Source: Pelagibacteraceae bacterium
GTDB taxonomy: Bacteria; Pseudomonadota; Alphaproteobacteria; HIMB59
Reading direction: 5' to 3'
Assembly: GCA_019651435.1 (NCBI GenBank)
Contig: BOYI01000001.1
Location: 248,001-312,000, forward strand
DNA length: 64,000 nucleotides
Below are positions 1 to 64,000 of the stretch, in pieces (positions within the stretch are counted from its first letter, which is position 1; the number at the start of each line of letters is the position of its first letter). The notes beneath the pieces are model-generated. The model was not told the origin of the DNA, did no database searches, and saw only the letters and a program-made list of their open reading frames with translations. Both the position numbers and the translations under genes were made by a program.

Positions 1-109
1 TTCAAAATTAAAACAAGGTGGCTCTTACTTCAGAGAAAAAGGAGTTAACCATAATGTATTAAATAACAATGATTTTATTTATAAATTTATTGAGATAGAA
101 TTTAAATAA
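1..109 (+). CDS. C-terminal end of an unidentified gene (partial)
   Basis: An open frame enters at the window edge and ends in TAA at 107-109, giving about 35 residues, including GGSYFREKGVNHNV and ending in FIEIEFK. The glycine-rich turn followed by a histidine and a hydrophobic strand resembles the end of a cupin fold, but too little is visible to name the family. The next gene starts one base after the stop, so it probably heads or belongs to the same operon as the sugar genes that follow. Confidence 0.5.
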   Translation, partial: SKLKQGGSYFREKGVNHNVLNNNDFIYKFIEIEFK

Positions 110-110
110 G

Positions 111-1064
111 ATGGAAAAAAAAATAAGTACGAATTATAAAAAATCCGATCTAGATAAATTTGAGAAAATTATTACTAATAAAAAAACCGATTTATATAAA
201 GAAGAATACAACATCAAAGAAGCCATTGAGTCATCAAAACAAGAATACAAACATCTGATAAACTCTCAAACAGCAACAGATATTCGTTTATATTTTTTTC
301 AAACTGGAACTCTGAAAACTAAAATGAAATACATAAAAATGAATCAATCAAATGAAGATTTTGAAATACCAGTTCCATGGTTTCTTATAAGGCATCCCAA
401 AGGTGATGTTGTAATTGATGGAGGTAACGCTAAAGAAGTTAGCGAAGATAAACATGCACACTGGGGAAATGTTGTTGCCGCATATGATCCTGTTATGGGA
501 AAGACCGAAAATTGTATAGACCAATTAAATTCTATAGGCATTAATCCCTCTAGTATTAGATATGTTCTCCACTCTCATCTTCATTTAGATCATTCTGGTG
601 GAGTTGGAAGATTTCCTAATGCAACGCATGTAGTTCAACAAAAAGAATATGACTATGCTTTTAACCCAGATTGGTTCGCAAAACCTGCCTATATTCGTGC
701 AGACTTTGATAAACCAGGTATAAATTGGAAATTCTTAAGAGATAAAAATGATGATTATTATGATCTTTATGGTGATGGTTCAATAATCATTATTTTTACC
801 CCAGGACACGCACCGGGACATCAGTCTTTTTTAGTGAGACTATCAAATTCTGGGTATGTTTTATTGACCATCGATGCTGCGTATACGATGGATCATTGGA
901 ATGATTTGACCTTGCCTGGATTAGTTTGTTCAGCTGTGGATACAGTGAATTCAGTAAAAAAATTAAAAAAACTGGCTAAAGAAAAAAATGCATTAGTTGT
1001 AACAGGTCATGATCCTCATGCTTGGGAGGATTTTAAAAAAGCCCCTATGTTTTATTACGACTAA
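111..1064 (+). CDS. Metallo-beta-lactamase-fold lactonase, AttM/AiiB-like
   Basis: Metal-dependent hydrolase of the MBL superfamily, 317 residues. The zinc motif HSHLHLDH lies at residues 154-161, the second histidine region TPGHAPGH at 230-237, a bridging aspartate near 255 and a late GHDPH at about 299-303. TPGHxPGHQS is typical of the N-acyl-homoserine lactonase / gamma-butyrolactonase (AttM/BlcC) branch. It is longer than AttM because of a charged N-terminal extension of about 50 residues. The ATG lies one base after the preceding stop, and xylA follows four bases downstream, so a sugar-lactone substrate is more plausible here than a quorum signal; that is inference from context. Confidence 0.8.
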   Translation: MEKKISTNYKKSDLDKFEKIITNKKTDLYKEEYNIKEAIESSKQEYKHLINSQTATDIRLYFFQTGTLKTKMKYIKMNQSNEDFEIPVPWFLIRHPKGDVVIDGGNAKEVSEDKHAHWGNVVAAYDPVMGKTENCIDQLNSIGINPSSIRYVLHSHLHLDHSGGVGRFPNATHVVQQKEYDYAFNPDWFAKPAYIRADFDKPGINWKFLRDKNDDYYDLYGDGSIIIIFTPGHAPGHQSFLVRLSNSGYVLLTIDAAYTMDHWNDLTLPGLVCSAVDTVNSVKKLKKLAKEKNALVVTGHDPHAWEDFKKAPMFYYD

Positions 1065-1067
1065 TTG

Positions 1068-2376
1068 ATGTCGGATTACTTTAAAGATATTCCCCAAATT
1101 TCTTTTAAAGGGAAAGACTCCTCTGACCCTTTGTCTTTTAAATACTATGACGCCAATAAAATAATCTTAGGTAAAACAATAGAAGAACATTTAAGAATGG
1201 CCGTATGTTACTGGCATACATTTAATTGGCCAGGTGGTGACCCTTTTGGTGGCCAAACATTTTTAAGACCTTGGATGCAGTCAGGAGACCCTGTAGAACA
1301 AGCAAAAGATAAACTAAATAATGCATTTATCTTTTTTGAGAAATTAGGAATTCCTTATTTTTGTTTTCACGATGTTGACATCGCCCCAGAGGGAGATAGT
1401 TTTTCTCAAACCGAGAAGATCCAAAAAACTATCATTGATGAAATTTCTAAAAAATTAGAGACTTCAAAAGTAAAACTGCTTTGGGGGACGGCTAACTTGT
1501 TTAGTCACAGAAGATATATGGCAGGAGCAGCCACTAATCCTAATCCTGATATTTTTCAATCATGCAGCCGCTCAAGTAAAAATGTGCATCGAAAATACTC
1601 ATCAACTTGGAGGTCAAAATTATGTTTTATGGGGAGGCCGAGAAGGTTATGAAACACTTTTAAATACGAATATGAAGCAAGAGTTTGATCAATTAGGTCG
1701 ATTTTTAAATATGGTGGCTGAACATAAACATAAAATTGGTTTTAAGGGTAATTTGCTTATTGAACCAAAGCCTCACGAGCCAACTAAACATCAATACGAC
1801 TTTGACTCTGCTAATGTTTTTGCTTTTCTTCAAAAATATGGATTAGAAAAAGAGTTCAAACTTAACATCGAAGTAAATCATGCCATTTTAGCAAAACATT
1901 CTTTTGAGCATGAGATCGCATATGCCTTAGCTAATGATATTTTCGGTAGTATTGATATTAACAGAGGTGATTATTTAGTAGGTTGGGATACTGATCAGTT
2001 TCCTAACAATACCGAAGAGCTTTTGCTGCCTTTTTACTACCTTTTCAAAAATCAGGGTTTAGGAAGTGGTGGGCTAAATATGGATGCAAAAATACGACGT
2101 CAATCCATAGACCCTGAGGATTTATTTTATGCGCATATAGGTGCAATGGATACTTGTGCTAGAGCGCTCCTTGCGGTAGAGAGAATGATTAACGATGGTT
2201 CTTATGAGGAATTTTTACAAAAAAGATATGAGAATTGGACTCATAATAAAGAATTAATGAGTTCCGCTTCTTTAGAAGGTATTTATGAGAAAGTTAAATC
2301 TGAGGATATAAATCCTCAACCACAGTCCGGCAGACAAGAGTATCTTGAAAATTTATTAAATTCTTTTATCGAATAA
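1068..2376 (+). CDS. xylA: Xylose isomerase (one frameshift)
   Basis: Converts D-xylose (or a related aldose) to the ketose in the cytoplasm. The reconstructed protein is about 435 residues, the normal XylA length. Visible hallmarks are [13 protein letters not shown] near the N-terminus, the catalytic-histidine segment [10 protein letters not shown], the metal-binding [12 protein letters not shown] and EVNHA, and the [17 protein letters not shown] loop. The frame breaks at about 1555, where one extra T in a T5 run separates NPNPDIF from the expected [10 protein letters not shown]; all motifs on both sides are intact, so a sequencing error is likely. ATG 1068 is preferred to TTG 1065. No xylulokinase is visible nearby, so the ketose may be used by the DhaK-type kinase downstream. 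Confidence 0.92.
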
Positions 2377-2379
2377 AAA

Positions 2380-2982
2380 ATGATAGTAAAAAAATTTTTA
2401 TTTGACCTGGGTAATGTTTTTTTTGATTGGAATCCAGAAAGAATACTAAAACCAATTTTTAATGACGATGAGAGAATGAATTTTTTTATCAATAACATTT
2501 CTTTTCCCTTATTAGATACTCGATGTGATGCTGGTATAACTATTGAAGTTGCTGTTAATGATGCAATCAAAAAATTTCCCGAATTTGAAAAAGAAATTAA
2601 ATTTTATTACCCTAATCATGGAAATATGGTTGGCGGCTTCTTTCAAAAAACAGTAGATGTTTTTTATAAAATAAAAGAACTTAACTATCCTTGTTTTGTT
2701 TTATCTAATTGGTCAGCCGAGACATATGAAGGAATGGAAGAAACATACCCATTCTTAAAAGATTTTGATGGCAAAATAATTTCAGGAAGAGATTTTTTGA
2801 TTAAGCCTGACCCAGCAATTTATGAACTAGCTATCAGTCGTTTTGATTTGATACCTCAAGAGACCTTATTTATAGATGATCGTCTTGATAATATTGAAGC
2901 TGCACAAAATTTAAATTTTCAAACTATTCATTTGACAAACCCTTCTTTAATTCAAGACTTAATAGATCCCTATATAAATTAG
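2380..2982 (+). CDS. HAD-superfamily phosphatase, YihX-like
   Basis: A 200-residue HAD subclass IA hydrolase. Motif I is FDLGNV with the nucleophile Asp at residue 9, motif II is LSNWS, the lysine motif is IKPDP, and motif IV is FIDDRLDN. FDLGNV with Asn in place of the usual second Asp is seen in YihX-type sugar-phosphate phosphatases and haloacid-dehalogenase relatives. It starts three bases after xylA and overlaps the next gene by one base, so it is in the sugar operon and probably dephosphorylates a sugar phosphate. The exact substrate cannot be told from sequence. Confidence 0.85.
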   Translation: MIVKKFLFDLGNVFFDWNPERILKPIFNDDERMNFFINNISFPLLDTRCDAGITIEVAVNDAIKKFPEFEKEIKFYYPNHGNMVGGFFQKTVDVFYKIKELNYPCFVLSNWSAETYEGMEETYPFLKDFDGKIISGRDFLIKPDPAIYELAISRFDLIPQETLFIDDRLDNIEAAQNLNFQTIHLTNPSLIQDLIDPYIN

Positions 2983-3935
2983 TGTTTAAATTAGACAACA
3001 AGCTTGGGCTAGGTTTGGCAGCATTAGGTAGACCAGGCTATATTAATCTTGGTCATCACCAAAGTATTGGAGATGACAAATCGAAAGACAATATGAGAAG
3101 TAAATGTCATGAAGTCCTCGATTTTGCTTATGAAAAAGACATTCGTTATTTTGATGTAGCAAGGGTTTATGGTGAGTCAGAAGAATTTTTATCATCTTGG
3201 ATTAGAAAACAAAATCAATTTGCTGGATTTGTTGGTTCTAAATGGGGCTATGAGTATTTAGCGGAATGGAATGTGGAAACTGAACATCATGAAAGAAAAG
3301 ATCACTCACATCCTTTTTTGAAAAAACAATGGGTGGAGACAAGAATGAATCTTGGAAAAAGTATTGATCTCTATCAAATACACTCGGTAACCCCTGAAAG
3401 TAGTGTTTTAAATGATAAAGATGTAATTAAAGAACTTCACTCCATAAAAAAAGGTGGAGTGGATATAGGTATTTCCACCAGTGGACCTCAACAAAAAGAA
3501 ACAATTACAGAATTATTAGAGATAAATAAATCTGAAAAATTATTTACGTTTATTCAATGTACAATCAATATTTTTGAACAATCGTGTATTGAAGTTTTAA
3601 AGAAGGCATCAGAGCAAGGAATAAATGTGATTGCAAAAGAAATTTTTGCAAATGGTAGACTGACAAATTTTAACAATAATCATCATCAGGAAAATTTTAT
3701 TAAAATAACCAAAGTAGCCTCAAATCTAAATATAACAATTGAAGACCTAGCTTTAATTTGGGTTTATCAATTACCATTCGTCAAAATAGTTTTGACGGGA
3801 GCTTCGACGATTAATCAATTAGATAAAAATATTAATTCTCTCAATAAAATCGATATTGAACTTCCTTCTTTTAATAATTGTCGATTATCCCAAGTAGATT
3901 ATTGGAATACTAGAAAATCTTTATCTTGGAATTAA
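2982..3935 (+). CDS. Aldo/keto reductase
   Basis: NAD(P)H-dependent oxidoreductase with a TIM-barrel fold, 317 residues. The active-site pattern is visible: FDVARVYGESE supplies the Asp and Tyr, GSKWGYE the Lys, and LYQIHSVTPE the His. The start is a GTG whose first base is the last base of the preceding TAG, showing tight translational coupling with the HAD gene. Together with the isomerase and lactonase it would interconvert aldehyde and alcohol or lactone forms of a sugar; the substrate is unknown. The gene ends directly against the convergent dehydrogenase. Confidence 0.87.
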   Translation: MFKLDNKLGLGLAALGRPGYINLGHHQSIGDDKSKDNMRSKCHEVLDFAYEKDIRYFDVARVYGESEEFLSSWIRKQNQFAGFVGSKWGYEYLAEWNVETEHHERKDHSHPFLKKQWVETRMNLGKSIDLYQIHSVTPESSVLNDKDVIKELHSIKKGGVDIGISTSGPQQKETITELLEINKSEKLFTFIQCTINIFEQSCIEVLKKASEQGINVIAKEIFANGRLTNFNNNHHQENFIKITKVASNLNITIEDLALIWVYQLPFVKIVLTGASTINQLDKNINSLNKIDIELPSFNNCRLSQVDYWNTRKSLSWN

Positions 3936-5089
3936 TTAAAAATTTACCCAAGAGGAATTAGACGCATTCGAAGCAATTGATCTTTCAATAAATCTTATGC
4001 CTTCTAATCCATCTTCTACTTTAGGAAATAGGTATTTTTTAGGATCATAATTTCCATTATTGAAATCAATGATAGCATCCGCAACTTCTGTATAAATATT
4101 CGCGAATCCCTCTAAGTACCCTTCTGGGTGGCCAGGTGGAATTCTTGTTACATCGTTAGCTAATTGCAATGAGCCAGCTCCTCCACGAGTAATTTTTCTT
4201 TTTGCTTCACCAAATGGGGTGTAGTAAAGATAGTTTGGGTCCTCTTGACACCACTCTAACCCCCCTTTGTCTCCATATATTCTAATCATTAAATGATTTT
4301 CATTTCCTGGTGCCACTTGAGAGGACCAAATTGTTCCTTTGGCACCCCCTTGAAAGCGAATTGAAATTTGAGCATTGTCATCAAGCTGTCTTCCAGAAAC
4401 AAAGCTTGTTAATTCAGCATTGATCTCATGAGGTTCTAACCCTGTGATAAAACGAATAAGATTAAAAGCATGGGTTCCAATGTCACCAATACAACCTCCA
4501 CCTCCTGATTGAGCAGGATCAGTTCTCCAAGAGGCTTGCTTGTTTCCTCCGCTATCATGTTTGTTTTCAAGATCTTCTGTGAGCCAATCTTGGGCATATT
4601 CTGCTTGAATAACCCTTATGTTACCGATGTCACCATTTTCACACATAGCTTTTGCGTTTCTGACCATCGGATAACCTGTGTAATTATGCGTTAAAGCAAA
4701 AGGATATTGCTGTCTTGAGATGCTTGAACTAATTCCTCGCACTGTTTTAAGTTCATAGCTAGCGGTTTATCACAAATGATATGAATGCCCTTATTCATAA
4801 ATTCCATCGCTATTGGGTGATGCATATGATTAGGCGTTACAATAGCTACTGCATCAATTTTATCTTCTCGTTGACTTTCTTTTTCAGCCATTTCTTGGAA
4901 ATTTTGGTAATTACGATCCTCAGAGATACCAAGTTCCTTACCTGAGGTCAGAGCTCTTTCAGCATTGGAGGAAAAAGCACCTGCAACTAATTCATATCGA
5001 TCGTCAATACGTGATGCAATACGATGAACTGCTCCAATAAAAGCACCTTGACCTCCACCGACCATACCTAATTTAATTTTTTGACCCAT
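3936..5089 (-). CDS. Gfo/Idh/MocA-family sugar dehydrogenase (one frameshift)
   Basis: NAD(P)-dependent oxidoreductase acting on a sugar, inositol or similar polyol. The N-terminal Rossmann fold shows GMVGGGQGAFIG, the conserved lysine is in CDKPLAM, and the catalytic Asp/His segment is GDIGTHAFNLIRF. The C-terminal alpha/beta domain is complete, for about 383 residues overall. The frame breaks at about 4700, where one T seems missing between SNIL and FALTHN. It starts four bases after the stop of the TIM-barrel isomerase-like gene, with which it forms an operon running away from the ABC transporter. The pairing of MocA and AP-endonuclease-family-2 proteins is common in inositol and sugar catabolism. 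Confidence 0.9.
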
Positions 5090-5093
5090 TGAG

Positions 5094-6143
5094 CTATATT
5101 CCTAACATCTTTTTATTAGCCGCATCATCTGCACCAGAGTCTGCAAAATCATCAAAAGCTTTTTCAGTTTCTCTAATAATGTGTCTTTTAATAAATTCTG
5201 ATCCCTCGCGAGCGCCATCTTCAGGGTGTTTTAAAGCACACTCCCATTCTAAAACAGCCCAACCTTCAAAGCCGTAAGTAGTAAGTTTAGAAAAAATAGA
5301 TTTAAAATCTACTTGCCCATCACCAAGAGATCTAAATCTTCCAGCACGTTCTTTCCAAGATTGGAACCCACCATAAACACCTTGTTTTCCAGAAGGGTTT
5401 AATTCAGCATCTTTGACATGAAACATTTTTATTTTTTCGTGATAGATATCGATGTTTTGAAGATAATCTAAATGTTGAAGCACATAATGACTTGGATCGT
5501 AAAGCATGTTACATCTCGAATGATTGTCAACTCTATCTAAAAACATCTCAAACGTGATGCCATCATGAAGATCTTCACCTGGATGAATTTCATAACACAA
5601 GTTTACGCCACATTGATCAAATTGATTAAGAATAGGTTTCCATCTATTCGCTAGTTCGTCAAAAGCAGTTTCAACTAATCCAGCTGGTCTTTGAGGCCAT
5701 GGGTAAACATAAGGCCATGCCAATGCTCCAGAAAAAGTTACATGTTCAGTCAGACCCAAATTCTGAGAGGCGTCGGCAGCCATCATTAATTGATTTACAG
5801 CCCATTCTTGTCTTGCTTTAGCATTTCCTCTTACTTCTGGTGCAGCAAAACCATCAAAAGCTACATCATAAGCAGGATGCACAGCAACTAATTGCCCTTG
5901 AAGATGAGTTGATAATTCTGTTAAAGATAATCCATAAGAGGACAAAGTTCCTTTGACCTCATCACAATAGTCTTTGCTCTCTGATGCTTTTTTTAAATCA
6001 AAAAGTCGGGCATCCCAGCTTGGAATTTGAACACCAATATATCCAAGTTCACTTGCCCATTTTGAAATATTTTCTAGATTGTTAAATGGTGCCTCATCAC
6101 CAGCAAACTGTGCTAAAAATATAGCAGGTCCTTTTATAGACAT
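5094..6143 (-). CDS. Sugar phosphate isomerase/epimerase-like TIM-barrel protein
   Basis: A 349-residue member of the xylose-isomerase-like / AP endonuclease family 2 barrel. Likely metal ligands are in CYEIHPGED, LYDPSHYV, FHVKDAE and VLEWECA, spaced as in sugar isomerases and epimerases such as IolE/IolH relatives. The ATG at 6141-6143 is preceded by a GGGGGA purine run that can serve as ribosome binding site. It is the first gene of the minus-strand pair with the Gfo/Idh dehydrogenase and is transcribed divergently from the binding-protein gene at 6303, so the 160-base gap between them probably holds both promoters. Confidence 0.87.
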   Translation of the reverse strand: MSIKGPAIFLAQFAGDEAPFNNLENISKWASELGYIGVQIPSWDARLFDLKKASESKDYCDEVKGTLSSYGLSLTELSTHLQGQLVAVHPAYDVAFDGFAAPEVRGNAKARQEWAVNQLMMAADASQNLGLTEHVTFSGALAWPYVYPWPQRPAGLVETAFDELANRWKPILNQFDQCGVNLCYEIHPGEDLHDGITFEMFLDRVDNHSRCNMLYDPSHYVLQHLDYLQNIDIYHEKIKMFHVKDAELNPSGKQGVYGGFQSWKERAGRFRSLGDGQVDFKSIFSKLTTYGFEGWAVLEWECALKHPEDGAREGSEFIKRHIIRETEKAFDDFADSGADDAANKKMLGI

Positions 6144-6237
6144 CTTAATTTTCCCCCAAAAAGCTATCTTATTATAGAGTTTTTAAAAAATGAAAACATT
6201 TTTAATCATGTATTTTTTTCATATTTAAAGCTATTTA

Positions 6238-6269
6238 TTGGCATGATTTTTTTTTTGAAATTGTATAAT
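6238..6269 (+). promoter_or_regulatory. Possible sigma-70-type promoter of the ABC importer operon
   Basis: TTGGCA at 6238-6243 and TATAAT at 6264-6269 are separated by 20 bases, longer than the ideal 17; the intervening T-run could be miscounted. TATAAT carries an upstream TG, which favours extended -10 recognition. It lies 33 bases before the binding-protein ATG, which has a strong AAGGAGG at 6291-6297. Confidence 0.4.
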
Positions 6270-6302
6270 GTATCAAAGTTAATCATCTATAAGGAGGAAT
6301 TG

Positions 6303-7613
6303 ATGAGAAAAATACTATCTGTATTTTTAGTCCCTGTTTTCACCTTACTTTTTACATTTAATGCTAAAGCTGAGTCTTTGACTCTTGGTTGGGCCGCTTG
6401 GGATCCAGCTAACGCTTTACAAGAATTAAGTAAAGAGTTCACAGCTGAAACTGGGGTTGAAATGAACTTTGAGTTTGTGCCATGGCCAAACTTTGCTGAC
6501 AGAATGTTAAATGAACTTAACAACCAAGGTAAGACATTTGACTTATTAATTGGAGACTCACAGTGGATTGGTGCTGGAGCAACATACGGTCACTATGTAA
6601 AACTTAATGACTTTTTTGATGCTAACGGTATTTCAATGGACGACTTTAATCCTGCTACTGTGTATGCTTATTCTACTTGGCCAAAAGGTACCCCAAACTA
6701 CTATGCGCTTCCAGCGATGGGTGATGCTTTAGCTTGGGCATATAGAAAAGACTGGTTTGATAGACCAGAACTTCAGTCTGAATTTAAATCAAAACATGGT
6801 TATGACTTAGGCGTACCAAAGACTTGGGACGAGCTATATGACATGTGTACTTTCTTCCAAGGAAGAGAAATTGACGGCGTTGTAAGATACGGTGCTGCGA
6901 TTAATACTGAGCGTGGTTCTGAAGGTATTACCATGGGTGTAACAGCAGCAATGTATGCTTGGGGTATGGAATACGAAGATCCAAATAACCCGTACTCAAT
7001 GGACGGTTACTTTAACTCTGCAGCAGCAGCTGAAGCAGTTGAGTTCTACAAAAAGATGTACGATGATTGTGCACCTCCAGGACACTCAGACGCTTACATG
7101 GTAGCTAACCTAGACGCTTATAAGTCTGGACAGGTTGCTTTCCAAATGAACTGGTATGCATTCTGGCCTGGTGTTGCTAAAGAAGATAGTGACGGTCGTG
7201 AGTCAGGATTCTTTGCTAACCCTTGTCAAAATGTATGTGCTGCTACTCTTGGTGGTCAAGGTATCTCTGTTGTGAGCTATTCTGATAAACAAGACCTAGC
7301 ACTTGAGTACATGAAATGGTTTGCAAGACCTGATATTCAACAAAAATGGTGGGATTTAGGTGGTTATTCATGTCATATGGACGTGCTTGGATCTCCAGAT
7401 TTTGTTGACTCCGCTGTCTATGCTCAAGGTTTCTTAGACTCAATGGGCATCGTTAAAGACTTCTGGCAGGAGCCTACTTTCGTTGAATTAATGCTTCCAA
7501 TGCAGGAGCGAATTCATGACTATGTAGTTAACGGCAAAGGTTCTGCTCAAGATGCTCTCGATAAAATCATCGAGGATTGGGAAGAAGTCTTCGAAGCTGA
7601 CGGAAAAATATAA
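6303..7613 (+). CDS. ABC transporter substrate-binding protein, family 1 (sugar/polyol)
   Basis: Periplasmic solute receptor of about 436 residues. ATG 6303 is chosen over upstream in-frame codons because it follows AAGGAGG and begins a clear signal peptide (MRKILSVF... ending NAKAES). The mature protein starts LTLGWAAWDPANALQELS and continues with FTAETGVEMNFEFVPWPNF, typical of family 1 extracellular binding proteins. Codon use is noticeably more C-ending (ttc, gac, aac) than in neighbours, as expected for a highly expressed transport protein. The cognate permeases and two ATPases follow. The gene arrangement resembles the glycerol system, but the ligand is not established. Confidence 0.92.
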   Translation: MRKILSVFLVPVFTLLFTFNAKAESLTLGWAAWDPANALQELSKEFTAETGVEMNFEFVPWPNFADRMLNELNNQGKTFDLLIGDSQWIGAGATYGHYVKLNDFFDANGISMDDFNPATVYAYSTWPKGTPNYYALPAMGDALAWAYRKDWFDRPELQSEFKSKHGYDLGVPKTWDELYDMCTFFQGREIDGVVRYGAAINTERGSEGITMGVTAAMYAWGMEYEDPNNPYSMDGYFNSAAAAEAVEFYKKMYDDCAPPGHSDAYMVANLDAYKSGQVAFQMNWYAFWPGVAKEDSDGRESGFFANPCQNVCAATLGGQGISVVSYSDKQDLALEYMKWFARPDIQQKWWDLGGYSCHMDVLGSPDFVDSAVYAQGFLDSMGIVKDFWQEPTFVELMLPMQERIHDYVVNGKGSAQDALDKIIEDWEEVFEADGKI

Positions 7614-7625
7614 AATATAAAACCT

Positions 7626-7651
7626 ATGGGTGGGGCTCAATTCCCACCCAT
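7626..7651 (+). terminator. Hairpin between binding protein and permease genes
   Basis: A perfect 9-bp stem, ATGGGTGGG (7626-7634) with CCCACCCAT (7643-7651), encloses an 8-base loop and is followed by a T-rich stretch. Its position directly after the receptor gene fits a partial terminator or 3-prime mRNA stabiliser that lets the receptor be made in excess over the membrane subunits. Confidence 0.7.
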
Positions 7652-7665
7652 CTATATTTTCTTTA

Positions 7666-8568
7666 ATGAAAACTGCAGTAAAAAAATTTAAAGGATTATC
7701 GGATAAGGCAATCGCTTGGATATTCATTACTCCTACTCTAATTTTATTACTTGCAATTAATATTTATCCTCTGGTCTACGCGATCAGAATGTCGTTTACC
7801 AATTTTTATGCTAATAAAATTGGAAGAGAGCCTAAGTTTGTAGGTTTAAAAAATTACAAAAAAATTCTTGGTAAAGAAGAGATATGGGAAAAAATGCAAA
7901 TCACAGCCCACTTTGTCTGTTGGACTCTTATATTACAGGCATTGATTGGTTTGGGCTTAGCTCTTCTTTTAAATCGTAAATTTAAAGGAAATGAACTACT
8001 AACAACTTTAATTGTTTTACCTATGATGCTATCTCCTGCCGTAGTCGGAGTATTTTGGACTTATTTATATAATCCTCAAGTTGGACTTTTTAATTATGTT
8101 GTAAACTTTTTTTATGACTTTGGTGTTTTTGACATGATTGGTTCTAGTACACTAGCGCCTTGGTCTATTGTTATTGTTGATACTTGGATGTGGACTCCTT
8201 TTACAATGTTAATCTGTTTAGCAGGTCTTAGATCGATCCCAAATTATCTTTATGAAGCCGCTGAGGTAGACAGGGCTAGTAAGTGGCAACAATTTATTCA
8301 TATTACCCTTCCATCTGTTTTACCCTTTTTATTGTTGGCATTATTATTTAGGGGAATTGAAAATTTTAAAATGTTTGACTTAGTTGTGGAGCTCACGTCA
8401 GGTGGACCAGGTTCGGCAACAGAACTCGCGTCTATAAATTTGAAAAGAGAGGCCTTTGAGAAATGGAAAACTGGCTATAGTTCTGCATTTGCAGTCATTT
8501 TGTTTGTTACAATATTTGGTTTCGGGAATGTTTATGTCAAAGTCATGAACAAGATTAAGGAAAGATAA
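7666..8568 (+). CDS. ABC sugar transporter permease, MalF-type
   Basis: Inner-membrane subunit of about 300 residues with six or so hydrophobic segments. The EAA loop that contacts the ATPase reads YEAAEVDRASKWQQF...LP. ATG 7666 is chosen rather than the in-frame GTG at 7630, because the latter would read through the hairpin. It is followed with no gap by the second permease, as usual for binding-protein-dependent sugar importers. It resembles GlpP/UgpA/MalF-family permeases. Confidence 0.92.
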   Translation: MKTAVKKFKGLSDKAIAWIFITPTLILLLAINIYPLVYAIRMSFTNFYANKIGREPKFVGLKNYKKILGKEEIWEKMQITAHFVCWTLILQALIGLGLALLLNRKFKGNELLTTLIVLPMMLSPAVVGVFWTYLYNPQVGLFNYVVNFFYDFGVFDMIGSSTLAPWSIVIVDTWMWTPFTMLICLAGLRSIPNYLYEAAEVDRASKWQQFIHITLPSVLPFLLLALLFRGIENFKMFDLVVELTSGGPGSATELASINLKREAFEKWKTGYSSAFAVILFVTIFGFGNVYVKVMNKIKER

Positions 8569-9513
8569 ATGGATACTTCAAGATCACCTCTCGAACCTTC
8601 AGGTTTTTCAAGAAAATTAGCAGCAACAATCATAATAGTTTATATGGTTGTCACATTAATTCCTATTACTTGGATTGTTGCCACAAGCTTTAAAAGTGTT
8701 GATAGTGCTATAGCATACCCACCCGAGGTATTCTTTGATCCTTCTCTTGAGGGTTATGTTAATTTATTCACTAATCGTTCTAGGCAGCCGCAAGAATATT
8801 TAGACTCTCTTCCTCCTCCTGATACTTGGTATGAAGAATTAGTAAGAAGTAGAGAGATGGTTATTACAGGTCCATCGAAATTTATGGGGAGATATTCTAA
8901 TTCATTAATTATAGGTTTTGGTGCAACTTTCTTATCAGTATTCTTAGGATCTTTGGCTGCTTATGCCTTCTCTAGATTTAAGGTTCCATTAAAAGATGAT
9001 TTAATGTTTTTTATTTTATCAACTCGAATGTTTCCACCTATTGCCGTTGCTGTTCCTATTTTTATTATGTATCGAAAACTGGGTTTGGGAGATACCCATC
9101 TTGGAATGATTATTTTATACACTGTTGTAAATCTCAGTTTAGCTGTGTGGTTGTTAAAAGGTTTTATGGATGAAATACCAAAAGAATATGAAGAGGCTGC
9201 AATGATTGATGGATACTCACGAATGCAAGCATTTTTTAAAGTTGTCTTACCACAAGCTATGACAGGTATAGCGGCAACAGCAATCTTCTGTATGATTTTT
9301 TCATGGAATGAATATGCCTTTGCTGTTCTTTTAACACAATTTAATGCTCAAACTGCTCCTCCATTTATTCCGACAATTATTGGAGAAGGTGGACTCGATT
9401 GGCCAGCAATTGGAGCAGGCACGACTTTATTTTTAATTCCTGTGATGATCTTCACAGTAGTACTCAGAAAACATTTATTAAGAGGAATTACCTTCGGAGC
9501 AGTGAGAAAATAA
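8569..9513 (+). CDS. ABC sugar transporter permease, MalG-type
   Basis: The second membrane subunit, 314 residues. The ATG directly follows the TAA of the first permease. The EAA loop is visible as YEEAAMIDGYSRMQAFF...LP, and the C-terminal RGITFGAVRK is typical of MalG-type permeases. A periplasmic loop of about 75 residues, rich in proline and charged residues (residues about 40-110), is larger than in MalG. The stop TAA overlaps the ATG of the small membrane gene. Confidence 0.92.
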   Translation: MDTSRSPLEPSGFSRKLAATIIIVYMVVTLIPITWIVATSFKSVDSAIAYPPEVFFDPSLEGYVNLFTNRSRQPQEYLDSLPPPDTWYEELVRSREMVITGPSKFMGRYSNSLIIGFGATFLSVFLGSLAAYAFSRFKVPLKDDLMFFILSTRMFPPIAVAVPIFIMYRKLGLGDTHLGMIILYTVVNLSLAVWLLKGFMDEIPKEYEEAAMIDGYSRMQAFFKVVLPQAMTGIAATAIFCMIFSWNEYAFAVLLTQFNAQTAPPFIPTIIGEGGLDWPAIGAGTTLFLIPVMIFTVVLRKHLLRGITFGAVRK

Positions 9514-9704
9514 TGTCAGAGAAAAAAAGTATTTTTCGTAAAATTTTTAGAAGAGTAATTTGGGAGAATTTATCTACGGCTTTAATTCTCATTGGGGTTT
9601 TCATGCTAATGCAGCCATTTGCAATGTGGATGTATACTTACTCATTTATCGTTATTCTTGTAGGGACTATTGGATTTGTGATTACAAGCCATTTCCCTGA
9701 TTAA
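9513..9704 (+). CDS. Small two-segment membrane protein in ABC operon, GlpU-like position
   Basis: 63 residues, starting at an ATG that overlaps the permease stop. It has a basic N-terminus (KKSIFRKIFRRV) and two hydrophobic helices, ALILIGVFMLMQ and FIVILVGTIGFVI, separated by an aromatic turn. In rhizobial glycerol ABC operons (glpSTPQUV) a small membrane gene of unknown role, glpU, sits among the transporter genes; this gene has the equivalent place between permease and ATPase. Whether it is a true GlpU homologue is inferred from size and position, not from an alignment. Confidence 0.75.
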   Translation: MSEKKSIFRKIFRRVIWENLSTALILIGVFMLMQPFAMWMYTYSFIVILVGTIGFVITSHFPD

Positions 9705-9706
9705 TC

Positions 9707-10786
9707 ATGGCTGAAATAGAAATTAAAAATTTACATAAATCTTTTGGTGATTTTATAGCAGTTAAGAATTCAAATTTAATCATTGAAAATAAAGAGTTTT
9801 TTGTACTTTTAGGACCTTCGGGTTGTGGAAAAACAACTACATTGAGAATGATTGCAGGGTTAGAACTTCCTACATCAGGAAATATTTATCTTGATAAAGA
9901 GGATGTTAGCTATTTGAGAGCTTCGCAAAGAGATATCGCTTTTGTATTTCAATTATTTGCATTGTATCCACACCTGAATGTCAAAAACAATTTAGCATTT
10001 CCATTAAAAATGCAGGGTTATTCCAAACAAGATATTGAGAGTAGAGTTATGGAAGCCGCCAAGCTTCTTCGTATTGATCATATTCTCAAATCGAAAACAT
10101 CAGGATTAGCAGGAGGTGACCGACAACGTGTAGCTTTAGGAGGGCTCTGGTCCGACGTCCAAAAGCTTTTTTAATGGATGAACCGTTAGGAACACTCGAT
10201 GCAGAGTTTAGGAGTTAATGTGTTTGGAGTTAAGAAAGCTTCATGATGATATTGATGCTACAACCGTTTATGTTACGCACGATCAACAAGAGGCTATGTC
10301 CATGGCTGATCGTATTGCAGTTATGAATGAAGGAGAGATCTTACAAGCAGACTCTCCAAATATTATTTATAACAAACCAAAGACTAAGTTTGTTGCAAAT
10401 TTTATAGGATCACCTGGTATGAATTTTATGCCAATTAATCAAAAAATTAATCCTAATCAAAATAGTATTACAGTTGCTGAAGCAACGATTGATATTCCAA
10501 CTCAAAAGATGGATCAACATCAGAACAAAACTTTTTAGGTATAAGACCAGAAAATTTAAAGCTAGTTTCTGAAAATGGAATTAAAGGAAATATTTTTGGT
10601 GTTGAATATTTAGGATCAAGAAAAATTTTGACGATAGAAACTATTGTTGGAAATGTTAAAATTAGAGTTGATAGCGATACTAATGTTCAAGTAAATGAAC
10701 AAGTTCAATTTAATACACTGAACAATAATCAGATAATTTTTGATGGCTCTACCGATAAAGCCTTATCAAGTGAGTTTATATCCTAA
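9707..10786 (+). CDS. ABC sugar transporter ATPase 1 (three frameshifts)
   Basis: Cytoplasmic ATPase of the MalK/UgpC/GlpS type, about 359 residues when rejoined. The Walker A is GPSGCGKTT, the Q-loop [10 protein letters not shown], the signature LAGGDRQRV (a variant of LSGGQ), the Walker [12 protein letters not shown], and the switch His is in VTHDQQEA. The C-terminal OB-like regulatory domain contains [11 protein letters not shown]. Single-base deletions at about 10143 and 10213 and another indel near 10510 break the frame; the protein is conserved throughout. It overlaps the start of the second ATPase by one base. Confidence 0.88.
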
Positions 10787-11795
10787 TGTCTACAGTAGAA
10801 CTCCAGAACGTCACTAAAATCTTTGATAAGACTGTCAAAGCTTTAGACGATATTAGTTTTACGGTGAAAGATGCCGAGTTTTTTGTTTTATTAGGTCCCA
10901 CTGGAGCAGGCAAAACTACGACTTTGCGAGCTATTGCTGGTTTAGAAAAGGTAGATCAGGGAAAGATTTTATTTGACCAAGAGGATGTTACGACTGCTCA
11001 ACCAGCAGCTAGAGATACGGCTTTTGTATTTCAACAATATTCTTTATACCCCCACTATAAAGTATTCGACAATTTAGCTTTTCCTCTGCGATCTCCTTTG
11101 CGTAAAGTCCCTGAAGAAGAAATTAATTCTAAAGTTAACAAAATTGCAGAAATGCTAAAAATTTCTAACAAGCTGAATAATAAAGCTACTGAATTATCAG
11201 GAGGTGAAATGCAGCGTGTTGCGATAGGCCGTGCTTTAGTGAGAGATCCTAATATTTATTTAATGGATGAACCGCTTTCCTCACTTGATGCGAAACTTCG
11301 AGAAAGCCTTCGTGTGGAGCTTAAAAAAATTCAATTAAATTTAGGAGCAACAATTTTATATGTTACCCATGACCAAGCCGAGGCCACGACGATGGCTGAC
11401 CAAATAGGTGTACTTGAAAATGGTAAAATTGCTCAAATTGGATCTCCTGAAGAAATTTATAATAATCAAATTCTATTTATGTAGCTAATCGATTAGGTTC
11501 ACCCAAGATAAACATAGTTAAAAATTCAGTTTTGAACTCAACCATTTCCACAAATGCTTTTCAATTAGGTTTAAGACCCGAACACATTAAGTTAGGGCAA
11601 GGAGAATTATCAGCTTCAGTTAAAACTGTCGAGGCTTTGGGAGCAGAGACTGTTGTTGAATTAGATTATAATGGAGCAGAAATTTTATGTTTATATCAAG
11701 GCTCTTTTGATGGTCAAAGAGGTGAAGATATTAAATTTGCCATTGATCAATCTAAGGTTTTATTTTTTAATGAAGATGGGAATAAAATGATATGA
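10786..11795 (+). CDS. ABC sugar transporter ATPase 2 (one frameshift)
   Basis: Second MalK-family ATPase of the same operon, about 336 residues. The Walker A is GPTGAGKTT, the signature LSGGEMQRV, the Walker B IYLMDEPLSSLD, and the switch YVTHDQAEA. The frame breaks at about 11470, where one C seems missing between IYNN and PNSIYVANRLGSP; the regulatory domain resumes with LGLRPEHIKLG. Two different ATPases in one importer are unusual for MalK systems but known in GlpST. Its TGA overlaps the ATG of dhaL by four bases, linking transport to the kinase. Confidence 0.9.
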
Positions 11796-12417
11796 GTATC
11801 AATTTTTAATTAGCCAAGCTAAACTAATTCAAGAAGTTATCGATGCACATGCCCGAAATTGAAAAATTAGATCAAGAAATTGGCGATGGAGACCATATTT
11901 TTAATGTACAAAGAGGCATAAAAGCTTGTTATTGAATTAGAACCAACCATTAAAGAATTACCGATTTCTAAGGCTCTTAACCAAATTGCTATGAAAGTCC
12001 TATCCGGCATAGAGGTTCTTCAGGCGCCTTATTTGGAACTTTGTTTATGACAATGGCTAAAGGTGAAAATATTGACGAAGGTGTTGATTATAAAAAAGCT
12101 ATTGAAATATTTGCCCAAGGTGTAGAGGCTGTCAAACAAAGAGGAAAAGCTGATGTGGGTGAAAAAACCATGATGGATGTTTTAATTCAGTTGCTAATTG
12201 TTTGCAAGATGGAGTTCAAAACAATAAAGATGTTAATGAAATTTTATCAGAAGCCATACAAGTTGCTGAAACAGGAATGCAATCAACTAAAGATTTACTA
12301 GCAACCAAAGGAAGAGCTTCATTTTTAGGTGAACGAGCAAAAGGTCATATTGATCCAGGTGCTCGCTCATCACAATTAATGATTAAGACTGTTTGTGAGT
12401 CAGTAATTCAAAAATAG
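11792..12417 (+). CDS. dhaL: Dihydroxyacetone kinase subunit DhaL-type (several frameshifts)
   Basis: ADP/ATP-binding partner of DhaK. The reconstructed product of about 208 residues contains the three-aspartate Mg motif DQEIGDGDH near residue 30, the phosphate-binding SGIGGSSGALFGT, and the C-terminal GRASFLGERAKGHIDPGA that identifies DhaL. At least five single-base indels occur (near 11806, 11850, 11932, 12015 and 12190). It overlaps the second ATPase by four bases and ends inside the ribosome binding site of dhaK. No DhaM phosphocarrier gene is seen, so ATP rather than phosphoenolpyruvate could be the donor. Confidence 0.82.
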
Positions 12418-12426
12418 GAGGAATAG

Positions 12427-13437
12427 ATGAAAAAATTTATGAATACAGCAGATGACTTTTTAAAGGAAAGTCTTCAGGGTTTTGGGGCTGCTCATCAGGA
12501 TATAGTGAGCGTTTATTATGACCCTAATTTTATTACAAGATCTCAACCCACTAAAGACGGCAAAGTAGCATTAATCAGTGGTGGTGGAAGCGGACATGAG
12601 CCAATGCATGGAGGATTAGTAGGACACGGGATGCTTGATGCTGCATGTCCTGGTTTTGTATTCTCTTCTCCCACACCCGATCAAATGTTAGCTGCAGCAG
12701 AAAAGGTTGATAGTGGTGCTGGTGTACTGTTTATTGTGAAAAATTACTCAGGCGATGTTATGAATTTCCAAATGGCTGCCGAAATGATGCAAGGCCCCAA
12801 TGAGTCTGTATTAACTAACGATGATGTTGCTGTTGAAGACTCTTCTTTTACAACTGGTCGAAGAGGTGTTGCAGCTACGGTTTTAGTTGAAAAAATAGTT
12901 GGGTCTTTAGCTGAGAATGGCGGCTCTCTTCAAGAATGTAAAGCTTTAGGAGATAAAGTTAATCAAAATTCAGGATCGATGGGCGTTGCTTTTTCAAGCT
13001 GTACTGTCCCTGCTGCTGGTAAACCTACTTTTGAATTAGGTGCAGATGAAATGGAATTTGGTGTTGGTATTCATGGCGAACCAGGTCGAAGAAGAGATAA
13101 AATTAAGCCTGCTCAAGATATTACTAATGAACTTTTAGAAGCAATTATTGAAGACCTCAAGCCTAATTCAAATGAAGAAACACTTCTTTTTGTAAATGGA
13201 ATGGGTGGAACTCCTTTAACAGAATTATACTTGGTTTTTGATAATGCTAAAAAACTACTTGATAGTAAGAATATTAAGATTTCCAGATCATTAGTTGGTA
13301 ACTTCTGTACCTCTCTCGAAATGCAAGGTGCTTCAATTACTCTTACAAAACTTGATGAAGAAATAGCAAAACATTGGGACTCAAAAGTTCATACCGCCGC
13401 GATGCGATGGGAATGTAATTTATTTATAGATTTTTAG
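12427..13437 (+). CDS. dhaK: Dihydroxyacetone kinase subunit DhaK-type
   Basis: Substrate-binding subunit that phosphorylates dihydroxyacetone or a related short ketose. GGGSGHEPMHGG lies near residue 55, and GIHGEPGRRR holds the histidine that covalently binds the ketone. FVNGMGGTP and the closing HTAAMRW are family features. It has a clear AGGAGG just upstream. DhaK normally ends shortly after MRWG; here the frame runs on to 13437, probably because one G is missing at about 13410, and the real stop is likely TAA at 13416-13418. Related DAK-family kinases act on apulose and tetruloses, so a branched or four-carbon ketose is possible given xylA and the other isomerases in this cluster. Confidence 0.88.
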   Translation: MKKFMNTADDFLKESLQGFGAAHQDIVSVYYDPNFITRSQPTKDGKVALISGGGSGHEPMHGGLVGHGMLDAACPGFVFSSPTPDQMLAAAEKVDSGAGVLFIVKNYSGDVMNFQMAAEMMQGPNESVLTNDDVAVEDSSFTTGRRGVAATVLVEKIVGSLAENGGSLQECKALGDKVNQNSGSMGVAFSSCTVPAAGKPTFELGADEMEFGVGIHGEPGRRRDKIKPAQDITNELLEAIIEDLKPNSNEETLLFVNGMGGTPLTELYLVFDNAKKLLDSKNIKISRSLVGNFCTSLEMQGASITLTKLDEEIAKHWDSKVHTAAMRWECNLFIDF

Positions 13438-13451
13438 GAGTCTTTTAGTGG

Positions 13452-14209
13452 TTATTTTGCGGTCCAGCCTCCATCAATAACTAATGAAGAACCTGTAATC
13501 ATTGATGAAGCACTTGATGCTAAATATACAACTGCAGTAGCAATATCACTTTCTTTAGCAAATCGACCTAAGGGAATGTTCTGAAGAGTTTCTTTTAAAC
13601 TTTTATTCAAAAAAACTCTTGACCATAGGGGTTTCAAAAAGTAGGGCATATAGAATTCACGCGAATATTATATTTAGCTAAATCAAGCGCCATTCCTTTC
13701 GTTAATCCCTCTAGCCCAAACTTCGTCATGTTATACGTACTCCTAATTGGTGCTCCAACTTTTCCTAATTAGAGGACATATTGATTATACTACCGCCAAC
13801 AATTTTTCTTTTTTGTGCTTAAGCATGATGTTTGCAGAATAATTGAGAAATATGAAATGCAGCTTTTAAATTTAAATTAACCATATATTCCATATCGCTT
13901 TTTTTAATTTTGGTGAAATGCTCAGGTATATTAGTACCAGCATTATTTAGAAGAATATCGATTTTACTGATTTTGGGCAAAAAATTTTTTTTATTTGGTC
14001 ATAATAAAGAATGTCACATTAAAAATGTCAAAATCTTTTTTTTTTTGATTAATTTTTCTGAAGTTGAGCAAAATCGCTTGCAGTTCTGTTTTATTGCGAT
14101 TATGTCACCCCCTGACTCCCCAAAACCCAAAAGCAGCTGCTTTTCCTATACCTTTACCAGCACCCGTTACTAGTCTTTTATTTTTATTTTGAAAATTTTT
14201 TAAATACAT
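13452..14209 (-). pseudogene. Short-chain dehydrogenase/reductase (multiple frameshifts)
   Basis: Reading the minus strand across several frames recovers a complete classical SDR. The NAD(P)-binding motif is LVTGAGKGIGKA at the start, then ILLNNAG, the active-site [12 protein letters not shown] (Tyr and Lys), and the ending SSASSMITGSSLVIDGGW. Only the last 65 residues (13452-13649) are open in one frame. The breaks fall in homopolymers and the motifs are intact, so the gene is probably functional in the organism. It starts six bases after the stop of the ATPase gene and is the last member of the minus-strand HisD-ATPase-SDR operon. Likely role: oxidation or reduction of a pathway hydroxyl. 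Confidence 0.75.
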
Positions 14210-14215
14210 CAAGGG

Positions 14216-15298
14216 TCAATTAAATAATTGAGTCATGATCATTAAAAAGTTAAATTTATTAGTATCAAATTTAATTTTCAAAAGCTGACCTGTTTTTTTT
14301 TTTGGGATCACTTTCACATTCAAAAAATTATTGGACCTTTTTGGTTTTCTAAGTACAAAAGTATTTCCCCAAATTTTCTTACGACAAAAGTTTTGCTCTG
14401 CCAATCAAAGTCATCATTTTCCCAGTAATATGAAAGTTTTCTGGTCTCAAACCAAAAAGGAAAATATTTTCATTTTTAAGTTCTTTGTTTATAGATTGTT
14501 TAATTTAAAATTTTCCCTTGTCCAAGAGCACTAACTGTAAGTTGTTTTTATCTTGATTAATCAATTTTGCAGGTTTTAAATTCTTTTTTGGGAGATCCTA
14601 TAAAACTTGCAAAAAAAATATTACTTGGCTTATTATACAAATTTAAAGGATTGCCTTGTTGTGATATCCTCCCTTTTATCTAAGACAACTATCTCATCAC
14701 TTAGTGTCATAGCTTCAGTTTGGTCATGATTTTACAAAATCATCGTTGCATCGTTTTGGTTCATGTAGTTTGGGCAAGTTCAACTCTCATTTGAACACGT
14801 AAAGATGCATCTAAATTTGATATGGTTCATCGAACAAAAAAACTTTAGGTTTTCTTGTGATAGCCCTACCGATTGCAACTTTTGTCTTTGACCTCCAGAT
14901 AATTTTTTTGGGTTTACGTTGTAGGTAATCCTCAATCGGGAAGTTCTTCCCCTTTTATTAAAAGATGATCAATTTTCTTGTGGTTTTTTTTTTTAATTTT
15001 TTAAACCAAAAGCCCTATTTTCAAAGACTGTCATATGAGGGTAGAGGGAAAAGATTAAAAACCATGGCTATTCCTCTCTTTTTTGGAAGATTATTAATTT
15101 TTTTTCCTCCAATTGAAATTGTGCCAGAGTTAATATCTTCAAGTCCAGCTATCATTCTCAGTAAGGTTGACTTTCCCCCCCTGATGGGGCCCAAATAAGG
15201 TTGTAAAAGAGTGTTCTTTAATTTTTAATGAAAAAACCTTAATGACATGCACCTTTTCGTAAAAAATTATTTACTGATTTTATGTCTATATCTGCCAT
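14216..15298 (-). pseudogene. ABC transporter ATPase, MalK/UgpC-type (many frameshifts)
   Basis: In-frame fragments on the minus strand give a whole sugar-ABC ATPase. Fragments include MADIDIKSVN at the start, Walker [22 protein letters not shown]-loop [18 protein letters not shown], signature [15 protein letters not shown], Walker [17 protein letters not shown], and GLRPENFHITG in the regulatory domain. At least eight indels interrupt it and some bases near the switch region are poorly readable. It is the only ATPase near the SBP/permease set at 24993-28187, which has none of its own, so it is the probable engine of that importer. It sits between the HisD-like gene and the SDR, in the same orientation as both. 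Confidence 0.75.
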
Positions 15299-15322
15299 TT
15301 ATTTTTTTAATGAGGATAATTA

Positions 15323-16644
15323 TTAATCATGTTTTGTTTTAGTTGCTGGTTTGCCATATTCTATATTCATTCCACCAAATCTTCTTGCTCTCACATTACA
15401 TTGTTCTGCGTGACCTATAAAGCCCTCTAAATAGGAAAGTCTCGAACCATAACTAGCTATTTTAGTCGCTGCTTCATCAGAAGTGATCTTTTGATAGGTG
15501 TGAGTTTTTAAAAATTTCCCTACCCATAGACCCCCAGTATATCTTCCTGCTTTTTAGTTGGCAAAGTATGATTTGTTCCAATAACTTTATCACCGTTTGC
15601 AACGTTTGTTCTAGAGCCCAAAACAAAGCACCATAGGAGGTCATGTTTTCAAGAAACCAGTCATCTTTATTAGTCATAATTTGTACATGCTCTGAAGCTA
15701 TTTCATTGGCTTTCATCAACATTTCTTCATAATTATCGCAAACTATAATTTCTCCATAATTTTCCCAGCTAGCCGAAGCAGTTTCTCTTGTTGGTAAAAT
15801 TTTAAGTAACTTATCAATTTCAACTAAAGTTTCCTCAGCAAGTTTTTTGAATTTGTAATCAAAACTGCTGGTGAGTTGTAACCATGCTCAGCTTGGCCTA
15901 ATAGATCTGTGGCACATATTTCAGAGTCAACAGTTTCATCGGCAATGACCATAGTTTCAGTTGGGCCAGCAAATAGATCAATTCCTACTTTTCCGTATAG
16001 TTGTCTTTTTGCTTCTGCAACATAAGCGTTGCCTGGACCAACAATCATATCAACAGGAGAGATGGTTTCGGTACCTAGCGCCATTGCGCCTACCCCTTGC
16101 ATTCCTCCTAGAACATAAATTTCATGAGCACCGGCCATTTTCATTGCGGCTATCACTGCAGGATTTGGTTTGCCTTCAAAAGGTGGAGTAGTAGCAACAA
16201 TGCGGGAACTCCCGCTACAGATGCAGTAAGGACAGACATGTGCGCAGATGCAACCATAGGAAATTTTCCTGCTGGAACGTAGCATCCAACCGATTGAACA
16301 GGAATATTTTTATGACCTAAAATAACTCCAGGCATTGTCTCAACCTCTAAATCACTCAAAGTTTCCATTTGTGCCTTGGCAAAATTTCTAATCTGTTCTT
16401 GGGCAAATTTAATATCATCTAGTACATCAGCTGGGACCTGATTTACAATTTCAATAATTTCCTCTTCTGAGAGTTTAAAGTTATCAGGGGAGTAATTATC
16501 AAATTTTTGTGAAAGTTCTCTGATAAATTTATCTCCTTCGTTTTTGATTTGTTTGAGAGTTGTCTCAACTATTTTTTTTACTTTATCGTCATCATTTATT
16601 CTTTGGGTTTCATCTATTCCTTTTTTTAAATAAATTATACTCAT
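15323..16644 (-). CDS. HisD-family dehydrogenase, catabolic paralogue (several frameshifts)
   Basis: Zinc- and NAD-dependent dehydrogenase of the histidinol dehydrogenase family, about 435 residues when rejoined. Zinc and catalytic elements are visible: [35 protein letters not shown] and the late GHAEQ. It belongs by eye to the HisD-like group annotated in marine alphaproteobacteria that includes sulfopropanediol dehydrogenase HpsN, not to the histidine operon enzyme: no his genes flank it, and it is in a catabolic island. Frames break near 16195, 15840, 15655 and 15500-15545. Probable role: two-step oxidation of an alcohol to an acid; the substrate is unknown. Confidence 0.82.
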
Positions 16645-16652
16645 GACAGTTT

Positions 16653-17687
16653 CTAATTATTACAAAGCTCAAAAACATTAATTCCCAATTGGGATAGAAT
16701 ATGCGCTATATCAATGGGAACCCAGTTCTCTCTAATTTTTCCTTCATGATGAAGATAAAAATCCATAACTCTCATTTTAATCTTTTTTCCAGTTGGATTA
16801 TAGCCCAGCCATTCATTTGAGTTATGGATACATTCAATGCTATGCCATCCTGCAGTCATTGAGAAGTTACCATCACCTATTTCTGCTAAATGCCCAATAG
16901 TCCAATAGTCTCTTTCAGGAAAGGTTAAACGAAAAGGCATTTGATGATGATTAATAAAACCCTCTAACCCTCTGGCAGTGCCAACACCACATGGTCCGTA
17001 CCACATCATCTTAGGGTGCCAATAATCTTTTTGGGGATGGTCAATTAATTTTTGTTTTAATAAATTTTTATCAGCTTTTACATCAGCGTCCTGCTCAGGC
17101 TTGATGTTAAGAGTGTTTTGCATTTCTAAGGATTGCTTAAGAGACTGCATTGAAAGTTCTTGATCATGGTTTTCAAATAAAGCCCCGTCTCCTGTAATTG
17201 GAGCAGGCCATAATTGCTCAACCCCTAGAGATGCATTAATTGGCCAATATCCTGCCTGCCTAATGAAATCTATGGTATCGATCAAAATATGTGATTGTAT
17301 AATCTTTCCCTCAAATATCTGATGAACTTCACATAATCTTAAGTAAATAGTTTTATGTGTGGGTTTTATATTGAGCCAAGATTTGGTGAATGTTCCAGCT
17401 AAGATTGAAACAGTTGAGACGTAATCATTACCTTTATATTCACCTCCCATGATTATATTGTCTCTTCTTTCGAGGTCTTCAAACGAACTAAGAATAGGTT
17501 TCCAAATTTTATTTGATAGTTGATTTATATCATTTAATTCATTGACTGGGTAAAATGCATTAATCGTTGCATTTTCATGATAAGCAATTCGAATATTTTC
17601 ATCAATATTTTGCAAACTAGACTCTGCAATATTTTTTAATAATTTTTTAATTAATTTTTTATTTTGAATATTTTTTTCTAAATTCAT
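16653..17687 (-). CDS. SnoaL-like two-domain protein
   Basis: 344 residues with two NTF2/SnoaL-like cone domains, about residues 15-150 and 190-335. The second reads WHPKMMWYGPCGVGTARGLEGFINHH, close to the metal-free polyketide-cyclase SnoaL pattern, then MTAGWHSIECIHNSNEWLGYNPTGKKIKMRVMDFY split by short loops. It is intact. The SnoaL family includes cyclases, hydrolases and isomerases using acid-base catalysis within the cone; no specific reaction can be named. It starts the minus-strand operon that continues into the HisD-like gene eight bases away and is divergent from the bicupin gene. Confidence 0.8.
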   Translation of the reverse strand: MNLEKNIQNKKLIKKLLKNIAESSLQNIDENIRIAYHENATINAFYPVNELNDINQLSNKIWKPILSSFEDLERRDNIIMGGEYKGNDYVSTVSILAGTFTKSWLNIKPTHKTIYLRLCEVHQIFEGKIIQSHILIDTIDFIRQAGYWPINASLGVEQLWPAPITGDGALFENHDQELSMQSLKQSLEMQNTLNIKPEQDADVKADKNLLKQKLIDHPQKDYWHPKMMWYGPCGVGTARGLEGFINHHQMPFRLTFPERDYWTIGHLAEIGDGNFSMTAGWHSIECIHNSNEWLGYNPTGKKIKMRVMDFYLHHEGKIRENWVPIDIAHILSQLGINVFELCNN

Positions 17688-17755
17688 TTTTAACCGTACC
17701 CTTTAAATTACCTTTTAATTGATTTATCTACTTTTTCAAATAGTATTATTCATGT

Positions 17756-18742
17756 ATGAACAAAACATCTAATACTCTAGAAAAACGTTTGGCTAAATTT
17801 CAAGATTTAGTTCCAAGTAAAGTCCCCTTTGTAGAAGGAAAATTAAAAGGCCATCAAGATAGATCTAATTACTCTATAGTTGGCCCAGGCGTCAGTGAAG
17901 ACTCTAAACAAAATGTTAAAATTGCTGAGGCGCATGGTTTCAATATTGGGGCAGTAAGTGCCGCCCCTCTCAACGGCTCTGGTTTGCACAGTCATACGAC
18001 TGCTGAAGTTTTTTTAATATTCTCTGGTTCATGGCGTTTTTATTGGGGTGTCGACGGGAAAGAGGGCGAAGTAATACTAAACAAAGGAGATGTTGCCTCA
18101 TTTCCAACAAATATGTTCAGGGGCTTTCAAAATGTAAGCGAAGACAAAGAAGCGCTGATGTTTGTTGTTTTAGGAGAGAACGATCCTGGGGTCATAACAT
18201 GGACACCGGAGCTTTTAAAAAAAGCAAAAGAAAGTGGAATGATCCTTTTAGAAGACAATACTTTGATAGACCTTGAGAAAAAAGATATTCCTGATGGAAA
18301 AAAACCAATTGAACCAGTTAATGATAAAGAACTCAGTTCTTTTGATCATTACACATCTGAAGAAATTGAAAAATATGTAATCAGATACAAAGATCATTTA
18401 CAATATTCTGTGGATGATGATCACTATAACTCTAACTCAATCATTAATTACTTAGATTATTTCACCATTCACGATAAAAAATTTGATCCCAATATCTTGC
18501 ATAATACTGGTTTTGGACTGACTATGCTTAAAGGAAAAAATGCTCATATTCATCCGTACTCACTTAATCAGTCCGAAGTATTTTTATGTTACGAAGGTGA
18601 ATGGCAAATAACATGTGATGATGAGATTGTTACAATTGGACCCAAGGATACCTTCTCTTCACCTAAAAACTCTGTCAGGAGTATTAAAAATATCAGCGAT
18701 CAAGAAGGTAGTATTTTTATCGTTCGCCAAAAAAATTCCTAA
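17756..18742 (+). CDS. Bicupin protein
   Basis: 328 residues forming two cupin barrels. Barrel 1 (about residues 55-145) has LHSHTTAEVFLIFSGSW, giving the HxH...E ligand set; barrel 2 (about 240-325) has HIHPYSLNQSEVFLCYEGEW with an equivalent set. Both could bind a metal such as Fe, Mn or Zn. Bicupins include dioxygenases, decarboxylases and sugar isomerases, and the sequence alone does not decide. A TATTAT hexamer ends only seven bases before the ATG, which hints at a leaderless or very short 5-prime end. The SnoaL-like gene follows five bases after the stop, so the two are cotranscribed. Confidence 0.82.
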   Translation: MNKTSNTLEKRLAKFQDLVPSKVPFVEGKLKGHQDRSNYSIVGPGVSEDSKQNVKIAEAHGFNIGAVSAAPLNGSGLHSHTTAEVFLIFSGSWRFYWGVDGKEGEVILNKGDVASFPTNMFRGFQNVSEDKEALMFVVLGENDPGVITWTPELLKKAKESGMILLEDNTLIDLEKKDIPDGKKPIEPVNDKELSSFDHYTSEEIEKYVIRYKDHLQYSVDDDHYNSNSIINYLDYFTIHDKKFDPNILHNTGFGLTMLKGKNAHIHPYSLNQSEVFLCYEGEWQITCDDEIVTIGPKDTFSSPKNSVRSIKNISDQEGSIFIVRQKNS

Positions 18743-18747
18743 CTGAG

Positions 18748-19719
18748 ATGAAGGGTTTTGATGGAAATTTTACAGATCTACCAGATTATATTCTAAAGAT
18801 AACTTATCAGATTTGGGAAGATAAAGATGTGGAGTCAATTCGAAAGTATTATTCCGAAGACATACCTCTTCGAACGCCCGATGGTGTAATTTACGGCTCT
18901 GATACTGTCGTAAAGGCAACCTACGCCACACTCAATGAGTTTCCTGATCGTCAACTATTGGCTGAAGATGTTATCTGGATCGGAAACGATAATGATGAAT
19001 TTCTATCTTCTCATCGGATATTTTCTATTGCGACACATCAAAATGATGGAGTTTATGGTAAGGCGACGGGAAAAAAATTAGGCTATAGAGTTATTGCTGA
19101 CTGTGCATGTAAAAATAATCAAGTCTATGATGAGTGGTTAGTAAGAGATCAAGGGGCTATTGTTCGCCAGTTAGGAATGAACCCCAAAACATATGCTGCT
19201 AATTTGATTGAAATGCAAGGTGGAAAAGCCGAATGCAAGGTCCCGTTTAATCGACAAACTCCTCATAAAGTTTTTTACAATCAAATACCCATCTCTCAAA
19301 AAAATTCAGGAACAGAATACGCAAGTATCCTGTCTTCTATTTTCCAAGGTAATTTTGAGATAATGGACAAAACTTACGATAGAGCCGTGAACCAAGAACA
19401 ACCTGGGGGCTTCAAGGTAGTAGGAATAAATGAAGTAAAAAATTTCTGGATTAATTTAAAAAATACCTTTCCTGATGCTGAGTTTAAAGTTGATCATATT
19501 GCATACTTAGAAGAAAAAAATGAATATAAAAAAGCATCTATCCGATGGTCACTTGAGGGAAAACACTCTGGAAAAGGTTTTTTCTCAGATCCAAGCCAAG
19601 CAAACATTCACATTATGGGCATTAATCATGTAGAGTTTGGCGCAAGAGGAATTAAAAATGAATGGATCCTCTTTGATGAAACTATTATTTGGAAACAAAT
19701 TTTACTCAAAACTGGATGA
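18748..19719 (+). CDS. SnoaL-like two-domain protein
   Basis: 323 residues with two SnoaL/NTF2-like domains (about 8-160 and 185-320). The start MKGFDGNFTDLPDYILKITY and the downstream pattern IWEDKDVESIRKYY are clearly shared with the broken gene at 23474-24432, so the two are paralogues. Features such as YGKATGKKLGYRVIADC are typical of SnoaL-like ester cyclase folds. The reading frame is intact. It lies between the bicupin and the RraA-like gene; its TGA overlaps the next ATG. Confidence 0.78.
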   Translation: MKGFDGNFTDLPDYILKITYQIWEDKDVESIRKYYSEDIPLRTPDGVIYGSDTVVKATYATLNEFPDRQLLAEDVIWIGNDNDEFLSSHRIFSIATHQNDGVYGKATGKKLGYRVIADCACKNNQVYDEWLVRDQGAIVRQLGMNPKTYAANLIEMQGGKAECKVPFNRQTPHKVFYNQIPISQKNSGTEYASILSSIFQGNFEIMDKTYDRAVNQEQPGGFKVVGINEVKNFWINLKNTFPDAEFKVDHIAYLEEKNEYKKASIRWSLEGKHSGKGFFSDPSQANIHIMGINHVEFGARGIKNEWILFDETIIWKQILLKTG

Positions 19720-20426
19720 TGTTGGCTCCATTAACTTCTCTAGAAAAGAAAATTTTTAAACAAATTAAAAATTTTGATACTCCTTCAATATCAAACGCTC
19801 TTGAGCTAATTGATCCAGCTCTGAGATCAAAAGGTCATACCCAAAAAACTATGCACTGTTCAAATCCTTTATTAAAACCAATTGTGGGATTCGCTAAAAC
19901 AGCAGTCATTACTTCTCGAAAAAAGAGGAATACTAACATTATTAAAAACAGAGACAAATACTACGAGTATATGTATGACGGTGATTATCCTAAAATATGT
20001 GTTGTAGAGGATAGGGACAAACACAATACTATTGGTGCGTGGTGGGGTGAGTTGAATGTTTCTATTCATTCTAATTTTGGATTTGTTGGTGCCATTACAA
20101 ACGGTGCAGTAAGAGATTTGCAAACTTTAGATCAAAAATTTCAAATTTTAAGCGGAGAGATTAGAGTAGGGCATGGATATAATCAAATTCATAAAATAAA
20201 GTGTAAAGTTAATATTTTTAATATGGATGTATATCCAGATGATATTATTCATGCAGACCTCCACGGTGCAGTTATCATTAAAAGAGAATACTTAAAAGAA
20301 CTACCAAGTGCTCTAGACAAAATGATAAAAAAAGAGAGAACAATAATAGATTTTATGAAAAAAAATAAAACTTTTTCTAAAAAACAATTTTTAAATAAAT
20401 ATAAAAAATTTTTACAAAAAAAATAA
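19716..20426 (+). CDS. RraA-like protein (HMG/CHA aldolase family)
   Basis: About 236 residues of the RraA / 4-hydroxy-4-methyl-2-oxoglutarate aldolase fold. The signature GAITNGAVRDLQTLD carries the Arg-Asp pair used for oxaloacetate decarboxylase or aldolase activity, and the later ADLHGAVIIKREYLKELP is the conserved C-terminal segment. ATG 19716 (or 19719) overlaps the preceding stop; an in-frame ATG at 19689 would overlap more. In a catabolic island this is more likely a pyruvate-type aldolase or decarboxylase than the RNase E regulator. It lies one base before the MetE-like gene. Confidence 0.82.
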   Translation: MMLAPLTSLEKKIFKQIKNFDTPSISNALELIDPALRSKGHTQKTMHCSNPLLKPIVGFAKTAVITSRKKRNTNIIKNRDKYYEYMYDGDYPKICVVEDRDKHNTIGAWWGELNVSIHSNFGFVGAITNGAVRDLQTLDQKFQILSGEIRVGHGYNQIHKIKCKVNIFNMDVYPDDIIHADLHGAVIIKREYLKELPSALDKMIKKERTIIDFMKKNKTFSKKQFLNKYKKFLQKK

Positions 20427-20427
20427 C

Positions 20428-21557
20428 TTGAACTCAAAAATACTCACAACTCATGTCGGCAGTTTACCAAGATCAAAAGAATTATCAGAAATTATTTTTT
20501 CTAAGGACAAAAAAGAATTATTCGATGAAAAAAAATTTGAATCTTTAATAAAAAAAAATGTTGATGAAGTTGTAAGAAGACAAATAGACCTAGGAATTGA
20601 CATTATCAGTGACGGTGAGATGAGCAAAATTAGTTATGCTACCTACATTAAAGAGAGAGTCTCAGGTTTTTCTGGGGAGAGTGAAAGAAGAGCCCCTGCA
20701 GACCTTGATGAATTCCCAGAATATAAAAATAAGATTGCAAAAAGTGGAGGCACACCAATTTATACTCGACCATGTTGTACGGGTGAACTCAAAATTTTCA
20801 ATGAAAATTTGCTAATACAGGATATTGATAATCTTTTAAATTCTATTGCGACGCATCAACATGAATTAGCTTTTATGAACGCCGCATCACCTGGGGTTAT
20901 AAATGTTTTTATGCCAAATAAATTTTATAAAGATGATGATGAATATTTGAATAAATTATCTGAAATAATGTCTAAGGAGTATGAGTTAATAACCAATCGG
21001 GGCCTTCAATTACAAATCGATTGTCCAGATTTAGCTTTGGCTAGACACATGAACTACAAACATTTATCAGAAAAAGAATTTATATACAGGGCTGAAAAAC
21101 AAGTTGAGGCACTCAATAATTCTCTCAAAAATGTATCTGCTAAAAATATTAGAATGCACATTTGTTGGGGCAATTATGAAGGCCCACATACGTATGACAT
21201 AGCTTTAGAAAAAATTATGCCTGTAATTTTTAAAAGCAAATGTAAAATATCTTCTCATTGAGTCCTCTAATCCTAGGCATGCTCATGAGTGGAAACTTTT
21301 GAAAATATCAAACTCCCTAAAGACAAAGTAATTGTTCCTGGCGTAATTGACTCAACCTCTAATTTTGTAGAACATCCTGAAGTTGTAGCTGATAGACTTA
21401 TTCAATTTTCAAAAGTAGTTCCAAAGATCAACTTATTGCAGGAGCAGACTGTGGATTTAGCACTTTTGCAGGTTTTGGCAAAGTTGATGAAAAAATTGTT
21501 TATGCAAAATTAAAATCATTAGTTGATGGTGCAAAATTAGCTTCAAAAATTATTTGA
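20428..21557 (+). CDS. MetE C-terminal-type (cobalamin-independent) methyltransferase (two frameshifts)
   Basis: Zinc methyltransferase barrel of about 376 residues, equal to the catalytic half of MetE, with no N-terminal half. It starts at TTG 20428 with ILTTHVGSLPRSKEL. Zinc ligands are expected in RMHICWGNYEGPH (His, Cys) and GADCGFSTFAGFG (Cys); VPGVIDSTSNFVEHPE is also diagnostic. The frame breaks near 21245 and again near 21440. Such core-MetE proteins in catabolic clusters may transfer methyl groups from or to a growth substrate rather than make methionine; here the operon partners are RraA, SnoaL-like and bicupin genes. Confidence 0.85.
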
Positions 21558-22260
21558 TTTTTTTAACCAACTTATAATTGCTTTATTAAACCTTTCAGAT
21601 TGTTCAAACATTACAAAATGACTTGAATATGGTATGAAAGAAAGATCAGAATTTTTAATTTTATTTTTTAATTCTATATTCATCTCTCTAGATGACATTT
21701 TATCTTGAGAGCCTGAGATGATCAGAGTTTTCATATTTAATTTTTGAAGTTTTCTTAATAAATTTGGTCTTTCAATTATTGCATTTGTTTGGCTTTTAAA
21801 ACTTGCATAACCGAGATTTTCGGCCATTAAATTCATTATCTTAGTATATCGTTTGTTGTTCTTATTTTTTTTAAAAAATATGAATTTAAGCTATTGATGC
21901 TTAATTTTTCTATATAATTGTTTTTGTTAAATTCATTTAGTGATTTTGTTAATAAAGTTTTTCTACTTTTTGATACAGATCTTCCATTACTACCTATTAG
22001 AATTAATTTTTGAACTTTTTTTGGATAGTATATTGCCAAGTTTAAAGCTACAAAACCTCCCATTGAAAATCCAACTACTATGAATTTTTCTGGTAAAAGT
22101 TTGAGTGTATGCTGAGTAAATTCTTTGATCTTTTTTCCCAGTTTTAGTTCTGGTATAATTACATTGTATTTTTATTCTCAAGTTTAGTTTTAAGGCTTTT
22201 CCAAATCGTGCCATCGCACATGTACCCTGGAATTAAAACTATTGTTTCAAGGTTGATTAT
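21543..22260 (-). CDS. Alpha/beta hydrolase (frameshifted)
   Basis: Serine hydrolase of about 238 residues. The oxyanion region reads IVLIPGYMCDGTIW, the nucleophile elbow is VVGFSMGGFVAL, the acid is in ISGSQDKM, and the histidine in YSSHFVMFEQ. Frames break near 21840 and 22150. No clear ATG is visible at the N-terminus; the frame opens right at the stop of the upstream SnoaL-like gene at 22257, so the start is uncertain. It overlaps the convergent MetE-like gene by 15 bases. It could hydrolyse an ester or lactone intermediate. Confidence 0.75.
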
Positions 22261-23252
22261 CTATGTATTAGAAATAGTTTTATTTCTCTCAAAAGATCAA
22301 TTCCCAAAATTTTTAAAAATGGAGATGATCGATAAATATCCAATTTTAAAGCAATTTTATCTCCATCTCTTCTGTATAAATCAACAACTCTCATTTCTGA
22401 TTCAATATCACTTTTGCTTGCAAGCCCTAGGTATCCACCAGTAGATTTCATAATTAAATTAGGCCAGCCAAACCATCCTCCCAAATCATCTTCTGCACTA
22501 CTTAAAATATGCCCTCCAAATTTAATAAATTCTAATCCATCTTAAAAGGTTTTGTATGACCCTTGATGTAGCCATCAATAGTATAAGAGGCCCCAATACC
22601 ACCAGGTCCCCACCAAATCATGTCCTCATTCCAGTCAAGTTTTAGATCTTTTTTATGAGATTTCATTTTTGATTTTTTTTCCAATCGATCTCGCATTCTA
22701 TGAATTAAATTTAGTGTTTTGACACCCTCACTCTCATTTGTTTTCTCAAATTTTTAAAACCCTTTTGTGATTCATTGGCCCTGAGTCACACATACAAGCC
22801 CAGTGGACCGGAATCCCGAAAGCCCTAATTGTGTGAAGTTGAAAATATCGAAAAATGCCCCTTCAGTAATTTTATTTTTTTTAACTTTATAGAATTCAGC
22901 AAATCTTAAGAGCGCAGGTTTATGATTTGATTTAATCCAAAAAAAATTGTTTTTAAAAAATTTCCCTAAAAAGTGACCCATAGATAAAACCCCAAACATC
23001 ATTATTTTTTTAGAGAATTTTTTCCCTGCATAAAAGATATCTAGTTTTCTTGTGTGGGTAAAAAGATTTTTAATTGGGCCCCAAAGTTTTTTTGTTTTTT
23101 CAACACCGATAATTCATTGAATGGATGTGTGCATCGCATATAAAAATTTTTTTGATACATATTTTGAATTATTTTTAAATCTTTGGTTTTACTTTTTTCC
23201 AATTCTTTTAAAAATTTAAAACAATTTTTTTTTCATTTTGAAATTTTTTCAT
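22257..23252 (-). pseudogene. SnoaL-like two-domain protein (many frameshifts)
   Basis: Minus-strand fragments rebuild a protein of about 330 residues related to the one at 16653-17687. The N-terminal half has KPALLRFAEFYKVK followed by the ITEGAFF and TQGPM segments; the C-terminal half has LDWNEDMIWWGPGGIGASYT, GGYLGLASKSDIESEMRVVD and LGIDLLREIKLFLIHR. The WWGPGGIG segment parallels MWYGPCGVG of 16653-17687. At least six indels, with inserted G and A runs, interrupt it. The conserved segments suggest a real gene with poor base calling, but loss of function cannot be ruled out. The alpha/beta hydrolase follows it directly. Confidence 0.65.
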
Positions 23253-23473
23253 AATTAATCAATTACATTAAATAATTTATATATTTAAGTTCAAATAATT
23301 TTTTTTTATTTAAACCCTGGCTAAGAAAATTAAAAATCTATCAACTTTTGGGGGCCAAAAAAATTCAAGACAAACATATGCCAAAAAAATTTTATATTTC
23401 TCTTAAATCATATGGTGGTGGTGGATCAGCAACAAATTAAAACCCCAAAACCTAATAAATTAAAACCCAGAAT

Positions 23474-24432
23474 ATGGAGGGTTTTGAAAGAAAATGCAAC
23501 ATCATTGACATATTGTTAAAATAACTTTTACAATTTGGGAAAAGAAAAAAAATTGGGTTTTATATATGACCACTTAGCCATGACTGTATTTTGGGGTAAA
23601 TAGGGCTTCAACACGGTTCAGAAAAAAAAAGTTCGAAGTCCAACTAATAACATTTCCGGAAAAAGATTTTTTGCAGAAGGGTAATATGGGCAGGTGACCA
23701 TAAAGTTGGTTACCACACATCCATAAAATCATAACGGGGAATACTGGTTACAGTAAATTTTCACCCCACTGGAAATAAAGTTGATTATTTTTTTATTGCT
23801 AAATTGGGGCCAAAAATAATGAAATTTTTTTTGAAAAAGTAGTTTAGATACAGCAGGATTGATTAAACAATTGGTTTAAACATTGATGATATTGCAAGAC
23901 AAGTTTCTAAAGAAATCAAAAGGGTGTGATTTTAAACGATTACCGATAAAAAAAAAAAATTTAATCAAAAATAAAAAAAAAATTTAAAAATTATAAAATT
24001 CCTGATTTGAGTCAAAATTCAATGTAAGAAATTTTTTGCATTCATCCTTTGATCAAATATGGAATAGAAGAAATTTTTTCTTTGATACAAGAAATTTACT
24101 CTACAAATGTTGATTTTGAAGGCTCTACAATGCGAAAATTCAAAGGTGCTCACAAATTAAAAGACTTCATTATTTCTTTGATAGCATGTTTCCCTGACTT
24201 GGCGCTAAATATTGAAGACTTATACTGGATGGGAAATCAAAAGATGGATACCTAGTTTCAATTCGTTGGGCTGCTATCGGAACCCATAAAGGGAATGGTA
24301 TGTATGGCCAACCTACAAACAAAAAATGCCAACTGTGGGGTATCACTCAATGGGAAGTTAAAAAAAAATCAAATTATTAAAAAGTGGACAGGCTTTAATG
24401 AGTTTGCTATCCATGTTCAACTCGTAAGATAA
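23474..24432 (+). pseudogene. SnoaL-like two-domain protein, paralogue (many frameshifts)
   Basis: Starting at ATG 23474, pieces in all three frames give MEGFERKCN, LLKITFTIWEKKKIGFIYDHY, then RFFAEGNIWAGDHKVGYHTS, GLIKQLGLNIDDIARQVSKE, and at the end AAIGTHKGNGMYGQPTNKK and WTGFNEFAIHVQLVR. The beginning aligns with the intact gene at 18748 (MKGF, ILKIT, IWE.K). Long A, T and G runs mark the damaged places. The 220 bases upstream, between this gene and the divergent one ending at 23252, are AT-rich and show no other gene. Confidence 0.6.
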
Positions 24433-24437
24433 AATAA

Positions 24438-24861
24438 ATGAACACAGACTATAATAAAAAATTGCTGGAAAATATGTATGAGGCTTTAAATTCTCAAGAT
24501 TTAGAAGCTCAACATCAATATTGGACGATGATATGGTATGGCATGGCCCACCTGGTTTTGGTGATATTCATGGTATAGAAAACTTTAAATATAAAGTTCT
24601 GTCACCTTTTTATCAGGCGTTTCCCGATTACCATGTGAAAAATGATATTGTTGTTGCTGAGGATAATTGGATTAGCGCCACAGGATTTTTAACGGGCACT
24701 CATAAAAGGGGCTTATCTTGGGGTCGAACCGACTGGCGTAGCTATAAAAATGCAATTTTCAGATTTTTGGTCAATAAAAAAATGGAAAGTTTCTAGACAA
24801 TTATGTCATGGTCGATAATCATGGGGTCTTTGAACAAATGGGTCTAAAATTTAAATCATAG
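24438..24861 (+). CDS. SnoaL-like single-domain protein (frameshifted)
   Basis: About 141 residues, one SnoaL-like cone. MNTDYNKKLLENMYEALNSQ is followed by HQYWDDDMVWHGPPGFGDI, YQAFPDYHVKNDIVVAEDNW and THKGAYLGVEPTG. The F-PDYH segment and the MxWHGPxG pattern are typical of the predicted ester cyclase group. One G seems missing at about 24523, and further indels lie near 24710 and 24795. It starts five bases after the two-domain paralogue, so it is in the same transcript, and precedes the binding-protein gene by 130 bases. Confidence 0.72.
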
Positions 24862-24992
24862 TTACTTTTTGTCACAAGATAAAATAAATATCATTTCAAT
24901 ATAAAAAAATTCTTCTCTTAAATTTTTTAAAAATTTAATATACCTTCAATCTTAATTTGTGATAATTTTTACAAAAGAATAAAAGGGGAAAT

Positions 24993-26267
24993 ATGAAAAA
25001 AATTTTCATAGCATTTATACTATCTTTGTTTTCTAGTACCGTTTTTGCTGGAAGCCACTCTCCTTGCGGAGTGAAAGATGGTTCAATTAGCATTCTAGCT
25101 AATGAATTTACTACTTATAGAATATTTATGGATGAAGTGAAAAGTTGCGCTGGTTCTGATGTTGAATTTAATGTCACTCATACTGTTGACCATAATAAAC
25201 TTCAAGTTGCTGCTTTATCAGCAAATCCATCAGAATTTTCTGCAAAACTTGTGACTAACGGTTCAATCACACCATTAATGAATGATGGCTTACTTCGACC
25301 TCTAGATGACTTAGTGGCTAAATATGGTTCAAATCTTAATGATAATCAAAAAATAACCATTGATGGTAAAATATATGCAGTTGCATTTATGGCTAACGCT
25401 CAGCATCTTTGGTATAGAGAAGTATTCTAAATGAGTTGAATATTGAAGTACCTTCAACTTATGAAGAAGTTATCGCTGCTGCAGAAAAGATTAAAGCATC
25501 AGGCATGATGGAAAACCCTTATGCAGGTGCCTTTAAATCTGGTTGGAACTTAGGACAAGAGTTTGTAAACATGTACCTTGGTCATGGTGGTGAATTCTTT
25601 AAATCAGGAACGGCTCAACCAAATGTTAATAATGCAAAAGGCATTGCAGCTTTAGAGACTATTAAAAAATTAACTGAATTAAGTAATCCTGACTTTTTAA
25701 CTCAAGATACAAATGCAGTGAAAGAAGAATGGGAATCTGGGAACGTTGCTTTAATGCACGTTTGGAATTCAGCTGCTGCTTCCTTGCTTGATGATGAAGG
25801 CGACCAATCTATTAAAGAAGATACAAGGCTAGCTCCTTCACCAACTGTTGGTGGTGGAAGTAAACCAGCAACGACACTTTGGTGGGATGGCATAGGTATC
25901 GCAACTAATACCTCAGATGCTAATGCCGAAGCTTCGTTTAGAGCACTAGTGGGAGCCGCTCAATCTAGCGATTTAGCAAACAATAACCTAATGCTACTGT
26001 ATAGGCTTATTAAAGGATATGAACCTGGCGATACTGCAGGACCAGTAGTTGATGCCGCTAATAGAGGAACTTCGCCATACCCAAGTTTTCCTCCATATGA
26101 GCCTTATGCATGGAGCATTAAGCACAGAGCTTGTGGAATTCTTACAAGGAAAAGAGTCTGCAGAAAAAGCGTTGGCCGATGTTGAAGATGCTTACGTAGC
26201 AAAAGCGACTGAAGAAGGTTTTTATAATCCTTCGTTAAAATCTATTTTAGAGAGTGGATCTATTTAA
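24993..26267 (+). CDS. ABC transporter substrate-binding protein, family 1 (frameshifted)
   Basis: Periplasmic receptor of about 424 residues. The signal peptide MKKIFIAFILSLFSSTVFA is followed by the mature GSHSPCGVKDGSISILANEF. Features of family 1 sugar receptors include LRPLDDLVAKYG, IDGKIYAVAFMANAQHLWY and NVALMHVWNSAAASL. The frame breaks near 25430 and near 26100. GGGGAAAT precedes the ATG. Two permease genes follow; an ATPase is not adjacent, and the gene at 14216-15298 is the likely partner. The ligand is unknown but is presumably the substrate of the surrounding SnoaL/HisD/SDR island. Confidence 0.85.
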
Positions 26268-26277
26268 TCCACTCTCT
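26249..26277 (+). terminator. Hairpin overlapping the receptor stop codon
   Basis: A perfect 11-bp stem, AGAGAGTGGAT (26249-26259) with ATCCACTCTCT (26267-26277), has a 7-base loop that contains the TAA stop. It sits between receptor and permease genes, exactly as the hairpin at 7626-7651 does in the first transporter, and probably sets the receptor-to-permease ratio. Confidence 0.7.
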
Positions 26278-26288
26278 AAAACTCTTTC

Positions 26289-27305
26289 ATGCCTCATAGA
26301 ACATTTTTTTGGTTTATTTTCCCTACTGCTTTGGCAATGGTTTTGTTTATTGGCATGCCTATTGTCTCCAGTTTTTTCAATCCCTTCATATTGAGACTGA
26401 ACAGGTTCTTGTTGAGGTAGAAAATTGTGATCCTTTTGGTTGTAAAAAAAATTAGAGTTGATGTAGAGGCTTCTAAAAGTTAGAAGAGGAAAATCCTTCG
26501 GAAGATTTAATGGTTTCAATACATATTTAGATAGAAATCATTTGGCGTTTAATGAAATTAGTGATGCATGGAATAATTCTTCAAATTTTCAGAATTTAAA
26601 GATGTTGTTCTCAATTTACCTTTTATAAAGCTTTATTGTTTACTTTATCCTTCTGTTTCGTGGTCACCCCGCCCGTAATAATATTAGGATTTATCGTTGC
26701 TTTAAGTATGAATACATTGGCAAAAAGTATTAAAACATTTGCCATATTCGGCGCCATATTACCGATGATTGTGACACCACTAATCGGATCTCTTGTTTTA
26801 TTTTGGATGATTGACTCCCAAGGTATAATTGGAGCAACAATTCAAATATTATTTAATGATCCAAACCTATCTTTAAAAGCCTCAAGCACTTTAACATGGA
26901 TTACATTATTTACTTATGGCGTATGGCATACAACTCCATTGCTTTTATAGTTTTTATGCAGCTTTACAGACCGTCCTCAAGACCCTTTAGAAGCAGCCAT
27001 TATTGATGGCGCTTCAAGATTTCAACGTGTTCGACATATAGTAATTCCTCACCTTTATCCTGTTGCAACATTTATCATTCTCATTAGTTTGATGGACAAC
27101 TTTAGAGTATTTGAACCAATCATCGGTTTTCTGCAGAGGGCGTTGCTCAATCTCTTTCATGGATGATTTATCAAGATTTAAGAAATGAGAATAAAATGCT
27201 TTTGGGTCAGCTGGAGCAACTTCAATGTTAACAATTATAGGCATTGCTATTTTGTTAACACCTGTATTAATTAGGACATGGAAAGAGTTCAAAACACAAA
27301 GGTAG
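26289..27305 (+). CDS. ABC transporter permease, MalF-type (frameshifted)
   Basis: The first membrane subunit of the second importer, about 335 residues. MPHRTFFWFIFPTALAMVLF begins the protein, and the central helices (residues about 120-220) are intact at 26636-26950. The EAA loop is PLEAAIIDGASRFQRVRHIV. Several indels disrupt 26400-26640, 26945 and 27130-27215. The first periplasmic loop is the worst-read part, and its residues should not be trusted. It ends seven bases before the second permease. Confidence 0.8.
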
Positions 27306-27312
27306 CTAAAAT

Positions 27313-28187
27313 ATGAATTCAAGAGTGAATAAATATTCAAAGCAGTTGATAATTGTCAATGCCATCTTTCTATCTATTTGGCTGATTATATCTGTTTTCC
27401 TTTTATGTGGACTCTTTGGGGTTCTTTTAAGGATTAAAGCTGATTTCTTTTCAAGAGCGGAATGGACGTATGCTCTAAATGGTTTCAACACTTTATTAGA
27501 AACAGGTGCCACCACAACTATCAAAGCTTATGTCGAGTCCTGGAAAAGGGGAATTTTGGGGGAAAAAACTCAATATTATTTTTAATTTATGTTTCAGTTG
27601 TTACTTCCCCTTTTATTTCGGAACCTTGGGGTTATTATCCAGATCAAAATTTAAATACACATTTTACATCTTGATAGCAGCTTTAATTTTTAGAGCAATG
27701 CCTCATATAACTCTGGTATCAGGTTATTTATTCCCCTTTTTCCAATTAAATATATGGGGAATATTGCCAACAACTATCATTGTTCTGGTAGCTATTAACC
27801 AACCTTTCACTCTCTGGTTACTTTATTCATTCTTCAAAACAGTGCCAAAAGAATTGATAAAAGGGCTTTTAATTTAGAGGTTGCCCCCAATTTTCCTTTT
27901 TTAAAATTTATTATTATGCCAATAAGTGGCCTGGAGTAGTAACAGCAGGTTTATTTAGCATGATGTTAGCTTATAATGACTTTACTGTTACAGCTTTACT
28001 TTTAAATCAACAAAACTATACCATGGTGCCAAAAATCAATGCTTTTCTTGGCACTATTGAACATGGAGGAAATTATATGTGGGCAGTTTCTAGTGTAGTT
28101 TCTGCAACAGCTCCTCTATTCATGATAATCTGGTTTTTTCAACGACAACTTATAAGTGGTCTGACAGCTGGAGCAGTAAAAGGCTAG
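27313..28187 (+). CDS. ABC transporter permease, MalG-type (frameshifted)
   Basis: The second membrane subunit, about 291 residues. The N-terminal helix is QLIIVNAIFLSIWLIISVFL, the central part is read in another frame (GYLFPFFQLNIWGILPTTII), and the C-terminal part is MMLAYNDFTVTALLLNQQNY through SGLTAGAVKG, a typical MalG-type ending. The EAA loop is partly visible as VPKELI...EVAPNF. Breaks lie near 27530-27560, 27870 and 27920. The genes for the second importer stop here; the HAD-like gene follows after 60 bases. Confidence 0.8.
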
Positions 28188-28247
28188 GAATTTATTTAAG
28201 ATCTTACGTATGTATGCAAAAGATATACATTTTTCATTTCATATAGG

Positions 28248-28907
28248 ATGATCAAAGCAATCCTTTTTGGTTCAATCGGAACAATTATCGAAACTTCTGA
28301 AATCCAGAGGGCTTCTTTTAATCAGGCTTTTTTAGAGAAGGGACTAGATTGGTATTGGAGTAAAGAAACTTATAAAAAGTTAATTAAAAAATCTGGAGGG
28401 TCAAAAAGAATAAAAGACTTTGCAAAAAAAAATCAAGTTAATATTGACTCAAATTTATTGAGAGAGAAAAAAACAGAAATTTTTAATAAAAAATTGAAAA
28501 CTGAAAAAATACCACCCCGAGAAGGAGTAATAGAAATTATTGAATATGCCAAGTCTCACAATGTAAAAATTGGTCTGGCGTCTACAACCTCTACTGATAA
28601 TATCAACGCGCTTTTTACTACTGTAAGTAATGTAATTTACAAAAATGACTTCGACTTCATTGGTAGCAGGACAGTGGTTGATAAACCAAAGCCTGAACCA
28701 GATATTTATTTTAAAGCTATTCGAAGTTTGGGTATAAACTCAAAAGAATGTGTGGCAATTGAAGACTCTTATGAAAGTGCGTTGTCAGCTTATAAAACAA
28801 ACATCAAATGTATTGCATTTCCAGGCGCATATCATATGGATGACGATTTTAAAATATGCCAAAAAAAACTCAACAAACTTGATATTTCTATTTTTGATAT
28901 AAGTTAA
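28248..28907 (+). CDS. HAD-fold protein, CbbY/beta-phosphoglucomutase-like, without motif I aspartates
   Basis: 219 residues with the cap and core of a HAD subclass IA protein. LASTTS is motif II, KPKPEPDIYFKAI the lysine motif, and AIEDSYESA motif IV. Motif I, normally FDxDGTL, reads ILFGSIGTIIE, so both catalytic aspartates are absent. The gene is intact, so this is not a frameshift effect. From memory, similar CbbY-like proteins starting FGSIGT occur in other marine alphaproteobacteria. It may be a non-catalytic or altered-function member. It closes the second transporter operon. Confidence 0.8.
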   Translation: MIKAILFGSIGTIIETSEIQRASFNQAFLEKGLDWYWSKETYKKLIKKSGGSKRIKDFAKKNQVNIDSNLLREKKTEIFNKKLKTEKIPPREGVIEIIEYAKSHNVKIGLASTTSTDNINALFTTVSNVIYKNDFDFIGSRTVVDKPKPEPDIYFKAIRSLGINSKECVAIEDSYESALSAYKTNIKCIAFPGAYHMDDDFKICQKKLNKLDISIFDIS

Positions 28908-29218
28908 TTTTTATGTGTATTAAGAACGGAGTAAATTTCACCCTTTAATACCTTCAACAACTATAAATTTAGCAATTTAATAGAACAGGAAATAGGTTTT
29001 GAGGATGTAAATGAATATAGGAAGCCACTAGGGGGATGAGGCAAAATTTTTCCCAAAAAATTTGGGGTTTTTGGCCCCTTGGGTAAAGCCAGAGGCTATG
29101 AGTGAAACCCTTTTTTGAGGGTTTTAATTTTTTTTAGTTTGCCAGCCAGATAAACCAATTTGGGTGGGGGTTTCCCCAACTGACAGCACTCTTTGTTATT
29201 GAGTCTCTAAATTATTGA
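28908..29218. other. Intergenic stretch without a confident gene
   Basis: These 311 bases lie between the HAD-like gene and tRNA-Ala. They are richer in G and C runs than their surroundings and include several homopolymer blocks, probably poorly called. No open frame longer than about 25 residues fits a family I know. A terminator-like hairpin lies inside. Confidence 0.5.
29105..29131 (+). terminator. Possible rho-independent terminator
   Basis: AAACCC (29105-29110) can pair with GGGTTT (29119-29124) around a T-rich loop, followed by TAATTTTTTTT. It would end transcription of the second transporter operon. The stem is only six pairs and the base calls around it are doubtful. Confidence 0.45.
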
Positions 29219-29294
29219 TGGTGGAGCCAAGGGGGATCGAACCCCTGACCTCTACGCTGCCAGCGTAGCGCTCTCCCAGCTGAGCTATGGCCCC
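29219..29294 (-). tRNA. tRNA-Ala (anticodon GGC)
   Basis: Read on the minus strand, 76 bases fold as a cloverleaf: acceptor GGGGCCA pairing with TGGCTCC, D-arm GCTCAGCTGGGAGAGC, anticodon stem CTACG/CGTAG around loop CTGGCAG (anticodon GGC), T-arm AGGGG-TTCGATC-CCCCT and an encoded CCA. It reads GCC alanine codons. Confidence 0.95.
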
Positions 29295-29388
29295 ATTATG
29301 CTTTAAACACAAGCATAATACGAGATTGGTTAGGTAGTTCAAATAGTATTTCCGAGAAATTTCCGATAATTTTGATAAATTAGATTTT

Positions 29389-29712
29389 ATGCAAATAATT
29401 TTAATAATTATTTTATCTCTGTTCTCTTTTTCCACTTTTGGCTACCACGAGAATGATACTAGTTTTGATGAGGATGAAATCATTTGTATTGCTACATATG
29501 AATTAGCTGAGGAATTTTTTCTACAAATGAAAGACCCTAGTACCTCAGAGGAAATGAAAAAGAGAAAACAGTCTCTATTGGATAAATATGACGTGGGGCA
29601 CTTTCCTCAGGAGGACATAGACTTTTATATTCTTGAAATTCACTATGCTTGGAGCGCTAATTTTGATTTTTTACCTCCAATTTTAGAAAATTGTCGAACA
29701 AACATTAGTTGA
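29389..29712 (+). CDS. Hypothetical secreted protein
   Basis: 107 residues starting MQIILIIILSLFSFSTFGYH, a signal peptide with a likely cleavage after TFG. The mature part is acidic, has two cysteines (ICIATYELAEEF and ENCRTN) that could form a disulfide, and is predicted mainly helical. I do not recognise the family. It stands alone between tRNA-Ala (divergent) and a small gene. Confidence 0.6.
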   Translation: MQIILIIILSLFSFSTFGYHENDTSFDEDEIICIATYELAEEFFLQMKDPSTSEEMKKRKQSLLDKYDVGHFPQEDIDFYILEIHYAWSANFDFLPPILENCRTNIS

Positions 29713-29826
29713 TATTGTCAATATTATCTAATGAAATTAATTACAATAAATACTTATTAATCAACAAATTCAGTATAATTTTTAAACTGTTAGACAAAAT
29801 CGAAATTCTAAATTAATTTTTTAAAT

Positions 29827-30051
29827 ATGTTAGATGTCTATAATTTAATGAAATATTTAACTCCCTATGAGTTGGATCATCTAAAACACTTAGCCCATAA
29901 TGACCATATTCCATATGAAGAGATAAATAATCACTACAAGATAGATGAAAGTGATTTAAAAAATTTAATGAGGTTTTTGTTAAATGATCAAGACTATTTG
30001 AATTGGAAAAAAATTTATAAAAAGAACAAATCAAATATGAAATCAAGATAA
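29827..30051 (+). CDS. Small TIGR03643/DUF2805-like protein
   Basis: 74 residues. LTPYELDHLKHLAHNDHIPY...INNHYKIDESDLKNLMRFLL...YLNWKKIYKK matches the pattern of TIGR03643/DUF2805: a helix with A..D..P, a helix-turn-helix-like E.dlk.lMR, then W.+...K. The family is small, helical and of unknown function. Likeness is by eye, so treat the family name as probable. Confidence 0.6.
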   Translation: MLDVYNLMKYLTPYELDHLKHLAHNDHIPYEEINNHYKIDESDLKNLMRFLLNDQDYLNWKKIYKKNKSNMKSR

Positions 30052-30139
30052 AGCCTCATTCTTGCGCCATTATTTTTACTTAAAATTAATAAATATAATC
30101 TTCGAAACTTTTTAAATTGTTTGTTAATATTTATTTTCG

Positions 30140-30289
30140 ATGGAGTATTGGGATATCTTTATTATTGGTGGCAATTGGGCATTGGCCATATATTTTCTTT
30201 TAAGATCATTAAGAGTTGGAGGAAAAGTTTGGCTAATTTTTATTTTTTGGACAGTTCTTTCTAGTTTCTTAACGTGGGCAGTTTTTTAA
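30140..30289 (+). CDS. Small membrane protein
   Basis: A 49-residue frame from ATG 30140 to TAA 30287-30289 encodes MEYWDIFIIGGNWALAIYFL, a basic turn RSLRVGGK, and a second hydrophobic segment VWLIFIFWTVLSSFLTWAVF. Two tryptophan-rich helices with a positive loop are consistent with a real inner-membrane miniprotein, and codon use fits the genome. No family is recognised, and it ends just before the convergent alcohol dehydrogenase. Confidence 0.5.
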   Translation: MEYWDIFIIGGNWALAIYFLLRSLRVGGKVWLIFIFWTVLSSFLTWAVF

Positions 30290-30303
30290 AAAATTTTAAA
30301 TTT

Positions 30304-31472
30304 TTATCGACCTTTATTCATACTGATATTAATTAGATTAACCATCTCTTCTAAAGAAGCTGTTCTAGGGTTTGTTGCAAAAGCACTATCTTTAAGAGCT
30401 TTTTTCAGCAAGTCTTTCAACTGAACTTTCTTCAACAACTATTTCTTTTAAGTTTTTTGGAATTTCAAGTTGGTCCTAATAAATTGCAAATAGAATTATA
30501 AAAATATTCAAAATCATTTTTCTTTAGCCCCATTGCTTCACTCATAATAGGTATTTTTTTATCCATGACATGTTGATTATATTTTAAGACTGAAGGTAAA
30601 ACGATCGCATTGGTTAGCCCATGTTGTGTATCAAACTCAGCGCCTACCATATGTGAAATAGCATGAACAAAACCTAATCCTTTCAAAAAAGATATTCCAG
30701 CAAGACACGACCCAACTAACATTTTTCCTCTAGCTTCGAGATTACTTGGATCGTTGTAAACAATTTGTAAATTAGGATAGATTAATCGTAATCCTTCAAT
30801 AGCGGATGCATCACACAGAGGATGAAAATCATCAATGACATAGGCCTCAATTGCATGCACTAAAGCGTCGACACCTGTCCATGCAGTTAAATTTTTAGGC
30901 AGCTCAAGAGTTAACTCTGGATCTAGAATGACCTCAATAGGTTTTTGTTGAGGATGGGCAATACACCATTTAACAAATAACTTAGTATCTGTGACCATCG
31001 CTGAACTTTCAGTTTCAGCTCCTGTTCCTGCAGTTGTCGGAATACAAATTAATGGGGGAAATTTATTTTCTTCATTGATCTCTGGAGGTTTTTTTTCCCA
31101 TTCAAAATCCCAAATATCATAATCATTATTGGCTACTAAGGAGATAGCCTTACCGCCATCCATTCCACTACCACCTCCGATTGCAATAATTCCATCATAG
31201 CCACCTTTATTAAAATTTAGTTTTCCTTCAAGAATTTCTGTATCTCTTGGGTTAGGGGAGATGTTGGAAAAAAGTCCTGGTTTAAGTTGATGGTCATCTA
31301 AATCATTGAGAATATTTTCAATAAATTTGAGATTTCTACTTCCATTATCAGTAACCACAAGGGGTTTTTTAATTCCTTTGATTTGGCAAATTTCAGACAG
31401 TTCCTTTATTCGACCAGGGCCATATCGAATTGGCACAGGAAAAGTCCAATTTTGAAAAGATAAATAATCCAT
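30304..31472 (-). CDS. Iron-containing alcohol dehydrogenase (frameshift near C-terminus)
   Basis: NAD-dependent group III alcohol dehydrogenase, about 388 residues. NAD binding is shown by AIGGGSGMDGGKA; metal ligands are in GVDALVHAIEAY (Asp, His) and HAISHMVGAEFDTQHGL (two His). The frame ends early at 30465 after NLLGPT, but continues in another frame as IPKNLKEIVVEES, FATNPRTASLEEMVNLIS to a stop at 30304, the normal end for the family. It reduces or oxidises short alcohols or aldehydes; the substrate is not specified. It is monocistronic. Confidence 0.88.
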
Positions 31473-31556
31473 CAGTTTAAAATTTAAAATTAATTAAGAA
31501 TATAAATTAATTTGAAGCTTTTAAAGAAGATATAAAATTAATAATCTAAATAATCT

Positions 31557-31868
31557 ATGGATATTCTCAAATCTAAATCTGAAGTCAAAGAACGTTTAAG
31601 TAAAGAAAAAATTGGAGCTATTCATTTATTACGATTACAGGGCTATGGTTCTATAAAATACCGATGCGCTTGTGGTCAAGAACATGACTTAAATGGTGAT
31701 GATGTCAAAAGATTAGCTTCTGCTAAATCATTTAAGGTTTTACTTAAATGTCAAAATGAATATTACACTATGATAAGAATAGAAGGTTTTTTTAGAAAAA
31801 AAGCTATCTCTGAATATGGCTTTCATGAGAGCTCGAGAGAAAATAAAAATAAGAATATTTCAACTTAA
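31557..31868 (+). CDS. Hypothetical protein with Cys-x-Cys motif
   Basis: 103 residues. A central YRCACGQEHDLNGDDVKRLA and a later LLKCQNEYY give three cysteines and a histidine that could bind a metal, in an otherwise basic small protein. I do not recognise it. It stands alone, divergent from the alcohol dehydrogenase and convergent with the FAD oxidoreductase. Confidence 0.6.
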   Translation: MDILKSKSEVKERLSKEKIGAIHLLRLQGYGSIKYRCACGQEHDLNGDDVKRLASAKSFKVLLKCQNEYYTMIRIEGFFRKKAISEYGFHESSRENKNKNIST

Positions 31869-31903
31869 GACTAATAACTATCCCAGTATCAAAAGTAAAT
31901 AAA

Positions 31904-32889
31904 CTAAATTTGAAGCCTAAGTTCACTAAAATGTTTTGCTAATTTTTTTCCTGCTAACCAAGCATCATGCATACTAGGACCTTGGCACCAATCTCCTAGG
32001 GCATATAAACGATGGTCAATCGACTCAATAAAGTTTTTATTTGATAGTTCCAGCAAGCTTTTTTTAGAGTAGGCATATCTCCATCGGTGAGATTTTTTGA
32101 ATATTGCTTTAGAAGAAGAGCCAAAAAACTTTTTCATTTTATCGATGACGTAGTCCTCCAAAACATAGTTTTCAATATTATAATACTCTTTAGTCCATTC
32201 TGCTCTCATGTTGACAACCCAGCATTCTTCATTAAAAAACTCATGTTTAAAATTTTGGTTCATTAAAAAACTTATTTCTTGATTGAGGTGGTACCCAAAT
32301 TGAAAAGGTGAGCCTAGCCCAATCTTTTATCAAAAGCAAGCATGATTGTCCAAATAGAGTCGAAGTTTGGTGTGGGAATATTTTTATAATCAATAAAATC
32401 CTCTAGTAAATTTTTTGATTGTTCAAAAGGGATACAAGTAAAAATAAAATCATAGGGTCCAAATTCTTTTTCATCAGTTAGTAAAAAATACTCATGGTTA
32501 CGTGAGTCAATTTTTTTTATATGGCTAGAAAATTCTGTTGGATATCTTAATTTTTTGTGAAATTCGAGAGGTATCGACTCAATTCCCTTTTGGCCTACGA
32601 TAATTCTTTTTTCTTCAATAGGTGATTGGTTTTGTATATTAGAACAAAAAGCTCCATTTAAATTTTTTGTAGCTCCAATTTTTTCTAGATATTCATTGAA
32701 ACCAATAACCCCATGATCCTCTTTTATATAATGAGCACCATGATCAAAGGCATAGTCTTCATGCCTTCTAGTTGAAATACGACCTCCCGGTCTCCATGAT
32801 TTTTCAAAAAAAGTTATATCTAGGCTAGGAAGATGGTGTGCTAATGATAATGCACTAAGACCGGTTCCTATAACGGCAATCTTTTTCAA
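31904..32889 (-). CDS. NAD/FAD-dependent oxidoreductase, renalase-like (one frameshift)
   Basis: Flavoprotein of about 328 residues. The FAD-binding start KKIAVIGTGLSALSLAHHL is followed by FFEKSWRPGGRISTRR and FDHGAHYI, as in renalase-like amine oxidases (COG3380). The ending YALGDWCQGPSMHDAWLAGK is the conserved C-terminal FAD contact. It starts at TTG 32887-32889. The frame breaks near 32318. It follows the PsiE-like gene by five bases in a minus-strand run with ung. The substrate is unknown. Confidence 0.83.
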
Positions 32890-32894
32890 AGTTA

Positions 32895-33314
32895 TTATTT
32901 TTTCTTAGAATTTTTTGTCGGTATTTCGTCCACATCCTCGAAAGGTCGTAAAATTGGTATATATCTTAAGCGAAGAATAACAACTGCTATGGCAACTAAA
33001 ACTATTGCACCTGCTTCATAGAGTAATAGCTCTGGATTAGAGTCTTTTCCTTGAAGAATGATTAATCGAGATAGAGCAGTTATGGCAATAAATAAAGGAT
33101 AAGTCATACGCACTCGGTTGGAGATCATATAAACCCTTACCATTCCAATAACCTCAACGTAAATGAAGAGTAATAAAAGATCTGCCAGCTCAACATATTT
33201 AGCATCAATCATTTTCAAAATTTCAAAAACAATTGCAGTGATGGTAGATACTAAAATTATAAGTATGACAGCTTTTTCAATAAAGCTGACGAAGTTTCCA
33301 ACAGTATCTTTCAT
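32895..33314 (-). CDS. psiE: PsiE-like phosphate-starvation membrane protein
   Basis: 139 residues with four hydrophobic segments: AVILIILVSTITAIVFEI, ADLLLLFIYVEVIGMVRVYM, the short LFIAITALSRLIIL and GAIVLVAIAVVILRL. The IYVEVIGMVRVYM and ALSRLIIL segments are characteristic of the PsiE family. The function is not known beyond phosphate-starvation induction of the E. coli homologue. It lies one base downstream of ung. Confidence 0.8.
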   Translation of the reverse strand: MKDTVGNFVSFIEKAVILIILVSTITAIVFEILKMIDAKYVELADLLLLFIYVEVIGMVRVYMISNRVRMTYPLFIAITALSRLIILQGKDSNPELLLYEAGAIVLVAIAVVILRLRYIPILRPFEDVDEIPTKNSKKK

Positions 33315-33315
33315 T

Positions 33316-33993
33316 TTACCATTTAATCATATCAATTTGTTTGGTCTCAAGAAAGTTATTTGTCTTGGAGAAAGGTTTGCTACCAAAAAAACCGCGATGA
33401 GCTGATAAAGGAGAGGGGTGAGGAGCAGTTAAAATTAAATGTTTATTCGAATCTATTAACTCTTTTTTACTTTGTGCAAAAGATCCCCAAAGAATGAAAA
33501 CTATATTTTCTCTGGATTTGTTAATAGTAGAAATAACTTTATCTGTAAAAATATTCCATCCTAGTTTTTGATGTGATAATGGCCTTGATCTCTCAACTGT
33601 AAGAGTAGTGTTTAATAAAAAAACACCTTGCTTCGCCCAATGCTCTAAATTTCCGTTAGTGAAATCAATTTTTTTGCCAATGTCATCCTCTAACTCTTTG
33701 AAAATATTAATTAAAGATGGAGGAGGTTTAATTGAGTTTGGAACTGAAAAGCATAAGCCATGCGCTTGATTGGGACCGTGGTAGGGGTCTTGACCCAATA
33801 TTACAACTTTTACTTGATCTAGGGGAGTAAGGTTAAAAGCATTAAATAGAAACTTTCCTGGAGGATAGAAGGGAATATTATTTTTTTTTAACTCCAAGAG
33901 TTTTTTTTTGATGAGTACCATATAGTCTTTTTGGAATTCATCTTTTAAATGATTTAACCAAGAGGGGTGAAGTTGAATGGTGGAAGTGTCCAT
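33316..33993 (-). CDS. ung: Uracil-DNA glycosylase
   Basis: Removes uracil from DNA. 225 residues, a normal family-1 UDG length. Catalytic Asp is in VVILGQDPYHGPNQAHGL, uracil specificity in VFLLNTTLTV, and the DNA-binding loop with catalytic His in TAPHPSPLSAHRGFFG. It sits in a tight minus-strand run with a small helical protein upstream and the PsiE-like gene downstream. Confidence 0.97.
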   Translation of the reverse strand: MDTSTIQLHPSWLNHLKDEFQKDYMVLIKKKLLELKKNNIPFYPPGKFLFNAFNLTPLDQVKVVILGQDPYHGPNQAHGLCFSVPNSIKPPPSLINIFKELEDDIGKKIDFTNGNLEHWAKQGVFLLNTTLTVERSRPLSHQKLGWNIFTDKVISTINKSRENIVFILWGSFAQSKKELIDSNKHLILTAPHPSPLSAHRGFFGSKPFSKTNNFLETKQIDMIKW

Positions 33994-34004
33994 TCGAAAT
34001 TTAA

Positions 34005-34250
34005 CTAATTTAAAGTAGCGTCTTTACTGCGGCCGTATTTTTCAAGTTTATAAATGATTTTTTCCTTGAGCTCATGGTTTTCCTCCAGAGCCATTACAAG
34101 AGCTTGAGTGTAAAAAAAACAAGCCGCCTCTATATCTGCTTTATTTTCAAAATAGTTCGCAGCTTCAAAATATAAAGAGCATACTTTATCCATTTGCTTT
34201 TTTTGATAAGCTTCAGTAATATCATTATCTAATTGAGAAAATTCACTCAT
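34005..34250 (-). CDS. Small helical protein, TPR-like
   Basis: 81 residues, fully helical by eye, with repeats of the tetratricopeptide kind (VCSLYFEAANYFENKADIEA and ACFFYTQALVMALEENHELK). It lacks a signal peptide. It may mediate protein contact; no specific family is recognised. It precedes ung by 11 bases. Confidence 0.62.
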   Translation of the reverse strand: MSEFSQLDNDITEAYQKKQMDKVCSLYFEAANYFENKADIEAACFFYTQALVMALEENHELKEKIIYKLEKYGRSKDATLN

Positions 34251-34313
34251 AGAAATTTCAAATTACCACATTTCAATCAAACACCAAGGTTAAAATTATT
34301 CAGTCAAAGAAAC

Positions 34314-35075
34314 TTAAAAATTATCTTTAGCTTTTCGCATTTGTCCAAAAACCTCAATAGGATCAGTGCTTTTATAGAGTTTTTGAAAGTGCTCATGATC
34401 ACATTGTAGAAAAGGATTACATTTTATTTGATCAACAAGTTTGGTAGGGATGGTAGGTCGATGCTCTTTTTCTTGCTGCTCCACCCAATGGGCATACTTT
34501 TGTAAGTCTTGATTATCGGGATAAATACTTAGAGCAAATTTTACATTACTCAATGTATATTCATGACCACAATAGATAGTAGTTTCTTCTGGTAGTTGTT
34601 TGATTTTAGATAAACTTTTCCAGAAAACTTCTGGTGTTCCTTCAAACATTCGGCCACAACCAATACTAAACAAGGTATCACCTGAAAAAAGAATATTACA
34701 GTCAGGCATAAAATAATTTATGTGTTGCAAGGTATGACCTGGAGTATGAATAACTTTGAATTTATTTTGATGAATTTCGAAAATTTCCTCATCTTTAACT
34801 TTAAGATCTGGTTGAGGGATATTTTTATCATTTTCGTAACCAACAACTATAGATTGAAATTTATTTTTTAAATCTTGAACAGCAGCTATATGATCGTCAT
34901 GGTGATGGGTAAGTAAAATATGCGTTGCTTTACAGTCATTTAATTCAAGTATTTTAAGACACATCTTTAAATCCGATGGATCAACTAAAATTCCCTCAGT
35001 TGCATGAGGGTTCTTAATTAAATAGCCATAATTATCATCTAATTGAGGAAATAAATAAATATTGGGTTTAAGCAT
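34314..35075 (-). CDS. gloB: Hydroxyacylglutathione hydrolase (glyoxalase II)
   Basis: Hydrolyses S-lactoylglutathione to lactate and glutathione in methylglyoxal detoxification. 253 residues: the zinc motif THHHDDH, HTPGHT, the bridging SGDTLFSIGCGRMFEG, and YCGHEYT are all present. It is divergent from a SAM methyltransferase, an arrangement also known for gloB and yafS in E. coli. Confidence 0.95.
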   Translation of the reverse strand: MLKPNIYLFPQLDDNYGYLIKNPHATEGILVDPSDLKMCLKILELNDCKATHILLTHHHDDHIAAVQDLKNKFQSIVVGYENDKNIPQPDLKVKDEEIFEIHQNKFKVIHTPGHTLQHINYFMPDCNILFSGDTLFSIGCGRMFEGTPEVFWKSLSKIKQLPEETTIYCGHEYTLSNVKFALSIYPDNQDLQKYAHWVEQQEKEHRPTIPTKLVDQIKCNPFLQCDHEHFQKLYKSTDPIEVFGQMRKAKDNF

Positions 35076-35114
35076 TGCAATGGAATGTTAGGTAAATCTC
35101 GATAAAATACAACT

Positions 35115-35820
35115 ATGGATATTAACGCATCTGATATCTACAGTTTTTATCAATCTTCTCTTGGAAGTATTGTGAAAAGGACAGTTCGTCAAAGAATTAC
35201 ATCCGTTCTAAAAGATATTTCAAATCAATCTGTTTGTGGTTATGGATATACAAGTCCTTATCTTTCTTTTTTAAAAAAGAGTCATGCAAATTTAAATATT
35301 ACTTCGCTTATTCCTGATTTTTTAGATGGAAGTATTACGGAAAAATATGATTTTGATGAAAAACTATTCATGAATATTTTCTCCCATTAGATCCTAGTTC
35401 AGTTGATTTGGTGGTATCCACTCATCTATTAGAGTTTGTGGAGAAACCTTTAAGTAGTATTGAGGAAATATGGAGGATTTTAAAGCCTAACGGATATTTT
35501 ATTGCTTTAGTTCCAAGAAGATCTGGACTTTGGACTCGCTATGATAATAACCCCTTTGGGCATGGTCGTTCTTATTCAACTACTCAATTTAAAAGATTAA
35601 TTGAGGATTATTTAATCTTAGATCAAAAAAATCTTTTCTCCATTTTCCCCCTTGGCATCATTATGCTAATTATAAATTCCATCGAACTATTGAAACGGCA
35701 GGTAATCGTATTTTTCCCTATATGGGTGGTTTGATGATCTGTGTTTGTAAAAAAATAGTTTATGCAACCAATAAATCTAAATCAAAAAAAATTCCTATAA
35801 AAAATATAGTAGCTACTTAA
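35115..35820 (+). CDS. SAM-dependent methyltransferase, YafS-like (two frameshifts)
   Basis: Class I methyltransferase of about 234 residues. The glycine-rich motif I is partly altered (CGYGYTSPYL), motif IV is VDLVVSTHLLEFVEKP, and IWRILKPNGYFIALVPRRS follows, typical of COG0500 methyltransferases. Breaks lie near 35385 and 35650; the end in another frame is GNRIFPYMGGLMICVCKK. It lies divergent to gloB with 39 bases between, matching the gloB/yafS neighbourhood in proteobacteria. The substrate is unknown. Confidence 0.8.
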
Positions 35821-35866
35821 TAGTTTCATATTTTAAATATAAAATTTTAGTCTATAAGGTTAAGTC

Positions 35867-36616
35867 TTGTTAGATTTTAGTTATTATTTCATCGTATCAT
35901 TTTGTATTCTTTTGTTCGCAATTTCAAAATCCGGTTTTTCTGGTGGTGGATTAGCTTTAATTTCCGTTACTGTTCTCTCAATTACTTATGGCCCCTTAAC
36001 CGCGATTGCTATTTTGATGCCAATGCTGATCGTGTGTGATGCGATAGCCGCATTTCTTAATCGAAAATATTACGACCATAAAGCAGTATGGTCGATCGCT
36101 CCTTTTTCATTATTAGGAGTCATTGCGGGAACAATCCTATTTAAATTCATTAACCTCTCTTTGATAAGTGTATTCATAGGTTCGATATCTCTTGCTTATG
36201 TAATTTCTAATTATTTACTTACTCAATCTAAAATTAAAAAAATTCCTTTTTACGGAAGTAAAACTATCTGGGGGACATTAGCTGGGTTTACAAGTTTTGT
36301 TCTCCACTCTGGAGGTTTGCCTATGAATATCTACTTTATGTCAATTTATGATCGAAAAGTTCAATTTGTTGCTGGGTTAGTTTTTTCGATGGCCTTAATT
36401 AATCTTTTTAAGCTAATTCCATATTTTTATTTAGAAATATTAAACTTAGAGAGTCTGTTAAGTTATTTATTATTTTCTCCAGTGGCAGTGATTGGAGTAG
36501 TTTTAGGACATTGGATGAACAGTAAATTATCCGATAAATCATTCTTTGCTATCATCAATTTTTTTATTGTAGTTGCTTCCCTTAGATTAATCTATTTAGG
36601 GATTGTAGATTTATAA
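35867..36616 (+). CDS. TauE/SafE-family membrane transporter
   Basis: 249 residues with about seven to eight hydrophobic segments. The start AISKSGFSGGGLALISV and the paired LMPMLIVCDAIA are hallmarks of the TauE/SafE (sulfite exporter-like) family; the second repeat has FTSFVLHSGGLPMNIYF. The start is TTG 35867. Members export sulfite, sulfoacetate or other organic anions; the cargo here is not known. It overlaps the convergent small gene by six bases. Confidence 0.87.
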   Translation: MLDFSYYFIVSFCILLFAISKSGFSGGGLALISVTVLSITYGPLTAIAILMPMLIVCDAIAAFLNRKYYDHKAVWSIAPFSLLGVIAGTILFKFINLSLISVFIGSISLAYVISNYLLTQSKIKKIPFYGSKTIWGTLAGFTSFVLHSGGLPMNIYFMSIYDRKVQFVAGLVFSMALINLFKLIPYFYLEILNLESLLSYLLFSPVAVIGVVLGHWMNSKLSDKSFFAIINFFIVVASLRLIYLGIVDL

Positions 36617-36970
36617 TTTCTTTTTAAGAGACTCAATTAATTCAAATTCATCTTGAAAAGAATTCATCTCATTTTTATCAATTAATACATTGTGCTTTTC
36701 GTTTAATTCTTCTAAGCAAATAGGTAAATCATTTATAAAGCCTTCAAGGCCAAAATCTGACAGCTCTTCTAAATGCAAAAATTTATAATCATGGGGAGAC
36801 TCCTCTATAAAATCTTTCCATGCTTTTCGCATTTTTAAATCATAAGTAATTTGACATAAATTACATTCATATGTCTTTGGAGATAAATATTTATGGAGGG
36901 TATCAATTAAATAATTCCATTGACCACCTTTAGCATTGTAGATGAAAATTATATTTTTTTTATTGCTCAT
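36611..36970 (-). CDS. Hypothetical protein coupled to metW
   Basis: 119 residues starting KKNIIFIYNAKGGQWNYLID with a CxxC (YECNLCQITYD) at about residues 36-39 and an acidic C-terminus. It overlaps the metW stop by 11 bases, so it is cotranscribed with metX-metW. I recall similar unnamed proteins in many bacteria but no function. The CxxC could bind metal or act in redox. Confidence 0.65.
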   Translation of the reverse strand: MSNKKNIIFIYNAKGGQWNYLIDTLHKYLSPKTYECNLCQITYDLKMRKAWKDFIEESPHDYKFLHLEELSDFGLEGFINDLPICLEELNEKHNVLIDKNEMNSFQDEFELIESLKKKL

Positions 36971-37556
36971 TTTTTAAATGAAATAGTACTTCTTTACAAA
37001 AAAGGTTTGAAGGTATTTTTCCATCAGTAAATTGAGTCGAGTTAATAACATCATAGGTTGAAATAATTTTAAAATTTAAATCAAGAGATAGCTTTTTAAA
37101 ATCTTTAATACTACAAGGATGTATATAGTCAGTATTATACCACTGATCACTATCAGATTTTTTAAGAAGTGAGTCAAAACTGCCTGATAATAAAAATTGT
37201 ATTACCTTACTTAACCTTCCTGAGTTATTGAAACCAACTATAATATTTTTACTTACTTTTTTTAAAGTATTTAATAAAACATCAGGCTTTTGAACAGCCT
37301 GTATTGTTTGTGTTAGAATGCAGTAGTCAAATTGATTATATGGAAAATCCTCCACGATTAAGTTTATATCCCCATGAATGACATCTAATCCCCGTCCAAG
37401 ACAAGAAATGACTTTTTCTTGGTTTAGCTCTACTCCTTGAGCACTGATATTTTTATCAGCGAGTAATGCAATTAAATCTCCATCTGAACAGCCGATATCG
37501 AGCACTTTAGAATTTTCCGGAATGAGATCTAATATTATTTTATAATCGTTTCTCAT
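36960..37556 (-). CDS. metW: Methionine biosynthesis protein MetW
   Basis: SAM-methyltransferase-fold protein of 198 residues that accompanies MetX in homoserine acetylation. VLDIGCSDGDLIALLAD is motif I, GVELNQEKVISCLGRGLDVI follows, and FDYCILTQTIQAVQKPD is the MetW-specific stretch. Its ATG overlaps the metX TGA in an ATGA, showing translational coupling; the riboswitch ahead of metX should control it as well. Confidence 0.95.
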   Translation of the reverse strand: MRNDYKIILDLIPENSKVLDIGCSDGDLIALLADKNISAQGVELNQEKVISCLGRGLDVIHGDINLIVEDFPYNQFDYCILTQTIQAVQKPDVLLNTLKKVSKNIIVGFNNSGRLSKVIQFLLSGSFDSLLKKSDSDQWYNTDYIHPCSIKDFKKLSLDLNFKIISTYDVINSTQFTDGKIPSNLFCKEVLFHLKNEQ

Positions 37557-38674
37557 TTAATTCCTCTCAGAAAACCTTCACATACTCGAAAAAACTGAGG
37601 TTCATCAAGTAAAAAACTATCATGACCTCTGTCAGAGACTACTTCAGCAAAGCTTACATTGGAGCCGATAGAATTAAGTAATGATACAATTTCACGAGAC
37701 TCTTTAGTTGGAAATAGCCAATCACTTGTAAAAGATAGAACAAGAAATCGAATTTCATTTTCTAAAATTCTTTTTTGATTATTTTTGATTTCCTCAGAGA
37801 CATCAAAGTAATCCATAGCTCGAGTCATATAAAGATAACTATTAGCATCAAATCGATCGACAAAAGATCGACCTTGATACCGAAGATAACTTTCTACTTG
37901 AAAGTCTATTCCAAAACCAAAAGATAGATCTTTTTTTTCTTGAAGATTTCTTCCAAATTTATTTTGAAAGGCTGTCTCTGAGAGATAAGTAATATGAGCA
38001 ATCATTCTTGCAACAGACAATCCATTTTCTGGTTTTTGATCAAACTCTATATATCTTCCCTGATTCCACTTTGGGTCTAACATAATTGATTGCCTTCCAG
38101 CCTCATCAAAAGCTATATTTTGAGCAGAATGCTTTAAAGATCCAGCTATACAAACAGTTGATTTCACAATTTCTGGAAAAGTGGCAGCCCATTGAAGAAC
38201 TTGCATCGCCCCCATAGAACCACCTATGACAGATCTGAGTTTAGCTATACCCAGTTCATCAATAAGTATTTTTTGAACTTTGACCATATCTCTAATGGTA
38301 ATTGTAGGAAAATCTAAACCATAAATTTTTGATGTTTCAGGATTAATGTCATTAGGACCAGTAGTGCCAACACAACCACCTAAAACGTTTGAGCAGATAA
38401 CGAAATACTTATTTGTGTCAATAGGCTTATTGGGACCAACCATCAAATCCCACCAACCATTTTTTTTTGTTATGGGGCTTTCTTCTGCCGGAAATTGATC
38501 TCCAGTTAATGCATGACAGATTAAGATCGCATTATCTTTATTTGAATTTAATTCACCATAGGTTTGATAAGCAATTTGAAATTTATTTATTGATTTTCCT
38601 GAGTCTAACAAAAGACTCTCCTCACAAGATAGAAGAAAACCTGGATAATCTGTATTATTTGTTATCTTTCTCAT
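37553..38674 (-). CDS. metX: Homoserine O-acetyltransferase
   Basis: Acetylates (or succinylates) L-homoserine to enter methionine synthesis. About 373 residues from ATG 38672-38674, chosen because GAGGGT lies just ahead and the upstream in-frame extension reads through the riboswitch. The nucleophile is in IGGSMGAMQVLQWA, the catalytic Asp in FTSDWLFP, and His in DRGHDSFLL. ALTGDQFPAE and NVLGGCVGTTGP are family signatures. The SAM-sensing leader at 38710-38758 predicts repression when SAM is plentiful. Confidence 0.96.
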   Translation of the reverse strand: MRKITNNTDYPGFLLSCEESLLLDSGKSINKFQIAYQTYGELNSNKDNAILICHALTGDQFPAEESPITKKNGWWDLMVGPNKPIDTNKYFVICSNVLGGCVGTTGPNDINPETSKIYGLDFPTITIRDMVKVQKILIDELGIAKLRSVIGGSMGAMQVLQWAATFPEIVKSTVCIAGSLKHSAQNIAFDEAGRQSIMLDPKWNQGRYIEFDQKPENGLSVARMIAHITYLSETAFQNKFGRNLQEKKDLSFGFGIDFQVESYLRYQGRSFVDRFDANSYLYMTRAMDYFDVSEEIKNNQKRILENEIRFLVLSFTSDWLFPTKESREIVSLLNSIGSNVSFAEVVSDRGHDSFLLDEPQFFRVCEGFLRGIK

Positions 38675-38709
38675 TATTCGTACCCTCTTGAGATGATAAC
38701 TTACGGGAA

Positions 38710-38758
38710 AACGCTTTAGCTGTTTATACACCCGCAAGCTGCTATCAAATCGGTGTTG
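38710..38758 (-). ncRNA. SAM-II/SAM-V-type riboswitch upstream of metX
   Basis: On the minus strand, ACACC at the start pairs with GGTGT (about 38728-38732) to make P1; the loop begins with GATTTGATA and ends CTTGC, and after P1 comes TATAAACAGCTAAAGCG. The order GATTT...TTGC...P1...TAAA.AGCTAAA matches the SAM-II core and its SAM-V relative from marine bacteria, both known ahead of metX/metY. It ends about 36 bases before the metX ATG, so it probably controls ribosome access. SAM-II and SAM-V cannot be told apart by eye with certainty. Confidence 0.82.
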
Positions 38759-38842
38759 ACCAAAATTTATGATTTTTCAGTTTATTTTTCAATATAAAAG
38801 GATGATATTTTTTTTATATAGTTTAAGTATAAACAAAAAAAA

Positions 38843-39899
38843 ATGACTAAAAATAAGCCAAAAAATAACTATCAAGGTGGAGCCGAAGAATTCAAGGGCT
38901 TCTATTCGTTTATCCTCAAACGAAAATAATGATGGCCCATCCACTAAAGTAAAAACTGCTATAAAAAAAAGTGTTAATTTTTCTAATATTTATCCAGAAT
39001 TAGATGGAGAAACACTTAGAAATCAAATTTCTAAAACTTACTCTTTGAAGTCCGAACAAATAATTTTGGGAGCAGGATCAGATGAGGTTCTACAAATGAT
39101 TTATGCAGCCTTTACTAAACCTGGCGATGAAGTGATCTTTACTAAATATGCTTTTGCAATGTATGCAATTTACGCAAAGAATTTTAATTGTAAGCCAAAA
39201 ATATTTAATGACTCTCAATTCCAATTTTCTCTTAATGAATTTGCAAAATTAGCATCTTCTAAAACAAAGATTATTTTTCTTGCAAATCCAAATAATCCAA
39301 CTGGATCAATTTTCTATAAGGATGAGATAATTAAATTTATAAAAAAAATTAATAAAAAAACCTTAATAGTTTTGGACTCTGCTTACTGTGAATATTTGCA
39401 AGAAAAAAAATATGAAGATGGATTATCATTAGTAAAAAAATTTCCAAATTTAATTATAACTAGATCATTTTCAAAAATTTATGCATTAGGTGGTCTTCGA
39501 ATTGGGTGGGGGTACTCATCTATAAAAAATATTTCAAAGTTATATCAGTTTAAAAAGCCATTTAATGTATCTAGGTTATCATGCATAGCAGCTTCAGAAG
39601 CATTAAAAGATCAGCGATGGATTTCCAAAAGTGTAAAAAATAATATAAATAATAAAAAATTTACAATTGAACAGTTAGATAATTCTTTATTCAAAACGAA
39701 AGATACTACTGCTAATTTTATCCTTCTGGAGTTTAGTCATGAAAAAATAGCAAATAAATTTGTTAAATTCCTTTATAGAAATAAAATTACGGTTAGGCAT
39801 CTAGCATCATACCACTTGCCTAAACATGTTCGCATGACTATTGGTAATCTTAATGAAATGAAAAAAACAATAAAGGTTTGTAATAGTTTTGATGTTTAA
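38843..39899 (+). CDS. hisC: Histidinol-phosphate / aromatic aminotransferase (one frameshift)
   Basis: PLP-dependent class II aminotransferase of about 352 residues. RLSSNENNDGPS near the N-terminus, LANPNNPTGS, and the PLP lysine in TRSFSKIYALGGLRIGW are clear. The ATG at 38843 begins an N-terminus (KPKNNYQGGAEE) in a different frame from the rest; one indel near 38900 explains this. It overlaps tyrA by eight bases, so transamination of phenylpyruvate, hydroxyphenylpyruvate or arogenate precursors is as likely as histidine synthesis. Confidence 0.9.
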
Positions 39900-40783
39900 A
39901 AATATATTGATTATTGGCTTTGGAATGATTGGATCATCTATAGCGAGATCGATACCAAAATCAAGAAAACAAGCCCATATTTATGCGTTTGATAAATCTA
40001 AAGATTTTTCAAAAGGTTAAAAAGGCAAATCTAAATGTAAGTTCTATAAAATCCCTTGATGATATTAAGAAATTGTCAATTGACTTGATCATTGTATGCA
40101 CGCCCGTCCTTCAGTATGAAAATATTTTAAAGAAAATAAATAAATTGAATGATCAGAGTTTTATAGTAACTGATGTTGGCTCAACTAAAAAAAATATTGA
40201 GGATATTTATTATAAAAATAATTTTAAATTTAGGTTTATTCCTTCTCATCCCATCGCTGGTATAGAGAAATCTGGTTTAGAGAATGGTTTTTTAGGTTTA
40301 TTTGAAAACCGTTACAGCATTGTTTGCCCTCTAAAAAATTCCAGTAAAAAAGATATTTCTTTAGTTAGTAAGTTTTGGAGGTCTTTGTCAATGAAAACAG
40401 AGGTCATGACAGCCAAAGAGCATGACCATGTTCTTAGCCTAACTTCTCATTTACCACATATCATTTCTTACTCTTTAGTCTTAACAGCTATTAAAAAAGA
40501 AAAATCTTTAAATTCTAAATTAGTTAAGTTTTCAGCTGGTGGGTTTAGAGACTTTACTCGTGTAGCGGGAAGTGATCCAGAAATGTGGAGAGATATTTTT
40601 TTAGCAAACAGCAAAGAGATTAAAAAATTAACAAATATGTTTATTGGAGAGTTAAAAAAATTCTCCAAAGATTTAAATTCACAAAATTCAAAAAAATTAT
40701 TAAATAAATTGCAAAAAACTAAAAATATCAGAAATAGAATTGTAAAAGCTAAACAGGCTGGAAAATTTATTCCTAATGATTAA
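39892..40783 (+). CDS. tyrA: Prephenate/arogenate dehydrogenase (one frameshift)
   Basis: NAD-dependent dehydrogenase for tyrosine synthesis, about 296 residues. The dinucleotide-binding start is NILIIGFGMIGSSIA, followed by VTDVGSTKK, PSHPIAGIEKSG and the catalytic-His region LTSHLPHIISYSL; GGFRDFTRVAGSDPEMW is diagnostic. One indel near 40015 separates the first 41 residues from the rest. It is cotranscribed with the aminotransferase; it ends 11 bases inside the convergent plsC. Confidence 0.93.
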
Positions 40784-41444
40784 GAGAATTAATTGCCTTT
40801 TTTAGTTGATCAAGAAATTCTTGTTTACTTAAACCAGGTTGTATTGGCTCTTTAAATTCAATTAATATTTCACCAGATTTAATTTTATTATTTTTGGGCC
40901 AATAAAGACCAGAATTGAGGGCTATTGGTACAACTGGTTTATTAAGTGATTTATACATTGAAAAGATTCCAGGCTTCAAATCAGGTTTTGCTTTATAAGG
41001 TGTTCTAGTACCTTCTGGAAAAATGATGACAGGTCTATTTTCAACATATTCAGCTGTTTGGTCATTAACATATCGAAGACTTTGGATGCCTTGACTACGA
41101 TCAATAGCTATCATGCCTAGTTTTTTTAAATAAGTTCCAAAGAGTGGAATTGATAATAATTCTTTTTTAAGGATATAAGCAGGGTTATAAAAAAGTTGAT
41201 TAAAGTAAATTGTTTCAAACATAGATTGGTGTTTACTTGCAAAAAGACATCCTTTTAAATTTGCAAAATCTGGGTTGATAACTTTAATTTTAATATTAAA
41301 AATGCGCAGCATCCATTGCATATTTTTAGTAAAAAATATTACAAAAAATCGAAAATTTTTATATCTGAAAGGCAATCCTAATAAAGAAATAATTAAAACA
41401 ATTGCAGTGGTTAGATAAAATAAAATTAAAAAACTAAATCTCAT
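40773..41444 (-). CDS. plsC: 1-acyl-sn-glycerol-3-phosphate acyltransferase
   Basis: Makes phosphatidic acid at the inner membrane. 223 residues with an N-terminal membrane anchor, motif I ASKHQSMFET (His with Glu in place of Asp), and motif III FPEGTRTPY, followed by PVVPIALNSG. It lies downstream of the YdcF-like gene in the argH-lysA run, a grouping common in alphaproteobacteria. Confidence 0.92.
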   Translation of the reverse strand: MRFSFLILFYLTTAIVLIISLLGLPFRYKNFRFFVIFFTKNMQWMLRIFNIKIKVINPDFANLKGCLFASKHQSMFETIYFNQLFYNPAYILKKELLSIPLFGTYLKKLGMIAIDRSQGIQSLRYVNDQTAEYVENRPVIIFPEGTRTPYKAKPDLKPGIFSMYKSLNKPVVPIALNSGLYWPKNNKIKSGEILIEFKEPIQPGLSKQEFLDQLKKAINSLNH

Positions 41445-41491
41445 ACTTTTTACAAATACTATTTTTGAAATTAATAATTTTACATATTCTT

Positions 41492-41998
41492 CTACATTTT
41501 CTCAAAAGGAATAATTAATTCTTCATTACTTACCGCAAAAGGAATTACTTCTAAACCAGAGAGTTGATTAAAGAGAAACTCAGCTCGTTGCATATGAAGA
41601 TTTGAAGTAATGAGGAGGATAGACTGAATTTTTTTTTCTAGAGCCCAATATCTTGTTTCTAAAGCATTCTCATAAGTATTTTTAGATAAATATCCAACCT
41701 CTATACAACAATTAACCACCTCTCTATCAAAGTTTAAAATATTGACCAATACTACTTCTGAATTAAAGGTGTTATCAACTCCTGAGATAAAAAGTTTTTT
41801 TTGATTAGAATTTTCAATTTGTCTATATCCCTCTATTATTCTTTCTCCTTTCCCACCAGTTAAAACAACAATAGCATCAACATCAAAATTGCTTATTTTC
41901 TGATTAGGTAAATTATTTTTAAATTTCACTATTCCCAGTGCTAAAGATAGAAGTATTAAAGCTAATAGAATGTTAATGCGTTTTAAAAATAATATCAT
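41492..41998 (-). CDS. YdcF/DUF218-family membrane protein
   Basis: 168 residues: one N-terminal transmembrane helix, then a DUF218 domain with DAIVVLTGGKGERIIEGYR, LFISGVDN, and ILLITSNLHMQRAEFLF. The family includes ElyC/SanA, linked to cell-envelope carbohydrate metabolism. The ATG overlaps the stop of lysA by one base. The C-terminus may be slightly cut short compared with relatives. Confidence 0.82.
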   Translation of the reverse strand: MILFLKRINILLALILLSLALGIVKFKNNLPNQKISNFDVDAIVVLTGGKGERIIEGYRQIENSNQKKLFISGVDNTFNSEVVLVNILNFDREVVNCCIEVGYLSKNTYENALETRYWALEKKIQSILLITSNLHMQRAEFLFNQLSGLEVIPFAVSNEELIIPFEKM

Positions 41999-43178
41999 TA
42001 CATGATTTCATTTTTACATAAATCCTCAAGGGTATCTCTTGATCGAATGACTCTATACTCATTTTGTCCCATTAAGACTTCAAGCGGTCTTGGACGCTAT
42101 TATAAGTAGATGACATAGACGAGCCATAAGCGCCAACATTTATAAATTTCAAATAATCACCTACTTTAACTTCTGGTAAATTTATATTTTTAGCTAAGAA
42201 ATCTGTCGACTCACAGATGCCCCCTGCAATATCATAGTTCTTAAGCTCTTTAGAATTATTTAATGTTTGAACTGGTGGGTTAATTTCATAAAGGGCAGGG
42301 CGTAGATATTCTGAAAATGATGCATCTGTAATAATAATTTCCGATTTCCACTACTTTTGATGTAAAGAACTTTTGTAATTAATTCACCACTGTTGGCAAC
42401 AATGAATCTCCCAGGTTCAAAAATAATATGATATTTTTTACCTTGAAGAAGGTTTTCTAACTCTTTTTGCCATTCAACAAAGTCTAAAGCGTCATCAGAG
42501 TGGTCCATAACTCCAAAGCCACCACCAAAATCAAGATTAGTGATTGTATGATTCTTTTTATTTAATTGGTCTGCAAGTAAAATTAATTGTCCGTATGATT
42601 GTATTAATTTTTGATGATCGACAATTTGACTTCCAATATGAACGGATAAAGTTGAAAGCTGAACACCTTTCATCTCTAAAATTCTATCAAAATTAATTTG
42701 GTCCTCGGATATACCAAATTTACCACCAGACTTTCCAGTAGTAATTTTTCAAGGGTATCGGCATCTATATTGGGGTTTAGCCTTATTCCAATATTTGTTT
42801 TTAGACCTTTGCTTAAGGAATATTCATTAATAAAGTCTATTTCTTCTAAATTCTCAACATTTATAGATTTAATCTGTTGAGTAATTGCATATTTTAAATC
42901 AAATTCAGTTTTACCAGGACCATCAAAAATAACTTCAGAAGGATCTATACCAGCTTTGAGTGACTTAAATAATTCTCCAGCAGAAACTACCTCAGCACCA
43001 AACCTTGTCTTTTTAGTAAATTGAGAATAGCTAAATTGGGATTTGCCTTAACAGCAAAATGAAATTTATGAGAAAAATCTAGATTTAATTCTTTTAGAAT
43101 TTTTGTTTTAGCAATTATAGTTTCTTCTTTATAAAGATAAAAGGGAGTAGAAAACTCATTTAAAATTTTATCAAACAT
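41998..43178 (-). CDS. lysA: Diaminopimelate decarboxylase (several frameshifts)
   Basis: The last step of lysine synthesis, PLP-dependent, about 394 residues rejoined. The PLP lysine is in HFAVKANPN, then GAEVVSAGEL, SVHIGSQI, LDFGGGFGV, EPGRFIVANSG, and GGICESTDFLA with the active-site Cys. Breaks lie near 43010, 42705, 42350 and 42085. Because lysine and peptidoglycan synthesis need this enzyme, the breaks are taken as sequencing errors. It is in an operon with argH and a small lipoprotein. Confidence 0.92.
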
Positions 43179-43180
43179 TT

Positions 43181-43327
43181 TTACTCCTCAGGGTATTCAT
43201 ATTCATCGTTAGGAGGAAAAGGAAACTCAGATTTATCTACTACTCCCTCTGGTAATTTATTTGGTTTTTTATTTCCACATGAGAGCAAAGATAGAGAAAG
43301 AACTAAAATTGATAATAATTTAAGCAT
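43181..43327 (-). CDS. Small lipoprotein, LptM-like
   Basis: 48 residues, too short for most gene finders. MLKLLSILVLSLSLLSCG gives a signal with lipobox LLSC, and the mature part CGNKKPNKLPEG resembles the CGxKGPLxLP start of LptM/YifL-type lipoproteins. LptM helps mature the LptD-LptE lipopolysaccharide translocon in E. coli and its gene lies near lysA/dapF there. Here it sits between argH (one base) and lysA (two bases). The assignment is by motif and context. Confidence 0.75.
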   Translation of the reverse strand: MLKLLSILVLSLSLLSCGNKKPNKLPEGVVDKSEFPFPPNDEYEYPEE

Positions 43328-43328
43328 T

Positions 43329-44716
43329 TTACTTTAAGAACTTCTGAAATTTATGAATTTTTTTAGAAACTTCTTTTGGGTTAGTGCTCATATTTGTCTT
43401 TTTTCTTGATAAACTTTTTTTAACATCAATATACTGATAGATATTGGAGTCTATTGATTTTTCAAACTTCTGAAATTCCTTTAAAGATATTTCAGAAAGT
43501 TTCATTTTATTTTTCAAAGCAAATTGAACAATATCAGCAATAGTCTTGTATGATTTTCTGAATGGAATATTTTTTTCAATAACTAAATAGTCAGCTAAAT
43601 CAGTAGCTGTAGCAAAATTAGTCTCACACAATTCAACCCCAATTTTTTTATTGAAATCTGATTTTTTAATTACATCACTCATAACATTAAGACAGAGGGA
43701 AAGCTCATCAAAACATTCAAAAATAATTTTTTATCTTCTTGGAAATCTTTAAAATAAGTTAATGGAAGATTAGATATAATATTTGAAAATTCTTGAGATT
43801 TGGTTCTTATGATATTTGCCTTTGATCGTATTAATTCTAAAGAGTCTGGATTTCTTTTTTGAGGCATAATTGAACTTCCAGTTGAATACTCAGAATGTAC
43901 ATTAAATAATCCAACCAAATTGCTAGACCATAAAATTAATTCAGAAGAGAGTTTACCTAAATGTATTGAAGTCATAGAACAAGCATGAAGAAAGTACATA
44001 CAAAAATCTCGATCACTGACGCCATCCATGGAATTTTGTTTTGACTTACTAAATCCCAGTTTTTTATTTAATAAATTTTGATCTAGTTGATAGTTACTTC
44101 CTGCTAAGGCAGCACTCCCTAAGACATTTTCATCTGCTCCCTGTATGCTAAATTCAAAATAATCCAAATCACGTTTGAACATTTCTAGATAAGCCAATAA
44201 GTGATGCGCAAGAGATAAAGGCTGCGCTATTTGTAAATGAGTAAAACCAGGAATTATTGTTTCTTGATGTTTGTTTGCCTGATTAAAAATAGAACGCATA
44301 ACCATCTTAATCAGTTTTTGTATTTCTTTGCTGATTTTTTTGTCCAAAGACGTGTATCAGTTGCAACTTGATCATTTCGTGATCTGCCAGTGTGAATTTT
44401 TAAAGCGATATCTCCAATTTTTTGATGAAGAAAGTATTCCACATTCATGTGAATATCTTCATTTTTTTTAGAAAACTTAATTTTTCCTTTTTGATATTCA
44501 TTCAGAATTTCATTTAAACATTGATAAATTTTTTTGCCTCAATTTTGGAGATTACCTTTAATTTTTCTAAGGCACTCACATGTGCTTGAGTAACTAAAAT
44601 ATCTTCTTCAATGAGTCGCTGATCTACATCTATCGAACTATTAAAATATCCATTAAAGATGATGTCTTTTTATTTATAGAAGTAGATAAAAGCTTATTAT
44701 TTTTCTTTTTTGTCAT
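43329..44716 (-). CDS. argH: Argininosuccinate lyase (several frameshifts)
   Basis: The final step of arginine synthesis, about 462 residues rejoined. The fumarase-superfamily signature [12 protein letters not shown] is intact, as are [20 protein letters not shown] and the N-terminal SRNDQVATD, the last read in another frame. Breaks lie near 43680, 44345, 44535 and 44665. It starts at ATG 44714-44716 ([13 protein letters not shown]). Confidence 0.93.
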
Positions 44717-44728
44717 GAGCGTAAATTA

Positions 44729-44929
44729 TTATCTTGATAAATATATAATGGCAGCAAAGACAAAAACAGCTATACCTTGAAACAAAACTCTCATTCTCAT
44801 GAGCTTGTTACTATGTTTTTTATTAAAATTTCCATTTTTGGCCATGGCAATGACGCCTATTACCACCATAAGCAATGCCAAAAACATAGATATAATGAGA
44901 ATTAAGGGTAAGATGCCAGATGTGCTCAT
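44729..44929 (-). CDS. HIG1-domain twin-transmembrane protein
   Basis: 66 residues from ATG 44927-44929: helix PLILIISMFLALLMVVIGVI, a basic loop NFNKKHSNKLMRMRVLFQG with the family's R-RVLFQG pattern, and a second helix IAVFVFAAIIYLS. HIG1 proteins associate with respiratory complexes in mitochondria and alphaproteobacteria. It lies 12 bases upstream of argH. Confidence 0.85.
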   Translation of the reverse strand: MSTSGILPLILIISMFLALLMVVIGVIAMAKNGNFNKKHSNKLMRMRVLFQGIAVFVFAAIIYLSR

Positions 44930-44986
44930 GGTCAATAGTTATCAAATTATCCTTAAATGTCTAATTATTAAATTTGAGCTAAAAAT

Positions 44987-45579
44987 ATGAAAAAAATAGT
45001 TCTTTTTCTTCATGGTTATGGTTCAAATGGAGTGATCTTATTACCTTAAAGGATTATTTCCATCTTAATCAATCGGAAACAGAATTTATATCTCCAAATG
45101 CCCCAGAACCATGTGAATTTAATTATTTTGGATATCAATGGTTTGCATTAAATGAAAGATCAGTCGAAGAAATTCAGACGGGTTTAAAATCTGCATTTTT
45201 TTATTTAGATGATATTGTGAATGATATCAAAAAAAAATTTGAGATTAATACTGATCAAATTTCTATTCTTGGGTTTTCTCAAGGCTCTATGCTTGCAACT
45301 TACTATGCTCTTCAAAATGAAAATACTTTTCAAAATATTTTTCACTTTCTGGCTCTTTACCAAATCAAATACTTGAGAAAATAGAATTAAAAAAATAATA
45401 CAAAATATTTAATATTTCATGGGAAAATTGATGATGTAGTATCACCTAATCAAGCTATAGAAACTCATAATTTTCTGATTAATCAAAAAATCGAAAGTCA
45501 AATAATTATGGATGATAATTGCGGACATTCTATAAGCCCATTAGCGATAGAAGCTATTAATAATAAATTTAAAAATTGA
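44987..45579 (+). CDS. Phospholipase/carboxylesterase family hydrolase (frameshifted)
   Basis: Alpha/beta serine hydrolase of about 197 residues. KKIVLFLHGYGSNG at the start, SPNAPEPCEF, the nucleophile in ILGFSQGSMLA, Asp in HGKIDDVV and His in NCGHSISP. Breaks lie near 45035 and 45345-45400. It belongs to the YpfH/esterase group; the substrate is unknown. Confidence 0.82.
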
Positions 45580-45632
45580 ATTTAAAATATATTTAACAAA
45601 CTGTTAACTAGTTGATATGATACTATCAAGTT

Positions 45633-46193
45633 ATGCTAAATTCGAATCATTGTCCCTCATTGGTTCTTAATGCGGATTATCGCCCTCTTAGTTATTTTCC
45701 CTTATCTATATGGAGCTGGAAAGATACAGTTAAGGCAGTATTTTTAGATAGGGTGAATATAGTAGAAGAATATGATCAAAAAGTATCCTCCCCATCCTTT
45801 GAAATGTTTCTTCCAAGTATTATAGCACTTAAAGATTACATCCCTCATAGCCATACCCCTGCTTTTACGAGGTTCAATGTTTTTTTAAGAGATGATTTTA
45901 CGTGTCAGTATTGTTATGAAAAATTTTCTACTAAAGAGTTAACTTTTGATCATTTGATCCCTAGGTCTAAAGGAGGATTGACTAATTGGGAGAATGTAGT
46001 CACGGCATGTTCACATTGTAATTGGACAAAAGGAAGTAAAAGTTTATCTCAAGTAGGTTTTAAATTATTAAGAAAACCTAAAGAGCCCTCTCAGTATTCC
46101 TTAAGATTAAAAAGCAAGAATTTCCCCTCAGATTATCTCCATTCTAGCTGGAGAGACTATCTCTATTGGGATAGCATCTTAGAAAAAGATTAA
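45633..46193 (+). CDS. HNH endonuclease-fold protein
   Basis: 186 residues. A zinc HNH domain: CQYCYEKF, then TFDHLIPRSKGGLTNWENVV and ACSHCNWTKG, with the two CxxC pairs and the catalytic His. The N-terminal VLNADYRPLSYFPLSIW is typical of a widely conserved stand-alone alphaproteobacterial family (McrA-like, COG1403). No methylase or defence genes lie near, so a restriction role is not supported. It overlaps coq7 by four bases, convergently. Confidence 0.87.
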   Translation: MLNSNHCPSLVLNADYRPLSYFPLSIWSWKDTVKAVFLDRVNIVEEYDQKVSSPSFEMFLPSIIALKDYIPHSHTPAFTRFNVFLRDDFTCQYCYEKFSTKELTFDHLIPRSKGGLTNWENVVTACSHCNWTKGSKSLSQVGFKLLRKPKEPSQYSLRLKSKNFPSDYLHSSWRDYLYWDSILEKD

Positions 46194-46746
46194 TATTTTT
46201 TTGATATTTTTATAGCTGTATAACAGAGCTGTTTAATAGTTTTTGAGAGAAGAACGTAACCAGTTGTCATTTCAGCTTGGTGTTCAACCCCAGTATCATG
46301 ATGTTCAAGCTCATCTTCACGAAATTTTTTAACAGTTTTCAGTAGTTGAGGTTTAATTTTTCTTTTTTTAGCTCTTCAGCTTGTTCCTCATAGTGTTGTC
46401 CTATTACTTCCTCAACAGCAACTGTGCAGGCCATTGCAGCTTTTTTTCCTAAAAGAGCCGTTCCTACTCCGAGAGCATATCCAGCAATATTCCAGATGGG
46501 AAACATAATTGTGGGTTTTACATCCTCTTTAACTATAAGCTCATCAAAAGTTGATTTGTGAATTTCTTCTTGTTCTGCCATTTCTTTAATTTCTTTTCCA
46601 AATTCAGTATGCTCATTAAAAATGGCAAGTTGACCTCTATAAATTTGCGTTGCTCCATGTTCTCCAGCATGATCAACACGAATGATCTCTTCAATTAATT
46701 TTTTATCTTGAGGTTTAAGCTTTTTGGTTTTTTTCTTTATAGGCAT
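46190..46746 (-). CDS. coq7: Demethoxyubiquinone hydroxylase COQ7-type (one frameshift)
   Basis: Di-iron monooxygenase of ubiquinone synthesis, about 185 residues. Iron ligands are visible: the Glu in IIRVDHAGEHGA, the ExxH in EQEEIHKS, then AVEEVIGQHYEEQ, and after a frameshift near 46362, EDELEHHDTGVEHQ. COQ7 is characteristic of alphaproteobacteria, some other proteobacteria and mitochondria, and supports the taxonomic call. Its start lies inside the end of the dsbB-like gene. Confidence 0.93.
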
Positions 46747-47193
46747 TGAAAACTATTACTATCAGAAACATAAGTGAAAAAAAAGAATTATAAATAGATA
46801 GCGGAATACCATAATATTTCAAATTAGCATTGGAACAATTTATAGTAAGAGTGTCACTCATTAATGCTTCTTTTAATTGATTTATATCACTAGGAATTTC
46901 AGCACTTTGACAACCACTATAACTAATAATCTCATAGGTACTGAGAGTATGATAATTAGAAACTAAAAATTCTGCTAATAGTAAGAAAATTAGTAAGAAA
47001 GATGTTAGTTTTATAATTTTAGGAAAAAGAGGGTAATTAAGCCAACTAAAATTATTATGTAATATGGAATTCTTTGATAAGTACATAACTTGCATGGGGC
47101 ATGACCCATTACATACTGCATAAAGAATGCTGATAAGATAGCGAATATAGAAAATAATACCGCTAAGAAAAATATGTTTTTTGAGTTAATCAT
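46715..47193 (-). CDS. dsbB: DsbB-family disulfide bond protein (one frameshift)
   Basis: Membrane quinone reductase that re-oxidises periplasmic thiol oxidases, about 159 residues. Motif CKLCTYQRIPYY carries the redox CxxC pair (DsbB CxLC), and GCQSAEIP with TINCSN gives the second cysteine pair. Four hydrophobic segments fit the family. The frame breaks near 47030. Start ATG 47191-47193 overlaps the upstream DedA-like gene by eight bases, and the end overlaps coq7 by 32. Confidence 0.85.
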
Positions 47194-47752
47194 GACCAAT
47201 CAATAAATAAATAACTAAGATAATTAATATAGGAATGATTAAAAATAAAATTGTTTTATTTTTCTTTATAAATTTAATTCCATAATCTCCAAATTGATAA
47301 ACTATATAGCCAATAATTAAAAACCTTAAACCACGCGATAAGAATGATAATAAAAGAAAAAATATAAAATTAAATTTTGCATAGCCACTTGTTATGGCAA
47401 TTATTTTATATGGAATAGGGGTAAAGCCACCAAGAAATATTGCAATTAATCCATATTGGTCATAAAAATTAAAAAATAATTCTTGTTTACTTAGATCAAA
47501 AATTCCTTTGATTGAGTCAAATAAGAATAGTCCTAGAAAATATCCAACCGCACCACCCAAAATTGAAAATAGAGTGCAATTAATGACAGTTCTAAGAAAT
47601 TTTTTTTTATCAAAGTGTATAAGAGGTATTAAAATTACATCTGGAGGAATCGGAAAGAAAATACTTTCAATAAATGCAACAGCAGATAAAAAAAATTGTG
47701 AATAGCGGCTAGTTGATTTTTTTTCAATGTATATATAGATGCTATTCCACAT
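47186..47752 (-). CDS. DedA/SNARE-associated membrane protein, YqaA-like
   Basis: 188 residues with five hydrophobic segments. FIESIFFPIPPDVILIPLI and the re-entrant FLGGFTPIPYKIIAITSGYA, with conserved Gly, Pro and Lys, define the VTT/SNARE-associated family (YqaA branch). Related proteins are lipid scramblases or flippases for undecaprenyl phosphate or phospholipids; the exact role here is unknown. Confidence 0.87.
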   Translation of the reverse strand: MWNSIYIYIEKKSTSRYSQFFLSAVAFIESIFFPIPPDVILIPLIHFDKKKFLRTVINCTLFSILGGAVGYFLGLFLFDSIKGIFDLSKQELFFNFYDQYGLIAIFLGGFTPIPYKIIAITSGYAKFNFIFFLLLSFLSRGLRFLIIGYIVYQFGDYGIKFIKKNKTILFLIIPILIILVIYLLIGHD

Positions 47753-47780
47753 TTAAGGTTAAAAATTAAGAATTATAAAA

Positions 47781-48908
47781 TTAGCCTATCAAGTAATACC
47801 AAAGATACGCAATAAATATCGCAGGTATCGCACTATATAAAGTAGCTATAATTGCAGCTTTAGCAGAGATAGCTATAGCAGGAAAAAGAGCATCCCCATC
47901 ATTTGAAATAGAATTACCAATTTGAGCTGACATTGGTATTTGGCCCGAAACATACATTGAGGTAATCATAATCTGAGGACCACATCCTGGAATAAATCCA
48001 ATAATAATTGCCATTAAAGGAATAAATGGACCAAAATATTTTAAAGAGTCAAAGATCAAACCTTTTGTTGATAGATCAATTAGTTCATAGGTGACAAAAG
48101 CAATAATCACCCATACCGTAACGAAACAAGTAGTATCAGCAACCCTGCGTAATGAATTCTCATGTATTGAAGCCATTTGAATATCGGTCAGAGGATTAAA
48201 AACCCAAAGCAATATGCAATAAATTGCTAAAATAAATGAAAAGGAATGTATTAAATCAATTCCAAAAATATAAAAAGAAATCTCTATTTGAAAGGCATTA
48301 AGGATACCAAGAATTATTCCAGGTATCAAGCACATTAACCAGAAAGAATAAAAGTTTTTGGGTATTTTATTTTTTGGTAAGTTCTTATTTAAGTCTTTTT
48401 TTAAAGAGATTTTATTTATAAAGTTTTTAGTAAAAGGTTTTACTAGATATCCAAAAACTATTCCTGTTAAAAAAGTAACTGGAAGAATGACTAAAGCAGC
48501 TTGTGGTTTAGAAGCTATCAATAAAAAAGCAGCATCTCCCATAGTTGCTATTAAAGCAGCCAATACAGAACCAAAAGATACAACTCCCCTAGTATATAAG
48601 CTCATTACCATTATAGCTCCACCACAACCTGGAATTACACCTAAAAAAGCACTAGTTGGAATTTCATAACTTTTATTTTTTTCTATAAAACGTTGAAGAT
48701 TAAAATTTCTTTTTTCCAAGAAAACAAAAATTATTAGGGTTACACCAACAAAGGATGAAACAGCAACATAAGCATCACTAGCAGAAAATAATAAGATTTC
48801 TCTAGTTGGTTCAAAAAAAAATAAAGTCAAAATACATGAGAAAAGCATAATTTTAGAGAAACGAAGGTATTGAAATTTTCTACCTAATTGCATTACTAAT
48901 TCTGTCAT
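47781..48908 (-). CDS. Putative metal exporter of the ArsP_2-like 10-TM family
   Basis: 375 residues in two repeated halves, each with a proline-glycine-cysteine element: FLGVIPGCGGAIMVMSLYTRG at about residues 88-108 (given here shortened as PGCGGAI) and GFIPGCGPQIMITSMYVSG at about 310. This pattern fits the putative 10-TM heavy-metal exporter / manganese transporter family. It is divergent from a DtxR/MntR-like regulator, which points to manganese or iron. A perfect 18-base palindrome abuts its start codon, where a repressor would block the ribosome site or the promoter. Confidence 0.75.
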   Translation of the reverse strand: MTELVMQLGRKFQYLRFSKIMLFSCILTLFFFEPTREILLFSASDAYVAVSSFVGVTLIIFVFLEKRNFNLQRFIEKNKSYEIPTSAFLGVIPGCGGAIMVMSLYTRGVVSFGSVLAALIATMGDAAFLLIASKPQAALVILPVTFLTGIVFGYLVKPFTKNFINKISLKKDLNKNLPKNKIPKNFYSFWLMCLIPGIILGILNAFQIEISFYIFGIDLIHSFSFILAIYCILLWVFNPLTDIQMASIHENSLRRVADTTCFVTVWVIIAFVTYELIDLSTKGLIFDSLKYFGPFIPLMAIIIGFIPGCGPQIMITSMYVSGQIPMSAQIGNSISNDGDALFPAIAISAKAAIIATLYSAIPAIFIAYLWYYLIG

Positions 48909-48926
48909 TTTTAGCCTAGGCTAAAA
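48909..48926. promoter_or_regulatory. 18-bp perfect palindrome, likely metalloregulator operator
   Basis: TTTTAGCCTAGGCTAAAA is a perfect inverted repeat directly before the exporter ATG and 44 bases before the divergent regulator. DtxR/MntR-family proteins bind such symmetric sites with TAG(G)C half-sites. Confidence 0.65.
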
Positions 48927-48927
48927 A

Positions 48928-48939
48928 TTATAGCTATAA
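48928..48939. promoter_or_regulatory. Second palindrome in the exporter-regulator gap
   Basis: TTATAGCTATAA is a 12-base perfect inverted repeat one base beyond the 18-bp palindrome. It shares the TAGC core and could be a second weaker operator or overlap a -10 element. Confidence 0.4.
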
Positions 48940-48969
48940 CTAAAAATTAGTCAAAGTATACTTTACAAC

Positions 48970-49407
48970 ATGAAATATAATAAATATTGTCTAAAGATGA
49001 GTAAAGCTAGCGGTAAAATATCATCTCAATATTTAAATATTAGAAATCAGAATAAGAACGAAATTCTTGAGGATTATGTTGAAGCTATTCTTGAAATATC
49101 TAAGTTAAAGGGAGATGTTAAAAATGCTGATTTAGCAGAACATTTTGGAGTCTCTCAAGCAACTATTAATAAAAATTTAAAACGATTAATTAATTTTAAT
49201 TTAGCTAAATCTGAACCTTATCGATCTATTTTTCTAACTAAAGAGGGTAAAAAGCTTGCGCAAATAGCAAAAGAAAAACATGAAATTGTTTATAATTTTC
49301 TTATTAAAATAGGAGTATCTAAGAAAAATGCTCAGTACGATAGCGAGGGTATTGAACACCATGTCAGTGAAGAAACTCTAAAAATTATGAAAAGATTTAT
49401 TAAGTAA
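48970..49407 (+). CDS. mntR: DtxR/MntR-family metal-dependent regulator
   Basis: 145 residues. Winged-helix DNA-binding domain: EDYVEAILEISKLKGDVKNA, DLAEHFGVSQATINKNLKRL; then a dimerisation and metal-binding part with EKHEIVYNFLIKIGV and ... SEGIEHHVSEETL, whose Glu/His residues match the MntR/DtxR metal site. There is no SH3-like third domain, as in MntR. The start may be ATG 48970 or 48997 (SKASGKIS). Divergent from the exporter; it ends immediately against the convergent FbpB-like gene. Confidence 0.85.
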   Translation: MKYNKYCLKMSKASGKISSQYLNIRNQNKNEILEDYVEAILEISKLKGDVKNADLAEHFGVSQATINKNLKRLINFNLAKSEPYRSIFLTKEGKKLAQIAKEKHEIVYNFLIKIGVSKKNAQYDSEGIEHHVSEETLKIMKRFIK

Positions 49408-50978
49408 TTATTTTTTATCTTTTAAAACAATCTTTTTTTCTAAAAAACTATCAAAAAAATAAATTGCTACTGATAAAAATATTATGATTGTAAATGCGTG
49501 TAAGGCACCTAGTTCAAATAACTCATCTGATGAATACTCATAAAGACTAGTAGCTAATGTATTAAAATTAAATGGTCGTAATAACAAAGTAATAGGTAGC
49601 TCTTTCATTGTATCAACAAGCACTAAAAAAAATCCTGCCAGAATACTTAATTTAATTTGGGGTATGATAATTCTGAAATATGTAGTTGATGGTCTACGAC
49701 CTATCATTCGAGATGCATCATCAATTGATTTAGCAATTTTATCTAATCCAGACTCTAAAGAATTATTAGAAATAGATATAAGTCTTATTATTAAAGCAAT
49801 GATTAAACCAAATAAGGATATTGAAAATATCATGGGATGCTAATAATGAAATTTTGTTAATTAAAACCAAAACTCCTAAAGCTATTACAACCCCAGGCAG
49901 AGCGTAGCCCATATTTATAATTTTTTTATATAAACTTAATAATTTTGATTTTGAGAATCTAGATATGTAATTAATTAAAATTGAAAAACATACACATCCT
50001 AAACCAACATCAACCCCTAAAATTAGTGAGTTTGTCAAAGGAAGAAAAATAATTATCAAAGTTAATTTGATAAAAATTTTGGATTAATAAAAATAGCGTA
50101 AATAGCAAAGGTATCAAATAACCAAAAATTATTGGAATTGAGACAAATAATAAAACAAATACTGTTTTTGAAAATCCTAGCTGATATCTTGACCATTGGA
50201 TATGTTCATAGGAAGAATTATGAAATTTCTTATCTCCTCTCATTTTTACCTCAAATACATAAAGAAACACCATGATTAATAAAATTACCAATGACAATAA
50301 ATAAGCAGAGGGGATATCGTTTATGATAGAGATGTTATGAAATACACCAACTGTAAGAGTTTGTAGTCCAAAAAAATCTGCTACCCCATAGTCATTTAAA
50401 GTTTCCATTAAAGCTAAGGCTAATCCTGCTGCAATGCCTGGTATTGCCATTGGAATACAAATTTTAATAAAACATTCATAAGAGCTCTTGCCCATTGTTT
50501 TGGCAGCTTCTATGTACCTAGCTGAAAAATTAATTATAGCTATTCTTGTTAACACATAGACGTAAGGAAATAGAGCAAAACTTAAAATAAGAGATCCAAA
50601 AAAACTATTTCTTATAGAAATTCCATCGTAAGATATAAAAAAATATTTCAAGTATCCCCCTGGTTCAAGTAATTCTGCATAAGTATAAGCTGAAATATAT
50701 GCAGGCACTCCTAAGGGGAGAATAGATAAAATTTGAATAATCTTCCTTCCTGGATAATCAGTCATTGTATTAAACCAAGCTAATGGAACACTTATTATAA
50801 GAATGAATATACTTACTAATAAAACTATTTTTGAGGAGCCTAGTATGTACCTTGAAGTATATAGATTTTGAGCGCTACTTATTGACGAAAGCCCATTAAT
50901 AATAATTATCATAATAGGTGAGAGTAAAAGAATGCTTATAAAAAAAAATAAAACTAATTTAAAATAACTGTTATTCAT
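49408..50978 (-). CDS. Iron(III) ABC transporter permease, FbpB-like (two frameshifts)
   Basis: A double-length permease of about 523 residues, rejoined. The first half has the EAA loop RYIEAAKTMGKSSYECFIKI and LMETLNDYGVADFFG, and the second half SIDDASRMIGRRPSTTYFRI and LVDTMKELPITLLLRPFNF, both typical of FbpB/SfuB/ThiP permeases. Breaks lie near 50060 and 49825. No iron-binding protein or ATPase lies next to it in the window. It overlaps the LysE gene by four bases. Confidence 0.88.
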
Positions 50979-51571
50979 ATCATTATAACAAAAATACTAC
51001 ATAAAAGTAATAAGGCCATTGTTCTATTAAAATAAATTATCTTTTTTTGATCATTTAAATATTTTCTAAATGAATGACCAATTGCTGCCCATACAACAGC
51101 ACTTGTAGATGTTGATATAACAAAACAAATAAAAATTAAGATAAATTCAATTTCATAGGGAAATTTATTTTGTATGAATATAGCAGAACTAGACATAGAA
51201 ACTGTTACACCCTTAGGATTAATTATTTGAAAAAAATATATGTCTTTAAAAGTAAAATTTTTTGAATTTTTTTCATCAGAAAATGATGAAGAGGTAAAAA
51301 TTTTAAATGAAAGATAAGACAAGAATAAAACGGCAATAATTTTTAAAATCATGGCTATTGCAGGAAAAGATTTATAAATTTCTCCAATTCCGAGTAAGCA
51401 AAGAGTCAACACGGACAAAAATCCAAAAAAAACACCTAAAATAAGTGGAATTGTTTTTCTAAAACCAAAATTTACTGCATTAGTTGAAAGAATAATATTA
51501 TTAGGACCAGGGGTAATGGCGGCAGTCATCGCAAAAGTCAAAATCGGTGCCATAAAGTAGATGTATTCCAA
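50975..51571 (-). CDS. LysE-family translocator
   Basis: 198 residues with about six transmembrane segments. FAMTAAITPGPNNIILSTNA is the diagnostic N-terminal segment of LysE/RhtB amino acid exporters, followed by GVFFGFLSVLTLCLLGIGEI and the INPKGVTVSMSSSA loop. It may export an amino acid such as homoserine, threonine or lysine; the cargo is not known. It is coupled to the FbpB-like gene by an ATGA overlap. Confidence 0.88.
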   Translation of the reverse strand: MEYIYFMAPILTFAMTAAITPGPNNIILSTNAVNFGFRKTIPLILGVFFGFLSVLTLCLLGIGEIYKSFPAIAMILKIIAVLFLSYLSFKIFTSSSFSDEKNSKNFTFKDIYFFQIINPKGVTVSMSSSAIFIQNKFPYEIEFILIFICFVISTSTSAVVWAAIGHSFRKYLNDQKKIIYFNRTMALLLLCSIFVIMI

Positions 51572-51667
51572 AGTAGAAAGATATTATTCTTAAAATCTCA
51601 TAAATACACAATAAGTTATCAATTTGCCAATTAATACTTATTGATATATTTAAATATGACAATTTAA

Positions 51668-51753
51668 GGCGTTGTGGCGGAATGGTAGACGCGCCGGATT
51701 CAAAATCCGGTGAGGGCAACCTCGTGAGAGTTCGAGTCTCTCCAGCGCTACCA
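51668..51753 (+). tRNA. tRNA-Leu (anticodon CAA)
   Basis: 86 bases with a long variable arm: acceptor GGCGTTG pairing CAGCGCT, D-arm GCGGAATGGTAGACGC, anticodon stem CCGGA/TCCGG around TTCAAAA (anticodon CAA), variable arm TGAGGGCAACCTCGT, T-arm GAGAG-TTCGAGT-CTCTC and an encoded CCA. It reads UUG. Confidence 0.94.
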
Positions 51754-51764
51754 TCTTATAAAGT

Positions 51765-52236
51765 ATGAAAAATAAACAAAACTTAACCTCTGTTTTCTCT
51801 CTTTTTTCTACTGGAGTGACTATTATTACTAATGGAACTTCAAAAAAAGAATATTTTGGATGCACTGTTAATTCATTCACTAGTTTGTCCCTCGACCCTC
51901 CTCAATTTTTGTTTTGTCTAGGTAATGAAAATGAAAATTTAAAATCATTCAAAATTAAAAGTCCTGTAAATGTTAATATTCTCTCAAAATCTCAGGAAAA
52001 TTTATCCAATAAGTTTGCAGGAGATCTTCTTAATCGTTGGGATGGAGTTAGTTTTTCTATAGCCAAAAATAAAGTTCCATTTTTTTAAAAATTCTTTGGG
52101 TTTAATTGAGTCTTACGTAGAAAAAAAAGTTAAATCTGGAGACCATACTATTATAATTTGCCGTATTACCAATTTTGAAATTTTTAAATCTAAGAAACCT
52201 TTAATTTATTTTAAAAGTAAATATCGAAGCATTTAG
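51765..52236 (+). CDS. Flavin reductase domain protein (one frameshift)
   Basis: About 156 residues of the FMN-binding flavin reductase-like fold. FSTGVTIITNG, FGCTVNSFTSLSLDPPQFLF and NVNILSKSQENLSNKF are the normal conserved blocks, and SGDHTIIICRI is read after a frameshift near 52085. It would use FMN or FAD made by the ribF gene that follows five bases later. It begins 12 bases after tRNA-Leu. Confidence 0.88.
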
Positions 52237-52240
52237 TTTT

Positions 52241-53179
52241 ATGCAATATTTAAAAGTCGACTATAAAAATTTAAATATAAAAGAAGAGATATGTTTAACT
52301 ATTGGAAACTTTGATGGAATTCATAAGGGTCATAATAAAATTTTAGAAAAACTTAAAAAAGAAGCCAGTTCACTTAATGCCAAATCTGCTATTCTTTCCT
52401 TTGATCCTCATCCCAAGTTTTATTTTGATAACTCTCAAAGATTTCTTATTAACTCTAAACAAAAAAAAATTCATATACTTGAGCAAAAAAATATTGATTA
52501 TTTAATTGATCTTAAATTCAACCAAGAGCTTATCGACTTATCTTATAGTGATTTTGAAAATAAAATTTTATTTGAAAATCTAAAATTAAAAAAAATCTTA
52601 ATTGGTAATGATTTTCGTTATGGTAATAAAAGAAAAGGAGACATCGAAACGTTAAAATCTTTTTGTGAAAAAGCATCAATTTTATATGAAAATATCGATT
52701 TGTTAGAAGATGGTAAAAATACGAAAATATCCTCAACACAAATTAGAGAATTTTTATCACTTGGTAAAATTAAGAATGCTAATACACTATTAGAAAATCC
52801 ATTTAGTATCAAAGGTTTGGTAATAAAAGGTGATCAAAGGGGCAGGACTATAGGCATACCTACCGCTAATCTTGATTACCCAGATCAAATTATCCAGCTT
52901 CCATTTGGTGTATACGCTGTAAAAATTAAAGTCGAAGGCTTAGATAATAATTTTTTTGGTATTGTTAATTTTGGTAAAAGACCTACCTTTGACAAGTCTG
53001 TTGAAATTATAGAAGCCCATATTTTTGATTTTGATCAAGATATTTACGGAAAAAATATTGAAGTTTTTTTTGAAAGCAAAATAAGAGATGAAAAAAAGTT
53101 TAATGGTATAAAAGAATTGTTAAATCAAATAACTTTAGATATCACTATAGCAAAAGATAAATTAAATTATGGAAATTAA
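52241..53179 (+). CDS. ribF: Bifunctional riboflavin kinase/FAD synthetase
   Basis: 312 residues. The FAD-synthetase half has [17 protein letters not shown] and [16 protein letters not shown], with [15 protein letters not shown]; the riboflavin-kinase half (from about residue 185) has [18 protein letters not shown] and [16 protein letters not shown]. Its stop lies 11 bases inside ileS, matching the widespread ribF-ileS-lspA operon. Confidence 0.96.
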
Positions 53180-55947
53180 AGATAGTATTTTACTGCCTAA
53201 AACTGAGTTTTCTATGAAGGCTGATTTGCCTAAAAAAGAACCTGCAATACTGGATAGTTGGCAAAAAAATAATTTATATGAAAGTCTAAGAAAAGACTCT
53301 AAAGATAAGGAAAAATTTATTTTACATGATGGCCCTCCTTACGCAAACGGTCATTTGCATATGGGTCATGCACTAAATAAAATTTTAAAAGATATCATTG
53401 TAAAATATCAGCAATTATTGAATAAAAATTCAATTTATGTTCCTGGTTGGGATTGTCATGGTCTTCCAATTGAGTGGAAAATTGAAGAAGAGTACCGAGC
53501 TAAGAAAAAAAAATAAAGACGATGTGCCAGTATTAGAATTTCGCAAACAGTGTCGAGATTTTGCAAATAAATGGATTGATATTCAAAAAAAAGAATTTCA
53601 AAGATTGGGTGTAATAGGTGATTGGGATAACCCTTACACAACAATGCACTATCATGCAGAAGCGCAAATTGTTAGAGAATTAGGGAAATTCTTAGAGAAT
53701 GGTGGTATCTATAAAGGCCATCGACCAGTCTTGTGGTCAGTAGTAGAAAAAACAGCTCTTGCAGATGCTGAGGTTGAATACCAAGATCATAAATCAACTA
53801 CTATTTACACATGCTTTCCTATAGAGAAATCTTCAGAACCTAAGTTTTCAGATCATTCAATTGTCATTTGGACTACTACGCCATGGACTATTCCTGGTAA
53901 TAGAGCTTTAGCAGTTCATGAAGATATTGAATATCAATCTTTAACGATTAATAAAAATGACATAAATAGAAAAGTTATCATAGCAAAAGATTTGATAGAA
54001 AACTTTATTAAAGAAAATGAAATTTCTGAGCATACTCTTAATTTTGAAATAAAAGGAAAAGAATTAATTGGATTAAATTGTAAACACCCTTTGTTTGACT
54101 CAGGGTATGATTTCACAGTACCTGTTTTACATGGAGATTTTGTAACAACCGAACAAGGAACAGGTATTGTTCATATATGTCCAGTTCATGGTATGGATGA
54201 TTTCCTTTTAGGTAAACAGCATAACCTAGAACTCCCAATGACTATTGATGAGGGGGGAATTTACTATGAACATATCCCAGTCTTTGCGGGAAAGCATATC
54301 TTTAAAGTCGATAAAGATGTTTGTGATGAAATAAATAAATGTAATAATTTAATCTCCCAAGGTGTTTTAATCCATAGTTATCCTCATTCTTGGAGATCCA
54401 AAGCGCCTCTCGTTTATAAAAATACCTCTCAGTGGTTTATTTCCATGGAAAAAAATGGATTAAGAGAAAAGGCGTTAGAAGCAATTGATCAAACTGACTT
54501 TTTTCCTAAGCAAGGACAAAATCGTTTAAGAAGTATGATCCAAGATAGACCCGATTGGTGTGTATCTAGACAACGCGTATGGGGCGTCCCTTTACCAATC
54601 TTTGTAAATAAAAAAACAGGTGAGCCATTAAGAGATAGCAATGTAATTGAACGTATTGCCTCTATATATGAACAAGAAGGAGGAGATGCTTGGTTTAACT
54701 CAGAACCTTCCAGATTTTTATCTCCTGATTACGACTCAAATGAATATGAGCAAGTTAAAGATGTTGTTGAGGTTTGGTTTGATAGTGGATCTACTCATTC
54801 TTATGTTTTAGAAACTAGAGAAGATCTCCAATGGCCAGCTTCTATGTATCTTGAGGGATCTGACCAACATCGAGGTTGGTTTCATTCTTCATTATTGGAG
54901 TCTTGGGGACAAGAGGAGAGCTCCTTTGAAAGTATATTATCACACGGATTTGTTGTTGATGGCAAAGGTAGGAAAATGTCTAAATCTATTGGAAATGTTA
55001 TTTCTCCAGATGAAATTATAAATAATAAGTATGGCGCAGATATTTTAAGAATTTGGGTTGTGGCTTCTGATTATTCTGAAGATTTAAAAATTGATAACCA
55101 AATTATTAACTACCAAATAGACTCTTATAGAAAGATTAGAAATACGATTAGATTTTTATTGGGTAATTTAAATAATTTCTCCGTTAATGAAGCAGTGGAA
55201 TTAGAGCAAATGCCCGATCTAGAGAAATATATTTTGAATAAAATTTCCCAAATGAATAATGAATTAAAATCACTTGTTCAAAGGCATGATTATCATGGTA
55301 TTTTTGTAAAATTATTAAATTTCTGCACTTTAGATCTATCCGCATTTTATTTCGATATAAGAAAAGACTCTCTTTATTGTGATGGAAAAGATAGTCTTAA
55401 AAGAAGATCTGTTTCAACTTGTCTCCATATTCTTTTTGATTTTTTATCAAAATGGTTTTCTCCAATCATTTCTTTTACAAGCGAGGAGGCCTGGCAATCG
55501 AGACATCAAGACAACTCAACTAGTATACTTTCACAAACAATCACAGAAAAAGATTTCACATATTCTAATTCAAATTTAGAAAAAAGTTTTGATGAGCTTA
55601 AAAGAGTAAGAAAATCTGTTACCGCAGCACTAGAGATAAAAAGAAACGAAAAATTAATAGGATCAAGTCTTCAAGCTAAAGCGACAATCTATATCCCATC
55701 AGAAATTAAACAGATACTTTCAACATTAGATTTGGCTGAGATGTGTATTGTTAGCGGTGTAGAAATTAAAGATATTGCTGAAAAAACACCTTCATCTATG
55801 AATTTTGAAGAAGAAGATATTTTTGTAGATATTTCTTTGGCCGAGGGAGATAAATGTCAAAGATGTTGGACAATCTTACCGGAAGTTAAAGATAACCAAG
55901 ATCATCTTTGTAGTAGATGCGATAATGTTTGGAAATCTTTTCAATAA
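53169..55947 (+). CDS. ileS: Isoleucyl-tRNA synthetase (one frameshift)
   Basis: Charges tRNA-Ile; about 925 residues. The HIGH motif is [11 protein letters not shown] and the KMSKS motif is [10 protein letters not shown]. The editing domain has [15 protein letters not shown], and a C-terminal zinc finger is CQRCWTI with CSRCDNVW. The frame breaks at about 53510 in an A9 run between EEYRAKKK and [10 protein letters not shown]. Since ileS is essential, this is strong evidence of sequencing error. It overlaps lspA by 23 bases. Confidence 0.96.
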
Positions 55948-56410
55948 TAAAAGCAATCTAAATCTTCTGATTTTTTCAATAATTCTTTTAATCATTGATC
56001 AAGTCAGTAAAGCAATGATTGTAAGTCAGTTTGATTTATATGAAAGTATTCCGGTAGCTCCTTTTTTTAATTTAACTTTTGTTGTTAATTATGGATTTGC
56101 ATTTGGTTTTTTGAATAGCCCTTCTTTAAATCAAATTATTGTGAGTATAGTAATTTTATCTATTATTATTTATTTCTTATATTTGCTGATTAAAACTCAA
56201 GATCATTTTTTTAAGATATGCTTAGTCCTGATATTGTCAGGAGCTGTAGGAAATTTCTTAGATCGAATTTTTAGAGGATATGTAGTTGATTTTATTGATA
56301 TTTATGTATTTAACTATCATTGGCCTGCATTTAATATTGCTGATAGCTGTATAAGTATAGGTTTTGTGATACTTATATTTAACATTTTATTTTTGAATAA
56401 AAAAATATGA
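55925..56410 (+). CDS. lspA: Lipoprotein signal peptidase II
   Basis: Cleaves prolipoproteins; 161 residues, four transmembrane segments. The catalytic aspartates lie in GAVGNFLDRIFRGYVVDFID and AFNIADSCISIG. Intact; its TGA overlaps the next ATG. Confidence 0.95.
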   Translation: MFGNLFNNKSNLNLLIFSIILLIIDQVSKAMIVSQFDLYESIPVAPFFNLTFVVNYGFAFGFLNSPSLNQIIVSIVILSIIIYFLYLLIKTQDHFFKICLVLILSGAVGNFLDRIFRGYVVDFIDIYVFNYHWPAFNIADSCISIGFVILIFNILFLNKKI

Positions 56411-56722
56411 AAAAAACTTTTATTTTACTTACGCTTTTAAGCTTATTAATTGGCTGTCAAAGAGAAAAAGCTAATGAAGTAGGGGTCGGATATAATAAAT
56501 CTCTAATTATTCCACCAACAAATGATTTACCAGCACCAGGATCCACTCAAGAGACTACTAGAAAGTAATCAAAGTTCAAATCCTTTGGTTGATTCTATTC
56601 TCACTCAAACAGAAGCTGATCAAGCTAACCCTTCAATAATTGATCAAATTGATCAAGAGAGTGGATATAAAACTGATGAGAACTTTTTTCAGTGGCTATT
56701 TAAAGGCAAAAGTAAAAGATAA
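56407..56722 (+). CDS. DUF3035/BamF-like small lipoprotein (one frameshift)
   Basis: About 104 residues. LLTLLSLLIGCQREK is a lipoprotein signal with lipobox LIGC. The mature part has VGYNKSLIIPPTNDLPAPG, the DUF3035 pattern of LxxPPxxDLPxP; BamF of Caulobacter, an outer-membrane assembly lipoprotein, belongs to this family. The second half (SNPLVDSILTQTEADQANPS) is in another frame after an indel near 56560. It follows lspA, as it does in other alphaproteobacteria. Confidence 0.8.
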
Positions 56723-56749
56723 TTAATATTTACTTATATATATTTATAA

Positions 56750-57907
56750 ATGAAAATAAAAAATAATTTAAATTCTTTAAATTTTAAAACTAAAAAGAAT
56801 GTTGATTATTTATTAGAAGATTTCTTTAAAATAGATTTATTTAATCCAATCACTGATAAAAATTATTTTTCTCAATACGATTTTTCATTATTTAAAAATA
56901 AGAAATATCGAGTTCATGTATTTGGAATGGGGGGCTCTTCTTTAAGCGCAAAACTTTTAATGCAGTTTTTAGCTCCAGAAAAAATTAATACAGAATTATT
57001 TATTTATGATAATCCTTCACCAATTCAACTAGACTCAAATCTATCTAGGATAAAAATATCAAAGCATGATTTATTTATTTTTATTTCTAAATCAGGCAAT
57101 ACAGTGGAGACAAAATTTTTTCTTCATTGGATCATTAAATACCTAAAAAAAAATAATATTAAAAATATTTATAAGCATTTTTTATTTATCACTGAAAATA
57201 AAAATAATTACTTAAATAATTTTGCTCAGAAAAATAAGATAAGAACATTTGAACATGACCCACAAATTGGTGGGAGGTTTAGTATTTTTTCAATCACAGC
57301 TCTTTTGCCAATAATTGCTATGGGCTACTCTTTAGGAAGTCTTATTAATTCTTTCAAAAAAGCCAAAGAATTAATGAAAAAAAACCACAAAAAACTGGCA
57401 TTAAATATTATTTCTTCACAAGTTTATGAAAAAAACAAAGGTCTTAATATTGTAGTTGGTCTAAATTATCACGATAAATTACGAACTCTAAACGAATGGT
57501 ACCGTCAGATTTTTGCTGAAAGTCTTGGTAAAAATAAAAAAGCAATTAATTACATTAGCGCCTTTGGATCTATTGATCAGCATAGTCAATTTCAACTCTT
57601 TATTGATGGCCCAAGGGATAAACAATTTATTTTTTTTAAAATAAAAAATTCCACAAAACCAATAAATTCAATCCAAGATCTTATTCTTAATAATAATCTC
57701 TTATCCACTTTAGAAAAGGGAGCTATTAAAACCTTAGAATTAGAAAAATTTTTAGTTAATCAAATAATTATAGATGATAATTTTGATGATTATTCTTACC
57801 TTTTAATCTATTTGATTTTTGATATTTACTTGAGAGCAAAAATTGAAAAAATTAATTTTTTAGATCAACCTGCAGTTGAAGTTTTAAAGAAGAATACCAG
57901 AGCGTAA
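56750..57907 (+). CDS. pgi: Glucose-6-phosphate isomerase
   Basis: 385 residues, shorter than the E. coli enzyme but near the length of short alphaproteobacterial forms. SIS-domain phosphosugar contacts are GMGGSSLSAK and ISKSGNTVETKF; GGRFSIFS, EWYRQIFAESLGK and SIDQHSQFQLFIDGP are PGI signatures. It gives the cell a route into or out of the fructose-6-phosphate pool and fits the sugar genes in region 1. Intact. Confidence 0.9.
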   Translation: MKIKNNLNSLNFKTKKNVDYLLEDFFKIDLFNPITDKNYFSQYDFSLFKNKKYRVHVFGMGGSSLSAKLLMQFLAPEKINTELFIYDNPSPIQLDSNLSRIKISKHDLFIFISKSGNTVETKFFLHWIIKYLKKNNIKNIYKHFLFITENKNNYLNNFAQKNKIRTFEHDPQIGGRFSIFSITALLPIIAMGYSLGSLINSFKKAKELMKKNHKKLALNIISSQVYEKNKGLNIVVGLNYHDKLRTLNEWYRQIFAESLGKNKKAINYISAFGSIDQHSQFQLFIDGPRDKQFIFFKIKNSTKPINSIQDLILNNNLLSTLEKGAIKTLELEKFLVNQIIIDDNFDDYSYLLIYLIFDIYLRAKIEKINFLDQPAVEVLKKNTRA

Positions 57908-57908
57908 C

Positions 57909-58202
57909 CTGATAGAAAAATTAATAAAACTATTTAAAGCTAAGTCTTTTTTTCATTTAACTAAGATTTTTATTGTATTTGCTTTAGCAGGATCTTTATC
58001 GGTTATTATTTCTGATCCAATTTTAAAGATTATTAATTTAAATGAAATTATTACTTTTTATCCTCTTTATTTATTAATCAGATTAATAATTATTTTTCCT
58101 TTGTATCAGATAACTTTAATGGCTGTCTCATTTTGCTTTGGTGAATATACTTATTTTAAAAAATTTATGATTAAATTCTTAAATTATTTTCGGTTTCGTT
58201 AA
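57909..58202 (+). CDS. Small two-helix membrane protein, DUF6787-like
   Basis: About 97 residues in a frame that opens next to the pgi stop: IEKLIKLFKAKSFFHLTKIF, a hydrophobic IVFALAGSLSVIIS, a loop, LLIRLIIIFPLYQITLMAVS, FCFGEYTYF, and a basic end KFLNYFRFR. The layout fits the prolipoprotein-linked DUF6787 two-helix proteins. The start codon is unclear (CTG 57909 or an indel). The stop overlaps rsmD by four bases. Confidence 0.5.
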   Translation: MIEKLIKLFKAKSFFHLTKIFIVFALAGSLSVIISDPILKIINLNEIITFYPLYLLIRLIIIFPLYQITLMAVSFCFGEYTYFKKFMIKFLNYFRFR

Positions 58203-58729
58203 TTATTTCTAAAAAAAAGAATTTTTTTATTTTTATAATTTTTGGAAAAAATTAAATTTTCATTAGATATGTTTTGATTAGACTCATAGATCACAAGACA
58301 ATTTTTTGAGAGCTTTGGTAAAATATTTATTTTAAATAAATTAAAGTCATAATTATATGGAGGATCCACATAGATAATATTGCAATTTTCAAATAATGAT
58401 TCTGAATGTTTAAAAATATCAGTTTGATGAATTTCATAATTATCATTTGGAATATTTTTTAAAAAAATCTTAAGTGTATTTAAGTTTTGAATTGATAAAT
58501 CATTGAAAATGACTTTTTGAGCACCTCTAGAAAGTGCCTCAATCCCTATAGATCCTGTCCCACAAAATAAGTCTCCAAATGTGCTTTCTTCTAAGTTCAC
58601 ATTGAGTTCATTGTTGTGTTGTATAAGGTTGAAGACATCCTCTCTTATTCTGGAAAGAGTGGGCCTATAATCATGAGTTTTTAGAGTGGGTATTACTCTT
58701 CCTTTTAAAGTCCCACTAATAACTTTCAT
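58199..58729 (-). CDS. rsmD: 16S rRNA (guanine-966 N2)-methyltransferase
   Basis: Methylates 16S rRNA of the small subunit. 176 residues: KVISGTLKGRVIPTLK and RPTLSRIREDVFNLI at the N-terminus, the SAM motif FGDLFCGTGSIGIEALSRG, and catalytic IYVDPPYNYD. Coupled by overlap to the pseudouridine synthase. Confidence 0.95.
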   Translation of the reverse strand: MKVISGTLKGRVIPTLKTHDYRPTLSRIREDVFNLIQHNNELNVNLEESTFGDLFCGTGSIGIEALSRGAQKVIFNDLSIQNLNTLKIFLKNIPNDNYEIHQTDIFKHSESLFENCNIIYVDPPYNYDFNLFKINILPKLSKNCLVIYESNQNISNENLIFSKNYKNKKILFFRNN

Positions 58730-59399
58730 GTATTGTCATTTCTTTATATTTAGCTAATGGGATAGATTTCACTTTGTATTGACCAAAAGAAATTCTTTTT
58801 AATCTCTCTACTTTTAAATTAAATATCTCACATATATTTCTAATTTCTCTATTCTTTCCCTCTGTTAATTCAAACCTAAGCGTATGCTTATTTTTATTTG
58901 TATGAGTTAAAGATACATGGGGATTTTTATATATTTTTGCTGCATAAATTTTTTGATTTAGAGCTTTAAGTTTTAAATCATTAAAAGATCCGATAACGTT
59001 TACTACATAGACTCTTTTAATATTTGATTTAGGAGACTCTAATTTTCTTTTATAGGCAGTACTATCAGTTAATAATAATAATCCCTCTGAATTATAATCT
59101 AATCTGCCAATATAATGATAATGATTAAATTTTTTTGGGAGGTAATCATAAACAATTGTCCTATTTTTTTCATCACTCCTTGAGGTAATACACCCTTTAG
59201 GCTTATGAAATAAAATAAGATTTACTTTTTTTCAATGGGCTTATTAAGACTAATGATATCTTTTCTTGTACTACTAAATATGGCCTTGATTCAATATTAT
59301 CATTTAATAAAACTTTTTTATTTTTTATTAAGCCCTCAGCTTTTTTTCGAGAAATTTGAAACTTTTCAGAAAGTAATTTACTAAATGTTTTTTTGACAT
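58716..59399 (-). CDS. RsuA/RluB-family pseudouridine synthase (frameshifted)
   Basis: About 229 residues. An S4 RNA-binding domain (FSKLLSEKFQISRKKAEGLI, VLLNDN) precedes the catalytic domain FHKPKGCITSRSD and GRLDYNSEGLLLLT, which contains the catalytic Asp. The ending TEGKNREIRNICEIFNLKVE is a family signature. Breaks lie at about 59384 (A7 run) and 59210. The start ATG 59397-59399 overlaps the preceding gene; because of the first break the S4 domain appears fused to that gene. Whether it acts on 16S (RsuA) or 23S RNA (RluB/RluE) is not clear. Confidence 0.87.
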
Positions 59400-60087
59400 G
59401 ATTGACAAAATCTTGAATAAATTTTTTATCGAAGTCAGTTATTAAAAATTCAGGGTGCCACTGAACTCCTACACAATAATAATGACTCTGGTGTTCGAAT
59501 CCTTCTATAATTCCATCAGGAGCTGTGCCAGTAACAGTCAAGTTATTGCCTAATTTATCAACTCCCTGATGATGAGCGCTATTAATAAAGGTTATTTTAT
59601 TATTAGTAAATTTTTTAAGAGGGGAGTCTTTTGGAAAAGTAATTTCATGACTGGTTTCATTTCTTGGATTCGGTTGTTCATGTTCAATATTTGATTGAAT
59701 ATCTTGGATTAAAGAACCACCAAAATAGACATTCAATAATTGACAGCCACCACATATTCCAAGTATTGGCTTATTTGTTGGAATAAATTTTTCAATTAAT
59801 TTCATCTCAAAATCTGTTCGTTCAGGAATTGTTTGAACCTTTTTTGATGTAATTTCTTGTCCATAAAAACTAGGATCAATATCAAAGTCACCACCAGATA
59901 TAACAATTCCATCTAAAAAATCTAAATCAGGAAGTGATTTAGTAAGTGGTAAAATGATTGGCATGCAATTAAATATTTCAAGACATTCTGTATAATGTCT
60001 TCGTAAAGCGAACCAAGGATATTTTGAATAAGAGTTAACTTTCTCTTGGTAGTCAGTTGTGATACCAATGATAGGAATTTTATTCAT
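59381..60087 (-). CDS. Class I glutamine amidotransferase-like peptidase C26, PuuD-like
   Basis: About 235 residues. Nucleophile in ILGICGGCQLLNV, and the catalytic His/Glu in VGVQWHPEF; VISGGDFDIDPSFYG is typical of gamma-glutamyl-GABA hydrolases. As read, the frame continues into the next gene's S4 domain, but one extra A in the A7 run at about 59384 would end it at VKKNI and free the downstream start. It hydrolyses a gamma-glutamyl amide, perhaps in putrescine use. Its ATG is one base from that of the divergent tadA. Confidence 0.87.
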
Positions 60088-60088
60088 T

Positions 60089-60501
60089 ATGAAGACAGTA
60101 ACAGATTTTCTCCAAGTTGTATTGGACCAAAGTCAGCAAGCATTAAAAAAATGAAATCCCAGTTGGGGCGGTTATTTATGATCCAAAAAAATGACCTTAA
60201 TTTCCAAAGCCCATAATAAAGAACTATCATCTAAGGACCCAACATCTCATGCAGAAATCTTATGCATCAGAAAAGCTTGCAAAAAATTAAATCAAAAAGA
60301 CTCGATGGTTTAATAATGATCACCTATCTCGAACCTTGTAATATGTGCAAAGAAGTCATTAAATCAGCAAGAATAAAAGAGGTGAGGTTTATTTTCAGCA
60401 ATCAAAATCCTTCAAGAAAAACAATAAAAAAAATTTTATATCAAAAAGTTAGAAACAATGAGGAAAATTTAGTAAAAATATTTTTTAAAAAAAAAGATTA
60501 A
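60089..60501 (+). CDS. tadA: tRNA-specific adenosine deaminase (frameshifted)
   Basis: Converts A34 to inosine in tRNA-Arg; about 137 residues. Zinc motif SHAEILCIRKA (HAE) and LEPCNMCKEVI (PCxxC) are present; the start is MKTVTDFLQVVLDQSQQALKK, followed by EIPVGAVIYDPKN. Breaks lie near 60150, 60185 and 60200. It is an essential gene, so the breaks are probably errors. It overlaps purD by four bases at its end. Confidence 0.88.
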
Positions 60502-61744
60502 AAATTAGCACCAATATCTTTTCGATAGTATTTCTGATCCCATCTATTTTTCAGCAATTTGATAAACTTTATTTCTACATTCCTCATAAGTACTCCTATA
60601 GCTACAAGTGATAAAACTCTTCCACCGTTAGTTAAAATATTTTCATCAATTTTTTGTGCTGCATGAAAAATATAAAAATGATCATCGTTAGGAAATTCAT
60701 TTAAATTTCTTATATGAGTATCTTTTGGATACTGATCCGGATATCCTAATGTGCCAAAATTAGACAAATTGATTTTTGTCACTATCAAATTCTATATTAG
60801 CATATTCAAGATTTTTGTAGCTGTCGCATGAGCTAAAGATAAAAAATCTGAATTCAACCTTAATGATATACTTTGTATTTCAGGATCTCCAAATCGAGTA
60901 TTATATTCTAATAAATAAGGGTTATTTCCTTATCAACCATAATTCCAAAAAATAACACCCTTGAAAATCAATTTTATCTATTTTTAGTCCATTGATAGTT
61001 TTTTTGATAATCTGTGATTGAATTTTCTCCATAAGTTCGTCATTTAAGATTGGAGCTGGAGCTCACTGTCCCCATTCCACCTGTATTTGGCCCTGTGTCA
61101 TTATCTCCAATTCTTTTATAGTCTTGGGCAGAACCGAAATTTAAATAATTTTTCCCATCTGTTATCGTAAAAAACTAAGCTCTTTTCCCTCTAAAAATCT
61201 TCAATGACAACTTTATTGTTTTCTTTGCTAAAGATTTTTCTTCGAAGACTTTGAAGCATGCATCAATAGCTTCTTGTTGATTAGAGCAAACAAAAACACC
61301 TTTTCCAGCTGCTAGGCCATCATATTTGACAACAATAGACCCATTCCTTTGCTCTAAATAAGTTTTAGCAGACTCAAAGGTAGTAAATGTCTCTGAGCGA
61401 GCGGTTGGTATTTATGTGATTTGCAAAATTCTTTCATGAATTCCTTGGAAGACTCTAGTTTTGCACCATGATCATCTGGGCCGAAAACGTTAAAATTAAG
61501 TTTTCTTAATTTGCCAGCTAAATTTTCTGATAAGTAGTTTTCTGGACCTATAATTACAAGATCAGGATTTATTTTTGACATTCTTCAATTATTTCATCTG
61601 AATTACTAATATCTTTACATTCAGCAATTTGACTGATGCCAAAATTCCTGGGAAGCAATATAGCTTCTCACACAAATAAGATTTTTCAATCAAACGACAT
61701 AAAGCATGCTCTCGAGCACCAGAACCTATAACTATGACATTCAT
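60498..61744 (-). CDS. purD: Phosphoribosylamine-glycine ligase (many frameshifts)
   Basis: ATP-grasp enzyme of purine synthesis, about 415 residues. Fragments in order: [60 protein letters not shown] then [26 protein letters not shown]-like text near 61060, and [12 protein letters not shown], then [20 protein letters not shown] at the C-terminus. At least seven indels. purD is needed for growth, so errors are likely. Divergent from xseA with eight bases between start codons. Confidence 0.9.
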
Positions 61745-61752
61745 TCTATTTT

Positions 61753-63087
61753 ATGTATATTAACTACGTGAACAATATTCCTGAGTATACCGTAACTCAA
61801 CTTAATAGATCAATTAAAGAATTATTAGAAGAAAAATTTGATTATATAAAATTGATAGGAGAGTCTGGACCTATTACTATTGCTAATTCCGGACATGTAT
61901 ATTTTTCCATTAAAGAAAATGATGAGGTAATTTCTTGTATATGCTGGAAAGGAACTTATGAAAGATTAGAAATTAATCTTGAAGAGGGAACTGAATATAA
62001 TTTTTTTGGAAGAGTTACCTCTTACTCTAAGTTTGGGCGATCAGTTTATCAGCTGATAATTGATCAGGTAGAATATAGCGGTGATGGGTCTATTCTTAAA
62101 TTAATTGAAAAAAGAAAAAAAGATTTAGAAAATTCAGGATATTTTAAAGAAGATCACAAATTAACAATTCCAAAATATCCAGAAAAGATAGGTATTTTGA
62201 CTTCAGCTACAGGATCTGTAATTCACGATATCATACATAGGATAGAAGATAGGTTTCCTTTAACGCATCTAGAAGTTTATCCAATCCCTGTTCAAGGGAA
62301 AAAAACTCATTCAGAAATAATAGAATATTTGGATTTAATAGAAAAAAATACTCTTAAACCTGATTTAATTATTTTTGCAAGGGGAGGCGGGTCACTAGAA
62401 GAAATGATGCCATTCAATGAACCTGAATTAATTAAAAGAGTTTACGACTTAAAAATACCTTCAATTTCTGCTATAGGTCATGAAACAGATTACACTCTTC
62501 TAGATCTAGTTTGTGATTTAAGAGCACCAACCCCTACGGCAGCAGCAGAACTATCTGTCCCTGACCAAAGTGAAATTTTAAAAGACTTAAAAAATTTCCA
62601 AATAGATTATTTATTTAATATAAAACAAAAAATCTCATTACCAGAAAAAATAATATTAAACTTTTCCAGCTCAATGAATTTTCTCTCAAGCAAAATTTAT
62701 GAAACTGAAAACACACTTTCAAATTATATTTCTAATAATTTAGAGTCGATAAAAGAAAATTTAAATAATCTAAAAATTATTGTGAATGAAAATTATATGA
62801 AAATCACAGAATATAGTCCAAAACAAAAAATTGAAATTACCCAAAATAAAATAGTATCTTTAGCAAAAAATAATCAAATTTTTATAAAAAATAAAATTAA
62901 TTCTATTCATCAAAATATTTCCTTATTAAAAAGAATAATTCAAAGCTCATCCGTAGAAAAAAACTTAAAAAAAGGTTATTCCATTATAAAATATAAACAA
63001 AACCTAATTAAAGACTTAAAAACATTAAAGGGCGTTGATGAATTTTCAGTCAAAATGCACGATGGTGAAATTTTAATTAAAAAATAA
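61753..63087 (+). CDS. xseA: Exodeoxyribonuclease VII large subunit
   Basis: 444 residues, intact. The N-terminal OB fold has YTVTQLNRSIKELLEEKFD, and VYFSIKENDEVISCICW; the catalytic domain contains IGILTSATGSVIHDIIHRIE, IIFARGGGSLEEMMPFNEPE and SAIGHETDYTLLDLVCDLRA; a coiled coil follows. It degrades single-stranded DNA with XseB. The purD/xseA pair is divergent as in other alphaproteobacteria. Confidence 0.95.
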   Translation: MYINYVNNIPEYTVTQLNRSIKELLEEKFDYIKLIGESGPITIANSGHVYFSIKENDEVISCICWKGTYERLEINLEEGTEYNFFGRVTSYSKFGRSVYQLIIDQVEYSGDGSILKLIEKRKKDLENSGYFKEDHKLTIPKYPEKIGILTSATGSVIHDIIHRIEDRFPLTHLEVYPIPVQGKKTHSEIIEYLDLIEKNTLKPDLIIFARGGGSLEEMMPFNEPELIKRVYDLKIPSISAIGHETDYTLLDLVCDLRAPTPTAAAELSVPDQSEILKDLKNFQIDYLFNIKQKISLPEKIILNFSSSMNFLSSKIYETENTLSNYISNNLESIKENLNNLKIIVNENYMKITEYSPKQKIEITQNKIVSLAKNNQIFIKNKINSIHQNISLLKRIIQSSSVEKNLKKGYSIIKYKQNLIKDLKTLKGVDEFSVKMHDGEILIKK

Positions 63088-63090
63088 AAA

Positions 63091-63954
63091 TTATAGTCTC
63101 CATCTTTGATGGACCCATAACCATTGAGTGGGATTTTCTCTAATCCATTTTTCGAAATAGTCTGTGTGAACCTTTTCGACTAGGTTATATGCTGATAAAT
63201 CCTTGTAATCTTTATAATAAAGAGGTTTTTCATATATGAATTTAAAATTCCCATTTTTTTGTCTAATTGAATAAACGGGACAAATCATAGTTTGATATTT
63301 TAATGCAAGATGTGCAAAACCATCTGTTGCATATGCTTGTTTTCCAAAAAAATTTATAATTGGGCCACTACTATCACGTTGATCAACTAATAAGGCTAAG
63401 TCTTCATTATTTTTTAGTGCTTTAATCATATTTTTGGCACTTTCTGATCCTTTTTTATAAAAATATGCATTTTCTCTACTTCTATTTTTTTGAATGTATT
63501 GATCAATTTTTTGATTATTTGCATGTCTATAAACTGAGTGCAGTTTAAATCCAAGATTTAACAAATAATTTCTTGTAATTTCCCAATTTCCTATATGAGC
63601 AGAGATAAAAATTTTTGAACCTTGATATTCTTTAATTTCTTGAAGATATTTTTCATTTTCTAAAGAAATAGACTCCCAATTAAATTTATTTAAATTAAAA
63701 AATTCAAAAAAGACTCTGCCAGTTTGACTTAAATTTTGCTTTGAAATGGATGATATGAGCGATTTTTCAAATTCCAAATTTTCTAAATTTTTAGAGATTA
63801 TATTTGAATATTTTGTGAATGGACCAAATGTAGAAACAAGAAAACCACCTAGATCAGAAGTTGTATTGAAGCTAAGTAATTTTAAAGTTTTATTAAGAAT
63901 AACAAAAATTATGAACTCTAAATTTTGAAAAAGTGTCTTAAATATATTTTTCAA
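63091..63954 (-). CDS. lpxL: Lipid A biosynthesis acyltransferase, LpxL/HtrB-like
   Basis: 287 residues: an N-terminal membrane anchor, then the acyltransferase motif FISAHIGNWEITRN (HxxxxE), LLVDQRDSSGPIINFFG, and WLWVHQRWR at the end. It adds a secondary acyl chain to lipid A, indicating that the organism makes lipopolysaccharide. Start TTG 63952-63954 overlaps the upstream gene by 17 bases. Confidence 0.9.
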   Translation of the reverse strand: MKNIFKTLFQNLEFIIFVILNKTLKLLSFNTTSDLGGFLVSTFGPFTKYSNIISKNLENLEFEKSLISSISKQNLSQTGRVFFEFFNLNKFNWESISLENEKYLQEIKEYQGSKIFISAHIGNWEITRNYLLNLGFKLHSVYRHANNQKIDQYIQKNRSRENAYFYKKGSESAKNMIKALKNNEDLALLVDQRDSSGPIINFFGKQAYATDGFAHLALKYQTMICPVYSIRQKNGNFKFIYEKPLYYKDYKDLSAYNLVEKVHTDYFEKWIRENPTQWLWVHQRWRL

Positions 63955-64000
63955 TTTCAGATGTTAAATTAGTTTGATTGTTTGATATCATTTTTCCATA
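63938..64000 (-). CDS. C-terminal end of an unidentified gene (partial)
   Basis: Twenty residues ending SNNQTNLTSEIEKYI with TAA at 63938-63940; the gene enters from beyond the window. It overlaps the lpxL start, so the two are cotranscribed. Too short to identify. Confidence 0.4.
   Translation of the reverse strand, partial: YGKMISNNQTNLTSEIEKYI

Follow-up and report, generated by a model that had tools for sequence, protein, structure and literature searches.

The enzyme families treated here are known from several described systems. HpsN, the R-DHPS 3-dehydrogenase, carries the motif GRY[A/S]H, of which His126 binds the sulfonate, and the sulfolyase genes suyAB, cuyA and xsc are not always co-located with it, according to the published account (PMC11382572). 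SnoaL domains have the fold of the polyketide cyclases and NTF2 hydroxylases IdmH, AclR, SnoaL2 and ChaU, and tandem NTF2 domains occur in the epoxide hydrolases Lsd19 and MonBI. In cobalamin-independent methionine synthase (MetE) the zinc ligands are, we assume, His, Cys, Glu and Cys, and MetE-type chemistry can move other alkyl groups onto a thiol. With LacI-controlled CUT1 sugar operons, the cluster described here shares a LacI-family regulator, divergent palindromes, a CUT1 importer, an SDR dehydrogenase and an aldolase, but its conserved core is SnoaL-rich and lacks kinases, glycosidases and known enzymes of sugar pathways. We suggest, with moderate confidence, that it encodes a single system for the import and catabolism of a small, polyhydroxylated, sugar-like molecule. 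A first-pass annotation of the sequence had pointed to no characterized pathway that uses this set, and our search of the open-licence PMC literature likewise found neither a pathway with exactly this set nor a description of it; in the main text of the AEGEAN-169/HIMB59 paper (PMC10308909), the words "histidinol," "polyketide" and "cupin" are absent.

Gene content of the cluster

The cluster occupies the following positions of the window (the whole stretch of 64,000 nucleotides analyzed):

13452..14209, minus strand: SDR dehydrogenase of a FabG/KduD-like family; broken frame; tblastn against the SDR of related locus L024, 44-78% in four pieces
about 14215..15298, minus strand: CUT1-type ABC importer ATPase; broken frame; UgpC/MalK-type matches of one piece
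15323..16644, minus strand: HisD-like (HpsN-related) NAD dehydrogenase, GK[FY]P[ML] class; broken frame; Pfam Histidinol_dh; tblastn 55-86% in four pieces
16653..17687, minus strand: SnoaL-A (SnoA), two NTF2/SnoaL domains, type II; Pfam SnoaL in two stretches; model pLDDT 86.0
17756..18742, plus strand: bicupin; Pfam Cupin_2 in two stretches
18748..19719, plus strand: SnoaL-B (SnoB), two SnoaL domains, type I; Pfam SnoaL in two stretches; model pLDDT 87.7
19689..20426, plus strand: RraA-like class II aldolase/decarboxylase; Pfam RraA-like 56.9 bits against a cut-off of 24.5
20428..21556, plus strand: MetE-core protein (cobalamin-independent methionine synthase II type); frameshifted end; Pfam Meth_synt_2
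21543..22232, minus strand: alpha/beta hydrolase; broken frame; NCBIfam matches under cut-off; tblastn 50-51% in two pieces
22257..about 23237, minus strand: SnoaL-C (SnoC), two domains, type II; broken frame; tblastn 41% over residues 31-316 of the 334 of an open relative
about 23379..24433, plus strand: SnoaL-D (SnoD), two domains, type I; broken frame; tblastn 33-48% over residues 64-375 of 379
about 24440..24861, plus strand: SnoaL-E, single domain; broken frame; Pfam SnoaL_2 of one piece; tblastn 60-88%
24993..26267, plus strand: CUT1 sugar-type solute-binding protein (SBP); broken frame; tblastn 85-89% in three pieces; Pfam SBP_bac_1 on a relative
26330..27302, plus strand: CUT1 permease 1 (perm1); broken frame; tblastn 64-96% in three pieces
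27313..28187, plus strand: CUT1 permease 2 (perm2); broken frame; tblastn 46%; broken ORFs
28248..28907, plus strand: HAD-family protein; tblastn 59% to an L024 protein; HAD name read by eye

The five SnoaL genes of the first-pass annotation lie where it had placed them, two as intact ORFs and the fifth as a piece recognized by Pfam, and the broken ones located by tblastn; three single pieces of SnoaL-C, each taken alone, have no Pfam match. Four, as it had also stated, are two-domain proteins, namely the first four; the fifth is single-domain. Its bicupin, RraA-like, Meth_synt_2 and Histidinol_dh assignments exceed the Pfam cut-offs, and the importer is indeed split, with the ATPase on the minus strand and the SBP and two permeases (24993-28187) on the plus strand. 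With the L036 ATPase as tblastn query, the importer ATPase was recovered in four pieces, out of frame, with identities of 33-65%, and an open relative of the SDR dehydrogenase has Pfam adh_short_C2 and NCBIfam matches.

Conservation and distribution

Related loci were all found through SnoB. From the best 80 of 232 confirmed stretches we counted the 54 with full flanks, omitting 26 shorter than 20.9 kb; the loci are mutually related, so that their counts are not independent. Co-occurrence in related genomes, which the first-pass annotation had proposed as a check on its grouping, is borne out: the genes for the HisD-like enzyme, SDR, SnoA, bicupin, MetE-core protein and both permeases adjoin SnoB in 54 of 54 full loci. 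The block is not a chance neighborhood. In related loci the stretch from HisD to MetE spans 5.5-6.3 kb, and the order SDR-ATPase-HisD is common to six of them (L025, L032, L036, L038, L040 and L041), with ATPase-HisD standing at a contig end in L030. The HAD-family gene adjoins the cluster in 40 of the 54. One ACP S-malonyltransferase gene borders the related locus L106 (Ruegeria sp. THAF33) but does not belong to the set. The RraA-like gene is present in just 18 of the full loci and the alpha/beta hydrolase in just 10, so the final steps may be encoded elsewhere or be different ones.

We also examined 386 genomes of the host's class, its own included, with cut-offs set by eye: SnoB at 43% identity or more (24 genomes kept of the 32 with any match), HisD at E 5e-166 or better plus the host's own broken copy and one partial (57 of 76), and MetE at about 47% identity or more plus one partial (43 of 72). 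SnoB and the cluster-type HisD occur together in 22 genomes (Fisher P 2e-18, uncorrected for relatedness), as do SnoB and this MetE type (Fisher P 7e-22, likewise uncorrected). HisD lies within 12 kb on the contig of SnoB in 20 of the 24 SnoB genomes, two of which have no HisD of this type; it occurs without SnoB in 35 of its 57.

Plasmids also carry related sets, in Roseobacteraceae, Ensifer, Vibrio, Pantoea, Novosphingobium, Deinococcus and Priestia (the genes of GC-rich relatives were read by tblastn), and phage records contain no SnoB relative at E 1e-5. The suggestion of a marine compound was thus too narrow, since such sets also occur on plasmids of soil and leaf bacteria. MetE is absent from the Paracoccus and Ensifer sets and hence is not essential. 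In Sulfitobacter pontiacus, Antarctobacter, Marinovum pMaD2, Tritonibacter and Alloyangia YSBP01, the stretch examined combines a regulator and a TAXI-TRAP importer with HisD and SDR and contains no SnoaL; four of these five include an HpcH-type aldolase. The stretch from Sulfitobacter DSM 110093 has TAXI-TRAP, HisD and SDR but lacks both LacI and an aldolase, and Klebsiella michiganensis has a small annotated set of LacI, HisD, SDR, MFS, hydrolase, HpcH-type aldolase and cupin. In some sets a TAXI-TRAP or MFS transporter stands in for CUT1, so not all sets may import the same molecule.

A predicted regulon

A LacI gene is present in 37 of the 54 full loci. In these 37, the palindrome ATTCA-N6-TGAAT is confined to three divergent promoter gaps, which hold 79 of its 79 exact copies: it is found in the SnoA/bicupin gap of 37 of 37 loci, the LacI/SBP gap of 19 of 37 and the SnoC/SnoD gap of 17 of 19. 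In the remaining LacI loci the LacI/SBP gap holds imperfect copies. The 17 full loci without LacI contain no exact palindrome, with 8.8 per Mb expected, and in the window and its closest loci (L017-L042) there is neither a LacI gene nearby nor a palindrome. When one mismatch is allowed, 283 matches are found in 943 kb of LacI loci versus 45 in 505 kb without LacI, against 214 per Mb expected, so this relaxed signal is mixed with chance matches. When scored with a weight matrix derived from the SnoA/bicupin gap, the LacI/SBP gap came first in just 19 of 48 loci; many of the better-ranked places were likely the SnoC/SnoD gap, which the script had left in, and we used the count of exact cores instead. 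Since the palindrome stands in gaps that join the enzymes to the importer, the block is probably one regulon, with LacI as the predicted binder of the palindrome. The association of importer and enzymes made by the first-pass annotation is thereby strengthened in the relatives, through a predicted shared operator.

The cluster could also be a mosaic, in which the SnoaL/importer, HisD-SDR, MetE and bicupin modules share a neighborhood and not a pathway. The several stretches in which HisD is found without SnoaL are consistent with this, as are the varying importer type and, in Sphingobium RAC03, a MetE gene whose neighbor is a single NTF2 gene. Nonetheless, the restriction of one palindrome to three gaps of the cluster and the retention of the enzyme core throughout the full loci speak against separate modules, and we regard a mosaic as rather unlikely.

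Broken reading frames

In the window, frame breaks affect most of the block; SnoaL-A, SnoaL-B, the bicupin, RraA and HAD are the exceptions. The system might therefore be decaying in this genome, with real frameshifts and no remaining function. SDR (four pieces), HisD (four), SBP (three) and perm1 (three), which change frame here, are single ORFs in L024 and other loci. Against decay, the cluster in the window has 1.68 A/T runs of at least 8 per kb versus 0.51 in L024, and 3.49 G/C runs of at least 4 per kb versus 1.53. This excess of homopolymers fits sequencing error. Broken ATPase genes are also found beyond the cluster (9707-11463), and the identity of the SBP stays at 85-89% across its frame breaks. 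Decay is in our view improbable.

The SnoaL proteins

The SnoaL proteins score above the Pfam SnoaL cut-off and have the SnoaL fold. The catalytic residue of SnoaL, presumably Asp121, is an Asp in all counted domains except the second domain of SnoD and four cells among far relatives. In that second domain an Asn stands at the Asp column in 44 of 44 sequences of the order; AclR and SnoaL2 also have Asn at this site, and IdmH has Asp. Each SnoaL domain shares the fold of IdmH, AclR, SnoaL2 and ChaU, and the Asp of IdmH is kept, but the proteins here are tandem two-domain forms within a catabolic set that has no polyketide genes. Lsd19 is the best Foldseek match of SnoaL-A by E-value; over the full length, however, Lsd19 and MonBI differ from it by an rmsd of 15.7-17.9 A at 10-12% identity, and the match is thus confined to the domains. 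A profile search of the PDB gave nothing for SnoA at E 0.1 and one single-domain ester cyclase for SnoB.

With AclR, IdmH and ChaU as the nearest structures, the SnoaL proteins could be polyketide cyclases of a secondary-metabolite tailoring cluster. We consider this very improbable. PKS and carrier-protein genes are absent from the conserved set, as judged from the ORF lists and the annotated stretches that we read; the importer, the aldolase and the regulator of LacI type indicate catabolism; and the genomes that carry the set measure about 0.7-1.6 Mb as assembled.

The HisD-like dehydrogenase and the remaining enzymes

The solved structures closest to the HisD-like enzyme are HpsN/DHPS dehydrogenases (E 2e-110), the nearest being HpsN of Cupriavidus pinatubonensis (PDB 8v35; PMC11382572), with which it shares the zinc ligands. 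Glu318, His319, Asp352 and Lys353, the catalytic and zinc residues of HpsN and HisD, are kept in 126 of 126 sequences. The GRY[A/S]H loop is in contrast replaced (GKFPM and others), and the neighbors are SnoaL, cupin, aldolase and LacI genes. His126 is missing in all 126, the loop reading GK[FY]P[ML], GRYNN, GRNNY or GRYP[IL]; nor do these sequences have the histidinol dehydrogenase loop GSAPL, and the score of 429.2 bits against the TIGR00069 cut-off of 243.8 comes from a model that may not tell HpsN apart. Sulfonates had been among the candidate substrates of the first-pass annotation, and the loop argues against them. One reading is that the HisD-like protein is HpsN itself and that the cluster encodes DHPS catabolism along with additional genes. 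These nearest structures and retained residues suggest it, but with the sulfonate-binding His in 0 of 126 sequences and no sulfolyase named in 25 annotated plasmid stretches, whose gene table is by its own account incomplete, we find it extremely improbable.

The MetE-core protein shares the C-terminal family of cobalamin-independent methionine synthase, but its 376 amino acids do not include the N-terminal half of MetE, and it scores 98.9 bits with the best-matching methionine synthase model, whose cut-off is 406 bits. The H, C, E and C columns are present in 101 of 101 relatives. An epoxyalkane:coenzyme M transferase role was considered and set aside. The N-terminal cupin of the bicupin has the pattern HxH...E with Arg in place of the fourth ligand, and HHE is present in 114 of 114 sequences. 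The aldolases belong to the Pfam families of the RraA-like HMG/CHA and HpcH/HpaI aldolases but miss the NCBIfam cut-offs: all scores of the RraA-like protein are far below (LigK_PcmE, 20.8 versus 304.5 bits), and the best matches of the Sulfitobacter HpcH variant are HpaI and GarL.

Discussion

In the import-and-catabolism system that we favor, the CUT1 ABC importer would take up the compound, predicted to be sugar-like. An upper tier, consisting of the tandem SnoaL/NTF2 proteins with their acid-base Asp, the bicupin with its HHE metal site and the MetE-core protein as a putative thiol alkyl or methyl transferase, would then reshape it through isomerization, elimination or aldol-type ring chemistry, and alkyl transfer where present, as folds and residues suggest. 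In a lower tier, the HisD-like enzyme and SDR would convert a CH(OH)-CH2OH end to the acid and a secondary alcohol to the ketone, the PcaD-like alpha/beta hydrolase may open a lactone or diketone, and an RraA- or HpcH/HpaI-type aldolase could release pyruvate or oxaloacetate and an aldehyde. A lower tier of this kind fits the sets that have HisD and SDR but no SnoaL, the small Klebsiella michiganensis set, and the greater share of genomes with HisD but no SnoB (35 of 57) than with SnoB but no HisD (2 of 24). Where LacI is present, it would act as a repressor on the palindromes at the enzyme and importer promoters. Import, oxidation and carbon-carbon cleavage, as proposed in the first-pass annotation, are reasonable from the families; the MetE-core protein, with its intact zinc-ligand columns, may point to methyl transfer or demethylation, but could instead move another alkyl group onto a thiol.

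The carriers comprise many genomes of small-genome ocean bacteria and plasmids of seaweed, diatom, soil and leaf isolates, and the substrate should thus be common in the sea and on plants. As a long shot, the cluster may be a globally important route by which one class of compounds common to algae, plants and fungi is degraded; methylated C7 cyclitols of the gadusol/mycosporine type are an example. In that case HisD would oxidize a CH2OH beside a tertiary OH, giving a 4-hydroxy-4-carboxy-2-oxo pattern, which RraA-type aldolases cleave; the tandem SnoaL proteins would contribute ring enolization, the PcaD-like hydrolase ring opening and the MetE-core protein demethylation. If true, a third specificity class among the HisD-like enzymes would be the signature of this route. 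The labels "histidinol dehydrogenase," "ester cyclase" and "methionine synthase" probably mislead here as to the real role of these proteins. One importer, one predicted operator and one HisD subclass together provide a testable handle on a missing catabolic pathway.

Gene order in the window and conservation of the set

The genome that contains the cluster comprises 1.35 Mb in 7 contigs (69% complete). Single-cell genomes make up most of its closest relatives in the collections, and its size, GC content and neighbours suggest that it belongs to the HIMB59/AEGEAN-169 order. The GC content of the window is 25-39% (2-kb steps). The genes of the cluster are arranged as follows (strand in brackets).

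Left part, in order: SDR (FabG/KduD-like dehydrogenase) (-), ABC ATPase (-), HisD-like dehydrogenase (-), SnoaL-A (-)
Middle, rightward of the divergent SnoaL-A/bicupin gap: bicupin (+), SnoaL-B (+), RraA (+), MetE-core (methionine synthase II type) (+), alpha/beta hydrolase (-), SnoaL-C (-)
Right part, in order: SnoaL-D (+), SnoaL-E (+), solute-binding protein (SBP) (+), permease 1 (+), permease 2 (+), HAD (+)

Numerous frames of the cluster are broken in the window and open in relatives, and homopolymer runs are over-represented there; we therefore interpret the breaks as chiefly due to errors in the sequence. A tRNA-Ala(ggc) lies directly downstream of the HAD gene (29219-29294). A second block, of sugar or polyol type, occupies the stretch directly upstream of the cluster (3936-13437):

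Gfo/Idh/MocA oxidoreductase piece; xylose-isomerase-like TIM barrel; SBP of CUT1 (sugar-type importer) class
8632-9507, permease-like gene
9707-10714 and 10786-11463, two adjoining CUT1 ATPase stretches
DhaL-like piece (assigned by eye); 12427-13437, DhaK

Elsewhere the window carries an ArsP_2-type 10TM heavy-metal exporter (47781-48908; Pfam, 444 bits) and a tRNA-Leu(caa) (51668-51753).

We scanned genome contigs with SnoaL-B and used the best 80 of 232 relatives as loci, 54 of them with full 10 kb flanks. In all 54 full loci, SnoaL-B is accompanied by the HisD-like gene, the SDR (69% identity or more for the best copy), SnoaL-A, the bicupin, MetE and both permeases, with 5.5-6.3 kb from HisD to MetE. 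One type of SBP is found in 43/54 and a second type in the remaining 11. Other members vary: HAD is found in 40, LacI in 37, SnoaL-C, -D and -E in 36, SnoaL-F (an additional two-domain SnoaL) in 21, RraA in 18 and the hydrolase in 10. SnoaL-B matches occur in 37 of 60 near genomes (own included); the set is thus common, yet not universal even inside the genus. A class-wide sample of 386 genomes gave any SnoaL-B match in 32 and close orthologs in 24; of these 24, cluster-type HisD is found in 22, the MetE type likewise in 22, and HisD lies within 12 kb on the same contig in 20. The co-occurrence in related genomes that the first-pass annotation proposed to test is borne out by the invariant core and by these HisD counts.

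A palindrome associated with LacI

In loci with a LacI gene, the SnoaL-A/bicupin gap carries a palindrome, ATTCA-N6-TGAAT. Its exact core has 79 matches in the 776 kb of the 37 full LacI loci (dinucleotide Markov expectation, 8.8 per Mb), all within three divergent gaps: SnoaL-A/bicupin (37/37), LacI/SBP (19/37, the other gaps carrying imperfect copies) and SnoaL-C/SnoaL-D (17 of the 19 loci having both genes). None occurs in the 17 full loci that lack LacI. When the whole set of 80 loci is considered, 46/49 LacI loci have the exact site in their SnoaL-A/bicupin gap; the three exceptions (L073, L075, L082) begin inside or after the bicupin, and three loci with the site and no detected LacI (L045, L061, L076) are on short or cut contigs. 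The window's genus contains both states. The exact site is absent from the whole 64-kb window and LacI from its cluster, and loci L018-L042 of this genus lack both, as does L063; L059, assigned to the same genus through the match of its contig position to one of the genus's genomes, has LacI and four exact sites. Among these mutually related loci, LacI is accompanied by its predicted site and by copies of that site at additional promoters, which ties the enzymes and the importer into one putative operator-linked system.

Residues of the enzymes

The closest solved relatives of the HisD-like enzyme are dehydrogenases of the sulfonate DHPS. PMC11382572 distinguishes HpsN by the motif GRY[A/S]H, with the sulfonate held by His126, and HisD by GSAPL. 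The catalytic residues Glu318, His319, Asp352 and Lys353 and the zinc ligands of HpsN are kept in 126/126 HisD-like sequences, whereas His126 is found in 0/126, a count drawn from loci chosen for the cluster and thus excluding true HpsN copies elsewhere in those genomes. Opposite this His the cluster enzyme has Met, and its loop reads GKFPM or GKYP[ML] in most sequences and GRYP[IL] in further copies. Beside SnoaL-A in 9/70 loci of the probable order HIMB59 (L044, L048, L052, L058, L063, L064, L065, L086, L092) we found a GRYNN or GRNNY class, 45-47% identical to the GKFPM type, which looks like a replacement of it. The HisD-like enzyme should oxidise an alcohol with an adjacent chelating OH or NH2, and its substrate is probably neither DHPS nor histidinol.

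A SnoaL tree (132 rows of at least 280 aa, one labelled SnoaL-E by best match; quick method, midpoint root) separates type I, comprising B and D, from type II, comprising A, F and C, with SH-aLRT 100. SnoaL-C forms one clade; the other labels are not clean clades, with two label changes required for B, two for D, and four for each of A and F. The window models have mean pLDDT of 87.7 (SnoaL-B) and 86.0 (SnoaL-A), and SnoaL domains of the modelled proteins match AclR, IdmH and SnoaL2 in structure. SnoaL-A also matched tandem epoxide hydrolases, but at an rmsd of 15.7-17.9 Å, and the match thus does not extend to the full protein. An Asp is kept in all counted SnoaL domains of the order except domain 2 of SnoaL-D (Asn, 44/44); at this position AclR and SnoaL2, named putative hydroxylases, carry Asn as well. 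We read the SnoaL proteins as acid-base enzymes.

The HxH...E motif of the bicupin, whose fourth residue is Arg, is conserved (114/114), and the H, C, E and C columns of MetE-core are invariant (101/101). The best NCBIfam matches of the hydrolase in the Ruegeria set are PcaD-type enol-lactonases, all below cut-off, which suggests that the pathway may include a lactone or diketone step.

Distribution on plasmids and a SnoaL-free module

Complete or near-complete sets are found on plasmids of Ruegeria THAF33, Marinovum algicola and Octadecabacter arcticus and, without MetE, of Paracoccus alcaliphilus and Ensifer adhaerens (the latter an unannotated record, read from ORFs and tblastn). Vibrio pelagius, Roseibium, Alloyangia, Pantoea dispersa, Novosphingobium, Deinococcus QL22 and Priestia filamentosa have partial sets; the stretch examined in Klebsiella michiganensis contains LacI, HisD, SDR, MFS, hydrolase, aldolase and cupin, and none of its genes is annotated as SnoaL; and Phaeobacter inhibens DOK1-1 retains only an ATPase and two SnoaL stretches. 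Isolation sources of carriers include kelp gametophyte, diatom culture, soil and leaves. On a Sphingobium sp. RAC03 plasmid (L171 6995-8508), a hydroxycinnamoyl-CoA hydratase/lyase precedes a MetE-core gene, and a lone NTF2-like gene comes immediately after the latter; this may be another setting in which MetE and SnoaL are paired.

HisD-like matches with E-values of 1e-100 or lower occur in 38 of the 348 genomes of a phylum sample and show an identity gap between 59-75% and 43-47%; in the class sample, full-length matches leave a gap between 58% and 49%. LacI, TAXI-TRAP, HisD, SDR and an HpcH-type aldolase occur together in Sulfitobacter pontiacus, Antarctobacter, Tritonibacter and Alloyangia YSBP01. 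In Marinovum pMaD2 a regulator and TAXI-TRAP accompany HisD and a dehydrogenase, with the aldolase missing, the Sulfitobacter DSM 110093 module lacks LacI and aldolase, and HisD has other neighbours in Rhizobium johnstonii pRL8, Agrobacterium larrymoorei and Pararhizobium gei. Of 57 genomes with HisD, as many as 35 lack SnoaL-B, whereas only 2 of the 24 with SnoaL-B lack HisD. This asymmetry and the SnoaL-free modules are our grounds for taking HisD-SDR-aldolase as the putative lower half of the pathway, of which SnoaL-bicupin-MetE would be the upper half.

Cluster-type HisD is close to NAD(P) transhydrogenase genes in R. johnstonii pRL8 (L153 12001-16510) and Tritonibacter scottomollicae (L164 8001-13229). 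In two genera, nadA, L-aspartate oxidase and nadC follow HisD-SDR-TAXI modules (L159 16659-20132, L165 10435-13902); an oxidation module next to NAD synthesis genes is an odd link.

Substrate and nature of the system

A polyhydroxylated acid or sugar-like compound is the imported substrate suggested by the CUT1 importer, LacI, the KduD/FabG-like SDR and the pyruvate-type aldolases. Gadusol, or another methylated C7 cyclitol, may be one candidate, its chemistry fitting on paper. Our searches of open-licence literature found no description of this gene set, in agreement with the earlier statement that no characterised pathway was known to use it. The set forms a real, conserved and, in loci with LacI, putatively operator-linked catabolic system built from known protein families.
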